Part shown: piece after piece, positions 1-53,689 of the stretch
Layout of the letters: each line of letters opens with the position of its first letter
Numbering within the stretch: the stretch's first letter is position 1
Assembly (NCBI GenBank): GCA_016934825.1
Contig: JAFGSB010000114.1
Location: 1 to 53,689, forward strand
From: Candidatus Zhuqueibacterota bacterium
GTDB taxonomy: Bacteria; Zhuqueibacterota; Zhuqueibacteria; Residuimicrobiales; Krinioviventaceae
Length of the DNA stretch: 53,689 nucleotides
Direction of reading: 5' to 3'
Translations under genes and position numbers: made by a program
The notes under the pieces: model-generated
Database searches by the model: none
What the model saw: only the letters and a program-made list of their open reading frames with translations
What the model was told of the DNA's origin: nothing

Positions 1-24
1 AAAAAAAAATATTGCGAGGGAATT

Positions 25-549
25 TTGAAAAAAATATTTTGTTTATTAATTATAGTTACTTCAATTGATTCACTCCTTTTTGCGCAGGATATTATACAAA
101 AGGATCAATATATTATTGGAGAAGATGGAAAATTACAATTTTCAGTACATATCTGGGGGGAAGTTGCCAGGCCCGGAGAATACCTTGTGCCTGATAAAAC
201 GGATGTATTGGAATTAATATCAAAAGCGGGGGGACCAACAGAGTTTTCAAATTTAAAAGATGTAAAAATAACGAGAGGGTTGTTGCGCTTTACAGTTAAG
301 GACATTAAAGCAACCAATATTAATATTTCAAAATATAAAAGCGGAAGCAAAAATATCAAGAGCGTCACGAAAATTGATTTAAAAAGAATGTTGGAAAATG
401 AAGATTATACAAAATTATTGCCGATATTACAACCCGGCGACGTTGTGATGGTAGGAAAAAATACTTGGTACAAATGGCAGACAGTCATTCGGGTTGTATC
501 ACAATTGGCAATAGTTGCACAGGTGTGGTGGTATTGGCGACGTGATTAA
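25..549 (+). CDS. SLBB-domain periplasmic polysaccharide export protein
   Basis: The 174-residue product has a signal peptide (about residues 1-20, cleavage near LLFA-QD), then one SLBB domain (about 40-85, with WGEVARPGEY and ISKAGGP), and a hydrophobic aromatic C-terminus (about 148-172) that could be a membrane segment. SLBB domains are known from Wza-type export channels. Unlike Wza (about 380 residues) this protein has no Poly_export domain, so it may be an accessory subunit, with the true channel gene to the left of the window. Translation appears to start at a TTG preceded by GAGGG. It lies 33 bases upstream of the Wzc-like kinase, which supports an export role. Family confident, exact role inferred. 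Confidence 0.8.
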   Translation: MKKIFCLLIIVTSIDSLLFAQDIIQKDQYIIGEDGKLQFSVHIWGEVARPGEYLVPDKTDVLELISKAGGPTEFSNLKDVKITRGLLRFTVKDIKATNINISKYKSGSKNIKSVTKIDLKRMLENEDYTKLLPILQPGDVVMVGKNTWYKWQTVIRVVSQLAIVAQVWWYWRRD

Positions 550-582
550 AATAGTATTTAATGTATTAAATATGGTTTTAAT

Positions 583-3000
583 ATGAATACAAATGAATTA
601 GATATTAAAAAAATCATTTATGTTTTTTATCGCAAGAAATGGATTGTATTCCTTTGTCTTGTTGTTTTTTTAGTGCCGATTTACTGGCTGAACAAAAAAA
701 CTGTACCGGTTTACCAGGCAAGCACAAAAATTGTTTATGATCAATATAAAGGAAGCAAGTCAATTACCGAGACCTATGGTAAAGCTTCTGAAAATATTGT
801 CATCAATCAAATAGAAGAAATTGAAAGCCGTTCTTTGGCCCTGGATGTCGCCATGAATCTGCCCGATAGTATATTATCAACTTTTATAATTCCATCAAAT
901 CGAGAGGCCGATTTTAACAAATTTCAATACATAGTAGAGAAAATAAATGAGGGTATTTCAGCCAATTCCATAACCGGTTCGGATGTGATAGAAATAAAAG
1001 TTGAAGCGACATCACCAATATCCGCAAAATATATTGCGAATTCCATTACAGATATTCTCATACAAAGAAATTTAGAAATCGTTGGAAAAGAAGCGATAAA
1101 TGTGCGGTCGATTATTGATAAACAATTAATAACCTATAAGGAACAATTGGACCGTGCGGAATACAATCTCAAACTATATAAAGAAGAAAATAAGGTTACA
1201 GAAGTAAATCAGCAGGCTCAGGAAGTTTTACGTCGTATAACGGAAGCTGAAAATCTTTTAAATCAAACAATAACAAGTCTGGATGCGGCCAAGGAAAGAT
1301 TATCCAATATTCAGGGACGATTGGAGGAGGAAAGAAAAGGGCTTGTACCTTCAGTTACCAAAACAACATCACTCAGAGCGCAAAATTTGAGAGATAAACT
1401 GATTGAATTACAGAATCAATATACAACTTTGAAGGTTCAGGAATATTCCGATAATCATCCACAAATGGTCTCTTTAAAAGAGCAGATTGAGGAGACCAAA
1501 AAGAATCTTCTGGAAGAGAGTTTAAAGATTGCATCGGGAGAAACACCGATTGATCCATTATCACAAATACAAAGGTTTGTTGAAGAATCCATTTCACTGG
1601 AGATAGAGATAAAAACTCTGGAAGCCCAAAAAACAGCATTGAGTTCAGTCATCTCAAATTATGAAAGCGCTCTTAACACAATGCCTTCCAAAGAATTAAG
1701 ACTGGCACAATTAATGCGAGAGAAAGCAGTAAATGAAGAAATTTATACCATGCTTCTTTCAAAAAGGGAAGAAACGAAAATTGCCCAGGCAGAAATTGCC
1801 GGAAATATAAGAATAATTGATTACGCAGTTTTACCGGATAATCCTATAAAACCAAAAAAGATTTTAAACCTGCTTGTCGGTTTAATTCTTGGTCTCTCCA
1901 GCGGAATCGGTTTGTCCCTGTTGATTGAATTTATGGATGAAAATGTAAAAAGAGCTGAAGATGCCGAACGTATATCCGGTATAAAAGTTATCGGGACTAT
2001 ACCAAAAATTAAAATTAAAAAAGGAGTAATGTTTTTCAGAAAATTATCAAGAATGCTGAAAAGGTTACCCAAACAATCAAGTAAGGATTTAATTACTTTT
2101 CAAAAACCGCAATCGGCAGAGGCGGAAGCTTTTCGTACTTTAAGAACGAACCTGAATATTTCAGAATTTAATTCGGGATCCAAAGTGATTTTAATAACAA
2201 GCGGGAATCCCAATGAAGGCAAGTCCTTTATCGCTGCAAATTTAAGTGTAATAACAGCGCAAATGGGTTTAAAAACTCTAATCATCGATGCGGATTTACG
2301 AAAGCCGGTTTTACATTTTTTGTTTGACAGTACTCCCGAACCGGGCTTGTCCAATTTGATCAAAACATATAAACCCATAAAAGGGCCGACGTATACCGGT
2401 TCCTCATCTGAAGTGGAAAAGGAATTAAAAGACATTATCGGAGTCCCCGAGATATTTGACATTGCCGATGAGATACAAAAGCCCGGCTTTACATTTGATA
2501 AAAATATAATCAACAGAGATAATGGAAAAAGTTATCATGATTATAGTGAAGAGTATAATTTAAAAAACACAATATACCCGACATTTGTTGACAATTTGGA
2601 TTTTCTGCCATGTGGTGAGATATTAACATATCCTGCTGAAATACTTGGCACCCGTGCTATGAAAAATATACTTATGGAATTGAAAGAAAACTATGATATG
2701 ATATTTATAGATACACCACCTATTAATGTTGTCACGGATGCCGGAATAATTAGTAATTTTGTGGACGATGTAATTTTGGTTTTAAGAGCGGGTATAAATT
2801 CTCAAAAAGATATTTTAAAGGCCAAGGGATTGCTGATCCAGGCTAAAAGTAAAATTATCGGTATGGTAGTGAATTATGTCAATGCTCAACAGGAAGGTTA
2901 CTCTAATTATTATTCGTACTTTTCCAAAAAAATGGAACGAAAAAGTCCGGTGAAAACCCGAAAAGCGAAAATCGATTCACATAAAAAAATTAAGACCTGA
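583..3000 (+). CDS. Wzc-like polysaccharide co-polymerase / BY-type tyrosine kinase
   Basis: This 805-residue inner-membrane protein has a Wzz-type N-terminus with TM1 (about 18-38), a long coiled-coil periplasmic region, a GNVR segment and TM2 (about 427-450), then a cytoplasmic BY-kinase domain. Walker A is GNPNEGKS (541-548), Walker A' is TLIIDADLRKP and Walker B is MIFIDTPP. A tyrosine-rich tail (YSNYYSYF, about 769-776) is the expected autophosphorylation cluster. The family controls chain length and export of Wzy-dependent polysaccharides by cycles of autophosphorylation. About 60 extra residues lie between Walker A' and the NLDFLPCG strand, longer than is usual. It sits between the SLBB gene and the dehydratase gene. 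No strong Shine-Dalgarno precedes the ATG. Confidence 0.93.
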   Translation: MNTNELDIKKIIYVFYRKKWIVFLCLVVFLVPIYWLNKKTVPVYQASTKIVYDQYKGSKSITETYGKASENIVINQIEEIESRSLALDVAMNLPDSILSTFIIPSNREADFNKFQYIVEKINEGISANSITGSDVIEIKVEATSPISAKYIANSITDILIQRNLEIVGKEAINVRSIIDKQLITYKEQLDRAEYNLKLYKEENKVTEVNQQAQEVLRRITEAENLLNQTITSLDAAKERLSNIQGRLEEERKGLVPSVTKTTSLRAQNLRDKLIELQNQYTTLKVQEYSDNHPQMVSLKEQIEETKKNLLEESLKIASGETPIDPLSQIQRFVEESISLEIEIKTLEAQKTALSSVISNYESALNTMPSKELRLAQLMREKAVNEEIYTMLLSKREETKIAQAEIAGNIRIIDYAVLPDNPIKPKKILNLLVGLILGLSSGIGLSLLIEFMDENVKRAEDAERISGIKVIGTIPKIKIKKGVMFFRKLSRMLKRLPKQSSKDLITFQKPQSAEAEAFRTLRTNLNISEFNSGSKVILITSGNPNEGKSFIAANLSVITAQMGLKTLIIDADLRKPVLHFLFDSTPEPGLSNLIKTYKPIKGPTYTGSSSEVEKELKDIIGVPEIFDIADEIQKPGFTFDKNIINRDNGKSYHDYSEEYNLKNTIYPTFVDNLDFLPCGEILTYPAEILGTRAMKNILMELKENYDMIFIDTPPINVVTDAGIISNFVDDVILVLRAGINSQKDILKAKGLLIQAKSKIIGMVVNYVNAQQEGYSNYYSYFSKKMERKSPVKTRKAKIDSHKKIKT

Positions 3001-3039
3001 TAAATAAAGCCTCGATATTCTATCGGTAGGAACCAAAAA

Positions 3040-4896
3040 ATGACAGAAAATATCTTCAAGAATAAAAGATTATTACAAGATTTATTCATAAATATTGTTT
3101 TATTTTGCGCTTCTTATATTATAGCGTTTTTAGTTACGTATTATGGCAAATTGCCACCCGAAAGTTTTCGCATAATCCAGATAACCCTGCCTGTTGTTCT
3201 CGTTGTCAGAATAACAATATTTTTTGTCTTTCAGGTTTTTAGCGGTCAATGGAGGGATGCAAGTATATCTGATATGGTTGCCATAGGAAAGTCGGTGACC
3301 CTGAGTTCAGTAATCATAGCACTAATTATTTATTTTATTTTTAATATAAAAAGTATACCGGTTACTTTATATATAGTCGATTGGTTGGTTATAACAATCC
3401 TAACCGGATTTACACGGTTTTCGCAACGTCTGATTAACGAGCTTATCGTTAAAAAATCTGATAAAGTAAAACGCGTGTTGATCGTCGGGGCTGGTTCAAT
3501 CGGGAAACGATTGATCAAAGAAATGAAATCAAATTGGGAGATGGGGTATACTCCCGTTGCGTTGGTGGACGATAACCCGGCCAAAGTAAATCGTACAGTA
3601 TTAGGGGTCAAGGTACAGGGAACACGAAAAAGTATTCCACATATTGTAGAGACTTTGAAAGTTGATGAAATTATAATCGCTTTTTCCTACGCCAAAGGCG
3701 AGGTAATGCGGGAAATTGTCAAACTATGTCGTTTGTCAAATATACCTTTTAGAATAATAAACAAACATGAAGGTCCATTAGATCAAAAGACGATTGTCGA
3801 CAGAATACGACAGATCAAAATTGAGGATTTAATCGGCAGAGAACAAATCAATATTGAATTTGAGAAAATACAAAAATATATAGAGGGAAAACGGGTCCTG
3901 ATAACCGGAGCGGCAGGCTCTATCGGCTCGGAACTGTGTCGTCAAATCGCAAGGCTTAATCCTGAAAGATTAATCGCGTTTGACCGTTCCGAAAATGGCT
4001 TGTTTTATCTGGAACGTGAATTAATTGAAAAATTTCAGGATCTGGAATACTCGTTAGCCCTGGCCGATATTACCGATTTTATTGAAACGGATAATGTGTT
4101 TAATAATCATAAGCCCCATATTGTTTTTCATGCCGCCGCTTATAAGCATGTACCAATGATGGAATTACATCCGAGTCAGGCTGTAAAAAATAATGTGATG
4201 GGGACAAAGAATGTTCTCGATGTGTCAATACTGCACGGGACCAAGAAATTTGTTTTTATTTCAACCGACAAGGCAGTCAATCCGGTGAGTTTTATGGGGA
4301 TGACAAAACGTATCGCGGAACAACTGGTCCAGGGTTCTGATAATATTAACAAAACCAGATGTTTAGCTGTCCGTTTTGGTAATGTGATCGGGAGCAGTGG
4401 AAGTGTAATTCGGCTCTTCCAGGAGCAAATCAGTAAAGGCGGGCCGGTCACTGTTACGCATCCGGATGTGAAAAGATATTTTATGTCCATACCGGAAGCC
4501 GTGCAACTGGTATTGCAGGCGGCTGTGCTTGGAGAAGGCGGACAAACATTCCTGCTCAAGATGGGTGAGCTGATTAAAATTAATGATATTGCTAAAGAGT
4601 TGATTATGTTATCCGGAAATGGCTCTTCACAGGAAATCAAAATAAATTATACGGGCTTACGGTTTGGTGAAAAAATTATTGAAGAACTCTGGGAAGATTC
4701 CGAGGAATGCATGGAAAATGTTAATGAGAATCTTTATGTGTTAAAAAGTAAATCAACTAATAAATTTAATTTAAGAGAATTCAAAGGTAAAATAAACAAC
4801 ATTATCAGAGTTGCTTCGGCACAGGAAAAGAATTTAAACGGTTTTAAACACAAGCTCGAAGAGATTATTGAAGAGGGCCGTGCCATTATTAGATAG
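3040..4896 (+). CDS. Membrane nucleotide-sugar 4,6-dehydratase, CapD/WbpM/PglF type
   Basis: The 618-residue protein has about four N-terminal transmembrane helices (to about residue 135), a first Rossmann domain with GAGSIGKR (about 151) and a catalytic SDR domain starting at VLITGAAGSIGSE (about 286). The STDKAVNP segment and the following MGMTK give a catalytic Met-x-x-x-Lys arrangement in place of Tyr-x-x-x-Lys, which is usual for the long membrane dehydratases. These enzymes convert UDP-GlcNAc to the 4-keto-6-deoxy sugar. The aminotransferase, acetyltransferase and PglC-like transferase further down the operon suggest the next steps of a diNAcBac-like pathway. An AGGA box precedes the start. 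The substrate is inferred. Confidence 0.9.
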   Translation: MTENIFKNKRLLQDLFINIVLFCASYIIAFLVTYYGKLPPESFRIIQITLPVVLVVRITIFFVFQVFSGQWRDASISDMVAIGKSVTLSSVIIALIIYFIFNIKSIPVTLYIVDWLVITILTGFTRFSQRLINELIVKKSDKVKRVLIVGAGSIGKRLIKEMKSNWEMGYTPVALVDDNPAKVNRTVLGVKVQGTRKSIPHIVETLKVDEIIIAFSYAKGEVMREIVKLCRLSNIPFRIINKHEGPLDQKTIVDRIRQIKIEDLIGREQINIEFEKIQKYIEGKRVLITGAAGSIGSELCRQIARLNPERLIAFDRSENGLFYLERELIEKFQDLEYSLALADITDFIETDNVFNNHKPHIVFHAAAYKHVPMMELHPSQAVKNNVMGTKNVLDVSILHGTKKFVFISTDKAVNPVSFMGMTKRIAEQLVQGSDNINKTRCLAVRFGNVIGSSGSVIRLFQEQISKGGPVTVTHPDVKRYFMSIPEAVQLVLQAAVLGEGGQTFLLKMGELIKINDIAKELIMLSGNGSSQEIKINYTGLRFGEKIIEELWEDSEECMENVNENLYVLKSKSTNKFNLREFKGKINNIIRVASAQEKNLNGFKHKLEEIIEEGRAIIR

Positions 4897-4983
4897 ATCT
4901 TAATGTAAAATCACGGGTATTAAATATAAAAAATATTATGAAGTTAAATTGAATGGTTGTTAACAAGGGATGGATAGCAGAAA

Positions 4984-5229
4984 ATGATTGAAAAAGAACA
5001 AATACGCAGCTTTATTTTTAAGAATTTTATGTTTAATGATAACTCCCGAGTCTTGAAAGACAATGAATCATTTTTAAACAGTGGTATTATTGATTCAACA
5101 GGGGTATTGGAATTGGTTTCTTTTGTTGAAGAAACTTTTAATATTCAGGTTAATGATGATGAACTGATACCTGAAAATTTAGATTCCGTAATCCAACTTG
5201 TTCAATTTATTCAAAATAAAAAAAAATAA
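4984..5229 (+). CDS. Acyl carrier protein
   Basis: This small acidic helical protein of 81 residues has a phosphopantetheine site at Ser38 in GIIDSTG, the equivalent of the DSL motif, followed by the usual helix (LELVSFVEETF). Carrier proteins hold acyl or aminoacyl groups as thioesters. It is a stand-alone carrier next to an asparagine-synthetase-like gene, a NAD-synthetase-like gene and an acyl-AMP ligase rather than next to fatty-acid synthesis genes. It therefore probably serves a dedicated modification pathway in the polysaccharide locus. The acyl group carried cannot be read from the sequence. Confidence 0.85.
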   Translation: MIEKEQIRSFIFKNFMFNDNSRVLKDNESFLNSGIIDSTGVLELVSFVEETFNIQVNDDELIPENLDSVIQLVQFIQNKKK

Positions 5230-5341
5230 TATAGTGGCCGTTGAAAAATAGGGGGATTTCTTCAAAAAATCATAATCTTGCATGATTTTTGTTGCATGAT
5301 ATTAATTAGATAACAGCAAGCTAATATTTTTAAAGGCTTTT

Positions 5342-7327
5342 ATGTGTGGTATTGCAGGAATCTTTGACTGTGTAAAATTAAATCCCGATATTTTACCGTC
5401 ATTTAAAAAATGTGTAAATATACTCGATCATCGCGGTCCTGACGGCAAGGGCATTTATTTCGATGAATTTACGGCATTGGGACAAGCCCGTTTAAGTATT
5501 TTCGATCTCGAAGGCGGGCAGCAGCCTATTCCCAATGAGGATGGTTCACTGTGGTTGGTATGTAACGGAGAAATTTTTAATTATATAGAGCTTCGCAAAG
5601 AATTGGAAAACAAGGGGCATGTTTTTTCAACCCACACAGATGTTGAGGTTATATTACACCTTTATGAAGATTATGGGGAAAATTTATTAAAATATCTTAA
5701 CGGTCAGTTTGCATTTGCTGTCTGGGACAGGAAAAAACATTCGCTGTTTTTGGCTCGCGATCATATCGGAATATGTCCCTTATACTATAGTAAAATTAAA
5801 GATCAGTTTGCTTTTGCTTCCGAAGCCAAAGCACTTTTTTTTCTGCCTGGTGTTACCCCTGAAATTAATTTACAGGCCCTGATTCAAACATTTACTTTTT
5901 GGGCTCCTTTGCCCGGGGAATCCATGTTTAAAAATATATTTGAACTGAAACCGGGCTATTTTATGTGGGTAAATGAGAAAAAAAGTTATACGCGACAGTA
6001 CTGGAAATGTGAATATCCCTCTGATGAAACAGGTTATATAACCGATCCCGTGCAGGCTGTTGATGAGGTATCTTTTTTACTTGAAGATGCGGTCAGGCTC
6101 AGATTAAGGGCGGATGTTCCGGTTGGCGCTTATTTGAGCGGCGGTCTGGATTCCTCTATTACGACATCGCTTGTAAAATTGAAAAATAATAACAAATTAA
6201 GAACATTCTCCATTGGCTTTGAGGATGTCAATTTTGATGAAACGTATTACCAGCAACTTGTATCAAAAAATTTAAATACCGACCATTCCGCTTTTCGTTG
6301 CAGTAATGAATCAATTGGTAACGTATTGGAACAGGTTGTCTGGCATACCGAAAAACCCATTTTGCGAACGGCGCCGGCGCCGTTATTTCAATTGTCCAAA
6401 TTCGTTAAAGAAAACGGTTTCAAAGTTGTGTTGACCGGAGAAGGCGCTGATGAGTTTTTCAGCGGTTATAATATTTATAAAGAAACTAAAATTCGCTGCT
6501 TTAATGCGCGGCAACCCGATTCAGCATTAAGACCGATGCTTTTTAGCAGGATATATCCCTATATCGCAACCAATAGCCGAACATTAAAGTTTTGGCAGAG
6601 TTTTTTTCAAAAAGATTTGCTGAAAACGGATGATCCGTTTTATTCTCACAGATTGCGATGGGGCAATAAAAGTTATTTAAGCGGTTTTTTAAGAAACGAT
6701 TTATTACAACATGTTTCTGATTATGATCCTGTGGACGATTTGCAAGACCGGCTTGCCGGTTATATCGATCCTTATGATCCTCTTACGCGGGCCCACTTTT
6801 TGGAGGCCCATATCTTTTTAGCGTCATATTTATTGAGCTCCCAGGGTGATAGAATGATTATGAGCCATGGCGTAGAGGGCCGTTATCCGTTTTTGGATAA
6901 GCGGGTAATTGAATTTGCCAATCGGTTGCATCCCAATTTTAAGTTAAGAATATTAAATGAAAAGTGGTTGTTAAAAAAGGCGTTTGCCGGTTTACTGCCC
7001 GACGAAGTGATTAAGAGGAACAAACAACCATACAGGGCGCCGGTAAAGGCCAGTTTCATGTCAAATAAAAATTTGATTGACAACTGGTTTTCTGAACAAA
7101 AATTGAATGAAACCGGTTTGTTTGACGTAGAAAAGGTAAATTTACTTCAGAAAAAAATATTTCAACCAGATACGGTTGTGTCTTCAAGAGATGAAATGGC
7201 TGTAACCGCAATACTCACCACAGAAATGCTGACCGATCAATATATTTTTAATAAACAATTATCATGGCTTCCGACGGATAAGTACATTAAGGTTCTGGAT
7301 TATCGCACCGAAAAAGCCATGGTCTGA
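5342..7327 (+). CDS. asnB: Glutamine-dependent asparagine synthetase-like amidotransferase
   Basis: The 661-residue protein has an N-terminal class II glutaminase domain with nucleophile Cys2 (MCGIAGIF) and an ATP-pyrophosphatase synthetase domain with SGGLDSS (266-272) and GEGADEFFSGY. Both catalytic halves look intact, so it should use glutamine nitrogen to amidate an adenylated carboxylate. True AsnB makes asparagine. Homologues inside exopolysaccharide clusters are often dedicated amidotransferases acting on uronic acids or acylated intermediates. The location between an acyl carrier protein and a NAD-synthetase-like gene favours a dedicated role, but this is inference. It is somewhat longer than typical AsnB, with an extended C-terminus. 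Confidence 0.88.
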   Translation: MCGIAGIFDCVKLNPDILPSFKKCVNILDHRGPDGKGIYFDEFTALGQARLSIFDLEGGQQPIPNEDGSLWLVCNGEIFNYIELRKELENKGHVFSTHTDVEVILHLYEDYGENLLKYLNGQFAFAVWDRKKHSLFLARDHIGICPLYYSKIKDQFAFASEAKALFFLPGVTPEINLQALIQTFTFWAPLPGESMFKNIFELKPGYFMWVNEKKSYTRQYWKCEYPSDETGYITDPVQAVDEVSFLLEDAVRLRLRADVPVGAYLSGGLDSSITTSLVKLKNNNKLRTFSIGFEDVNFDETYYQQLVSKNLNTDHSAFRCSNESIGNVLEQVVWHTEKPILRTAPAPLFQLSKFVKENGFKVVLTGEGADEFFSGYNIYKETKIRCFNARQPDSALRPMLFSRIYPYIATNSRTLKFWQSFFQKDLLKTDDPFYSHRLRWGNKSYLSGFLRNDLLQHVSDYDPVDDLQDRLAGYIDPYDPLTRAHFLEAHIFLASYLLSSQGDRMIMSHGVEGRYPFLDKRVIEFANRLHPNFKLRILNEKWLLKKAFAGLLPDEVIKRNKQPYRAPVKASFMSNKNLIDNWFSEQKLNETGLFDVEKVNLLQKKIFQPDTVVSSRDEMAVTAILTTEMLTDQYIFNKQLSWLPTDKYIKVLDYRTEKAMV

Positions 7328-7359
7328 TAATACATGATAAAAATATCAAAGGTGAGAGT

Positions 7360-8304
7360 ATGAGTTTTGATGCAAAACAGGTAGCCGATGAATTAGCTGC
7401 CTGGACCAGAAACCAGATTATCCATACACTAAAAAAAAGAGGCGCGGTTATTGGGATAAGCGGTGGAATTGATTCATCTGTTGTGGCTGCCATATGTGTA
7501 AGAGCAATCGGAGCTGAGCGCGTTACGGGTATTGCTATGCCTGAGAAGGATTCAAGTCCTGAAAGTTTGAAAATGGCTCGGGAACTTGCGGATAAATTAA
7601 ATATCGAAATGGTTGTTGAAGACATGACCACCGGTCTTGAAGGTATGGGCGCTTATCGAAGAAGAGATGAAGCCGTAAAAAAAGTATTTCCGGAATACCA
7701 ACCAGGCTGGGATTTTAAAATTACTTTACAATCCAATCCGCTGCTGGGAGATAGTTTAAATATTTTTAGGGGTACAGTGGCAGATAAAAAAGGACTGGTT
7801 CTTCAGAAGCGACTTCCATTAAAAGAATATTTGCAAATCGTTGCCGCGTCAAACATGAAACAGAGATTACGAATGACCATGCTTTATTATCATGCTGAAT
7901 TGAGAAATTATGTTGTTGCCGGCACCGGTAATAAAAACGAGCATGAACTTGGATTCTTTGTAAAATATGGAGACGGCGGATCGGATTTGGGACCCATTTT
8001 GCATCTTTATAAGACAAATATTTTTCAACTGGCAGAAGAACTTGATATTCCCCGTGATATTATCAGCCGTCCCCCAACGACCGATACCTATCCAGGAGAG
8101 GTAACACAGGAGGAATTTTTTTACCGTTTGCCGTTTGCAACGCTGGATTCCATCTGGGAAGCGTTTGAGGACGGCATTTCTGTGCAACATATCGCCCAAA
8201 ATTTGAATTTAAAGCAAGAGCAGGTTCAAAGAGTTATTACTGATATAAGTCAAAAAAAACAAAATACGGAATATTTACGACTGCCCCCCCTACGGGTAAG
8301 ATAA
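7360..8304 (+). CDS. nadE: NH3-dependent NAD synthetase family protein
   Basis: The 314-residue protein is an adenine-nucleotide alpha-hydrolase fold enzyme with the PP-loop SGGIDSS (34-40) and the NadE-type segment VAGTGNKNEHELGFF followed by KYGDGGSDLGPI. It has no glutaminase domain, so it would use free ammonia. NadE converts deamido-NAD to NAD. This copy is 32 bases behind the asparagine-synthetase-like gene and 24-36 bases ahead of the acyl-AMP ligase, an odd place for a housekeeping NAD gene. It is either the genomic nadE carried in the operon or a paralogue recruited to amidate a polysaccharide intermediate. A good Shine-Dalgarno (AAGGTGAG) precedes the start. Confidence 0.8.
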   Translation: MSFDAKQVADELAAWTRNQIIHTLKKRGAVIGISGGIDSSVVAAICVRAIGAERVTGIAMPEKDSSPESLKMARELADKLNIEMVVEDMTTGLEGMGAYRRRDEAVKKVFPEYQPGWDFKITLQSNPLLGDSLNIFRGTVADKKGLVLQKRLPLKEYLQIVAASNMKQRLRMTMLYYHAELRNYVVAGTGNKNEHELGFFVKYGDGGSDLGPILHLYKTNIFQLAEELDIPRDIISRPPTTDTYPGEVTQEEFFYRLPFATLDSIWEAFEDGISVQHIAQNLNLKQEQVQRVITDISQKKQNTEYLRLPPLRVR

Positions 8305-8340
8305 AAAAAGTTTTTAGACGAAACAGATATGAGGTGTCTT

Positions 8341-9873
8341 ATGCAGGTAAATAGTTTTCTTGAAAATGCCGCGAACAAATTCCCCGACAAAGAAGCTGTA
8401 TGGTATAATGATGAGTGGATGACCTATGCAGCGCTTGAAGAACTCGCGAATAAAGTAGCAAACTATTTAAAAAGTATTCAAATTAAAAGAGGTGACCGGG
8501 TCGCATTACTCTACGAGAATTCCTTTAATTATATCATACTATATTATGCGATTTTAAAAGTCGGCGCCGTAACGGTAGCATTGAATACTGAAACAACTGC
8601 GGATTCTTTAACTTATCTATTAAATGACTCCGGCGCAAAAGCGATCCTGACGAATGAAAAATTTTCAAAATATCTTGTTCCTGCAGTGAAGATGACGCCT
8701 TATTTAAAAACCGTAATTATCGACCAGGACGACCTTGGCGAATACCAGGAGATCGGTCATTGTAATCAAATCAGATTGAGTGATATTTATAATGACGGAA
8801 ACAGTTCACATCCGGACATTCGATGTATCGATATTGATCTGGCGTCAATTGTCTACACATCGGGCAGTACCGGTAAACCAAAAGGTGTTACCCTGACACA
8901 TCTGAATATTGTCAGCAATACGCAATCAATTGTCGATTATTTGGAATTAACATCGCAGGATCGAATTATGACGATCTTGCCTTTTTATTATATTTATGGG
9001 AAATCACTATTAAATACGCACTTTTATGCCGGTGGGTCAGTTGTAATTGATAATACTTTTGCGTATCCGAATGTTATTTTAAAAACAATGGATAAAACCA
9101 AAGTAACCGGTTTTGCTGGTGTGCCGTCCACATTTATAATTCTGCTGAACCGAACGAATGTACGTAAATATAAATTTGAATCTCTCCGGTATTTAACCCA
9201 GGCAGGAGGAGCAATGGCGCCCGCAATACAAAAAGAAGTCGCGGATGTCTTTGCACCGTCCAAGTTAGTCATTATGTACGGCGCAACGGAAGCGTCGGCG
9301 CGGTTATCTTATCTCGATCCTAAACATCTTGACCGTAAATGGGGATCAATAGGAAAAGCCATTCCAAATGTCGACTTGTTTGTCGCAGATGAAAGCGGCC
9401 AGGAATTGCCTGTCGGTCAGGTCGGAGAAATTGTGGCGCGTGGATCAAATATGATGGTTGGATACTGGAACGACCCGCAAGAAACTGAAAAAGTCCTGCG
9501 TAATGGTTTATATTATACAGGCGATTTGGGTAAAATGGATGAGGAAGGTTTTTTATATGTTGTCGGCAGGAAAAAGGATATGATCAAAGTCGGAGGCGAA
9601 CGGGTGAGTGCAAAAGAAGTTGAAGAAACTCTCCTGGAAATTGACAAGGTACATGAAGTCGCTGTAATTGGAATTGACGATCCGACATTGGGCGAAGCAA
9701 TAAAAGCCTATATTGTACCCAGAACCGATACGGTGATTACAAATGATGAGATTATTGAATATTTACGGAAAAAATTACCTGCTTATAAGCACCCCAAATA
9801 TATTGAGATTCGCCACAATTTACCCAAGAATGAGTCCGGGAAAATTTTGAAAACGGTCTTAAAGACAACTTGA
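8341..9873 (+). CDS. Acyl-CoA synthetase / AMP-dependent ligase
   Basis: This ANL-superfamily enzyme has the P-loop YTSGSTGKPKGV, the YGATEAS motif, the hinge YTGDLGKMDEEGF and GRKKDMIKVGGERVS, and the C-terminal catalytic lysine in NESGKILK. It should adenylate a carboxylic acid and pass it to CoA or to the acyl carrier protein encoded about 3 kb upstream. The first in-frame ATG is at 8329, but 8341 is preferred because GAGGTG sits six bases ahead of it; the product is then 510 residues. Similar ligases occur in exosortase-associated polysaccharide loci, but no exosortase gene was seen here. The substrate is unknown. Confidence 0.88.
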   Translation: MQVNSFLENAANKFPDKEAVWYNDEWMTYAALEELANKVANYLKSIQIKRGDRVALLYENSFNYIILYYAILKVGAVTVALNTETTADSLTYLLNDSGAKAILTNEKFSKYLVPAVKMTPYLKTVIIDQDDLGEYQEIGHCNQIRLSDIYNDGNSSHPDIRCIDIDLASIVYTSGSTGKPKGVTLTHLNIVSNTQSIVDYLELTSQDRIMTILPFYYIYGKSLLNTHFYAGGSVVIDNTFAYPNVILKTMDKTKVTGFAGVPSTFIILLNRTNVRKYKFESLRYLTQAGGAMAPAIQKEVADVFAPSKLVIMYGATEASARLSYLDPKHLDRKWGSIGKAIPNVDLFVADESGQELPVGQVGEIVARGSNMMVGYWNDPQETEKVLRNGLYYTGDLGKMDEEGFLYVVGRKKDMIKVGGERVSAKEVEETLLEIDKVHEVAVIGIDDPTLGEAIKAYIVPRTDTVITNDEIIEYLRKKLPAYKHPKYIEIRHNLPKNESGKILKTVLKTT

Positions 9874-9971
9874 TTTGAAAAATGTGTTATATAATAACAA
9901 TTTTTCCTGGCTTTGTTTGAACTTTAATATATTTTTAATTTTTAAAAGGGAAAGATATAATTGAGGGTTGC

Positions 9972-10571
9972 ATGAATTTATTTATCAAATCTTTATTTGA
10001 TACCGTCTTTGGTTTGATCTTGTTAATTCTATTACTGCCGGTATTTATTGTTTTTGGAATTTTGATCAAACTTGATAGCAAAGGGCCGGTATTTTTTAAA
10101 CAGGTCAGAATCGGAAAAGATGAAAAGCCTTTTAAAATATATAAATTTAGAAGTATGGTAGATAAAGCGGAAGAAATTGGTTTGGGCCGCAATTTGAGCA
10201 AGGATGATTCAAGAATCACCAAACTGGGTAATTTTTTAAGGAACTGGAGTTTGGATGAATTACCACAAATCATTAATATTGCAAAAGGCGATATGAGTTT
10301 TATCGGTCCAAGGCCTACACTGGATTATCAGGTGAAGGCCTATAATGATGTTCAGCGGAAAAGATTGCTGATGAAACCCGGTGTTACAGGCTGGGCACAG
10401 GTCAATGGCAGAAATTCATTGACCTGGGAGAAAAGAATAGAATATGATGTCTGGTATGTTGAAAATTATTCCCTGTGGTTGGATTTTAAAATTCTGCTCA
10501 GAACTTTCAAAGTAGCCCTGTTACGTGAAGGTTTATATGGAGAAGATGGAATTAATGATGATTTTGTATAG
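9972..10571 (+). CDS. PglC-like small phosphoglycosyl transferase
   Basis: The 199-residue protein is the bare Bac_transf catalytic unit: one N-terminal hydrophobic helix (about 5-30), then FKQVRIG, KFRSM, DELPQ and IGPRPTL, the usual monotopic phosphoglycosyl transferase signatures, with a catalytic Asp in the DELPQ region. It lacks the multi-helix N-terminal domain of WbaP/WcaJ proteins. The reaction is transfer of sugar-1-phosphate from UDP-sugar to undecaprenyl phosphate at the inner membrane, the first step of repeat-unit assembly. With the PglF-, PglE- and PglD-like genes in the same operon, the sugar is probably di-N-acetylbacillosamine-like. GAGGG precedes the start. Confidence 0.9.
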   Translation: MNLFIKSLFDTVFGLILLILLLPVFIVFGILIKLDSKGPVFFKQVRIGKDEKPFKIYKFRSMVDKAEEIGLGRNLSKDDSRITKLGNFLRNWSLDELPQIINIAKGDMSFIGPRPTLDYQVKAYNDVQRKRLLMKPGVTGWAQVNGRNSLTWEKRIEYDVWYVENYSLWLDFKILLRTFKVALLREGLYGEDGINDDFV

Positions 10572-10696
10572 ATCAGTAAAACATAAGATAATGTGATCAC
10601 AGTACTGGATATTTGGGGAATTAATTTTTAAACGAGACAGTTAATTAATTGTAACTAAGGTATTGAATCAAATAATTAAATATGAATTGAAAATCA

Positions 10697-11902
10697 ATGA
10701 AAATCAACTTGTCACGACCTGATATTACGAAGTTGGAAATAAAATATGTCACCAGCGTATTAAAATCATCCAGCCTGAGTTTAGGTCCTAAACTCCCGGA
10801 ATTTGAAGAAAAAGTTGCGGCTTTTGTCGGTACAAAACACGCTATTGCCGTTAACAGCGGGACCAGCGGACTGCACTTATGCGTCAAATCAATGGGTTTT
10901 TCACCCGGAGATCAAGTCATCACAACCGCTTTTAGTTTTATCGCCTCATCCAATTGTCTGCTGTTTGAAAAAGTAATTCCGGTATTTGTTGATATTGATC
11001 CGGATACTTTGAATATTGATCCGGATAAAATTGAAGAATATATTTTAAAAGCGAAATCAGAAGGACGTGGTGACCGGATAAAGGGGGTATTACCCGTACA
11101 TGTTTTCGGACAACCCTGCGATATGGAACGGATATTACAAATTGCAGATAAATATAAATTAATAGTTTTTGAAGATGCATGCGAATCTTTGGGTTCGGAA
11201 TATCATTTTACCGACAACAACACTTTAAAATTCACAAAAAACAATAATTCATGGAGAAAAGCTGGAACGATTGGAGAAGTGGGCGTCTTTGCATTTTACC
11301 CGAATAAACAAATAACAACAGGCGAAGGCGGTATAATCGTGACCAATAATGACGACATTGCCTCTTTATGTAAAAGTATGCGAAATCAGGGCCGGAATGT
11401 TGACGGTAAATGGCTCAGTCATATCAGGTTGGGTTATAATTATCGTTTAAGTGATATAAATTGTGCGCTGGGCATTGCCCAATTGGAGCGGATTGAGGAA
11501 ATACTGCTTAAAAGAGAAAACGTCGCCCGCATGTATAATGAAAGATTAAAAGAGATCAAGGGTGTTCGAATCCCCTATATTGCGCCCAATGTGAAAATGA
11601 GCTGGTTTGTGTATGTGATACTCCTGGAGCCTGAATTCAGTAAAAATGATCGCGATAATATAATGGCTAATTTAATCGATCAGGGAATTGGCAGCAATAA
11701 CTATTTTCCTCCGATACATCTGCAACCTTTTTATGTTGAGAGCTTTGGTTATAAAAGCGGTGATTTACCAATCACCGAAAGTACTTCCGAAAGAACAATC
11801 GCATTACCTTTTTATAATAATCTGGCGGAAAAAGATATAAATCATGTGTGCTCAATATTAAAAAAGGAGATTGATAAAATAAAGCAAACCAAAAATTTTT
11901 AA
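10697..11902 (+). CDS. DegT/DnrJ/EryC1/StrS family PLP-dependent sugar aminotransferase
   Basis: The 401-residue protein has the family hallmarks: AVNSGTSGLHL, FEDACESLGS, and the Schiff-base lysine in FYPNKQITTGEGG. The family transfers an amino group, usually from glutamate, to a keto nucleotide sugar. The likely substrate is the UDP-4-keto-6-deoxy sugar made by the CapD/PglF-type enzyme at 3040-4896, with the product N-acetylated by the PglD-like protein at 13059-13706. That makes it a PglE counterpart in context. An alternative is an amino sugar of another kind such as perosamine or Qui4N. There is no strong Shine-Dalgarno. Confidence 0.9.
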   Translation: MKINLSRPDITKLEIKYVTSVLKSSSLSLGPKLPEFEEKVAAFVGTKHAIAVNSGTSGLHLCVKSMGFSPGDQVITTAFSFIASSNCLLFEKVIPVFVDIDPDTLNIDPDKIEEYILKAKSEGRGDRIKGVLPVHVFGQPCDMERILQIADKYKLIVFEDACESLGSEYHFTDNNTLKFTKNNNSWRKAGTIGEVGVFAFYPNKQITTGEGGIIVTNNDDIASLCKSMRNQGRNVDGKWLSHIRLGYNYRLSDINCALGIAQLERIEEILLKRENVARMYNERLKEIKGVRIPYIAPNVKMSWFVYVILLEPEFSKNDRDNIMANLIDQGIGSNNYFPPIHLQPFYVESFGYKSGDLPITESTSERTIALPFYNNLAEKDINHVCSILKKEIDKIKQTKNF

Positions 11903-11940
11903 AATAGTACTCTATAAAATATCTTTATATAGGAAAGGAT

Positions 11941-13023
11941 ATGTCAATTATTAAGATCCTGGAAATGGAGGATAAAAAAGAGTGGTTACAATTATATGAA
12001 AATATTCCATTTAATGATATTTATTTGTCCCCGTCGTACTTAGCGACCTGCAAACACATTATGGAAGGAACTCCGTATTGTTTTGTATATTTTAAAAATC
12101 CGGGAAAATATATTATGTATCCATTTTTTAAAAGAAGAATAAATGATCTTAATATGTTTTCGCAATTACCCGATGAGTATTTTGATATCATATCACCCTA
12201 TGGTTATAGCGGATTTTTAGCAAGTAGTCCTGAGTTGGACGTAGGTGATTTTATTAAAGAATTTGATAAATTTTGCCGGCAGGAAAAAATAGTCAATGAA
12301 TTTATCCGGTTAAATCCTTTATTGAGAAATCATGAATATAAAGGTATTAATGACAAACTGGAATTGATAAAATGGAGTGAGACGGTATATATCGATTTAG
12401 ACTGCCCGTTGGAAGAAATAAAAGGACGTTTTACTTCAGCAAACAAAAGGAATATTAATAAAGCCATTAAAAATGATTTAAAAATGGTGGAACTGGAATG
12501 CAATGAGAAAAATTTATTAGAGTTCCTTAATGTTTACATTCATACTATGGATCGTTTAAATGCGAATAGCTTTTATTATTTCAGCAAGGAATATTTTATG
12601 TCCTTAAAAGAGGAGCTGAACGATAAAATAAAATTGTTTTCGGTTATAAATAAAAGCGGCGAGAATATGGCAATGGGCATATTTTTTGCATTTAATCAAT
12701 TTTTGCATTACCATTTAGGTGGTTCATGGATGACATATTGGAATATGCGCCCGAATAATTTATTATTTTCTGAAGTAATAGAGTGGGCCCATTTACATGG
12801 ATACAAAAAATTACATTTGGGCGGTGGATATAAAAAGAATGATAGTTTGTTTCGCTTTAAAAAATCATTTTCGCCGTTGACTATGCCGTATTTTATTGTT
12901 AAAAGAGTACATGACAGCAAAATGTATAATGAGCTGCAACGAATAAACAAACAATATTTAAATGCAAACAAAATCCAGAAAATTGACGAGTCATATTTTC
13001 CTGCTTATCGATTAAGGACGTAA
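11941..13023 (+). CDS. FemAB-related GNAT-fold acyltransferase (first copy)
   Basis: The 360-residue soluble protein resembles the FemAB/BioF2-like double-GNAT family: conserved NKRNINKAIKN, YIHTMDRLNANSFYYFSKEYF, and a C-terminal HLGGGYKKNDSLFRFKKSF block. FemAB relatives transfer aminoacyl groups, and a FemAB-related subfamily is found in exosortase-linked polysaccharide loci. A paralogue with the same C-terminal block is at 16228-17295. It probably adds an aminoacyl or acyl group to a sugar or lipid-linked intermediate; donor and acceptor are unknown. AAAGG precedes the start. Confidence 0.75.
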   Translation: MSIIKILEMEDKKEWLQLYENIPFNDIYLSPSYLATCKHIMEGTPYCFVYFKNPGKYIMYPFFKRRINDLNMFSQLPDEYFDIISPYGYSGFLASSPELDVGDFIKEFDKFCRQEKIVNEFIRLNPLLRNHEYKGINDKLELIKWSETVYIDLDCPLEEIKGRFTSANKRNINKAIKNDLKMVELECNEKNLLEFLNVYIHTMDRLNANSFYYFSKEYFMSLKEELNDKIKLFSVINKSGENMAMGIFFAFNQFLHYHLGGSWMTYWNMRPNNLLFSEVIEWAHLHGYKKLHLGGGYKKNDSLFRFKKSFSPLTMPYFIVKRVHDSKMYNELQRINKQYLNANKIQKIDESYFPAYRLRT

Positions 13024-13058
13024 ATAACTAATAGTTACTATTAAATAAAAGAAAGAAA

Positions 13059-13706
13059 ATGGAAAAAATTTGGATATATGGAACCGGTGGTCATGCTGCA
13101 GTAATTGCTGATCTGATATTATCAATGAACTATTTTGATATAATCGGATTTATAGATGATGATTCGAATAAAAAGGATAATATATTCTTTAATCATGCAA
13201 AAGTATTCAGCCCTGCTGAATTTGTTGAGGAAAATCAGAAACTGAATATTAATAATATCATTTTTGCGATAGGGAATAATCAGATAAGGAAAAAATTAGC
13301 GGAACAGTTCTCCGATTTAAATTTCCCGACAATCATACATCCAACAGCGATTATTGGCAAATTCGTTGAAATCGGTAGTGGAACTGTAGTTATGCCTTAT
13401 ACAATCATTGAGCCCGAAGCAAAAGTCGGCAAACATTGCATAATAAATAATAATGCCATCATTGGTCATAATTCGATTGTCGGAGATTATTGCCATATCG
13501 GCGGCCGTGTCGTTGTGAGCGGCGGGGTTAAAATCGGGCATTGTTGTTTAATGGGCGTCGGTACAACCGTTACTCCGATAACTTCGATCGGCAACCATTG
13601 TTTAATCGGAGCCGGTTCTGTAATTGCCAAAGATGTACCGGATAATTCTTTTATGTTTGGTAACCCGGCGCGAAAAGTAAATAATTATTTATCAAATTGC
13701 AAATAA
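13059..13706 (+). CDS. PglD/NeuD-like sugar O- or N-acetyltransferase
   Basis: The 215-residue protein has an N-terminal Rossmann-like domain (IYGTGGHAAVIADL) and a C-terminal left-handed beta-helix of hexapeptide repeats (about 95-200), ending in GNPARKV. This is the layout of PglD, NeuD and related enzymes. PglD acetylates UDP-4-amino-sugar with acetyl-CoA to give UDP-di-N-acetylbacillosamine, and its three pathway partners are all in this operon. The assignment as the last biosynthetic step is inference from context. The alternative is an acetyltransferase of the NeuD kind. Only a weak purine-rich ribosome site is present. Confidence 0.87.
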   Translation: MEKIWIYGTGGHAAVIADLILSMNYFDIIGFIDDDSNKKDNIFFNHAKVFSPAEFVEENQKLNINNIIFAIGNNQIRKKLAEQFSDLNFPTIIHPTAIIGKFVEIGSGTVVMPYTIIEPEAKVGKHCIINNNAIIGHNSIVGDYCHIGGRVVVSGGVKIGHCCLMGVGTTVTPITSIGNHCLIGAGSVIAKDVPDNSFMFGNPARKVNNYLSNCK

Positions 13707-13753
13707 CTTTAATCAATAATACATTTTTTTAATGATATAGAAAATGAGGTTTC

Positions 13754-14341
13754 ATGTTAAAAAAGATTATATTGAGCGTAATTTCACTGATCGCTCTGAT
13801 CATTATATTTTTATCAGCCGGTAACTGGCTGGTAATTGAAAATGAGATAAAAAAGTCGGATGTCATTATTGTTATCAGCGGTGGTCACGGAGAACGTGTA
13901 AGACACGCAGTCAATCTGTATCACAAGAATTATGCCGATACATTACTTATTTCCGGTTGTCCGGGTAATGAAAATTACAATGAAGCAATCCCAATGCGGG
14001 ACCTTGCGGTCAGTTTGGGTGTGCCTCCCGGGAATATTATTTTAGATGTCCTCGAGGATCATGGTCTGGGAACCGGAGAGCAGGCGGTCACGATCAGGGA
14101 GGTTTTAAAGAAGCATCATTTCGAGAGCGGGATTTTGGTTACATCGAATTTCCATACACGACGGGCATCATTTATTTTTAAGAGAGCTTTTAAAAATTTG
14201 AATATAAAACTTTCCGTAGCATATCCCGATAAAGATAGTTTTGATCCCAATAAGTGGTGGAAAACCAGAAGAAATTTTACCAGGGTTATGAGTGAATTTG
14301 TTAAATTGGTATGGTACTGGATCAGCTATTCGGGAAATTGA
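13754..14341 (+). CDS. YdcF/SanA-like DUF218 membrane protein
   Basis: The 195-residue protein has one N-terminal transmembrane helix (about 4-25) and a DUF218 domain with VIIVISGGHGERVRHAV, LLISG and VTSNFHTRRASFIF. DUF218 proteins (YdcF, SanA, ElyC) are envelope proteins linked to peptidoglycan and enterobacterial common antigen homeostasis; their biochemical activity is not firmly established. Within this locus it may act on undecaprenyl-linked intermediates. A Shine-Dalgarno (TGAGGT) lies seven bases before the ATG. Confidence 0.8.
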   Translation: MLKKIILSVISLIALIIIFLSAGNWLVIENEIKKSDVIIVISGGHGERVRHAVNLYHKNYADTLLISGCPGNENYNEAIPMRDLAVSLGVPPGNIILDVLEDHGLGTGEQAVTIREVLKKHHFESGILVTSNFHTRRASFIFKRAFKNLNIKLSVAYPDKDSFDPNKWWKTRRNFTRVMSEFVKLVWYWISYSGN

Positions 14342-14389
14342 ATATAATAGTTACAGCATAATTTTGATAAATTTATAATGGAGTTATAA

Positions 14390-16204
14390 ATGTGTAGCAA
14401 AAAGATATCAAGGAGATCCTTTATTAAAAAGACCGGGGAAGGTTCCGGTGCGATACTTGTTTCATCGTTGTTTGATAAATATGTATCCGCCAGCAATGCG
14501 AAAACCGAAGATTTTTCCCACATATATTATGCCAACGCCAACGGACCCGTTCAAAATCTGGAAAATGTGATCCAGATGATGGGGGGAATTCAGAATATAA
14601 TTGGAATTAATGATATTGTCGTAATTAAAACGAATGCCCAATGGTGGAACCAGGGTTCTCCCAATCTTGCGGCAACTAAAAGATTTGTTGAATTGATTTT
14701 GAATATTCCCGGTTTCATCGGAGAAGTAATAATATGCGACAATAACCACCGCTGGGACCCGACAAACAACGGGGCGTGGTCCACAACATTTGAAATCAAT
14801 TCCGATGTGCCCGGTGTTTCCAATTTAATGGAACTGATTAATTTGTTTCAAGATCAGGGGCACAAAAATGTCACTTATTATTGCTGGATAGATACCGGAA
14901 GCGATAAGAGCAAATTAACAACAGGGCCTGAGGGAGGCGACGGTTATGTATATTTACCGGATATTCAGTATGATAACGGCGGCACCGGAGACGATCATCG
15001 GGTAACCATAATGAGCTATCCTGTATTTACATCTTCATATAGCGGGGTGACAATTGATCTCAGAAAGGGCGCCTGGAAAGATGGATATTATACCGGACAA
15101 CCGGTGAAATTTGTAGTTTTTTCTGCTTTATCTTCTCATCACACAGCCAAGGTTACCAGTGCGATAAAAAATTTTTTTGGAGTTGTCGATCTTTCCGGTG
15201 ATAGCGATCCGCATAGTCCACCTTATGGAAAATTATATGAAGATTATTATAATTTTCATGCCTTTTCTTATAATAAATATGAACCGATAGAGCCTGTCCC
15301 CGGAGCAATGGGAGGGGCAGTGGGGACATTTTTAAGGAATGTGCGAATGCCCGAGCTTTTTGTGACCACTGCCGAATGGGTGGGGGTTGGCGATCGGACA
15401 GTTGCTGAAAAAGCAGAACAGATGGGAGCAATTGTCGCCAGCAAGGATCCTGTGGCGCTTGATTATTATAACACAAAGCATATCCTTTATCCGGCGGCAT
15501 TAAAGCAGCAAAAGAATTATGCGGAAGATTTTAATCCCGATAATATGGACATGCCTTTAAGAATGTATTTGGAAACATGTCATAACCAGGGAATTGGTAA
15601 TATTGATGAAGATAAAATAATTGTCCATACACCCCAGAATCCTGTAAATATTATCACGTTCAATGCCAGGATTGTGGATCAATATGTGGAATTATATTGG
15701 CAGGCTGAACAGGCTGAAAAGTTTTTTGGTTTTGAAGTTCAAAAAAGTAATGATAATTTGGAATTCAATAAAATCGGATTTGTTGAATATCGTGATAGAA
15801 CGAAAAATTATAATTTTTGGGATAAAAATATTTCTCAGAACAGACTTGTCTATCGTTTAAAACTGATTGACCGAAGCGGAGAATTCACTTACTCTGATGC
15901 AATAATTGTTGATATTGGCAGCGTTAATTCTTTTACGCTTAATCAAAATTATCCCAATCCTTTTAATTCGGAAACAATGATCCGGTTTTCGATATCACAA
16001 AATGAAAGAGTGTCACTCGACGTATATGATATAAAAGGACGTAATGTAAAATTATTATTAAATGAATTTAGACATCCCGGTAATTATTCGATAAAATGGG
16101 ATGGAACCGATAATGCCGGAAATAAAGTGGCTACAGGCATTTATATATATCGGTTGAAAATCAATAAACAAATTATCACAAAAAAAATGATATTGGTAAA
16201 TTAA
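14390..16204 (+). CDS. DUF362-type protein with Tat signal and type IX secretion sorting domain
   Basis: The 604-residue protein starts with a twin-arginine signal (SRRSFIKK, residues 8-15) and a short hydrophobic stretch. The central part resembles DUF362 proteins (DIVVIKTNAQWW, KDPVALDYYNTKHILYP); no CxxC iron-sulfur motif is visible. A fibronectin-like segment follows, then a C-terminal type A sorting domain (NQNYPNPFNSETMIRFS, DVYDIKGRNV, GIYIYRLKI, MILVN). This suggests Tat export and then type IX outer-membrane secretion. It is embedded in the polysaccharide operon, so it may act on or be anchored to the polymer. Its catalytic function is unknown. Confidence 0.8.
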   Translation: MCSKKISRRSFIKKTGEGSGAILVSSLFDKYVSASNAKTEDFSHIYYANANGPVQNLENVIQMMGGIQNIIGINDIVVIKTNAQWWNQGSPNLAATKRFVELILNIPGFIGEVIICDNNHRWDPTNNGAWSTTFEINSDVPGVSNLMELINLFQDQGHKNVTYYCWIDTGSDKSKLTTGPEGGDGYVYLPDIQYDNGGTGDDHRVTIMSYPVFTSSYSGVTIDLRKGAWKDGYYTGQPVKFVVFSALSSHHTAKVTSAIKNFFGVVDLSGDSDPHSPPYGKLYEDYYNFHAFSYNKYEPIEPVPGAMGGAVGTFLRNVRMPELFVTTAEWVGVGDRTVAEKAEQMGAIVASKDPVALDYYNTKHILYPAALKQQKNYAEDFNPDNMDMPLRMYLETCHNQGIGNIDEDKIIVHTPQNPVNIITFNARIVDQYVELYWQAEQAEKFFGFEVQKSNDNLEFNKIGFVEYRDRTKNYNFWDKNISQNRLVYRLKLIDRSGEFTYSDAIIVDIGSVNSFTLNQNYPNPFNSETMIRFSISQNERVSLDVYDIKGRNVKLLLNEFRHPGNYSIKWDGTDNAGNKVATGIYIYRLKINKQIITKKMILVN

Positions 16205-16227
16205 AAATCCGAGGGCAATTTATTTAA

Positions 16228-17295
16228 ATGAAAGATTTAAAAATCCTGCGATATGAGAATACTGCACTTTGGAAAAAGACGATTAAAGAAATGATAAGAT
16301 ATGATTTTTATCATTTACCAGGATATCATTCATTGGCAGAGGGACGAGGAGAAGGGATTGCCCATCTTTATGTTTATCGTGAGAAGGAATATATTGCGGC
16401 GCTGCCTCTTTTGCTCAGAAAAGTTCAAAATGTACCCGGTCTGGAAAAAGCAGGTAAGGATTTGTGGGATGCTACATCGGTTTATGGTTATGCAGGACCG
16501 GTTACGTCCCATAAAAATCTGCCTGAGTCGTTTATTTTAAATTTCCAAGACTCAATCAAGGAAGAGTTGATAAAGCAAAATGTGATAACGGTTTTTTCCA
16601 GATTACATCCTTTTATTCCGCAAACAAAACTGCTTCAAGGTATTGGGAAAGTTGTGACCGCCGGGATTACCATTTCAATTGATTTGACATTATCTCTGGA
16701 GGAGCAAAGAAGCCAGTATTCAAAAGGACATAAAAGCGGTGTAAATAAGTTGAAAAAACTGAATGCCGTATGTATACATGATGAGCGTTTGGAATATTTT
16801 GATGAATTTATTGATTTGTATTATGAAACCATGAACAGAGTTACGGCAAAAAATTATTATTATTTTGAGAAATCTTATTTTGAAAAATTTATCCGACAGG
16901 TAGAAGATGAGGTCCATTTATTTGTCTGTTTGTTAGACAATAAAATGATGTGCGGCGGACTTTATGTAAAATGTAATAATATTTTACAGTCATTTTTAGG
17001 CGGGATGAGAGATGAGTTTAGAAAAATCAGTCCCCGGAAATTAGAAAAAGATACAGTGAGAATTTGGGCCAAAGAACAGGGGATTCAGATTTTTCATCTT
17101 GGCGGCGGAGTAGGTGGTAAAAAGGATTCACTTTACGAATTTAAATCCGGTTTTTCGAAAGTACGTCATGACTTCCACGTATGGAAATGGATAGTTAATC
17201 CGGTATTATATGAAAAATTGTGTAAAGGGAAATATATTGATCTCGAGAATAACACAGATAGCGCTTCGTATTTTCCGGCTTATCGCGCCATATAA
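16228..17295 (+). CDS. FemAB-related GNAT-fold acyltransferase (second copy)
   Basis: The 355-residue product is a paralogue of the protein at 11941-13023, with matching YSKGHKSGVNKLKK, LYYETMNRVTAKNYYYFEKSYF and a C-terminal HLGGGVGGKKDSLYEFKSGFS block, and both end in SYFPAYR. The pair probably carry out two related aminoacyl or acyl transfers in the same pathway. GAGGG lies about ten bases upstream of the ATG. The donor cannot be identified from sequence. Confidence 0.75.
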   Translation: MKDLKILRYENTALWKKTIKEMIRYDFYHLPGYHSLAEGRGEGIAHLYVYREKEYIAALPLLLRKVQNVPGLEKAGKDLWDATSVYGYAGPVTSHKNLPESFILNFQDSIKEELIKQNVITVFSRLHPFIPQTKLLQGIGKVVTAGITISIDLTLSLEEQRSQYSKGHKSGVNKLKKLNAVCIHDERLEYFDEFIDLYYETMNRVTAKNYYYFEKSYFEKFIRQVEDEVHLFVCLLDNKMMCGGLYVKCNNILQSFLGGMRDEFRKISPRKLEKDTVRIWAKEQGIQIFHLGGGVGGKKDSLYEFKSGFSKVRHDFHVWKWIVNPVLYEKLCKGKYIDLENNTDSASYFPAYRAI

Positions 17296-17459
17296 GCAGG
17301 TAAAAGATTTTATATTATTAAATCTGTTCAACCTGGTAAATTTTTTATTTTTCAAGGGTGTTTAATTTACGGATAAATCTCACAGTATAATAAACAGATC
17401 ATTTGGGAATTGAATTCTAAAAACAATTTATTATTTACTTTTATCGGAGCTATCATAAC

Positions 17460-18956
17460 TTGGAAACGGAACCTAAATTAAAAAATGTGAATCTTAAAGA
17501 TCAATCGGTCTTTCTTGTAATTGGAAATACATTCCGGCAAGGGACTATTATGCTTCAGGGTATGATCCTTGCTCGTTTATTAACACCGGCGGATTTTGGA
17601 AGTTTTCGCCAGGTCATTTTGGTCATAACTTTATTATATACCTTTACGTATTTATCTATTGCTGAAAGCAGTTCATATTTTTTAGCCCGACTAAGCAGAA
17701 CAGACCAGAAAAAGTTTACTTTTCAGTCGTTGTTTGCTTATGTTATTATGGGTAATCTGGCATTGTTGATCATTATTTTGAGCCGCGATAAAATTGCTCA
17801 CTTGTTTAATAATCCTTCACTTGCAGAATTACTTCTTATTGCATCAATATTTCCAATGTCTATGATGGTGAATGTACATAGATCGGTATCGCTTGTAACT
17901 ATAGGCAAGGCGGAAATCAGCAGTATTTTGTCAATTGTATTTGCAGTATTACATGCGGGTACCATTTGTATTATAGCAGCATTGGGGTACCCGTTAATTG
18001 TTGCTTTAAAAGGTTATGCGGTTGTTTATTTTCTTGATTCAATCGTTTCCGTACTGTTAATGCTAAAATATATAGGTATCAAACCAAATATTGATATGGC
18101 CCTTATTAAGGAACAGTATAAATTTTCAATACCTTACTGGTTCAGCCTTTCAATTCTTTTTGCATATATGCAGATTCATAAATTATTGGTTTCATCAGTT
18201 TTTAATCCCGAAAAATTTGCCCTGTTTTCAGTCGGGGCAATGGAGTTGCCTGTAATCGGTAATATTGCCCAGCAAATCGCCCTGGTATTAATTCCGGTGT
18301 CCGTACAAATGCGTATGAGAGGAAAGACAGGTGAAGTCATAAATTTATGGGAAAAATCAGCGGCAAAAGTTGCGTTGATTACAATGCCTGTTTTTATGAT
18401 CCTGGTTTTTTCCGCAAAAACATTTATAGTCGCAGTGTGGGGGTCTTTATATGAAGACGCATGGGTTATATTTATCATCATATCATTATTAATGCCATTA
18501 AAGATATGTGATATTACATCATTATATAAAATAACAGGAAATACAAAATATGTTATTGTTTCGTCTGTTGCCGCATTAATTGTCGGTTTGGGCAGCGGCT
18601 ATTTACTGATAGCCCCCTTAGGTTTGTTGGGACCTGCTTTGGGTATGATATTAGGAAAACTTACTCAGATATATTTGGGTCTGTTTTTTATCAGAAAAGA
18701 TTTCCCGATAAAGCTGCACCAGGCATTTGCCTTTAAATATGTATGGAAAATTACGCTTGTCTCTTTTCTTGCCTGCGTCATAGCAAAGTTTGTTACTCTG
18801 AAAATAGATCAGCCGATTATTAATTTTATTTTGAATAGTATTATTGGCGGCGGTCTATTTCTGGTCTTTGCGTTAAAATTCAGCGTATTGAATGCCGAAG
18901 ATACCGCATTGATTAAAAAATGGATTACTTTAAAACCTTTATTTAAAAAAGCATAA
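17460..18956 (+). CDS. Wzx-type oligosaccharide flippase
   Basis: The 498-residue polytopic membrane protein has about 12-14 hydrophobic helices and the N-terminal signature of the polysaccharide transporter/MOP superfamily (GMILARLLTPADFGSFRQV). It should flip undecaprenyl-linked repeat units across the inner membrane, partnering with the Wzy-like protein 12 bases downstream. The likely start is a TTG at 17460, preceded by GGAG at about 17445; no ATG gives the complete first helix. A 164-base gap upstream separates it from the FemAB gene but holds no obvious terminator. Confidence 0.88.
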   Translation: METEPKLKNVNLKDQSVFLVIGNTFRQGTIMLQGMILARLLTPADFGSFRQVILVITLLYTFTYLSIAESSSYFLARLSRTDQKKFTFQSLFAYVIMGNLALLIIILSRDKIAHLFNNPSLAELLLIASIFPMSMMVNVHRSVSLVTIGKAEISSILSIVFAVLHAGTICIIAALGYPLIVALKGYAVVYFLDSIVSVLLMLKYIGIKPNIDMALIKEQYKFSIPYWFSLSILFAYMQIHKLLVSSVFNPEKFALFSVGAMELPVIGNIAQQIALVLIPVSVQMRMRGKTGEVINLWEKSAAKVALITMPVFMILVFSAKTFIVAVWGSLYEDAWVIFIIISLLMPLKICDITSLYKITGNTKYVIVSSVAALIVGLGSGYLLIAPLGLLGPALGMILGKLTQIYLGLFFIRKDFPIKLHQAFAFKYVWKITLVSFLACVIAKFVTLKIDQPIINFILNSIIGGGLFLVFALKFSVLNAEDTALIKKWITLKPLFKKA

Positions 18957-18968
18957 TAAAGTCGTAAA

Positions 18969-20393
18969 ATGAGTATAGTCCAAGAATCTATAGTTCAAAA
19001 CCACGTAAATAGTCAGGCGCACAGCGATACCAGCCGTGATTTCAGAAGAACTATGAAATGTTTGCTGGCATTATTTATTGTTTCGTGTATTGCCGCCCCC
19101 ATTTATTTTTTGTTCCACAGCCCAACGTATGCCATAGGTTTAATCGGCGCTACAGTGGTAGGTCTCAGTTTCTATCATACTCCTTTTGCTTTGATGTTTT
19201 TAATTTTTTTCTTCCCGTTAGAGGGGGCATTTGAGTTTAGTCAGGTGGGTATGGGGAGCCGTGTTATTGGAGTGGTCGTTTTTTTGAGCTATATTGTTAC
19301 ACGTTTCAGGGGTAAATTTTATATTTCAAAACCGTATTTATTGATTTTATTATTCAATCTTTTTGCCATATTGAGTATTTTATGGGCTGTAAATCAAAAT
19401 GTCGGTGTGGAAGGTAATAAATCTTTAACTCTTAACGTCATTTTAATATTTATTCTGCTCAATTCAACAAGTGATGTAAAACAATTGAAAATGTTGTTAT
19501 GGGCGTTGTATATCGGTGGTATTATAGTATCGATAATGGTTGTATTTGGTAATGTATCCTATGCAAGCGGAGGTGAAAGGATGGGGCGTGTTATTCTGGC
19601 CGAAGGTACAAGCCCCAATATTTTAGGAAATTCAATTCTTATGGCTTTCTTTGCCGGATTTTATTTTTTCAACGAAAAGAGTAAAATAAATAAATTTATT
19701 TTTTTTATTGCCGGTCCGCTTATGTTATATGCAATTCTGAATACGCAAAACAGAACCGCATTAGGCAATGCAGTTGTGTCTCCAATAATTGCTTTTTTAT
19801 TTTCGGCAAAAGGCAAATATCTGATAAAAAATATTGCAGGGATTATCGGGATAGGTATTCTGGGTTACGGCTTGCTCTACATAGCTCTTAATACCGCCAT
19901 ACTGTCAGATTTCGCAAAAGAACGTCTACGAGCTACCGACAGCAATCTGGAGGAAAGCGGTCGAATCGGTGTATGGAAAAAAGGCTTGGAATTCCTTTCC
20001 CAACGACCAATCAACGGCTGGGGATGGAAAAATTTTCCGGAGAAATTTCCGGTTCATCAAAAGTCGTTAACATCGGCTCATAATAATATTGTCGCCGTTG
20101 CCGGGGAGCTTGGTCTTATCGGCTTAGTTATGCTGCTTTTTATTTATTTTATGACATTCAAACAAATATTTAAAATATCACATCCGCCTTTACGCTGGAT
20201 GGCGATCGTATTTTTAATGTTTACATTAATCGCAGGAACGACTGAAACCACTATAATACAAAAAGGATTTTGGTACTCAATGGGTTTTACGTTACTTGGA
20301 ATAAAAATTTCCGAGGATATGGATGTTGAAGAAGAAAAAATTTCCGGGAATTCTAATAAAGCTTCTTATAGTGAGATATTAAATGCTAATTGA
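18969..20393 (+). CDS. O-antigen ligase / Wzy-like polymerase family protein
   Basis: The 474-residue integral membrane protein has about 10-12 helices and the Wzy_C region with QNRTALGN and, near residue 370, the SAHNNIVAVAGELGLIG segment typical of the large periplasmic loop and catalytic histidine area of WaaL/Wzy proteins. It either polymerises repeat units or ligates the polymer to an acceptor. Next to a flippase and glycosyltransferases and with a Wzc-like kinase in the operon, the polymerase role is favoured. The two roles cannot be separated by sequence alone. Confidence 0.85.
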   Translation: MSIVQESIVQNHVNSQAHSDTSRDFRRTMKCLLALFIVSCIAAPIYFLFHSPTYAIGLIGATVVGLSFYHTPFALMFLIFFFPLEGAFEFSQVGMGSRVIGVVVFLSYIVTRFRGKFYISKPYLLILLFNLFAILSILWAVNQNVGVEGNKSLTLNVILIFILLNSTSDVKQLKMLLWALYIGGIIVSIMVVFGNVSYASGGERMGRVILAEGTSPNILGNSILMAFFAGFYFFNEKSKINKFIFFIAGPLMLYAILNTQNRTALGNAVVSPIIAFLFSAKGKYLIKNIAGIIGIGILGYGLLYIALNTAILSDFAKERLRATDSNLEESGRIGVWKKGLEFLSQRPINGWGWKNFPEKFPVHQKSLTSAHNNIVAVAGELGLIGLVMLLFIYFMTFKQIFKISHPPLRWMAIVFLMFTLIAGTTETTIIQKGFWYSMGFTLLGIKISEDMDVEEEKISGNSNKASYSEILNAN

Positions 20394-20406
20394 TGGAGAG
20401 TCGTAA

Positions 20407-21609
20407 ATGAAAATATTGGTAATTTCACATCTGTTTCCCAACGCAGGGAACAAGAATTATGGAATTTTCTTTGCCAGCTATCTGATCGAGATGGAAAAAC
20501 AGGGGATGGATATTACCGTTATTGTTCCAACTGTTTGGACTCCCTTTTTTTTAAAATACTTTAAAAAGTGGAAAGAATATAACCATAACATTAAATTAAT
20601 TAATTTTAAAGGTATTAAAACCGTAACAACACCCTATTTGAGAATTACCGGCAATTGGTTTTTTCGCTGGGCGGGATTGAGTGCATTCCTGTCATTAAAA
20701 AATAAAGCGAAAAGGTTACACCAAAAAAATAAATATGATATTATTTATTCGCATATGTTTTTCCCTGATGGCGACGTGGCGGTAAGATTATCCAGGCAGT
20801 TAAAAATTCCGGCCGTTTGCGTGGGTATCGGGCGGGATGTAAATATTATACCCAATTATTATAAGGGGATTTATAAACGTTTTGTGAAAATTTGCAATCA
20901 GCTCGACGGTACCATATCTTACGGTCAGGCTGTTGCCGATAAAATTGATGCGATCAGCAATAAAAAAACGCTATCGGTTTACGGTGTTGTGGATTTAAAT
21001 AAATTTAAACCCGTTGCGTCTAAAAATTCTTTGAGAAAAGAGCTCGGTATCCCGGAAGATAAAACTGTTGTATTATATCTCAGTACTTTTAAAAAGGATA
21101 AAGGTGTTTATGAATTACTTGAGGCATTTAAAAGAGTGCTGAAAAAATGTCCGAATGCGATTTTGGAAATTTGCGGATGGGGTATTGAAAAAGCGGGGAT
21201 GATTCGTTATATACAGGAGAACAGTCTGGAAAACGAGATAAAAATGATCGGTTCTGTGGATCACGAAAAGGTGGATTTGTGGATGAAGGCATGTGATTTA
21301 TTTGTTCTGCCTACTTATCATGAAGGTATGCCGAATGCCGTCATGGAGGCTATGGCATGCGGGTTACCTGTCCTTGTCAGCGCAGTTGGCGGACTGCCCG
21401 ATGCAATAGGCGACAGTGAAGGTGCGGTTCTTATCCCTCCTAAGGATGTGAAGATACTTGAGGAGAGTATGTCTAAAATATTGAATGATGAAAAGCAAAG
21501 AGAAAAAATGAGTATTGCTGCGCGGAAAAGAGCCGAGGAACGATTTGGAGCGGAGAAAACCGTTTCAACTTTGATTACCTATCTCGGGCAAATTGTTGAA
21601 CAATATTAA
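20407..21609 (+). CDS. GT4-family glycosyltransferase (1)
   Basis: The 400-residue GT-B protein has an N-terminal acceptor domain (ILVISHLFPNAGNKNYGIF) and a C-terminal nucleotide-sugar domain with YHEGMPNAVMEAMACGLPV and GGLPDAI, the E-x7-E motif of family GT4. It adds one sugar to the lipid-linked repeat unit at the cytoplasmic face of the inner membrane. GGAGAG precedes the start, and the gene follows the polymerase by 13 bases. Donor and acceptor are unknown. Confidence 0.88.
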   Translation: MKILVISHLFPNAGNKNYGIFFASYLIEMEKQGMDITVIVPTVWTPFFLKYFKKWKEYNHNIKLINFKGIKTVTTPYLRITGNWFFRWAGLSAFLSLKNKAKRLHQKNKYDIIYSHMFFPDGDVAVRLSRQLKIPAVCVGIGRDVNIIPNYYKGIYKRFVKICNQLDGTISYGQAVADKIDAISNKKTLSVYGVVDLNKFKPVASKNSLRKELGIPEDKTVVLYLSTFKKDKGVYELLEAFKRVLKKCPNAILEICGWGIEKAGMIRYIQENSLENEIKMIGSVDHEKVDLWMKACDLFVLPTYHEGMPNAVMEAMACGLPVLVSAVGGLPDAIGDSEGAVLIPPKDVKILEESMSKILNDEKQREKMSIAARKRAEERFGAEKTVSTLITYLGQIVEQY

Positions 21610-21646
21610 ATTGATACGAGAATAACCATATTTTCTGGAAGAATAA

Positions 21647-22807
21647 ATGAATTATAACCTGAAAAAAAATATCTGTGTTTTCACCATTCATCGCGCCAAA
21701 GATGTTCGGGTATTGAACAGGCACTGCCGTTCCTTACAACGGTTGGGAATGAATGTCACGCTGATTGCTGTCTCGGAAAACGGCAGTTATGATGATGAGG
21801 GAATTAAGGTTATTGGTATCACCCGGTGGAAGGGCGGTATGCAGCGTTTAAAAACCCTGATTAAAATAACTGTTCTCGCATATAAACAAAAGGCTGATAT
21901 TTATCATTTTCATGACCCGGATTTGTTGTTTTTCGCTCCATTTTTGCGCCTTTTTACATTCAAACCCGTTGTATATGATATTCATGAATTTTATAGCCGC
22001 CAGTTGCCGATGAAATGTCCTGATGTTTTTCTGTTAAGAAAATTTGCAGGAATAATTATCTGGGTGATTGAATCATTTCTTGGCATGTTGTGCGGCTCGA
22101 TATCCGCTGTATATATGGATCATGTGAGACGTTTCTCCCGGCTTGGTTGTAAAACTGTATGGACGCCGAATTTCGCCTCTTTGGATGATTTTTCGGCGGA
22201 ACCGGTCACCGATGAAGTATGGGAGAAGCGGCGGTTCACCGTTATTCATACCGGTACATTGAGTCCCTCCCGTGGCTCCTTGATACTTTTGGATATTGCG
22301 CGGGAATTGAAAAAAAGACGCCCCGAAATAAATGTTATTATAACCCGCCGGTTCTGGTCCGAGCGACAGGAAAATGTAATGATGGAAAAATTATCGGAGC
22401 CCGGGTTTCAAAATGTTATAGAATTTGTACCGCACATGTCCGGCCGGGAATTACCCAAATTTGTCCGTCATGGTGGTGTTGGTTTGAGTTTGTTGCAGCC
22501 TGATGGCGAGTATTTACTACCTTCTCATGTCCCCACAAAATTTTTTGAATATATGTCCCAATCCGTGCCCATCGTGGCTTCGAATATGCCCTCGAGTTAT
22601 GAGATTGTCGATAATGAAAAAGTGGGTTTTGTAGTTGATGCCGGGGATGTTATGGCATATGTCGATTCAATTTTTAAGATCGTTGATAATCCTCAAATGG
22701 CAAAAGAAATGGGGGAAAACGGGCGTCAGGCATTTATAGAAAAATATAACTGGGGTATTTGTGAAAAGAATTTGGGTGAATTTTATTCCGGTTTATTGAA
22801 AAAATGA
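21647..22807 (+). CDS. GT4-family glycosyltransferase (2)
   Basis: The 386-residue GT-B protein has VFTIHRAKDVRVLNRHCR at the N-terminus, DIYHFHDPDLLFF and VVYDIHEF in the acceptor domain, and HVPTKFFEYMSQSVPIVAS in the donor-binding domain. It should add another sugar of the repeat unit. Its last four bases overlap the start of the lyase gene (ATGA), so the two are translationally coupled. The sugar is unknown. Confidence 0.85.
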   Translation: MNYNLKKNICVFTIHRAKDVRVLNRHCRSLQRLGMNVTLIAVSENGSYDDEGIKVIGITRWKGGMQRLKTLIKITVLAYKQKADIYHFHDPDLLFFAPFLRLFTFKPVVYDIHEFYSRQLPMKCPDVFLLRKFAGIIIWVIESFLGMLCGSISAVYMDHVRRFSRLGCKTVWTPNFASLDDFSAEPVTDEVWEKRRFTVIHTGTLSPSRGSLILLDIARELKKRRPEINVIITRRFWSERQENVMMEKLSEPGFQNVIEFVPHMSGRELPKFVRHGGVGLSLLQPDGEYLLPSHVPTKFFEYMSQSVPIVASNMPSSYEIVDNEKVGFVVDAGDVMAYVDSIFKIVDNPQMAKEMGENGRQAFIEKYNWGICEKNLGEFYSGLLKK

Positions 22808-24894
22808 AATCCTTCAAAAGATTATTTCAATTAGTCAAAAATTATGGTTTGGGTTTTCTCCTGTACCGGTTAAACTACGTGTTTGAACGAAAAACCGGAT
22901 TACAAAAACGTAAATTCAAACAAAAGAGATGGGAAAATATTCATCTGAATGAGTATTTTAAAGGTGATATTTATTCCCTGCTCAGCGCGGAACGTATTTT
23001 TTTCTTTACTGGTTCGCAATTACCTTTATGTAATAAATCCTGGCATGCCGATATAAAAAGTAAGGCCGAGGAAATCCTGCAAAACAGGTTTTTTTATTTT
23101 TTTAATAAGAGCTATTCTCTGGGCCAAAGTCCGGACTGGTTTGTAAATCCCGTTACTGGCGTCCGCGCCAGATCGGATGTTCACTGGTGTGAAATTAAAG
23201 ATTTTGATCCGCAGGTAGGGGATATTAAATTTATCTGGGAACCGTCGAGGTTTGCCTGGAGTTATCTGCTGGCGCGCGCCTGGGCCGTGACCCGGGAAAA
23301 GAAATATGTGGTTAAATTCTGGGAATTGTTTGAACACTGGCTGGAACACAACCAGCCAAATACGGGGGCGAATTATTATTGCGGCCAGGAGTGCTCGTTA
23401 AGGTTAATGGCCATGGTTTTTGCCCATTTTGCTTTTTATGATTCGCCTGTCAGTACGGACGACAGAAAAATAAAACTTTTAAAAGCCATAGCGGTACACG
23501 CGGAAAGAATAGATAAAAATATTCAATATGCCGTTTCTACCCGGACAAATCATTCCCTGACGGAATCGACCGGTTTATATACAGTCGGATTGTTATTCCC
23601 GGAGTTTAAACAATCCCGTCGCTGGAAAAAAAGCGGTAAACGAATTCTGGTCCGTGAGGCCATGAAGCAGATTTTTAATGATGGGGCTTATATTCAGCAT
23701 TCGATGAATTATCACCGGCTTATGCTGCAAACCGTTCTGTGGGCCATCCGGCTGGGACAGTTGAACAATGAAACATTTGTTCCAACATTTATCGAGCGGG
23801 TAAAAAAAGCCGTATATTTTATCTATCAGATGCAGGACCTTCAAACCGGTCGGGTACCGAATTACGGTTCCAATGACGGCGCACTGATTTTTCCGCTCAA
23901 TACGTGCGATTATCTTGATTACCGGCCGGTTATCCAGTCTTTATATTATTTGTTTTATCACAAAAAACTTTACGAGAACGGCCCCTGGGACGAGGATTTA
24001 ATATGGTTTTTCGGGGAGGAAGCAATCAAATCCATGCCGGCAAACATCAGGCAAAAAACCAGCGAATTCAGAGATGGGGGCTATTATACAATCAGGGGTG
24101 AAAAAAGCTGGGGCATGATACGCTGCCATAGTTATAAAACCCGACCAGGCCAGTTTGACGCCCTGCATCTTGATGTTTGGTCGCAGGGTATTAATATTAT
24201 GCGCGATTCAGGCTCCTTTATGTATAATTGTGATCCGCCCTGGAGGCATTATTTTTCCGGTACGCCAGCTCATAATACGGTAACGGTAGATGGTGAAAAT
24301 CAGATGACGAGAGGTGACCGGTTTATTCTCTTTGATTGGCTGCAGAGCAGTAAACCGACAATTTCAACAAAGGGAAACTGTACTTATTTTTCCGGCGCTC
24401 ATTTCGGTTATAAAAGACTGGGCGACGACATTGTGCATTTTCGTTCTGTTGCATTAACAGATGATTTGAACGCCTGGATCATTGTTGATGATATTGCCGG
24501 CAGCGGCTCCCACACGCTTAACCTGTACTGGCAAATTACCGGCAAAATTCTGCAAATTAAAAAAAATGTCGGTATACTTGAAATTGAAAACAGAATAGTA
24601 TATACCTATATACTTTCCCCAACAGATTTCACGATAAATCATTATTATGGAGATGAAGAAATACCCGCCGGTTTTTATTCGTTATATTATGGCGAAAGGT
24701 ACCCCGCCTCTGTTATAAACGTAAAAGCCGACCGGAAATTACCCGTCCGGCTGATCAGTGTTATATCCCCGGATAAACAATTAAATTTAAATTATTGTGA
24801 TACATCATTAACTTTAAGTAATGACCTTGGCCAACAAAAGCAATTTATACTTGACCGTAATCCGACTTTGGATAAAAGCGTATTTGAAAATTAA
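22804..24894 (+). CDS. Heparinase II/III-like polysaccharide lyase
   Basis: The 696-residue protein has the alpha/alpha-toroid N-terminal domain (about 60-370; STRTNHSLTESTGLY and QHSMNYHRLML are conserved segments with candidate catalytic Asn/His/Tyr) and the C-terminal heparinase II/III beta-sandwich (HLDVWSQGINIMRDSG, GTPAHNTVTVDGENQM). The family cleaves uronic-acid polymers by beta-elimination. No clear signal peptide is visible, which is odd for a periplasmic enzyme. In this setting it is probably a biosynthesis-linked lyase that trims or releases the polymer, as in alginate and similar loci. The presence of uronic acid in the polymer is inferred from this gene only. Confidence 0.85.
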   Translation: MKSFKRLFQLVKNYGLGFLLYRLNYVFERKTGLQKRKFKQKRWENIHLNEYFKGDIYSLLSAERIFFFTGSQLPLCNKSWHADIKSKAEEILQNRFFYFFNKSYSLGQSPDWFVNPVTGVRARSDVHWCEIKDFDPQVGDIKFIWEPSRFAWSYLLARAWAVTREKKYVVKFWELFEHWLEHNQPNTGANYYCGQECSLRLMAMVFAHFAFYDSPVSTDDRKIKLLKAIAVHAERIDKNIQYAVSTRTNHSLTESTGLYTVGLLFPEFKQSRRWKKSGKRILVREAMKQIFNDGAYIQHSMNYHRLMLQTVLWAIRLGQLNNETFVPTFIERVKKAVYFIYQMQDLQTGRVPNYGSNDGALIFPLNTCDYLDYRPVIQSLYYLFYHKKLYENGPWDEDLIWFFGEEAIKSMPANIRQKTSEFRDGGYYTIRGEKSWGMIRCHSYKTRPGQFDALHLDVWSQGINIMRDSGSFMYNCDPPWRHYFSGTPAHNTVTVDGENQMTRGDRFILFDWLQSSKPTISTKGNCTYFSGAHFGYKRLGDDIVHFRSVALTDDLNAWIIVDDIAGSGSHTLNLYWQITGKILQIKKNVGILEIENRIVYTYILSPTDFTINHYYGDEEIPAGFYSLYYGERYPASVINVKADRKLPVRLISVISPDKQLNLNYCDTSLTLSNDLGQQKQFILDRNPTLDKSVFEN

Positions 24895-24908
24895 AACAGG
24901 ATAGAGCT

Positions 24909-26132
24909 ATGCATATTGTTTATATTCATCAGTATTTTTCCACACCGCTGGGGGGTTACGGAATACGTTCCTATGAGTGGGCTAAAAAATTAATCGCTGC
25001 AGGACATAAGGTAACTGTGATAACCGCCGCCAATACGATCGGCAGGCTGGATGAAAGACTGCATTATAAAAAAGGAAGAGAGTCGGTAACGATAGATGGA
25101 ATTGATGTTAAACTGATCAAGGCTTTTTATTCAAATTACATGAATTTGTTTCAGCGGGCTTTCGCGTTTTTTAAATTTGCAGACAATACATATAAAAAAA
25201 TAATTGAACTCAAGCCGGACCTGATATTTGCGACATCCACGCCGTTAACGGTGGGTCTGCCCGCGAAAAAGGCGGCCAAAAAATTGGGTGTGCCGTTTAT
25301 TTTTGAGGTGCGCGACCTGTGGCCGGAACTGATTTTCGCACTCGGGGCGATGAGAAATCCATTGGCGCGTAAATATCTGATAAATATGGAACATTCCATA
25401 TATCGTGCGTCAAAACATATTGTGGCCCTTGCCCCGGGTATCAAAGACGGTATAACAAGAACCGGTTATCCGGGAGAAAATGTGAGTGTAATTCCGAATT
25501 GCTGTGATCTTGACTTGTTCAAACCCAAGCCGCCGAACGCCCCTGAACCGGAATATGGAAATCCCGGAGATGTCCGTTTTGTTTTTACCGGCGCGCATGG
25601 TACGGCAAATGGCCTGGATGCCGTTCTGGACGGGATTACCGAATTAAAAAAAAGAAACAAAAAAGGAGTTCATTTTGTATTCATCGGGACCGGGAAAGAA
25701 AAAGAAAGGCTCGTTAAGCGGTCTGTTGACGAGGGCTTGAGCGATTATATAACATGGGTGGACCGAATCGTAAAAACCGAATTGGCGGAACTGCTGCCCC
25801 GTTTCGATGTGGGAATGATGATTCTGGCCAATGTTCCCGAATTTTATTATGGCACATCCCCAAATAAATTTTTTGACTACATTTCCAGCGGATTACCGGT
25901 ATTGAACAACTATCCCGGATGGCTGGCCGGTATGATTACTGAAAATAAGTGCGGGCTTGTCAGCAAACCGGACGATCCTGTGGATTTTGCCGATACGGTA
26001 GAAAAGTTATGCGCGTCCAAAGATATGCGGGAAAAAATGGGAATAGCATCCAGAAAACTGGCGGAAGCGCAATTCTCCAGAGATAAACTGGGTGATGAAT
26101 TTGTAAAAGTGCTTGAAGAAAATTCGGATTAA
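24909..26132 (+). CDS. GT4-family glycosyltransferase (3), WbuB-like
   Basis: The 407-residue GT-B protein has HIVYIHQYFSTPLGGYGIR at the start, FEVRDLWPELIFALGAM in the acceptor domain and GTSPNKFFDYISSGLPVLNN in the donor domain, resembling WbuB-type fucosamine or N-acetylhexosamine transferases. It is the last gene of the long co-directional polysaccharide operon, 14 bases after the lyase, with AGGA before the ATG. A weak hairpin at 26286-26303 may end the operon. Confidence 0.87.
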   Translation: MHIVYIHQYFSTPLGGYGIRSYEWAKKLIAAGHKVTVITAANTIGRLDERLHYKKGRESVTIDGIDVKLIKAFYSNYMNLFQRAFAFFKFADNTYKKIIELKPDLIFATSTPLTVGLPAKKAAKKLGVPFIFEVRDLWPELIFALGAMRNPLARKYLINMEHSIYRASKHIVALAPGIKDGITRTGYPGENVSVIPNCCDLDLFKPKPPNAPEPEYGNPGDVRFVFTGAHGTANGLDAVLDGITELKKRNKKGVHFVFIGTGKEKERLVKRSVDEGLSDYITWVDRIVKTELAELLPRFDVGMMILANVPEFYYGTSPNKFFDYISSGLPVLNNYPGWLAGMITENKCGLVSKPDDPVDFADTVEKLCASKDMREKMGIASRKLAEAQFSRDKLGDEFVKVLEENSD

Positions 26133-26285
26133 CAAGGCAATATTTTTTATTTTATTTATTCCGGTCAGAGCAACCCGGATGCAGTTACGCCTATTGTTGT
26201 ATTTTTACCTGACAGGGACATTATATAAAGGCAGTCTATCCGGGTAACAAAACAGGATCACCTCTACAATCCGTCGCAAAACCTG

Positions 26286-26303
26286 CCTGTTACATTAAAC
26301 AGG
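26286..26303 (+). terminator. Weak terminator-like hairpin after the polysaccharide operon
   Basis: CCTGTT and AACAGG form a 6-bp stem with a 6-base loop about 150 bases after the last glycosyltransferase. The T run is displaced by an A run, so it is not a canonical intrinsic terminator. Confidence 0.25.
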
Positions 26304-26572
26304 GATGTAAAAAAATTTTTTAAACTGGCTGGCGACAATGCGAATTGCAGGAATGAATATATCAATTCTATACCCTTCCGTCGGGGAAAAGCCCCCCCGG
26401 GAAGAATAAGTATGTCAATCTTTTGAATCAATCCTTCATGTCGGATTCTATATTTATTAAGATCAAATTATAGATATTTATTTTACCCCCAATCAATACA
26501 TCATTTATTACCATTAATAAATTTTTAGGATGGGATTATGTGGAATCCTTCCCTTATACCCCAATGAATGAC

Positions 26573-26588
26573 TGGCATTGATTTTGCA
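26573..26588 (+). promoter_or_regulatory. Sigma-54-type promoter
   Basis: TGGCATTGATTTTGCA matches the -24/-12 consensus TGGCAY-N5-TTGCW at every defined base, with GG and GC exactly ten bases apart. Transcription would start near 26599, leaving a leader of about 200 bases before the CapK-like ligase. An enhancer-binding protein would be required; none is encoded in the window. Confidence 0.6.
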
Positions 26589-26710
26589 TAAAAAGAATAA
26601 TAATAAACAGGCAATTGCAGCAAATCACTGTTTTTTTTATAATTATTAACAGTTGATTTTTTTTTCTGTGGAATAGAGTGGACAATTGCCTTGTTAGATA
26701 TTTCTAAAAT

Positions 26711-26728
26711 ATACAGGTCTGCCTGTAT
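26711..26728 (+). promoter_or_regulatory. Perfect 7-bp palindrome, possible operator or leader hairpin
   Basis: ATACAGG and CCTGTAT flank a TCTG loop, 74 bases before the proposed start of the CapK-like ligase. It could be a protein-binding operator or an RNA hairpin in the leader. Function is not known. Confidence 0.3.
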
Positions 26729-26801
26729 TCGATTTGGAATAGCTAACAAAAAATAACACTTAAATTTATTTATGTGGGCAAAGTCAGGCAGGGTGAATGA
26801 T

Positions 26802-28112
26802 ATGATATCATTGGACGGAATGAGAAAACAAATCTTTTGGATTTTAGACTGGTTAAAAGGAAATCCGATCAAACGGCATATTCAGGAATTAGAGTTGTCG
26901 TTTAGCAGTCCGGGTGAAATAGTGGAATTGAATAAAATAAGGTTGAACAAATTATTAAAACATGCATGCGAGACAACGGAATTTTATAAAAAATACAACT
27001 CATTCCAAACACTTTCGGATTTCCCGGTTATACAGAAAATAAATATTAAAGATAATTATAAAGGATTTTTATCAAACGCATATAAAAAGAAATACCTGAT
27101 CACAACAAAAACCAGCGGTTCTTATGGAGTGCCGTTTGTCTTTTATCTCACCCGAAACAAGTATTACCGACGATTAGCGGAGATTTTGTATTTTAATCAA
27201 AAAGCGGGATACCGGTTGGGGCAACCATTTGTACAGGTCAGGACCTCAAAATTCAGCAGGTTGTCTTTATTTATGAATAATTGTGTTATCATTAATCCCA
27301 CTGTTATTAACAACGAATGGCTGGAACAACAGCGACAAATTTTGAAAAACAAAAAATTTCAGTTTTTAATTGCGTGGCCGGGAGTATTGATTAATATCGC
27401 GCATTATTGTTTACAACATGGTGATACGGCCGATGATTTTTCAATTAAAGGAATTGTTTGCAGCGCCGAACCTTTATCCGGTAATTCACGTGAGACTTTT
27501 GAAAAAGTATTTGGATGCCCGGTTTATGACCGGTATGCTTCTCAGGAACTGGGCGTAATCGCGCATGAGTGCAAAAAGTGCGGTGTTTATCATTTGAACC
27601 ATGCCAGTTTGTTTATTGAAATTTTGTCTATGTACAGCAATAAACCGGTTGAGCCCGGGCAAGCCGGACGTGTAGTTGTGACGGATCTTTTTTCTCATGC
27701 CATGCCGATCATCCGGTATGATACGGGTGATATAGCCGTTTTGGAAGAAAAAAACTTTGAATGTGGATACATTCCAAGTGTAAAAAAAATTGAAGGGCGC
27801 ATGATTGAGACGGTTTATAATACCTCAGGCAAAGTCGTTAACTGGGGTGCAATTGGCGATATTATCGAAAAAGATAAAGAGACCATAGATAATATAATAC
27901 AGTATCAATTCATTCAAAAAAATAAAGATAATTATGTTATCAAACTTGCTGTAAAAGATACTTTTAAAAATGAAAAATATATCTATACGCAATTTAAAAA
28001 TTTATTAGGACAGGATGCACACATAAAATTCGAATATGTGGATACAATAGAGCCCTTGCCATCCGGGAAGCGACCGATAATTATTAATCAATCTTTTTTA
28101 AAGGCGGCATAA
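26802..28112 (+). CDS. CapK/PaaK-like AMP-dependent ligase
   Basis: The product resembles phenylacetate-CoA ligase/CapK proteins: TKTSGSYGVPFVF (P-loop), YDRYASQELGVIAHEC, HLNHASLFIEI and IIRYDTGDIAVL, with a C-terminal domain ending LPSGKRP. It should form an acyl-adenylate. CapK-type proteins are common in capsule clusters, though their substrates are mostly unknown. An ATG at 26772 is possible, but 26802 is favoured because GGGTGA lies six bases upstream; the product is then 436 residues. It is separated from the main operon by about 670 bases and has its own sigma-54-like promoter, so it is probably regulated separately. Confidence 0.82.
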   Translation: MISLDGMRKQIFWILDWLKGNPIKRHIQELELSFSSPGEIVELNKIRLNKLLKHACETTEFYKKYNSFQTLSDFPVIQKINIKDNYKGFLSNAYKKKYLITTKTSGSYGVPFVFYLTRNKYYRRLAEILYFNQKAGYRLGQPFVQVRTSKFSRLSLFMNNCVIINPTVINNEWLEQQRQILKNKKFQFLIAWPGVLINIAHYCLQHGDTADDFSIKGIVCSAEPLSGNSRETFEKVFGCPVYDRYASQELGVIAHECKKCGVYHLNHASLFIEILSMYSNKPVEPGQAGRVVVTDLFSHAMPIIRYDTGDIAVLEEKNFECGYIPSVKKIEGRMIETVYNTSGKVVNWGAIGDIIEKDKETIDNIIQYQFIQKNKDNYVIKLAVKDTFKNEKYIYTQFKNLLGQDAHIKFEYVDTIEPLPSGKRPIIINQSFLKAA

Positions 28113-28437
28113 TTATAAATTCCGTAAAAGGGGGATGTCCTGCCAGATTTGTTTTTATTTTACTATTTCCATTCCCGTGCATATATTATTCGATCCGGGA
28201 ATTGATGGCATTTTATTATAGCCCTGAATCCTGTGTCAGATAACGTCAGAATTTTAAATTTTAATTTTAATGGGATTTGGGTCAAAAAACTTATGACTTA
28301 ACATTACGGCATGATATTTGTTTAGTTTTGAGAAATCATACTTAATAGTAATTATATTGAGTAAATTATTACATTATTTACCGATTATAACCCGTAATTG
28401 GGAAAATCATAAAAATAAGTCGAAAAGGATTACAAAA
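28113..28437 (+). other. Non-coding region upstream of the first type IX secreted protein
   Basis: No gene is supported here. The only notable elements are the promoter-like GGCAT-N5-TTG site at 28307-28322 and the ribosome site AAAAGGA about ten bases before the ATG at 28438. An in-frame upstream ATG at 28318 would add 40 residues ahead of a good signal peptide and is rejected. Confidence 0.5.
28307..28322 (+). promoter_or_regulatory. Sigma-54-like promoter, imperfect
   Basis: CGGCATGATATTTGTT keeps GGCAY-N5-TTG but has GT in place of GC at -12. It lies about 115 bases before the ATG of the type IX secreted protein. It is supported mainly by similarity to the sites at 26573 and 30804. Confidence 0.3.
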
Positions 28438-29472
28438 ATGAAACAGAGCAACAATTCAGTGAAAACAGGTTTATGGGGATGGATAATTTTATTACTTGTT
28501 TTAACTATTTTACCGGGCAATGTGTATTCCACCGGTTTCCCCAAAACTGTTTGGGGTTACGTGCATAATTCGGACGGCAGCGTTCCGGCGCCCGGTGATA
28601 TTACCATTACGGCTTATCTGCAGAAAAATCCCTCATCGACAACAGTCGTTTATAATATCGATGACGGCAGTTATTGGAGTGTCGATGTTTCCGCCACCTG
28701 GCAATGGTTTCCCTCCGGCGGCGGGGGTACCAGTAACGCCAATGGCGGTGATGTAATAATTGTTGAATTTTTGAACACCGGGAGCGGCCCTTTTGCCGGG
28801 GAAAGTAATATCTTGTCTGATGTTCTGGACCCCGACATACAAAATCAACAAATGGGAGCCAATGATTTTGCATTGCCGGTCGAACTCTCTTCATTTAATG
28901 CACATTATTATAACGGCAGCGTTATGTTGAAATGGGTCACCGAAAGTGAATTGGATAATTTTGGATTTAATATTTATAAAAGCAAAGATGAGCAAAACAA
29001 TTTTGAAAAAATAAATAATAATATTATTCATGGCGCCGGAACGGTTTTTGAAAAACAACACTACACTTTTGAGGACAAACAAATTGAAACCGGCAATACC
29101 TATTTTTATAAATTGGAATCGGTCGACTTTAAAGGAAAAGTAACTTATTGCAGATCTGTTTCTGTATCAACAAAAGCTAATACTGTAGTACCGGTACAAC
29201 ATATATTACAACAAAATTTTCCGAATCCATTTAACCCGTCGACCACTATAAAATACACATTGGTAAATGATACACACGTACAACTTGATGTTTATAACAT
29301 GCTGGGCGATTTTATTACACAACTTGTTAATGAGAACCAGGGGGCGGGAATTTATTCCCTCAACTGGGATGCCCGGGATGATAATGGCACACATATACCG
29401 GCGGGTGTATATTTTTATAAATTTCAGACAAATGAAAGAACACTTGTTCGAAGAATGATTTATACAAAATAA
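28438..29472 (+). CDS. Secreted protein with type IX sorting domain (paralogue 1)
   Basis: The 344-residue protein begins with a Sec signal peptide (about residues 1-28, TILPGNVYS). An N-terminal domain of about 120 residues (WGYVHNSDGSVPAPGDI, FLNTGSGPFAGESNIL) is shared with the convergent protein at 29724-30740 and is not one I recognise. A fibronectin-like segment (LPVELSSFNAHYYNGSVMLK) follows, then the type A sorting domain (FPNPFNPSTTIKYTL, DVYNMLGDFI, AGVYFYKF, MIYTK). It should be delivered to the cell surface by the type IX system. The start at 28438 is set by AAAAGGA and the signal peptide. Function unknown, perhaps surface adhesion or binding. Confidence 0.82.
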   Translation: MKQSNNSVKTGLWGWIILLLVLTILPGNVYSTGFPKTVWGYVHNSDGSVPAPGDITITAYLQKNPSSTTVVYNIDDGSYWSVDVSATWQWFPSGGGGTSNANGGDVIIVEFLNTGSGPFAGESNILSDVLDPDIQNQQMGANDFALPVELSSFNAHYYNGSVMLKWVTESELDNFGFNIYKSKDEQNNFEKINNNIIHGAGTVFEKQHYTFEDKQIETGNTYFYKLESVDFKGKVTYCRSVSVSTKANTVVPVQHILQQNFPNPFNPSTTIKYTLVNDTHVQLDVYNMLGDFITQLVNENQGAGIYSLNWDARDDNGTHIPAGVYFYKFQTNERTLVRRMIYTK

Positions 29473-29491
29473 AATCGATTTTTGCTTTCAA

Positions 29492-29520
29492 AACCCCGAT
29501 AATCAACGGGATTTTTTTTT
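29492..29520 (+). terminator. Intrinsic terminator after the first type IX secreted protein
   Basis: CCCG and CGGG form a short stem, with flanking A-T pairs, directly followed by a run of T residues. It ends the gene whose stop codon is about 20 bases upstream. Confidence 0.6.
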
Positions 29521-29677
29521 GCTCTCAGTTTAGTAAATACAGGGGGGCTTGACGATTTTATTATTACTCTTCAACTATCCACTTTGGTTAAATAGTCGAA
29601 TCCGGAAAAAGTGATTATGTGCAATCAATTTTTGGTCTGGCATACTATTACGATTTATGTGAAAAACCGGAAAGGGT

Positions 29678-29707
29678 AAAAAAAAACCCCTGAAAAAGTC
29701 AGGGGTT
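29678..29707 (-). terminator. Intrinsic terminator of the minus-strand type IX secreted protein
   Basis: The arms AACCCCTGA (29685-29693) and TCAGGGGTT (29699-29707) form a 9-bp stem with a 5-base loop. Read on the minus strand it is followed by a run of U residues (29686 to 29678), 16 bases after the stop codon. Confidence 0.85.
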
Positions 29708-29723
29708 CTTGAGGGGAGCAGCT

Positions 29724-30740
29724 TTATTTTGAAAAGATCATTTTTTTGACCTGGGTAAATTCCTCTGCATTAATTTGATAGAAATACATACCCGATGAAA
29801 CATGGGTGCCGGTATTGGAACGGCCATCCCATGTTACCGTATAAGTACCCGCGGTCTGGGTTTTATTAACCAGTTCGTTAACAATTTTTCCCAATGTATT
29901 ATATATAACAATCGTTACATGAGTGTTTTTTGGCAGGCAGTAATTAATAGACGTTTCCGGATTAAATGGATTGGGATAATTCTGGGATAATTCAAATTTT
30001 TCTGGAAGCTTTTGTGAGTCTATACTTATACTTACCGGACCATAAAATTTGCTGCTGCCATCGGAATTTACGTTTTCAATCTTGTATTCATATTGTTTGC
30101 CGAATTCGACATTATTATCTTCAAAAGAATATTTATGTAAAAGTGTTGTTGTCCCTGCACCGGGTATAAGACTTTGATTGATTTTTTCAAATTGATTTAA
30201 ACCGGCCTGGGTTCTATAGACATTATATCCCAGGTTGGTTGTTTCTGTTTCCGTTGACCATTTAAGCATCACTATGCCGTTTTTTTCCGTCGCACTGAAA
30301 TCTGATAATTCAATCGGTAAAGAAAAATTATTCGAACCTATTTGTTGATACATATTTTCATCCAGCACACCGGTGAGTACATTGCTTTCCCCATCAAAGG
30401 GGCCGCCGCTTGTGTTTTCAAATTCAATTACAATCACATCACCTACGGTCGCGTTTGTGAGGCCGGCTTCATCTGGATTGGGATAAAAAGTCCATTCCTG
30501 ATTTATATCATAAGTCCAACCGTTTGCTACATTTGAAGAGTTAATAACACCGGAAGGATATTTTTGTAAATAAGCCCTGATAGAAATATCACCATTTGCC
30601 GGAATTGACCCATCTGAATTGTAAATATAGGTCCATATATGTTTGGGCGCCTGTGACCAGCCCGGTGTTACGGACATCATTAATAAACCGATAACAAATA
30701 CGGTTAATATTATTCTGTTGATCGATTTTATTTTGTACAT
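29724..30740 (-). CDS. Secreted protein with type IX sorting domain (paralogue 2)
   Basis: The 338-residue protein has a Sec signal peptide (about 1-30, ending VTPGWSQA). The N-terminal domain (WTYIYNSDGSIPANGDI, FENTSGGPFDGESNVL) and the fibronectin-like segment (LPIELSDFSATEKNGIVMLK) match the paralogue at 28438-29472. The C-terminus is a type A sorting domain (NYPNPFNPETSINYCL, VIYNTLGKIV, GMYFYQINA, MIFSK). The two genes are convergent, suggesting an inverted duplication or co-acquisition. AAAGGA precedes the start, and a GGCAT-N5-TTG promoter-like site lies about 50 bases upstream. Function unknown. Confidence 0.85.
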   Translation of the reverse strand: MYKIKSINRIILTVFVIGLLMMSVTPGWSQAPKHIWTYIYNSDGSIPANGDISIRAYLQKYPSGVINSSNVANGWTYDINQEWTFYPNPDEAGLTNATVGDVIVIEFENTSGGPFDGESNVLTGVLDENMYQQIGSNNFSLPIELSDFSATEKNGIVMLKWSTETETTNLGYNVYRTQAGLNQFEKINQSLIPGAGTTTLLHKYSFEDNNVEFGKQYEYKIENVNSDGSSKFYGPVSISIDSQKLPEKFELSQNYPNPFNPETSINYCLPKNTHVTIVIYNTLGKIVNELVNKTQTAGTYTVTWDGRSNTGTHVSSGMYFYQINAEEFTQVKKMIFSK

Positions 30741-30788
30741 TTTTCTATCCTTTGAATTAGAACTGTAAAGTAATTTCGTTTCTTTTTA

Positions 30789-30804
30789 TTCAACTACTAT
30801 GCCA
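30789..30804 (-). promoter_or_regulatory. Sigma-54-like promoter of the minus-strand type IX secreted protein
   Basis: On the minus strand the sequence is TGGCATAGTAGTTGAA: a perfect -24 half (TGGCAT), the N5 spacer and TTG, but GA instead of GC at -12. The expected start site is about 37 bases before the ATG, a good position. Weaker than the site at 26573. Confidence 0.35.
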
Positions 30805-30922
30805 CCTGAGTGCGCACTTTTTGTTAGTATAAGTATTTGTTTTTAATGATATTGAGAGACTCTGTTTTGTTTGAGGCTGTAAGTAGAGATATTTCAACAG
30901 CTTATGTTATTTTCCGAGATAA

Positions 30923-30946
30923 AATTGTCCACTTTATTGGACAATT
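30923..30946. repeat. Inverted repeat AATTGTCCA / TGGACAATT
   Basis: Nine-base perfect arms surround a 6-base loop. Its right arm begins a block, TGGACAATTG then ATTTCTAAAA ten bases later, that is also found with 11-base spacing at 26679-26709. It could be an operator or a trace of a shared repeat. Confidence 0.4.
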
Positions 30947-31150
30947 GAAGCCGCTAAATTTCTAAAACTGTGGCATATATCATATTACGGGAAGAATAAT
31001 TCATTTTTCAATTATGTTTGTCCCTTTTTATGGTCATTATTTGGCTATTTTATTTAAATTTACTTCCTGAATACAATATTTAGAGGTAAATCTGTGTTGT
31101 TTTGTGGCGTTGAGTAAACATTATTAGTACGCAGATGAAGGATTATTTTT

Positions 31151-31309
31151 ATGCACTTCGTTTTTTTCGGGAAATTTAAGTTCCGGTATCGAATAAAAAA
31201 GGCCAGCCCGGGCGCGGTTGATTACCGGCAACTCATGACTGACCTTATCGGGGAGGTGAAAAATTCAGAGGTTACTCAAGAAATTGATAGAGAAATCAAC
31301 GTGTTTTGA
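31151..31309 (+). CDS. Possible small gene, 52 residues, unknown function
   Basis: An ATG frame of 52 codons is preceded by GAAGGA at eight bases. The product begins MHFVFFGKFKFRYRIKK and ends EVTQEIDREINVF, with a charged helical second half. I do not recognise it. It lies about 290 bases before the MITE-like element in an otherwise gene-poor stretch and could be a small real protein or a fragment of a lost gene. Confidence 0.3.
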   Translation: MHFVFFGKFKFRYRIKKASPGAVDYRQLMTDLIGEVKNSEVTQEIDREINVF

Positions 31310-31597
31310 TCCTCCCAATTTTGTGACATTTCATAAACAGTATACAATTGTATATTACTGCAATGTCGCAATTTATTTAGGCACCTGTATTTTTATATGC
31401 CGTAAGTTCAATATTTTTAACATATCTCAAGTCTTAATAAAAATTCCGGCATTGTGTTGAATAATAAAAGACAATATCCGTACCAAAAAGAAATAAACAA
31501 TAACAGCAAAGGCATAAAAATTACGGTTTATATATTAATTCTCTCTTTTTTGCTTGATTAATAATCCCTTTTTCTTAAATTCATTTATATGATAACA

Positions 31598-31770
31598 GGT
31601 GTCCGGTTAACGGACACCGCCGCATCATCCGAGGTACAGATTCAATAAAATCAGGTTATATAATTATAAAAATCTATTTTTCACAAACAAATCAATGAAT
31701 GCTGTTTTATCCGAAAACGTTAATAATATGAATATGTTGTGAGTGTCGCGTCCGGGTTTAACCGGACACT
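31598..31770 (+). mobile_element. MITE-like non-autonomous element, copy A
   Basis: The element begins with a perfect hairpin (31598-31618: GGTGTCCG, loop GTTAA, CGGACACC) and ends with a bulged hairpin (about 31742-31770: AGTG-TCGCG-TCCGG, loop GTTTAA, CCGGACACT). The outer ends are inverted repeats of each other (RGTGTCCGGTTAA). It carries no gene. An inverted copy of almost the same length is at 53513-53684; the ends are identical while the AT-rich middle has drifted to about 70-75 percent by eye. The transposase that moved it is not in the window. Confidence 0.7.
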
Positions 31771-32212
31771 TGTGTTATATTATGTTAAATCCGGTTTTAT
31801 TACTCTTAACATTATTGGTGATTAGAGTTTCGGGTACAAAAACGACAGTTAACTTGTTTGAAGATAAAATTTTCATAATCATAACACTTGAATTTATAAA
31901 AATTGTAAAGTTAAGCAGTTCTTGTTGTCCGAAAACCGGTATCCTGAATTATTAAAAATAACTTTATTATTAATTTTAATCTATGTATACTAAACAGCAC
32001 GCAGGTGATGCTTTTATATATATCATTCATGTGCTATTTTTATTTAGACCGGAATCAAATATTTTTTTATATCGTTTCTGTTTGCACCGGTATATGAGAG
32101 TTTTTACGGTTCAATATTTAAAATTGAATTTTTAATCGATTAATTATGTTCAGTTTCAATAATCATCACTATAAAGGGTTCGTGAGCTATTTAAAAACCG
32201 GAATCCATCACA

Positions 32213-33097
32213 ATGGAATATAACATGGATACAGGCAAGCGAAACAAACTGGATGACATTGTGTCCCGGGTCAACAGGTCGGATATTTCCACCATAAAAG
32301 GTGTGATATCCAGTATAATTATGATCATGAACAACCCGAATTCCACGGCAAAAGATATCGAAGAGATCATTCAGGTAGACCCGCCGCTAACAGCCCGGGT
32401 GTTAAAAGTGGCAAATTCCGCATATTATTCCCCGCAAAATAAAATAAGTGAAATTGACCAGGCGGTTATTTGGTTAGGATTTAGTACAATAAAAGAATTA
32501 ATTCTCAGTCAAAAGGTCTGTGAAATATTTGAAAAAGATGAGGAATACGAGGGATATTCGAGAAGGGCTCTATGGAAACACAGCCTTGCGGTTGCTTTGA
32601 TGAGTAAAATGATTTACCGGCGTGAATTCGGAGAACGCGGAGAAAATGCCTATGTCGCAGGCTTACTGCACAATATAGGAATAATTGCTGTTGATCAGTT
32701 TCTGCAAAATGATTTTAAAAATGCCCTGAAGATGGCCAAAGATAATCAGGTAAATTTATATATCGCGGAAAATGAAATCATGGGATTTAATCATCAGGAT
32801 GTTGCAAGGGAAATCATATTAAATTGGGAACTGCCGGAAGAATATGGCATGTCAATCGGTTCCCATCATAATCCTGAAATGATTGAAGCAAAATATGCCA
32901 GGATTACTGATACAGTATTTACGGCCAATTATTATTGCCAGTTAAAAAAAATCGGTTATAACGACGCATCTTATACCGAAGAGAATATTTATAATAAATG
33001 TTTACAAAGGCTTAATTTAAATCCTCTTGCGCTGGATTTGATCGCTAAAAATATGCAGTCCGAGCTTTTACTGATGGAAGAGATGGGGATATATTAA
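32213..33097 (+). CDS. HDOD-domain signalling protein
   Basis: The 294-residue protein is a single HDOD domain (DPPLTARVLKVANSAYY, AVIWLGFSTIKELIL, HSLAVALMSKMI, AGLLHNIG). The HD position in AGLLHNIG has Asn for Asp, and HDOD domains as a class lack the full metal site of HD phosphodiesterases, so a regulatory rather than hydrolytic role is likely. Its stop codon overlaps the start of the hybrid kinase by one base (TAATG), implying translational coupling. The start is either 32213 or the ATG at 32225; neither has a strong ribosome site. Confidence 0.88.
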   Translation: MEYNMDTGKRNKLDDIVSRVNRSDISTIKGVISSIIMIMNNPNSTAKDIEEIIQVDPPLTARVLKVANSAYYSPQNKISEIDQAVIWLGFSTIKELILSQKVCEIFEKDEEYEGYSRRALWKHSLAVALMSKMIYRREFGERGENAYVAGLLHNIGIIAVDQFLQNDFKNALKMAKDNQVNLYIAENEIMGFNHQDVAREIILNWELPEEYGMSIGSHHNPEMIEAKYARITDTVFTANYYCQLKKIGYNDASYTEENIYNKCLQRLNLNPLALDLIAKNMQSELLLMEEMGIY

Positions 33098-35391
33098 TGT
33101 CAGTTACATTGAATAACAATTTTCAACAAATTAAATTACTTTACGAGACCGAGATCAAACACTTAACGAACGACCTTCGTCTCACCAAGGAAGAGTATGA
33201 AACATCGAGACGAAAGTATTTTGAAATCTATAACAAGTTGGCCGGAATAAACGAACAATTACAGGAAGAGATTAAAGAAAAAAAGCAAACCAGAGAAGAA
33301 CTTGCGATCCGTTTAAGATATGAGGAAGGCCTGGCAAACTATTCCCGCACATTAATGATCGTGGATGAGAATTCAATACCTCCGGCGCTGCATCATCTTC
33401 TGAACGCATCGCAGGTTAGCCGGGTATATATTTTTGAAAATTTTGAGGAAAAAAAAGACGGACTTTGTATGCGTCTTAAAAATGAAACCTGCGCAAAAGG
33501 GGTTACAAATCAAATGGATGATCCCGAATTGCAACATATCCCTTATAACCGGGATTTAAAGCGATGGGCCGCCCGGCTTGCCAAAAGAAATTCAATTATC
33601 GGCGTTTTTGAGGATTTTAATAAATCGGAACAAAAGTTTTTAATTTCTAGATCAATATCTTCAATTTTAGTCATTCCTATATTTGTAAATGAAAAGTGGT
33701 GCGGAATTATCGGTTTTGATGATATATTTAATAAACGCCGTTGGGGAGAGGTTGATATTCGCCTGCTGGAAACCGCCGGTGAGATTATGGGTGTCTTTTT
33801 GGAACGCAAAATAGCGGAAGAAAAGCTCATCGAAGCCAAAAAATTAGCTGAACAGGCCAATCAACTTAAATCACAATTTGTTTTTAACGTGTCGCATGAA
33901 ATGCGAACACCCCTGAATTGTATTATCGGTTTTGCCGAGACTATATTAAATTCACAATCGATTGATGAAAACCGGCAATATGCCAATACGGTATTACAGC
34001 AATCCGACATGCTGTTGATGCTGATCAGCGATTTGCTGGATATGGCAAAAATTGAAGCGGGCAAAATGGTCATTGAACACATGCCGCTTGACCTGTATAA
34101 AATTTTGGAACGGTTGTATAACAGTCTTAAAGTTCAGGCTGTACAAAAGGGTCTTGAATTAAAAGTAGATACAGAAAAGGATGTTTTTCGATATCTTGTC
34201 GGGGATGAATTGAGACTGTTACAGGTATTGATGAATTTGGGAGGCAACGCTGTTAAATTTACCGAACAGGGAACAGTTACCATAAAAGTGCAGACCGTAA
34301 GCAGTGACGATAAAAGTGCTACTCTGAAATTTTCCGTGATGGATACGGGCATCGGAATACCCAGGGAAAAACAGCAGGATATTTTTAAAAGTTTTACCCA
34401 GGCCGACGGAAGTATTACACGCAAATACGGCGGAACGGGACTGGGTACCACAATAGCCTGTCAACTCATTGAACTGATGGGCGGCCTGTGCGGACTTGAA
34501 AGCGAACCCAATAAGGGCAGCCATTTTTGGTTTACTATACCTATGGAGATATCCTCAAAAGCCAAAATATCCGCAACACCTCTTAAAGGGATTCAATCTG
34601 TTCCGTCGAGTTTCATGAACCAATCGGGTTTTATACTATTGGCCGAAGATTATCCGCCGAACAAAAAAATTACTTTAATGCATCTTGAAAATGCCGGTTA
34701 TACGGTTGACACGGTTGAAAACGGGTTGCAGGCGATTGCGGCCTGTAAAAACAAACAATATGATTTAATTTTAATGGATGTACAAATGCCGGACATGGAT
34801 GGTTATGAAGCGACACGTAAAATCAGGGCTGGTAAGTCCCGGAACAAAAATAAACCGATTATTGCCATAACCGCCTATGCCGACGCCACATCAATCTCGT
34901 CCTGCAAAGAGGCGGGAATGAATGATATTATCGTCAAACCAATCCGGCGTGATTCGTTTCTATTGGTGATTAATAAATGGATGCCTGTGCAATCTGGCGG
35001 TTTTAAATATAATCATGCAAAAAAGGCAGGGAAAAAAGAAAGTAGAATAAAATCTGCTCCAATGGATTATGAAAAAGCCATTTTGGAGTTCGGCGGTAAT
35101 AAATCAGCGCTGGATAATGTGATAAAGCAATTTATTGAAAATATGGATAACCAGATTTCAGTATTTAAAAACGCGCTCAAATCCAACGATATTGAAAAAT
35201 TTCGTACCGAAGCGCACCGGATACGGGGCGGGGCGGCAAATCTTACCGCTGAGCAATTGGCCGCCGTTGCCGAAAATATGGAAGAACTGGCAATTAAAGG
35301 AAATCTGGATAAAGCCGGCGCATGTATGGATGAATTTGAAAAAGAATTTGAAAAATTCAAGGCATATATTTTTGAGTTGTATCGTAATTAA
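33097..35391 (+). CDS. Hybrid histidine kinase GAF-HisKA-HATPase-REC-HPt
   Basis: The 764-residue protein has an N-terminal coiled coil (about 5-70), a GAF domain (about 80-245), HisKA with phospho-acceptor His267 (VSHEMRTP), an HATPase domain with DTGIGIP and GGTGLGTTI, a receiver with Asp561 (LMDVQMP) and a C-terminal HPt domain with His707 (EAHRIRGGAANL). No transmembrane helix is seen, so it senses a cytoplasmic signal, probably through GAF. It is coupled to the HDOD gene upstream and followed 31 bases later by a stand-alone receiver, giving all four steps of a phosphorelay. Confidence 0.93.
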   Translation: MSVTLNNNFQQIKLLYETEIKHLTNDLRLTKEEYETSRRKYFEIYNKLAGINEQLQEEIKEKKQTREELAIRLRYEEGLANYSRTLMIVDENSIPPALHHLLNASQVSRVYIFENFEEKKDGLCMRLKNETCAKGVTNQMDDPELQHIPYNRDLKRWAARLAKRNSIIGVFEDFNKSEQKFLISRSISSILVIPIFVNEKWCGIIGFDDIFNKRRWGEVDIRLLETAGEIMGVFLERKIAEEKLIEAKKLAEQANQLKSQFVFNVSHEMRTPLNCIIGFAETILNSQSIDENRQYANTVLQQSDMLLMLISDLLDMAKIEAGKMVIEHMPLDLYKILERLYNSLKVQAVQKGLELKVDTEKDVFRYLVGDELRLLQVLMNLGGNAVKFTEQGTVTIKVQTVSSDDKSATLKFSVMDTGIGIPREKQQDIFKSFTQADGSITRKYGGTGLGTTIACQLIELMGGLCGLESEPNKGSHFWFTIPMEISSKAKISATPLKGIQSVPSSFMNQSGFILLAEDYPPNKKITLMHLENAGYTVDTVENGLQAIAACKNKQYDLILMDVQMPDMDGYEATRKIRAGKSRNKNKPIIAITAYADATSISSCKEAGMNDIIVKPIRRDSFLLVINKWMPVQSGGFKYNHAKKAGKKESRIKSAPMDYEKAILEFGGNKSALDNVIKQFIENMDNQISVFKNALKSNDIEKFRTEAHRIRGGAANLTAEQLAAVAENMEELAIKGNLDKAGACMDEFEKEFEKFKAYIFELYRN

Positions 35392-35422
35392 TATTTTACA
35401 GCCGATTGAAAGGAGAATATAA

Positions 35423-35818
35423 ATGAGAATACTGGTGGTAGATGATGACTATGTAAGCCGTACAAAGTTAAAGTCATTACTATCCGCTTATGGTGATTGC
35501 GATGCGGTTGACAACGGTGAGATCGCCTTAAAAATGTTCGAAAAAGCATATAAGGAATCTGTCCCATATAATTTAATTACCATGGATATCGAAATGCCCG
35601 ATTTGTCCGGCCAGGAAGTTGTTCACAGTATCAGGCAATGGGAATTGGAAAATAAAGTGAAAACATCCCGGCAAGTAAAGATACTTATGATTACCATTAA
35701 AAACGATGTGGATGATATCATGTCGTCATTCAAGGAAGGATGTGAGTGGTATTTAACCAAACCGGTAACGCCTGAAAATTTACGAGAAGCTCTGGCAAAG
35801 GTAACTATCCCTCAATAA
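35423..35818 (+). CDS. Stand-alone CheY-like response regulator
   Basis: The 131-residue protein is a single receiver domain with the acidic pocket VDDDYVSR, phospho-acceptor Asp55 (MDIEMPDLSG), ITIK in place of the usual switch Thr/Ser segment, and conserved Lys in LTKPVTP. It has no output domain. It is the natural final acceptor of phosphate from the HPt domain of the kinase immediately upstream. It presumably acts by protein contact, the partner being unknown. A strong AAAGGAGAA ribosome site precedes it. Confidence 0.92.
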   Translation: MRILVVDDDYVSRTKLKSLLSAYGDCDAVDNGEIALKMFEKAYKESVPYNLITMDIEMPDLSGQEVVHSIRQWELENKVKTSRQVKILMITIKNDVDDIMSSFKEGCEWYLTKPVTPENLREALAKVTIPQ

Positions 35819-35853
35819 TTAAATAGAATTCAAAACAAACAGAGGAGAATCTT

Positions 35854-37380
35854 ATGCGGGCAACTAAAAGAATGTTGAAAAAGTTAATTTTAGGCAGCAA
35901 GTGGATCATACCGGCAGTTGTGACGGTAATTGTTTTATCACAGTTTTTATTCATTCATAATGCTGCAGGAATGCAGGCCGAACAGGGAATTCTTGCACAG
36001 TTGAACCAAAAATTAATCGACATCGAACATGTGATGAATGATGCCCAGGCATTGCAGGTAAACGTTTTATCTCCTAACGTATTTGGGGAAGCGCAAAAGA
36101 ATTTCAATAACGCAAAATCGGATTTGGCAAAAGGCAAGGATGTTAAAGGGATCAGTAAAAATCTGACAAGAGCGGAAGAATTACTGGCCGTTGCGATCAA
36201 AAATGCCAAAGAGGCCAAAAAGCAGTTACCCTATGCCATTAAAGCCCGGGAAGATGCTATATCCGCAGAAGCGCCGGGTTACGCAACGGACCTTTTTGAC
36301 CAGGCTGAAAGATACTTTTTAGATGCTATGAAAGAGATTGAGGACAATGATATTAACGGCGCAATTAAACGGGCCAAGGAAGGCGAAGACAGATATCGTG
36401 AAGCCGAATTAATAGCAATAAAGGCGAGTATTATCGGAAGTGTGCATAATTTATTAAAAGAAGCCAAGGATGTGAAAGCGGATAAATTTGCACCGCAAAC
36501 GTTTGTCAAGGCTCAAAATTTGATCCAGGAATCGGAAAATATATTAAATACGGACCGAAGCGCGCAGGCAACCGCCCGCGAAAAAGCTGAAGAAGCCAAA
36601 TATGAAGCAAACCACGCAATCTATTTATCAAAACTTATTCAGGACAAAAAAAGGGATGATAAAAACTGGGAAGAATTATTCCTGTCATATGAAAATGAAT
36701 TGCAAAAGGTAGCCAAAGATTTGAATATGGAAGTTAATTTTGACGGCGGTATTATTAATGCCGTTCAGGCCATCGAATTTGCCGTTACCGCCATGAATGA
36801 TGATAAAAAAGAGCTTGCCAAAGAACTGGATCAGACCAAAAAGGATTTGACGGAACAGCGGAAAAAAGTCAGTACCCTGATGAGTGAACTGGACGCCACA
36901 AAACAGCAGGAGGCCGGTCTTAAAGAAAAACTGGAAGCCAAAAGAAGACAGGAAGAAAAGATCAAAAGAATAGAGAATTTATTCGGTCCCGGCGAAGCCA
37001 TTGTGCTCCGTGAAGGGGATAATATCGTGATACGTCTGGTTGGGCTGAACTTTGCATCCGGCAAAAGTGTTATTGAGGCAAGGTATTTTGGAATACTAAC
37101 CAAAGTTCAGCGTTCAATCAGGGAATTCCCGGATTCGCCGATTGTTATAGAGGGGCATACCGATTCCCGCGGCCACGAATCCGCAAATCTGAGTCTTTCG
37201 AATGCAAGGGCAAACGCTGTCAAGTCATACCTGATAGCAAATATGGGGCTCCCGGAAAGTCAAATCCAGAGTATTGGGTATGGCATGAGCAAACCCATTG
37301 CAACAAATGAAACGGAAGCGGGACGTACCAAAAACCGCAGAATAGATATTGTCCTTGAAATGAGTGAAGTGAATAATTAG
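35854..37380 (+). CDS. OmpA-family protein with long coiled-coil region
   Basis: The 508-residue protein has an N-terminal signal or anchor helix (about 18-38), DUF4398-like helical repeats (about 45-270), a coiled coil (about 315-375) and a C-terminal OmpA peptidoglycan-binding domain (NFASGKSVIEARYFG, IEGHTDSRGHESANLSLSNAR, NRRIDIVLE). It should sit in the periplasm or outer membrane and bind peptidoglycan through the OmpA domain. A strong GAGGAGA ribosome site is present. It is 35 bases after the response regulator, so envelope organisation and the phosphorelay are probably linked. Confidence 0.87.
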   Translation: MRATKRMLKKLILGSKWIIPAVVTVIVLSQFLFIHNAAGMQAEQGILAQLNQKLIDIEHVMNDAQALQVNVLSPNVFGEAQKNFNNAKSDLAKGKDVKGISKNLTRAEELLAVAIKNAKEAKKQLPYAIKAREDAISAEAPGYATDLFDQAERYFLDAMKEIEDNDINGAIKRAKEGEDRYREAELIAIKASIIGSVHNLLKEAKDVKADKFAPQTFVKAQNLIQESENILNTDRSAQATAREKAEEAKYEANHAIYLSKLIQDKKRDDKNWEELFLSYENELQKVAKDLNMEVNFDGGIINAVQAIEFAVTAMNDDKKELAKELDQTKKDLTEQRKKVSTLMSELDATKQQEAGLKEKLEAKRRQEEKIKRIENLFGPGEAIVLREGDNIVIRLVGLNFASGKSVIEARYFGILTKVQRSIREFPDSPIVIEGHTDSRGHESANLSLSNARANAVKSYLIANMGLPESQIQSIGYGMSKPIATNETEAGRTKNRRIDIVLEMSEVNN

Positions 37381-37423
37381 TTTTTATAGAATAGAAATAA
37401 TTATCCAGGAAATTTAAAGGGCA

Positions 37424-37494
37424 AAAAAAAATGCCAAGCCGTCTCAGTACCGGCTTAGGGGGGTCACCAGTACCGGGGATGACGCTTGGCATTT
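37424..37494 (-). ncRNA. Candidate structured RNA ending in a U-tract, or mobile hairpin
   Basis: AAATGCCAAGC and GCTTGGCATTT form an 11-bp outer stem around about 44 bases that contain CCGGTACTG twice. Read on the minus strand the outer stem is followed directly by nine U residues, as in an intrinsic terminator. A second, mutually exclusive hairpin AAGCCG/CGGCTT can form next to the U-tract. No minus-strand gene precedes it, so it could be a small RNA with its own promoter, or a repeat family. Unidentified. Confidence 0.4.
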
Positions 37495-37619
37495 ATAACC
37501 AAAATATAGCATAATATACGATATATGAAATAGAGGAAATCACTTATATTGCTGTAAGAGTTATCATGATTTCACTAAAATACCGGCAATATCACTGTGA
37601 TTTTATGATCATTTATTGA

Positions 37620-37766
37620 TTACAATGCGATAAATACAGGAGCGGACATGACCGAAATGTTGAAAATGTGCCAACTATGGTTGTGGATATCACGCAGCAG
37701 GTTTTTTACCGCAATAAATCAAAAACTGCCGCTGCGCTAAACAAAGGTGCAACCAAAGGTATGTAA
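37620..37766 (+). pseudogene. Possible remnant or very short gene
   Basis: One frame (37648-37740) has an ATG with AGGAG six bases upstream and encodes 30 residues. Another frame runs to a stop at 37764 and reads like a protein C-terminus (VPTMVVDITQQVFYRNKSK), but has no good start. The two frames overlap, which fits a frameshifted gene end. Not recognised. Confidence 0.2.
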
Positions 37767-37941
37767 AACGAGTCGCAGAACCGGTCACCATCCCTTCTTT
37801 GTGTTTATGAATTTATCTCATATATCTTGTGAAATGCCGAATACGCCGGTACTATGGATTGATATTCTTTTTTATATTGTTTCCCGATAATAAATCTTGC
37901 ATTCAAATGTTATGAATATTATCTTTAAAACTTTGATCGCC

Positions 37942-37965
37942 GGTGTCCGATTAAACCCGGACACC
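37942..37965. repeat. Solo hairpin related to the MITE ends
   Basis: GGTGTCCG and CGGACACC, identical to the arms of the MITE left-end hairpin, enclose an 8-base loop ATTAAACC like the right end. No partner end lies within 500 bases. It is about 28 bases before the topA ribosome site, so it would be in the topA leader. Confidence 0.55.
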
Positions 37966-38002
37966 AAAGAAATTTGATATGAATAAATAAAGGTAGAGCT
38001 GA

Positions 38003-40633
38003 ATGGCAAAATCTCTGGTCATTGTTGAATCACCGGCCAAAGCCAAAACGATAAACAAATATCTTGGCGGCGATTATGTCGTCGTATCCAGTGTGGGTCA
38101 TATCCGCGACCTGCCGGTAAAAAGTTCGGGCGCCGGCCGATCCTCCAAAGTGACACCCAAGGATTTGTCGCCGGAAGAAAAAGAAGAATTTAAAAAATCC
38201 CGCCAGCGTGAGAATTTGATTCGGACCATGGCTGTCGATCCTGAAAACGGCTGGAAGGCCAGGTACGAAATCATACCGGGCAAAGGCAGGGTATTAAAAC
38301 AGCTTAAAATTCTGGCGTCGCAAACTCAGGATATTTATCTGGCCACAGACCTTGACCGCGAAGGGGAAGCCATTGCCTGGCATTTGCGGGAATCCATCGG
38401 CGGGGATCTTGACAGGTATAAAAGGGTGACATTTAGTGAAATTACCAAATCCGCCATTCAGCAGGCGTTTGCCAATCCTGGCGAACTGAACATGAACCGA
38501 GTAAACGCCCAGCAGGCGCGGCGTTTTCTGGACCGGGTGGTCGGATTTATGCTTTCCCCGCTGCTCTGGAAAAAAGTAGCACGTGGACTTTCCGCGGGAC
38601 GGGTACAGTCCGTAGCTGTCCGGCTTATTGTAGAGCGTGAACGGGAGATACGCGCTTTCATACCCGAGGAATACTGGGAGATATTCGCCGACCTGAAGGG
38701 TAAATCACCGTTCAGGGCAAAGGTGATAAAATACCGGGATAAAAAATTTCTACCCGTCAACAAACAGCAGACCGACAAGGCGCTTGCCGAACTGGAAAAG
38801 AAACATTATGAGGTGACCGACCGGGTGCTCAAACCGATCCGGCAGAATCCTTATCCTCCCTTTATTACGACGACCATGCAGGCAGCGGCGAGTGTGCGTT
38901 TGGGATACAGCGTAAAAAAGACCATGATGATGGCGCAGCGCTTATATGAAGCCGGTTTTATAACCTATATGCGGACCGATTCAACGAATATGAGCTTTGA
39001 TTCGGTTAATGCCTGCCGTTCTTTTATAGGGCATAACTTTGGCGAAAAGTACGTGCCGGAAAAACCGCGATTTTATGCCAGTAAAAAGGGAGCCCAGGAG
39101 GCGCATGAAGCCATACGTCCGACAGATGTGAATAAGGTCCCGGACAGGATGGCGGCACTTTTTGACCGGGACCAGGCGCGGTTGTATGAATTGATCTGGC
39201 GGCAGTTTGTCGCCTGCCAGATGCCGGCAGCGGAATTCGACAGCACGACCATTGATATCCGGGCCGGGGAATACCTGTTGCGGGCAACGGGCCGCATCAT
39301 GCGGTTTGACGGCTGGATGAAAGTGCTGCCGCCGCAAAAAAGCGAGGACTCGGAACTGCCGGAGGTGACCGTCGGTGAAGAATTAAAACTGCTGAAACTT
39401 GATCCAAGTCAGCATTTCACCAAACCGCCGGCGCGATATACCGAAGCCACCCTGGTTAAGGAACTGGAAAAACGCGGTATCGGCAGACCGTCGACTTATG
39501 CGCCGATTATTTCGACCATACAGGACAGGGGTTATGTGAAACTGGAAAAACGCCGGTTTTACGCGCAAAAAATCGGAGATATTGTGACCGACAGGCTGAC
39601 TGAAAATTTCGATGGACTTATGGATTATGGTTTTACGGCAAATATGGAACTTGACCTGGATAAAATTTCTGAAGGCAACCTGGAGTGGCGCAAAGTACTG
39701 GATGATTTTTATAAAGAATTTAAACAGGAACTGACAGACGCGGAAAAGGTTATGCGCACCAACCAGCCGGTGGTTGTAAAGGATATTCAATGCAGCATTT
39801 GCGGCAAACCCATGATGATCCGAAATGCCAGAACCGGGGTGTTCCTGGGCTGCACCGGATACGACCTGCCTCCAAAGGAGCGTTGCAAGGGCACGATAAA
39901 CCTTGTCCCGGCAGAGGAATCGGTTACAGTCGGGAATAAAGATGATGAAGAGGCGGAAGCGAGGGAATTATTGACCAAAAAAAGATGTCCTGTATGCAAA
40001 ACCGCAATGGACAGTTACCTCGTTGATGAAAAAAGACGGCTGCACATTTGCGGTAATAATCCCGACTGCCCGGGTTATGAAATAGAAGAAGGATCGTTCA
40101 GGTTAAAGGGTTATGACGGCCCGGTACTGGAATGCGATAAATGCGGCGCGGACATGGTACTTAAGACCGGCCGGTTCGGAAAATTTTTTGCCTGCAGCAA
40201 ATACCCGGAATGTTCCAATACGCGCAAGCTGCTGCGCAACGGCGAACCGGCGCCCCCCAGGGCCGAACCGGTCCACATGCCGGAATTAAAATGCGAAAAA
40301 TCCGACGCGTATTTTCTGCTGCGCGACGGCGCGGCCGGTTTATTTTTGGCGGCCAGTACTTTTCCAAAATCGAGGGAAACCAAAAGTCCCCTGGTAGAAT
40401 ACCTGGCCCGGCACCGGAGCGAACTGGACCCGAAATTCCATTATCTGGCCGACGCACCCGTTTCCGATCCAGACGGCAATGCCTCGGTGATCCGTTTTAA
40501 AAAAAAGGAAAAAATTCAGTATTTGATGAGCGAAAAGGACGGCAAAAAAACCGGCTGGGAAGCCTGTTATCAAAACGGCGTCTGGGAGTGGAAACAAACA
40601 AAAAGTAAAAAGAAAAAAGCCAAAAAAAAGTAA
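38003..40633 (+). CDS. topA: DNA topoisomerase I
   Basis: The 876-residue type IA topoisomerase has a TOPRIM domain ([32 protein letters not shown]), active-site Tyr322 in [12 protein letters not shown], and [15 protein letters not shown] with [11 protein letters not shown]. The C-terminus carries zinc-ribbon motifs (CSICGKP..CTGYD.., CPVCKT..CGNNPDC, CDKCGAD..CSKYPEC), then a further C-terminal domain and a lysine-rich tail. It relaxes negative supercoils by single-strand passage. It is followed after 16 bases by the TIM-barrel gene. GC is clearly higher than in the polysaccharide locus. Confidence 0.97.
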
Positions 40634-40649
40634 AGACCGGATAAGTAAA

Positions 40650-41603
40650 ATGAAAACAATCAAGTATTCTTTCTCGAGAAGGGACTTTGTAAAAAAATCC
40701 GTAATGGGAGTGACTACGATGATGATAGTATCAAAAACAGATCAAATTCATGCAAAAACCGGTTTTCCGATTCAGCTGGGCGGGCCTGTTTTTGAAAAAT
40801 ATGACAACCCGGAAGAGTGGGTGACGGTGATAAAAACGCTTGGTTACAGTTCCGCTTACTGCCCTGTCAATGTCGAAACACCGGACAATGAAATACGCGC
40901 TTATGAACTGGCGGCGCAAAAAGCCGGAATTATTATTTCCGAAGTCGGGGTCTGGAACAATCCGATCAGCCGGGATGAGGATGAAAGAAAAAAAGCGGTT
41001 GAAAAATGTTGTGCACACCTGGAACTTGCCGACAGGATCGGCGCGCGGTGTTGTGTTAATATCAGCGGATCGAGGGGAGATGTGTGGGACGGTCCGCACG
41101 CGGACAATTTGACACCGGAAACGTTTGATCTCATCGTGGAAACGACCCGTTCGATCATAGACCAGGTCAAACCGAAACGAACATTTTATACCCTTGAACC
41201 CATGCCCTGGGCATACCCCGATTCCGCCGATTCCTATCTTGAATTGATCCGGGCGATGGACCGCAAACAGTTTGCCGTTCATCTTGACCCGGTGAATATG
41301 ATAAACAGTCCCCGGAGATACTTTGAAAATTCAGACTTTATCAGGGATTGTTTCAAAAAATTAGGGCCTTTTATTAAAAGCTGTCATGCCAAAGATATCA
41401 AACTACAGACCCAATTGACAACACATCTGGATGAAGTTATTGCCGGACAGGGCGGACTTGATTACGCGACATTTTTGACTGAATTGTCGCGATTGGACGG
41501 TGTGCCGCTTATGCTTGAACATTTACAAACGGCTGAAGAATACAAGCAGGCCGCTGCGCATATTCGATCCGTAGCCCAAAAATTGAATCTTGACTGTTCC
41601 TGA
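40650..41603 (+). CDS. Tat-exported sugar phosphate isomerase/epimerase-like TIM-barrel protein
   Basis: The 317-residue protein starts with a twin-arginine signal (SRRDFVKKS, about 9-17, then a hydrophobic stretch). The rest is an AP-endonuclease-2/xylose-isomerase-like TIM barrel: EVGVWNNP, CCVNISGSRGD, YTLEPMPWAYP, FAVHLDPVNM, SCHAKDIKL and LMLEHLQTAEEY supply candidate Glu, His and Asp metal ligands. Substrate unknown; the family isomerises or epimerises sugars and related compounds. It is transcribed with topA, with no obvious functional link. Confidence 0.82.
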   Translation: MKTIKYSFSRRDFVKKSVMGVTTMMIVSKTDQIHAKTGFPIQLGGPVFEKYDNPEEWVTVIKTLGYSSAYCPVNVETPDNEIRAYELAAQKAGIIISEVGVWNNPISRDEDERKKAVEKCCAHLELADRIGARCCVNISGSRGDVWDGPHADNLTPETFDLIVETTRSIIDQVKPKRTFYTLEPMPWAYPDSADSYLELIRAMDRKQFAVHLDPVNMINSPRRYFENSDFIRDCFKKLGPFIKSCHAKDIKLQTQLTTHLDEVIAGQGGLDYATFLTELSRLDGVPLMLEHLQTAEEYKQAAAHIRSVAQKLNLDCS

Positions 41604-41772
41604 AATATTCGAAGCGCTCAATCGCGGGACGGGTTCGTATTTCGGATTAAAATTAATCTGGCCGGGACAGTAATTTTTATGATCGTTTTTGTCATGGAAT
41701 ATTAAACTATTCGGTTCCGTTATATCCAATGAAAAATAATGTTAATAAAGACCGTTATAAAGGAATATCAGC

Positions 41773-44463
41773 ATGAGTTTCGAAAATCCCGAAAGTAATC
41801 AAAAACAAAACGAAGAAGCAATAGAATTAAAGGAATGGCTCGAATCTTTGGATTATGTTATCCGGGAGGGCGGTGACCAGCGTGTCAGTTCCCTGCTGCA
41901 TGAATTACAGCAGCGCGCCTACCAAAAGGGTGTAAAATTACCCTTTTCCGCCAATACCCCTTATATCAATACCATACCCGCAGAAGAACAACCGGTATAT
42001 CCCGGCAACCGGGAGATAGAGCGCCGCATAAAGAGTATTATCCGCTGGAACGCCATGGCGATGGTCGTGAGGGCCAACCGTATTGAAAGCGGCATCGGCG
42101 GGCACATTTCGACCTATGCGTCCGCCGCGACATTGTACGAGGTGGGTTTTAACCATTTTTTCAGGGCGCCAAAAGGTGATTTCGGGGGCGACCAGGTCTA
42201 TTTTCAGGGTCATGCATCTCCCGGAATTTACGCCCGCGCCTTTGTCGAGGGACGCCTGTCCGTTGAACAGTTGTCCAATTTCCGGCATGAGGTACACCCG
42301 GGAGGCGGATTGCCGTCGTACCCGCATCCCTGGTTAAAGCCCGATTTCTGGCAGTTCCCGACGGTATCCATGGGCCTCGGCCCCATCATGTCCATTTACC
42401 AGGCGCGTTTTAACCGCTACCTCGAAGATAGGGGCCTGAAAAAACCAATGGGTGAAAAAGTATGGGCGTTTTTGGGGGACGGGGAGACCGACGAGCCGGA
42501 AACCCTGGGCGCCATTTCCCTGGCCGTTAGGGAAAAACTGGATAATCTGATCTTCGTCATTAACTGCAATTTACAGCGTCTGGATGGTCCCGTGCGCGGC
42601 AACGGAAAGATCATCCAGGAACTGGAACAGGTATTCCGGGGCGCCGGCTGGAATGTAATCAAAGTCATCTGGGGCAGCGATTGGGATGAATTGCTGGCCA
42701 AAGATTCCGAAGGCCTTTTACAAAAACGAATGCATGATGTGGTTGACGGAGACTATCAGAATTATGCGGTAAAAGGGGGCGCTTATATACGTGAACATTT
42801 TTACGGCGCCGATCCCAAACTGCTTAAAATGGTAGAGCATTACACGGACGAACAACTCGAAAAAATGCGCCTCGGCGGTCATGATCCCGCCAAAGTTTAC
42901 GCCGCTTTCAAGGCGGCGGTGGAACATAAAGGTGCGCCCACCGTTATTCTGGCGCGTACCATAAAAGGTTACGGCCTCGGCGAAGCCGGGGAAGGGAAAA
43001 ATATCACCCACCAGCAGAAAAAATTGAATGAACAGGAACTGCGCCATTTCCGCTCGCGCTTCGGCATCCCTATATCCGATAACGATATTGATACCGTCCC
43101 TTTTTACAAACCGGAAGCGGACAGCCCGGAAATGAAATATATGCTTGACCGCAGAAATGATTTAAACGGATTTGTCCCTGCCCGGCGGATGAAAAGTGTG
43201 TCCATCAAACCTGTCGATGAATCATGGATTGAGGAATTTTTTACAGGAACGGATGAAAGAGAGGTGTCCACAACAATGGTATTCGTCCGTATTTTAAATA
43301 AACTGCTGCGCGACAAGCAGTTAGGCAAGTTGATCGTACCGATCGTGCCCGATGAAGCCCGCACCTTCGGCATGGAAGCGCTGTTTCGCCAGGTCGGAAT
43401 CTACGCCAGCCAGGGACAATTATACGAGCCGGTGGATAAAGAAAGCCTGCTGTTTTACAAGGAAGCGAAAAACGGACAGATCCTCGAGGAGGGAATAACC
43501 GAAGCCGGTTCCATGTCATCATTTATTGCCGCCGGTACGGCTTATTCGACGCATAACATCAATACCGTACCGTTCTTTATTTATTATTCCATGTTCGGCC
43601 TGCAGCGTATCGGCGATCTGGTATGGGCCGCGGGCGACATGCGGGCCAGAGGTTTTATGGTCGGCGGCACCGCCGGACGGACGACCCTGGCCGGGGAAGG
43701 TTTACAGCACCAGGACGGTAACAGTCATTTACTCGCTTTCCCGTATCCCAATTTAAAATCTTATGATCCCGCGTTCGCTTATGAACTGGCGGTCATAATA
43801 CATGACGGTATACTGCGGATGTATGAAGAGCAGGAGGATGTATTTTATTACCTGACGGTTATGAATGAAAATTACGCGCAGCCGTCCATGCCGAAAGGAA
43901 AAAATATCAAAGAGGGGATCATTAATGGTATTTATAAATTCAAAAGTTCCGCGTTAAAAGAGGCGCAACCCGCCGTTCAATTATTCGGCAGCGGAACGAT
44001 ATTGAATAAAGTTCTGGAAGCGCAAAAAATTCTGCAAAAACAATTCAAAGTTGCAGCGGACGTCTGGAGTGTTACCAGCTATAAGGAACTGTATCACGAT
44101 GCTGTGACGTGTGACAGGTGGAACATGCTGCATCCGGACAAAAAGCAAAAAATTCCTTTTATCAAACAGATGCTCAAAGACACAAACGGGCCGTTCGTTG
44201 CCGCCTCGGATTATGTCCGGGCGGTGCCGGAATCCATATCCAAATGGCTGCCGGGTTCGTTGTTATCTCTGGGCACGGACGGTTTTGGCCGCAGTGACGG
44301 GCGCCGTCATTTACGTGAATTTTTTGAGGTCGATGAACACTATATAACTTACGCGGCTTTATATATGTTATTTTTGGAAGGCAAAATCAAAATTAATGTA
44401 TTAAATAAAGCGATAAAGGATTTCAAAATCGATCCGGAGAAAGCCAATCCCCTAAAAAGTTAA
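41773..44463 (+). CDS. aceE: Pyruvate dehydrogenase E1 component, homodimeric type
   Basis: The 896-residue enzyme has the thiamine diphosphate motif LGDGETDEPE, the N-terminal HISTYASAATLYEVGFNHFF region, QGHASPGIYARA and GLQHQDGNSHL, all typical of AceE. It decarboxylates pyruvate and transfers the acetyl group to lipoyl-E2. Its length matches the family (about 890). AAAGGA precedes the start, and aceF and lpd follow on the same strand with short gaps, so the complex is one operon. The 169 bases upstream contain no clear promoter. Confidence 0.97.
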   Translation: MSFENPESNQKQNEEAIELKEWLESLDYVIREGGDQRVSSLLHELQQRAYQKGVKLPFSANTPYINTIPAEEQPVYPGNREIERRIKSIIRWNAMAMVVRANRIESGIGGHISTYASAATLYEVGFNHFFRAPKGDFGGDQVYFQGHASPGIYARAFVEGRLSVEQLSNFRHEVHPGGGLPSYPHPWLKPDFWQFPTVSMGLGPIMSIYQARFNRYLEDRGLKKPMGEKVWAFLGDGETDEPETLGAISLAVREKLDNLIFVINCNLQRLDGPVRGNGKIIQELEQVFRGAGWNVIKVIWGSDWDELLAKDSEGLLQKRMHDVVDGDYQNYAVKGGAYIREHFYGADPKLLKMVEHYTDEQLEKMRLGGHDPAKVYAAFKAAVEHKGAPTVILARTIKGYGLGEAGEGKNITHQQKKLNEQELRHFRSRFGIPISDNDIDTVPFYKPEADSPEMKYMLDRRNDLNGFVPARRMKSVSIKPVDESWIEEFFTGTDEREVSTTMVFVRILNKLLRDKQLGKLIVPIVPDEARTFGMEALFRQVGIYASQGQLYEPVDKESLLFYKEAKNGQILEEGITEAGSMSSFIAAGTAYSTHNINTVPFFIYYSMFGLQRIGDLVWAAGDMRARGFMVGGTAGRTTLAGEGLQHQDGNSHLLAFPYPNLKSYDPAFAYELAVIIHDGILRMYEEQEDVFYYLTVMNENYAQPSMPKGKNIKEGIINGIYKFKSSALKEAQPAVQLFGSGTILNKVLEAQKILQKQFKVAADVWSVTSYKELYHDAVTCDRWNMLHPDKKQKIPFIKQMLKDTNGPFVAASDYVRAVPESISKWLPGSLLSLGTDGFGRSDGRRHLREFFEVDEHYITYAALYMLFLEGKIKINVLNKAIKDFKIDPEKANPLKS

Positions 44464-44525
44464 CACAATTGGCAAAAGTGGTTTTTGTTTGTATGAAAGA
44501 TATATCCTAACAAAGTGAGAATAAA

Positions 44526-46181
44526 ATGTCAACGGAATTAAAATTACCAGATTTAGGTGAAAATATTGAATCAGGAACGGTCGTATCCATTTTGGTCAAA
44601 ATTGGTGACAGGATCAATAAAGAACAGCCAATTATTGAACTCGAGACCGAAAAAGCGGTCCTCGAAGTGCCGGCCGATGTCAGCGGCGTAGTTGAAAAAA
44701 TACTTGTCAAAGAAGGCGGCGATGTTAAAGTCGGCCAAGCATTACTGGTTGTGGCGGAAGAGACGGAAACTGCGGCGAAAGAAAGCAAACCTGTAAAAGA
44801 GGAAAAAATAAAAAAAGACGAACCTGAGGAACCCGGTAAAGCGACAAAACCGGCGGAAAAGAGCGCCGGGGAAGAAACCGAGGTGGAAATAAAAATACCC
44901 GATCTGGGTGAAGGCATCGAATCGGGTACGGTGGCCAATATCCTGGTGGCTAAAGGCGACCGGATTGAAAAGGACCAGCCTCTTATCGAACTGGAGACCG
45001 AGAAAGCGGTCGTTGAAATCCCGGCGGAAACGGCCGGAACGATAACCGGGATTTTAGTTAAAGCGGGCGAGCAGGTGAAAATAGGGCAACCGATATTAAA
45101 AATTTCAATAACCGGAGAACCGGAGAAAAAGGCCAAAACGGACAAACCCGCACCTGAAACCGATAAACGTGAAGCAGGTGAAAAAAAAGTTCAAAAACCT
45201 GAACAAAAATCGGTTATTCAACCGGTAACAACCGAACCTGTACCCGTCGCCGAGCAAAAGGAAGTATCTCTGATTCCTGCAGCGGCCGCCCCGTCTGTGA
45301 GACGGTTTGCCAGGGAAATCGGTGTGGATATTAACGAGGTAAAAGGGACGGGACCGAATAATCGAATTTCAATCGATGATGTAAAAGATCATTCAAAGAA
45401 ACTGCATCAGCAAAGAACTGCCGGAGCGGCCGCACCGGGAACGTTCCCGGCCGTACCGCTTCCCGATTTCAGTAAATGGGGAGAGACAAAACGCGAACCC
45501 ATGAGCAGGGTTCGTGAAAAAACGGCAACTCATTTAAGCGCGGCCTGGTCAACGGTTCCGCATGTAACCCAGTTTGATAAAGCCGATATTACCGAGATGG
45601 AAAAATTACGGAAGCAGTTTGCTTCCAAAACCGACGCGGCTGGCGGTAAACTTACCATGACGGCGATACTTTTAAAAATCTGCGCGGCCGCGCTCAGGGT
45701 ATTCCCTCAGTTTAATGCCAGTGTGGACATGCAAAATAAAGAGATTGTCTTTAAAAAGTACATAAACATCGGAATTGCCGTGGATACGGACAGCGGCCTG
45801 CTGGTACCGGTCATTCGGGATGCTGATAAAAAAAATATCGTTGATCTGTCCGTTGAATTAACACAGATCGCGCAGCGGGCGCGGGACAGGAAACTGTCGT
45901 TAGAGGAGATGCAGGGCGGGAATTTTACCATATCCAATCTTGGCGGTATCGGCGGAACTGCGTTTACACCCATTGTCAACGCTCCGGAAGCGGCCATTTT
46001 AGGCGTATCCCGTTCCAGGTTCGAGCCCGTTTACATCAACGGCAAGTTCGAACCGAGGCTTTTGTTGCCTTTGTCGTTGTCTTATGACCACAGGGTGATA
46101 GACGGGGCCGACGGTGCACGATTCATACGCTGGGTGGTCGAGGCGATTGAACAGCCGTTTAAAATTGTATTGGAAGGTTAA
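44526..46181 (+). CDS. aceF: Dihydrolipoyl acetyltransferase E2 of pyruvate dehydrogenase
   Basis: The 551-residue protein has two lipoyl domains (about 3-78 and 120-195) with lipoyl lysines at 43 and 160 (ETEKAV), a charged Glu/Lys/Pro linker, an E3-binding domain (about 255-292, SVRRFAREIGVDINEVKG) and the catalytic core with His522 in SYDHRVIDGADG. It moves the acetyl group to CoA. The two lipoyl domains are very alike (DLGE-IESGTV in both), pointing to internal duplication. It lies between aceE and lpd. Confidence 0.96.
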   Translation: MSTELKLPDLGENIESGTVVSILVKIGDRINKEQPIIELETEKAVLEVPADVSGVVEKILVKEGGDVKVGQALLVVAEETETAAKESKPVKEEKIKKDEPEEPGKATKPAEKSAGEETEVEIKIPDLGEGIESGTVANILVAKGDRIEKDQPLIELETEKAVVEIPAETAGTITGILVKAGEQVKIGQPILKISITGEPEKKAKTDKPAPETDKREAGEKKVQKPEQKSVIQPVTTEPVPVAEQKEVSLIPAAAAPSVRRFAREIGVDINEVKGTGPNNRISIDDVKDHSKKLHQQRTAGAAAPGTFPAVPLPDFSKWGETKREPMSRVREKTATHLSAAWSTVPHVTQFDKADITEMEKLRKQFASKTDAAGGKLTMTAILLKICAAALRVFPQFNASVDMQNKEIVFKKYINIGIAVDTDSGLLVPVIRDADKKNIVDLSVELTQIAQRARDRKLSLEEMQGGNFTISNLGGIGGTAFTPIVNAPEAAILGVSRSRFEPVYINGKFEPRLLLPLSLSYDHRVIDGADGARFIRWVVEAIEQPFKIVLEG

Positions 46182-46202
46182 AAAAATGAACAGGAGTGAT
46201 AG

Positions 46203-47624
46203 ATGAGTGAACCATCAAAGAAACTGGTTGTTTTAGGCGCAGGCCCGGGTGGTTATGCCGCAGCATTTCTGGCCGCCGACATGGGAATGGATGTAACCGT
46301 TATTGATCCCGAGGTCAATCCCGGGGGAGTTTGTCTTTATCGCGGGTGTATCCCCTCAAAAGCATTACTGCATGTGGCAAAATTGTTGTCCGAAACGGAG
46401 GAGGCAAAAAACTGGGGAATAGAGTATCAAAAGCCGAAAATCGATATCGATAAACTGCGAACATGGAAAACAAGTGTTGTCGACAGGTTGACCGGCGGAC
46501 TGGGACAATTAACCAGACAACGGAAAATTAACCATATTCGAGGTATTGCCCGTTTCCTGGATAATAAAACTCTTGAGATTACCGATTTAGACGGTAAAAA
46601 GAATAAAGTCGCGTTTGAAAATGTTATAATAGCAACGGGTTCAAGACCGGTTGAAATTCCGGCTTTAAAGCTGGAGAGTCCAAAAGTTATCGACTCTACA
46701 GGCGCGCTTGAATTAAATGATGTGCCCGAGAGGTTACTGGTTATCGGCGGGGGTTATATCGGGCTGGAAATGGGTACCGTATATTCGGCGCTGGGAAGCA
46801 AGGTAACGGTGGTGGAAATGACCCCGGGATTACTTCCCGGTGCGGACCGTGACCTCGTCAGGGTATTGGAAAAAGGATTGACTGCTAAATTCGAATCCAT
46901 TTTATTGAATACAAAAGTTGTTGAGATGAAGGAGGTGAAAGAAGGAATACGAGTTCGGTTTGAAGGAGGACAGCCGGACGATAAGGAACAAATTTTTGAT
47001 AAAGTGCTGATGACGGTCGGACGTAAACCCAATTCAGAAAACCTCGGCCTGGAAAATACCAATGTAAAAATCAATGAACGGGGTTTTATCAGGGTGGACG
47101 GTCAACGCCGAACCGATGAACCAAACATATTTGCGATTGGAGACGTGGCCGGAGAACCTATGCTGGCGCACAAGGCTTCCCATGAAGGCCATACTGCTGT
47201 CGAAGCTATTGCCGGTCACAAGTCCGTGTTTGAACCGCGGGCCATACCGGCCGTCGTATTTACCGATCCTGAAATTGCCTGGTGCGGTTTAACCGAAACA
47301 CAGGCGCGCGAACAGAACCGCAACGTACAGGTGCTGAGATTCCCGTGGGCAGCCTCCGGCAGGGCAATGACGATGGACCGGATCGACGGTTTGACAAAAT
47401 TGCTCATTGATCCCGACAGCGAAAGAATTTTGGGTATGGGTATCGCAGGCGCCGGTGCAGGTGAATTAATAGCCGAAGGTGTTGTTGCAATCGAAATGGC
47501 CGCAAATGCCACCGATCTGAAAATGAGCATCCACCCACATCCCACATTGTCCGAAACTATTATGGAAACCGCTGAAATGTTTTTCGGGACGAGTACCCAT
47601 ATATATCGTCCCAAGAGGAAATAA
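46203..47624 (+). CDS. lpdA: Dihydrolipoyl dehydrogenase E3
   Basis: The 473-residue flavoprotein has the FAD motif GAGPGGYAAA, redox-active Cys44 and Cys49 (CLYRGCIPSK, Tyr in place of the commoner Asn), the NAD motif GGGYIGLEMG, GDVAGEPMLAHKA and the C-terminal HPHPTLSE with catalytic His. It reoxidises lipoyl-E2 with NAD. It follows aceF by 21 bases with AGGAG before the ATG. It could also serve 2-oxoglutarate dehydrogenase or the glycine system. Confidence 0.96.
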   Translation: MSEPSKKLVVLGAGPGGYAAAFLAADMGMDVTVIDPEVNPGGVCLYRGCIPSKALLHVAKLLSETEEAKNWGIEYQKPKIDIDKLRTWKTSVVDRLTGGLGQLTRQRKINHIRGIARFLDNKTLEITDLDGKKNKVAFENVIIATGSRPVEIPALKLESPKVIDSTGALELNDVPERLLVIGGGYIGLEMGTVYSALGSKVTVVEMTPGLLPGADRDLVRVLEKGLTAKFESILLNTKVVEMKEVKEGIRVRFEGGQPDDKEQIFDKVLMTVGRKPNSENLGLENTNVKINERGFIRVDGQRRTDEPNIFAIGDVAGEPMLAHKASHEGHTAVEAIAGHKSVFEPRAIPAVVFTDPEIAWCGLTETQAREQNRNVQVLRFPWAASGRAMTMDRIDGLTKLLIDPDSERILGMGIAGAGAGELIAEGVVAIEMAANATDLKMSIHPHPTLSETIMETAEMFFGTSTHIYRPKRK

Positions 47625-47858
47625 TTAAGAATATTTTCACGAGGCATAAAAACGCAGAGTTTTTTCCCCTCTCGACCCGGAGCTGACATTTCGTATTGTT
47701 TTATATTAATGTTGTTTTAAAATTTACGGAATTGATAAGTAAAAAACTCCATCAAGTATTTTTCTGATATTTCCAATTATTTATCTATAAAATGATTGCT
47801 TAACAAATTTAAGAAATATACATTCAATAAAAATAAATATCATAACAGGGAGGGATAT

Positions 47859-49205
47859 ATGAATAACGACTTTATAGCGGATATGTCGGATAAAATAGAG
47901 AAAAACATAGAGATTGAAAGAGATCTATACCCAAAATTTTCAGTAAAAAGGGGACTCCGTAACGAGGATGGCTCGGGGGTGCTTGTCGGTTTGACTAAAA
48001 TTTCCAGTGTGGTAGGATTTAAAATAGTTGATGAAGAAGTTATCCCCATTGATGGAGATTTGCGTTTTCGTGGAATCAGTATTCACGATATAGTCAATGG
48101 AATTCAAAAAGAAAAACGCCGCGGCTTTGAGGAAGTCACGTTTCTATTATTATTCGGGAAATTACCGACAGAACAGGAGTTGGAAAATTTCAAGGACTAT
48201 ATGAAAGACCGGATAGCCCTGCCGCCGAGGTTAAATGAAATTTCAATACTACAGTTCCCGAGTCCGAGTGTGATGAATAAATTACAACGTGTTACCCTTG
48301 TATTATACGGTCTCGACGAGAAGCCGGATGATATTTCAATACCAAACGTATTGCGTCAATGTTTGAGTTTGATCGCAAAATTCCCGGTCATAATCGCTTA
48401 TTCTTACCAGGCGTTACGGCATAAAATCTATGATGAATCCTTATTTGTGCATCCGCCCAATCCGGATATTTGCTGCGCGGAGAATTTTTTATATATGCTG
48501 CGTCCGGATAAATCATACACCGCCCTGGAAGCGGATTTACTGGATTTGGCTTTGGTCCTGCATGCCGACCATGGTGGTGGTAATAACTCAACATTCACGA
48601 CACATGTCGTATCGTCCAGTCATACCGATACCTATTCCGCTATTGCCGCCGCGGTCGGTTCTCTTAAAGGCCCCTTACATGGCGCCGCCAATTCGTATGT
48701 GATGGATATGATGACGAATATTAAAGAAAATGTTAAAGACTGGAAAGATGAGGATGAAGTAACCGGTTATTTAACAAAAATCTTAAATAAGGAAGCCCAT
48801 GACCGAACGGGACTGGTATATGGGATGGGACATGCGGTTTATACCAAATCCGATCCGCGAGCAATTATTTTAAAGAAAAAGGCAAAAGAACTGGCTGAAG
48901 TCAAGGGAAGAAGCGATGAGTATACACTTTATACGAATATTGAAAAAATAACGCCCAATTTATTCCAACAAATCAAACAATCCAGTAAAGTGGTGTCCCC
49001 CAATGTTGATTTTTATTCCGGATTCGTTTATGACCTGTTGGATTTCCCCCGTGAAATCTATACGCCGATCTTTGCAATGTCGCGGGTTGTCGGCTGGTGC
49101 GCCCACCGGATGGAAGAATTAATTAACGGCAAGAGAATTATCAGGCCGGCATATAAAAACGTGGAAAATTTCCATGATTATATTCCACTCAAAAAACGCA
49201 ATTAA
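47859..49205 (+). CDS. gltA: Citrate synthase
   Basis: The 448-residue enzyme carries the citrate synthase signatures: DGDLRFRGISIHDI, LHADHGGGNNSTF and GSLKGPLHGAANSY (catalytic His), and GMGHAVYTKSDPRA, with the Asp region FYSGFVYDLL. It joins acetyl-CoA and oxaloacetate at the entry of the TCA cycle, using the product of the operon just upstream. The start at 47859 is chosen because GGGAGGGA precedes it and upstream codons look non-coding. A gap of 234 bases from lpd suggests its own promoter. Confidence 0.95.
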   Translation: MNNDFIADMSDKIEKNIEIERDLYPKFSVKRGLRNEDGSGVLVGLTKISSVVGFKIVDEEVIPIDGDLRFRGISIHDIVNGIQKEKRRGFEEVTFLLLFGKLPTEQELENFKDYMKDRIALPPRLNEISILQFPSPSVMNKLQRVTLVLYGLDEKPDDISIPNVLRQCLSLIAKFPVIIAYSYQALRHKIYDESLFVHPPNPDICCAENFLYMLRPDKSYTALEADLLDLALVLHADHGGGNNSTFTTHVVSSSHTDTYSAIAAAVGSLKGPLHGAANSYVMDMMTNIKENVKDWKDEDEVTGYLTKILNKEAHDRTGLVYGMGHAVYTKSDPRAIILKKKAKELAEVKGRSDEYTLYTNIEKITPNLFQQIKQSSKVVSPNVDFYSGFVYDLLDFPREIYTPIFAMSRVVGWCAHRMEELINGKRIIRPAYKNVENFHDYIPLKKRN

Positions 49206-49236
49206 AAAAAAGCCCGGTTAATGCCGGGCTTTTTTA
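49204..49236 (+). terminator. Bidirectional intrinsic terminator
   Basis: AGCCCGG (49211-49217) and CCGGGCT (49224-49230) form a 7-bp stem with loop TTAATG, with an A run on the left and a T run on the right. It can end both the citrate synthase transcript and the dodecin-side minus-strand transcript. Confidence 0.9.
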
Positions 49237-49238
49237 TC

Positions 49239-49451
49239 CTAATCTTCAAGGTTATATCCTATTTTTACCGTTACCTGCCAGTAGGATACGGCATTGTTTT
49301 CTATATATCCCCTTGTTTCGATAACTTCAAACCATCTTAAATTTTTCACTTTTTCGGCTGCTTTTTTTATAGCTGTCTGCACGGCCTCTTCAATGCTGTT
49401 CTTTGACGAACCGGTGATTTCCAGTTTTCCATAAGCATGACTGTCTAACAT
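49239..49451 (-). CDS. Dodecin
   Basis: The 70-residue protein matches dodecins over its full length: GKLEITGSSKNSIEEAV, AIKKAAEKVKNLRWFEV, ETRGYIENN and WQVTVKIGY. Dodecins form hollow dodecamers that store FMN, FAD or other flavins. The aromatic residue in NLRWFEV is the flavin-stacking position. AGGAGA precedes the ATG. It is 49 bases downstream of the thioredoxin-like gene, on the same strand. Confidence 0.93.
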   Translation of the reverse strand: MLDSHAYGKLEITGSSKNSIEEAVQTAIKKAAEKVKNLRWFEVIETRGYIENNAVSYWQVTVKIGYNLED

Positions 49452-49500
49452 TATTTTCTCCTGTTGATTATTATAATTTCCCGCAATTGTTATTCCTTTG

Positions 49501-50622
49501 TTATTTGTATACCCTGCCTAAATAATTGACGATTTCTTTTTTTACTTCAAGCGGATCGTCAATCATTCCGATATGGCGGTATATAATTTTTCCTCCGGGG
49601 GCGATGAGTATAGTATGCGGAATGCTGCCCTGCCATTCCTTATCCACAATCTCGATGATTTTGTAAATATCATCGGAGGTGGAAATGTAATTTGTCATCG
49701 AAGCCTGTTTATCTTTTAAAAAGGTCAGCACTTTGCTTTTTATGGACGGATCATCCACGCTGAGGGTGACCAGTTTAAATTCCCTGTTACGGTACATCCG
49801 GTTCATTTCCACCAATACCGGGAATTCGACAACACAGGGGCCGCACCAGGTTGCCCACATATTTAACAATAATAAATTTTCCGTATCATTTTTAACCAGT
49901 TTTTTGATACCTTCCAGATCGATGTCTTCGAGGATCACGTCTTCTTTGGCCCAATCCTCAAATGCTTTGCGGACGCTGTCGCGTTTGTCTGACCATTTAA
50001 CAGAACAGCCGAATGTTTTTGTTCTTTCTACCGGGACCGGCAGGCCCTTCAGAAGGGCGTTGAGGGCATTCCGTGTGTCGTTGGTTTTAATCCGGTTTAT
50101 TCTTTCGGAATCATCGATTCGGCCGGTGTAGCGGAGTAATCGTCCCTTGTCGAAAATAAAAACATGCGGCGTGGACACCGGGCCGTACATCATGCTGACT
50201 TTTTGATTCTCACCGTCATACAGGTAAGGAAAATTAAAATTATGCTCCCGGGCGCGTATTTTCATGGATTCGAGATCGTCACTCAGGTCCGTATAACCAA
50301 GCTCATCCAGCCGCACGGCTTTCGGATCGTTTGGAGAAATGGCGACTAATGCCACGTTTTTATTTTTATAATCATCCACCAGTTCAATAATACGATTTTC
50401 ATAAGCCTGCGCCGTCGGGCAGTGATTACAGGTAAAAATAACTACAAGTATATCCGCATCTTTAAAATTTTCGAGTGTATAGTTTTTGTCATCGACACCC
50501 GGCAAATTAAAGTTTGGAGCAGGGGAACCAATTTCAAGTTTTTTGACGTTCAAAGGTATCGTCATGCCGTTTCCTGTTAAAATAATTGTCAAAAGCAAAG
50601 TAAAAAATATCCAATGGCGCAT
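49501..50622 (-). CDS. Two-domain thioredoxin-like protein (peroxiredoxin-like plus TlpA-like)
   Basis: The 373-residue exported protein has a signal peptide (about 1-21). Domain one (about 28-200) is redoxin-like with APNFNLPGVDDKNYTL and a CNHC motif (about 70). Domain two (about 215-370) is TlpA-like with MWATWCGPCVVEFPVL. Two redox-active pairs on one chain suggest disulfide exchange in the periplasm, possibly supporting cytochrome c assembly, which would fit the octaheme gene nearby. GGGAG precedes the ATG. Confidence 0.88.
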   Translation of the reverse strand: MRHWIFFTLLLTIILTGNGMTIPLNVKKLEIGSPAPNFNLPGVDDKNYTLENFKDADILVVIFTCNHCPTAQAYENRIIELVDDYKNKNVALVAISPNDPKAVRLDELGYTDLSDDLESMKIRAREHNFNFPYLYDGENQKVSMMYGPVSTPHVFIFDKGRLLRYTGRIDDSERINRIKTNDTRNALNALLKGLPVPVERTKTFGCSVKWSDKRDSVRKAFEDWAKEDVILEDIDLEGIKKLVKNDTENLLLLNMWATWCGPCVVEFPVLVEMNRMYRNREFKLVTLSVDDPSIKSKVLTFLKDKQASMTNYISTSDDIYKIIEIVDKEWQGSIPHTILIAPGGKIIYRHIGMIDDPLEVKKEIVNYLGRVYK

Positions 50623-50643
50623 TTTTTTCTCCCGGATTATTTA

Positions 50644-51498
50644 TTATTCTGATTTTTTAAAAACCCTGACATAATCTACAACTATTTGCTGGGGGAAAAT
50701 AGTGGATTTATCGGGACTGCCCGGCCAGTTTCCGCCTATCGCGAGATTGAGTAAAAGATGAAAACGCTGGTTAAAGGGAGCAGGAAACTTTCCGTTTGTC
50801 GTATACCATTGGGTTTGAGTCTGGTAATGTTGGCCGTCCACATACCAGCGAATTTCACCCTCTTCCCATTCAAGAGTGAACAGGTGAAAGTCCTGGGCAA
50901 AATTCCCGGTTTTTAAAGAGTATGATGTGCCGGTATGGGTGTTTTGCGGGTACTGGCCACCGTAATGTAACGTACCATACACTTTTTGAGGTTCCTGGCC
51001 CAGCAATTCCATAATGTCAATTTCGCCGCTTGCCGCCCAGCCGCCGTAAACTCCGTCGCTGGGAAGCATCCAGAAAGCAGGCCAGATACCCTGTCCATAT
51101 GGCAGTTTTGCCCTGATATCAAACCGGCCGTATTTCCAGTCGCCTTTATTCAAAGTACGTATTCTTGCGGACGTGTAATTCCGTGCGCCGTCCGGCCCCG
51201 TATAATTTTCTTTCAGGGCCTGAATAACCAGCATACTGTCTTTAATAAACAGATTTTCCGGCCGATCTGTATAATACTGCAGTTCGTTATTACCGCCGCC
51301 TCTGCCGTTTACCTCATATTCCCATTTTGAGTTGTCCAGTGATGTGCCGTTAAATTCGTCGTTCCAGTCAAGCGTCCAGCCTTCGGGCTCCGGAATTCCC
51401 GGCGTATTTTTTTTTGGCCCGGTCGGACTGTCACCTTTACTACACATTGTTAATAAAACGATGAAAAACAAAACAAAGTTTGTAATCCTGTAACACAT
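50644..51498 (-). CDS. GH16 family endo-beta-1,3-glucanase (laminarinase-like)
   Basis: The 284-residue protein is a GH16 catalytic domain with the active-site motif EIDIMELLG: nucleophile Glu159, Asp161 and acid/base Glu164. Other family segments are LDWNDEFNG, YGRFDIRAKLPYGQG, WPAFWMLP and FHLLLNLAIGGNWPG. The N-terminus is hydrophobic with Cys19 in LLTMC, an atypical lipobox because Met replaces the small residue before Cys. It is probably surface or periplasmic and degrades laminarin-like glucans. GGGGA precedes the ATG. Confidence 0.92.
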   Translation of the reverse strand: MCYRITNFVLFFIVLLTMCSKGDSPTGPKKNTPGIPEPEGWTLDWNDEFNGTSLDNSKWEYEVNGRGGGNNELQYYTDRPENLFIKDSMLVIQALKENYTGPDGARNYTSARIRTLNKGDWKYGRFDIRAKLPYGQGIWPAFWMLPSDGVYGGWAASGEIDIMELLGQEPQKVYGTLHYGGQYPQNTHTGTSYSLKTGNFAQDFHLFTLEWEEGEIRWYVDGQHYQTQTQWYTTNGKFPAPFNQRFHLLLNLAIGGNWPGSPDKSTIFPQQIVVDYVRVFKKSE

Positions 51499-51738
51499 TT
51501 TTTTCCCCGCTTCTGAATCTACAAGCCAAGTAAAAATACTCTAATAAAAATTTATTAAAAATTATTTTAAAATAAAAGACTGTTTTTTTTATTCAATTTG
51601 CGCGATGCAGACCGGGTTACTCCCCCGGTTGATATAACCGGACTTGTCCAGTCGTTTTATTAACCAGACAAGACCATTTTACATTTGCGGCAGAGGTCTA
51701 CGAATAAAGTATAATTATCCGGGACCGGCCGGTGAATA

Positions 51739-53334
51739 TTATTTTTCGTTATACCGCTGTCGATACATCTGTCGGAGCGCTTTTGCTTCTTCCTCCGACA
51801 ATCCTTTAAGCCAGGTATGCGAATCTTCGCTTAATAATCTGTTGATTTTAAGCTCGTATTTATTTTTCATGTCCGGGCTTTTCTCCCCTGCGGCGGTTAA
51901 AATCGCGGGCAGGAATTCCGTATAAAAATGTTTGGCAACTTCATACATCCCGTGCCAGTGAGTATAGTCCGGACCCATCATACTTGCGCCATGCCGGGCC
52001 CGCCGGCCTTCATGATGCCACAGTTCCCAGTAAATCCACTGCACATTTTTTTCAAAAGGCGCGTTTGGATTCAGGATCCCATCCGCCGTCATGTCGTCCA
52101 TGAACTGCTTTGCCGGAACGGCGAATTTTTTATTATATAAATCGACCAGGTCATCAAACTGTTTGTAAAAGTTATTGACAAAAGTATTGTTGTGACAATT
52201 GAGGCAGGCGCCCTGCATTTTTTTTCGCCGTTCTTCCCACGTGACAATATTTGCTACCGTGCGCGGTATTTGCCTGGTTTGTAATTGTTCGTTTTCCAAT
52301 ATTTTTTCCTGTGTGGTAATTTCCGCGCCGATATCAGGAAGCATTTTGGTATGCGGGTAATCTTCCTTGAAGCCGTCCTCATAAATAACCGTATTCAACT
52401 TTGTACTGATAACAGGCCGGAGCGCCCAGCTTATTCGTTCGCCGACATCATGCGAATTGCCGGTTGCTTCACCGTCAGGCGTCATATAAGAGCCGATGTG
52501 GCAGGTGGCGCAGGTCGGGGCGGCGGAATAATCCCTACCCAGAACCCAGTTTTCTTTTTCCAGCGACATGCGGTTACGGTTCGCGTAAAACGCGATGCCG
52601 TGCTTCGATTCATTATAAATTTCGATTTGCGGGTGATCCGGTCCCATATGGCATTTGCCGCAATTTTCCGGCGAACGCGCCAGCCCGGCCTGGAAAGAAT
52701 GACGCGAGTGACAGGCATGGCAGGATCCTTTTGAGCCGTCAGGATTTAGTCTGCCCATGCCGCTGTTGGGCCAGGTGTTCGGTTCGATGAGCGGTTTGTT
52801 TTCCGGGCCGGTGCGCAGTATCGCCCCGTTTTCATCCCTGACAAAACGGATAATACTGCCATGGCACTGCCAGCAGCCGTTTACCGCATCGGCAATATTA
52901 CCGGGCATTCCCGCCGCTTTTTCAGCAAGCACATTATCCAGGCTGGCGAGTATTTCTCCCGCTTTGGCATGATGGCTTTTAGAGAATTCCTCATGTTCAT
53001 CGGCATGACAGTTAGCGCAGTCTTTCGGAGTCACCAGGGATGATACGTATACTCCTTCGTGGTTCCAGGCATCAATATCTTCTTTTTCGGCGGAATGACA
53101 CTCAAAGCAGCCGATCCCTGTTTGCGCGTGTTTGGAGTATTCCCATTCCATAACAAGCGCGGGCGACATTTTTGTATGACAATCAATACATTTTTGGTTT
53201 TCAAGGGAAATATCCAGCGCCCCGGCGCTGACGGACGGATTGTTGTATGACTCCTGAACAGCATAAAGCGGCGATAAAAAAAACAATGAAATAGTAGCAA
53301 TTTTAGGTAGATATAATAAAGTCTTTTTGTTCAT
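51739..53334 (-). CDS. Octaheme cytochrome c of the hydroxylamine oxidoreductase family
   Basis: The 531-residue protein has a signal peptide (about 1-25) and eight CxxCH heme-binding motifs (about residues 49, 76, 106, 153, 204, 224, 273 and 381), with spacing and segments (APTCATCHIGSY, GPDYTHWHGMYEVAKHFY) of the HAO family. Members oxidise hydroxylamine or hydrazine, or reduce nitrite. The P460 cross-link tyrosine cannot be assigned by eye; Tyr457 is a candidate to examine. No NapC/NrfH-like quinol partner is next to it. GGAGGGA precedes the ATG. Confidence 0.9.
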   Translation of the reverse strand: MNKKTLLYLPKIATISLFFLSPLYAVQESYNNPSVSAGALDISLENQKCIDCHTKMSPALVMEWEYSKHAQTGIGCFECHSAEKEDIDAWNHEGVYVSSLVTPKDCANCHADEHEEFSKSHHAKAGEILASLDNVLAEKAAGMPGNIADAVNGCWQCHGSIIRFVRDENGAILRTGPENKPLIEPNTWPNSGMGRLNPDGSKGSCHACHSRHSFQAGLARSPENCGKCHMGPDHPQIEIYNESKHGIAFYANRNRMSLEKENWVLGRDYSAAPTCATCHIGSYMTPDGEATGNSHDVGERISWALRPVISTKLNTVIYEDGFKEDYPHTKMLPDIGAEITTQEKILENEQLQTRQIPRTVANIVTWEERRKKMQGACLNCHNNTFVNNFYKQFDDLVDLYNKKFAVPAKQFMDDMTADGILNPNAPFEKNVQWIYWELWHHEGRRARHGASMMGPDYTHWHGMYEVAKHFYTEFLPAILTAAGEKSPDMKNKYELKINRLLSEDSHTWLKGLSEEEAKALRQMYRQRYNEK

Positions 53335-53512
53335 TAAATCCCTCCTTTTATTTTATTTGATTGGACGTATCATATAATAACATTATCTACTACGGGAAAA
53401 TTCGTATTAAAACGAACAATAGGATATTAGTTTGACAACCTAAAAAACAGAAAAAAAGTTGAAATTCAATAAAAAATTTCCAATACAATTTATTTTAATA
53501 TTAAACAACACT
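53335..53512 (+). other. Upstream region of the octaheme cytochrome gene
   Basis: The stretch holds the ribosome site and, presumably, the promoter of the minus-strand cytochrome gene. A short inverted repeat TTCGT/ACGAA with a 6-base loop lies at 53401-53416 and might be an operator. It ends at the MITE-like copy B. Confidence 0.4.
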
Positions 53513-53684
53513 AGTGTCCGGTTAAACCCGGACGCGACACTCGTAACATATTATTTTATTAATGTTTTCGAATATGATTTCCTTAATTGATATGTTTGAA
53601 AAAATTAAATTTTTCCAATTTTTTTGCTTGATTTTATTGAACATGCAAACCGGATCAGGCAGCGGTGTCCGTTAACCGGACACC
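53513..53684 (-). mobile_element. MITE-like non-autonomous element, copy B (inverted)
   Basis: The 172-base element has the same hairpin ends as copy A at 31598-31770, in reverse orientation. The bulged end is at 53513-53541 and the perfect hairpin GGTGTCCG/CGGACACC with loop TTAAC at 53664-53684. Several internal blocks also match (TTCAATAAAATCA, CGAAAAC-TTAATAA, AATATGTT). Upstream of the octaheme cytochrome promoter, it may affect its transcription. The window ends five bases later. Confidence 0.7.
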
Positions 53685-53689
53685 AGTGA

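Follow-up and report, generated by a model that had tools for sequence, protein, structure and literature searches.

Related systems

The starter units of glutarimide polyketides are made by dedicated malonamyl-ACP enzymes (SmdFGH, ChxBCD, LtmHCD, MgsHCD and GdsBCD), in which an AsnB homologue has been suggested to convert the carboxylate of a diacid held on the ACP into an amide (PMC7756379). These systems combine a discrete ACP with an adjacent AsnB homologue, and the same can be observed in the four-gene cassette described here. However, their loading step uses an acyltransferase in place of an ANL ligase, a NadE-like enzyme is missing, and their product goes to a polyketide synthase. Related families are also found in the XrtA/PEP-CTERM exopolysaccharide loci (ligase TIGR03098, amidotransferase TIGR03108 and FemAB protein TIGR03019), which are likewise surface polysaccharide loci. 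In contrast to these, the cassette enzymes score under the respective cut-offs, their genome has no exosortase, and the set constantly includes a NadE-like protein.

The N-acetyl sugar amidotransferases WbuX, WbpG and PseA (TIGR03573) are synthetase-only PP-loop enzymes of surface polysaccharide loci that usually work with HisH/HisF. They belong to a family other than that of the NadE-like cassette member (hereafter NadE2). The tetronate genes of Vibrio cholerae O1 (wbeL and its neighbors) are a dedicated set that makes an acyl group, which is placed on a 4-amino-sugar of the surface polymer (PMC3441752). A comparable route is proposed below for the cassette. The tetronate set is not known to comprise an amidotransferase pair. 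Finally, the AsnO/Ngg pathway (TIGR03104), which leads to N-acetylglutaminylglutamine amide, resembles the cassette in that an AsnB-type enzyme is encoded in a short operon of its own. The cassette AsnB reaches only 335 bits against a cut-off of 570 and its partner enzymes are different ones. No description of the four-gene cassette itself was found in the open-access literature (NAD synthetase, asparagine synthase, ACP, O-antigen, exosortase and biosynthetic clusters).

The cassette and its locus

The window is the whole stretch of DNA that was analyzed, 53,689 nucleotides of contig JAFGSB010000114.1 from a Candidatus Zhuqueibacterota bacterium. According to its open reading frames, an ACP, an AsnB-type amidotransferase, NadE2 and an ANL ligase are encoded in tandem on one strand (4984-9873, +), just as the earlier note had described. 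The host locus, of the Wzx/Wzy polysaccharide type, also holds the amino-sugar genes of a PglF/C/E/D set:

3040-4896 (+): PglF-type NDP-sugar 4,6-dehydratase, context gene for amino-sugar synthesis (PF02719, 357 bits)
4984-5229 (+): acyl/peptidyl carrier protein (ACP), 81 aa (PF00550, PP-binding, 21.3 bits against a cut-off of 20.8; GIIDST attachment motif)
5342-7327 (+): AsnB-type glutamine-dependent amidotransferase, 661 aa (TIGR01536, 486.6 bits; MCG start; SGGLDSS)
7360-8304 (+): NadE2, PP-loop synthetase of NadE fold that lacks a glutaminase domain, 314 aa (NF002048/PRK00876, 417.6 bits; tree; insertion at residues 99-152)
8329-9873 (+): ANL acyl-AMP ligase, 514 aa (PF00501, AMP-binding, 295.8 bits; YTSGSTGKPKG in the translation)
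9972-10571 (+): PglC-type initiating sugar-phosphate transferase, context gene (PF02397, 232 bits)
10697-11902 (+): PglE-type DegT aminotransferase, context gene (PF01041, 387 bits)
11941-13023 (+): FemAB/GNAT-like transferase 1, candidate acyltransferase for the cassette product (PF13480, Acetyltransf_6, 36 bits, above cut-off)
13059-13706 (+): PglD-type hexapeptide acyltransferase, second candidate acyltransferase (PF17836, 68.6 bits; PF00132, 64.3 bits)
16228-17295 (+): FemAB/GNAT-like transferase 2 (PF02388, FemAB, 35 bits, above cut-off)
17460-20393 (+): Wzx-type flippase and candidate Wzy polymerase, context genes (PF13440, 77.8 bits for 17460-18956; second ORF from position and sequence only)

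The best NCBIfam match of the ACP is ACP_for_OlsHI, with a score below its cut-off, and the motif GI[IV]DS is kept in most homologues. The AsnB protein has both hallmarks of the glutamine-dependent family, namely the N-terminal Cys glutaminase and the SGGLDS synthetase residues. Its Cys2 and SGGLDSS had been called intact before, and in 24 homologues the equivalents of the Cys, N74, G75, E76, D98, SGGLDSS, E348, D351 and K449 are indeed (nearly) invariant. The two FemAB-like genes said to follow the cassette are both real, but they do not lie immediately 3' of it: the PglC and PglE genes separate it from the first, and the PglD, DUF218 and DUF362 genes precede the second.

Conservation of the four-gene set

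In the vicinity of NadE2 genes (55 loci), an ACP was found at 37, an AsnB at 36 and a ligase at 33 loci, against 0, 0 and 1 (weak) of the 20 control loci around canonical NadE genes. The association of the cassette genes exceeds chance. The four-gene set is kept across about 10 phyla, with its genes arranged in no fewer than nine different orders. It recurs far beyond this strain, so that the refuting case of a strain-specific gene order named in the earlier note does not apply. The operons are tight, with a median intergenic gap of 14 bp and 78 of 100 gaps below 60 bp. Some NadE2 genes (7/55) have no nearby cassette partner.

AsnB and NadE2 form an obligate pair. Among the 82 genomes of the home phylum, 17 carry NadE2 and all 17 also carry AsnB, versus 1 of the 65 without NadE2 (Fisher 1.1e-16, a statistic in which related genomes are counted though they are not independent points). 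The pairing holds even in genomes where both genes lie on different contigs. AsnB was not found at the threshold used in the genomes of loci L088, L094 and L095. In G013, the sole AsnB-positive genome of the home phylum without NadE2, a WbuX-type PP-loop amidotransferase fills the NadE2 slot. Amidine synthesis for acetamidino sugars is a WbuX-type role.

Cassette carriers include rhizobia and Chloroflexota. A stand-alone operon of the four genes is located on pSymB of S. meliloti and is also present in Mesorhizobium, Shinella and Nitratireductor; these rhizobial operons have no adjoining sugar genes. In S. meliloti 1021, NadE2 occupies 1450615-1451538 of NC_003078. An Oscillochloris cassette is adjoined by a dedicated phosphopantetheinyl transferase. 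Recognizable polysaccharide genes occur at 26/55 NadE2 loci versus 4/20 control loci (p 0.04), and the window cassette as well as several others are adjoined by amino-sugar and NDP-sugar genes.

NadE2 and the canonical NadE

The suspicion that the NadE-like protein is a second NadE was well founded: this genome also encodes a 594-aa glutamine-dependent NadE, and NadE2 is not its only copy, contrary to the other refuting case of the earlier note, nor is it located in an NAD operon. A separate canonical NadE is present in 22 of 24 genomes carrying NadE2, while in the draft genomes G025 and G028 NadE2 was seen and no canonical NadE was found.

With 417.6 bits (relatives: 389-532 bits), NadE2 scores over the curated NF002048 cut-off of 313 bits, a family that bears the NCBIfam name NAD(+) synthase. 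Its AlphaFold model (pLDDT 94.7) finds NAD and NMN synthetases as best Foldseek matches, at about 16-26% identity. The PP-loop (SGGxDS), the NadE fold and the ATP-pyrophosphatase core with its catalytic ATP-site residues have all been retained, which makes the sequence compatible with NaAD activity. Fold and core are common to NadE2 and the NadE NAD synthetases (2e18, 1xng). However, NadE2 differs from these in a conserved insertion (residues 99-152) and in altered C-terminal and P2-loop residues, it lies in an operon with ACP, ligase and AsnB, and it coexists with a canonical NadE. The 50-residue insertion of the cassette NadE2s consists of a helix and three strands, precedes the NxxxRxR helix and has common hallmarks (Y99, K120, N134, R151 and D-T-Y/F). 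It is absent from canonical NadE, from E. coli NadE and from an Alkaliphilus NadE, a homologue in an NAD-salvage operon. NadE2 departs in this from the domain layout of characterized NadE, in which nothing of that size is inserted ahead of the helix. That the substrate of a NadE can change is shown by the Francisella NMN synthetase (3fiu), which has the fold and the ATP-pyrophosphatase core as well.

Proposed mechanism

We consider it about 50% probable that the four genes constitute a self-contained, mobile module for the amidation of a carrier-bound unit, in which NadE2 is not an NAD synthetase. As judged from the enzyme families, the ANL ligase would first activate a carboxylic acid by adenylation and transfer it to the ACP; this acid is probably a small diacid or amino acid. 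Subsequently, AsnB, with its active sites intact, would use glutamine to generate an amide on a carboxylate of the ACP-bound unit, for which the proposed conversion of malonyl-ACP to malonamyl-ACP in glutarimide polyketides is a precedent. NadE2 would then act as an ammonia-type adenylating synthetase with a remodeled substrate side and accomplish a second ATP-dependent nitrogen transfer to the same product. This role is suggested by the obligate co-occurrence with AsnB, the retained ATP-pyrophosphatase core and the new insertion. In the last step, a locus-specific acyltransferase would pass the acyl group, now amidated, to an acceptor. In this genome, the FemAB-like or PglD-like enzymes may do so, with a 4-amino-sugar of the polysaccharide as acceptor; at other loci, the candidates are membrane acyltransferases or, next to rhizobial cassettes, the product of a GNAT-like gene.

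An amidated or aminoacylated group, as put forward in the earlier note, would be the likeliest output. Its suggested transfer to the polymer is plausible here, where the probable amide-bearing building block would decorate the surface polysaccharide, but in rhizobia the cassette occurs on its own. A more specific variant, which we regard as distinctly unlikely, is that AsnB and NadE2 act consecutively on one carbon, from carboxylate via amide to a carrier-bound amidine. NadE2 would then be a NadE-derived amidine synthase that uses ATP to activate the amide made by AsnB and attaches another nitrogen to it, a role matching that of WbuX-type enzymes, one of which fills the NadE2 slot in G013. This would account for the constant co-occurrence of two amidating PP-loop enzymes.

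Alternative explanations

The product may instead be a free small molecule (a compatible solute, signal or pseudopeptide) formed via three carboxylate activations, comparable to the AsnO/Ngg pathway, with the surface context being secondary. The stand-alone operons and the loci without surface genes fit such a product, as does the AsnB match to the N-acetylglutaminylglutamine amidotransferase model. This match is far under the cut-off, however, about half of the loci do have polysaccharide genes, and no dedicated exporter is constant. We find this explanation unlikely.

Also unlikely are two separate amidations by a polysaccharide-specific set, with NadE2 acting on a nucleotide-linked carboxylate (e.g. 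NDP-uronate) and the ligase, ACP and AsnB on an acyl side group. The ancestor of NadE2 binds a dinucleotide, and the uronamides of some O-antigens are formed by AsnB homologues. The adjoining amino-sugar and NDP-sugar genes and the sugar amidotransferase of G013 point the same way, but uronate-forming genes are an inconstant partner and the rhizobial operons stand without sugar genes.

That NadE2 is what its database name says, an NH3-dependent NAD(+) synthetase, with a position in the cassette that is incidental or serves local NAD supply, is quite improbable. Its fold, its identity to solved NAD synthetases, the kept ATP-site residues, the family name and the two draft genomes speak for this activity; the canonical NadE of most carriers, the strict pairing with AsnB, the lack of the cassette partners around canonical NadE and the insertion missing from a homologue of a real NAD-salvage operon speak against it.

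An exosortase- or type IX-linked system for sorting or surface anchoring, with FemAB as transferase, is largely refuted as a general explanation and very improbable, even though the XrtA-associated models are the best specific ones for ligase and AsnB and both FemAB genes share the window with type IX tails. The exosortase link drawn in the earlier note has to be given up, as the genome has no PF09721 match and the scores stay far below the XrtA cut-offs (ligase: 425 bits on TIGR03098, cut-off 592; AsnB: 404 bits on TIGR03108, cut-off 817). The link to type IX secretion fares no better: sorting tails are not enriched (10/55 NadE2 loci versus 3/20 control loci), and many carriers, rhizobia and Chloroflexota included, belong to lineages not known for it. 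FemAB genes, found at 6 distinct loci mostly of the home phylum, are a local partner of the cassette only and not a constant one.

An association with DUF362, which at first seemed to recur near NadE2, was dropped. Most matches were to the type IX tail of the query, and removal of the tail left only the window, L046 and L054, together with distant DUF362 proteins in some Chloroflexota; DUF362 is also common in these genomes. A search for anti-phage defense gave no PADLOC match.

Implications

The cassette would represent a widespread biosynthetic unit whose parts are concealed because they go by the names of housekeeping proteins (NAD(+) synthase, asparagine synthase and acyl carrier protein), and automatic annotation would assign NadE2 to NAD metabolism. 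NadE2 is probably an added case of a NadE recruited out of NAD synthesis, with a simple sequence feature as marker. As the four genes stand alone on pSymB of the genetically tractable S. meliloti, the product can be sought directly. The cassette is shared between very different bacteria, including this plant symbiont (Sinorhizobium meliloti).

Organization of the window locus

The source genome (5.39 Mb, 179 contigs, 95% complete) carries the cassette on contig C165, which is the window. At the start of the window, genes for an export-type protein and then a Wzc-like kinase (+ strand) lie upstream of the following genes:

3040-4896, +, PglF-type dehydratase
4984-5229, +, acyl carrier protein (ACP)
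5342-7327, +, AsnB
7360-8304, +, NadE-like PP-loop enzyme (NadE2)
8329-9873, +, ANL ligase
9972-10571, +, PglC
10697-11902, +, PglE
thereafter, +, in order: FemAB-like 1, PglD, DUF218, DUF362 protein with type IX tail, FemAB-like 2, Wzx, candidate Wzy, glycosyltransferases

Judging from these families, the window would be a surface polysaccharide locus of the Wzx/Wzy type with the capacity to produce a bacillosamine-type 4-amino-sugar. The DUF362 protein (14390-16204), encoded within the polysaccharide operon, has both a Tat-like signal and a type IX tail at its C-terminus, and is also kept in the loci L041 (same genus) and L054. A heparinase II/III-like protein (22804-24894) amid the glycosyltransferases suggests a uronate-containing polymer or polymer trimming. 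A 446-aa ORF without Pfam match (26772-28112) is flanked by glycosyltransferases and type IX tail proteins.

Conservation of the cassette

A scan of named genomes, built on motifs of six close relatives and thus under-sampling distant members, gave 50 loci, and further genomes of the home phylum (Zhuqueibacterota) raised this to 55 distinct loci. ORFs were called mechanically, and partner genes were detected by phmmer with the window proteins as queries. ACP is found near 37, AsnB near 36 and the ligase near 33 of the 55 NadE2 loci, many of them on truncated contigs; all three are present in 24. The neighbourhoods of 20 canonical NadE genes (controls) contained no ACP, no AsnB and one weak ligase match. 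The four families recur together. Gene order varies, at least nine arrangements being present, but the genes are closely spaced, with a median intergenic gap of 14 bp (78 of 100 gaps below 60 bp).

Of 82 home-phylum genomes, 17 carry NadE2 (16 above the cut-off and one interrupted by a contig end) and 18 carry AsnB, namely all NadE2 carriers plus genome G013. The significance of this co-occurrence (Fisher 1.1e-16) is inflated by relatedness, though the 17 carriers span 11 families. Most cassette carriers are draft genomes; the co-occurrence still holds in G055, G056, G062 and G066, where the cassette genes lie on separate contigs. At the same threshold, AsnB was detected in 17/20 genomes reached via named loci, mostly outside the home phylum.

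NadE2 and canonical NadE

NadE2, which the earlier note had taken to help build an amidated or aminoacylated group, is joined in the source genome by a separate 594-residue glutamine-dependent NadE, and in a NadE tree the NadE2s stand apart from the canonical enzymes. A NadE-type match is present in 20 of the 22 genomes of the order, NadE2 in only 6, the source genome included. Canonical NadE was also seen in 22 of 24 NadE2 carriers checked and was not found in the draft genomes G025 and G028. The home-phylum NadE2s are scattered over several places of the tree, which would fit lateral transfer without proving it.

NadE2 retains the PP-loop and ATP-site residues and has D-T-Y/F in its P2-loop region. 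It carries an insertion at residues 99-152 (Y99, K120, N134 and R151 nearly invariant), predicted to fold as one helix and three strands in a structure model with a pLDDT of 94.7. Among solved structures, NAD and NMN synthetases come closest (~16-26% identity). The insertion is absent from a NadE homologue of an Alkaliphilus nicotinate-salvage operon. This plasmid-borne NadE (L150 6380-7699, 439 aa) shares its operon with nicotinate phosphoribosyltransferase, NUDIX and isochorismatase genes. A substrate switch by a NadE has precedent in Francisella (PMC3376133).

Stand-alone operons

By tblastn, NadE2 matches (~43-48% identity) were found in 118 plasmid records, mostly megaplasmids of Sinorhizobium, Ensifer, Mesorhizobium, Shinella and Azospirillum. 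The S. meliloti pSymB cassette runs asnB-ACP-ligase-nadE; its genes overlap or almost touch, and ordinary metabolic genes and minCDE surround it. The same four-gene operon occurs in strain 1021, Mesorhizobium ciceri, Shinella and Nitratireductor, and a permuted version in Mesorhizobium AR07. The cassette can therefore stand alone as an operon.

A protein of 358-370 residues is encoded before asnB in Shinella, Nitratireductor and Roseateles; homologues adjoin the operon in M. ciceri and lie 10 kb away from it in S. meliloti. A family search returned no match for this protein; by eye it resembles a GNAT transferase. Family members (358-373 aa) beside or near rhizobial cassettes are:

L146, 3099-4208
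L148, 4077-5189
L149, 4134-5210
L147, 9009-10124
L142, 23366-24487

Proposed mechanism and acceptor

While the genetics of the cassette are observed directly, its chemistry is one that we infer. The ANL ligase would load the ACP, and AsnB would then amidate the ACP-bound unit, by analogy with the malonamyl-ACP proposal (PMC7756379). NadE2 would perform a second N-transfer, after which a lineage-specific acyltransferase would hand the product on. In AsnB the glutaminase and synthetase residues are intact, and the equivalents of E348 and D351 are invariant among homologues. A computed model (PMC6748925) has the human counterparts of these two residues touching beta-aspartyl-AMP at its alpha-carboxylate and alpha-amino groups. 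This invariance would suit an amino-acid-like substrate, but it may be a trait of the family in general.

The acyltransferase type varies with lineage. FemAB-like genes are found mainly in the home phylum; GNAT-like genes occur in rhizobia, and Acyl_transf_3 in nine loci, those checked being Chloroflexota. Polysaccharide genes lie beside 26/55 NadE2 loci versus 4/20 controls; a polymer acceptor is therefore likely in the window locus, but is not general across loci.

Variant loci

Genome G013 encodes ACP-ligase-AsnB without NadE2, and the next gene encodes a WbuX-like PP-loop protein (L131 6724-7755), a single case that scores 148.5 bits against a cut-off of 203. No HisH/HisF partner was seen in the stretch read. 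One Oscillochloris cassette has a phosphopantetheinyl transferase of its own. Among the Zixibacteria, glutamine synthetase and UDP-GlcNAc 2-epimerase genes adjoin the cassette in L062 and L064, and L065 and L090 hold two different NadE2-type genes within the same ACP region. In L138 (13175-17934, genome G049), ACP and NadE2 adjoin FabD-like, HMG-CoA-synthase-like and enoyl-CoA hydratase genes, by their predicted families a set of the polyketide beta-branching type. An ATP sulfurylase/APS kinase fusion lies immediately 3' of the Bellilinea cassette (L052 10049-11803; L056 10051-11805), hinting at a sulfated product.
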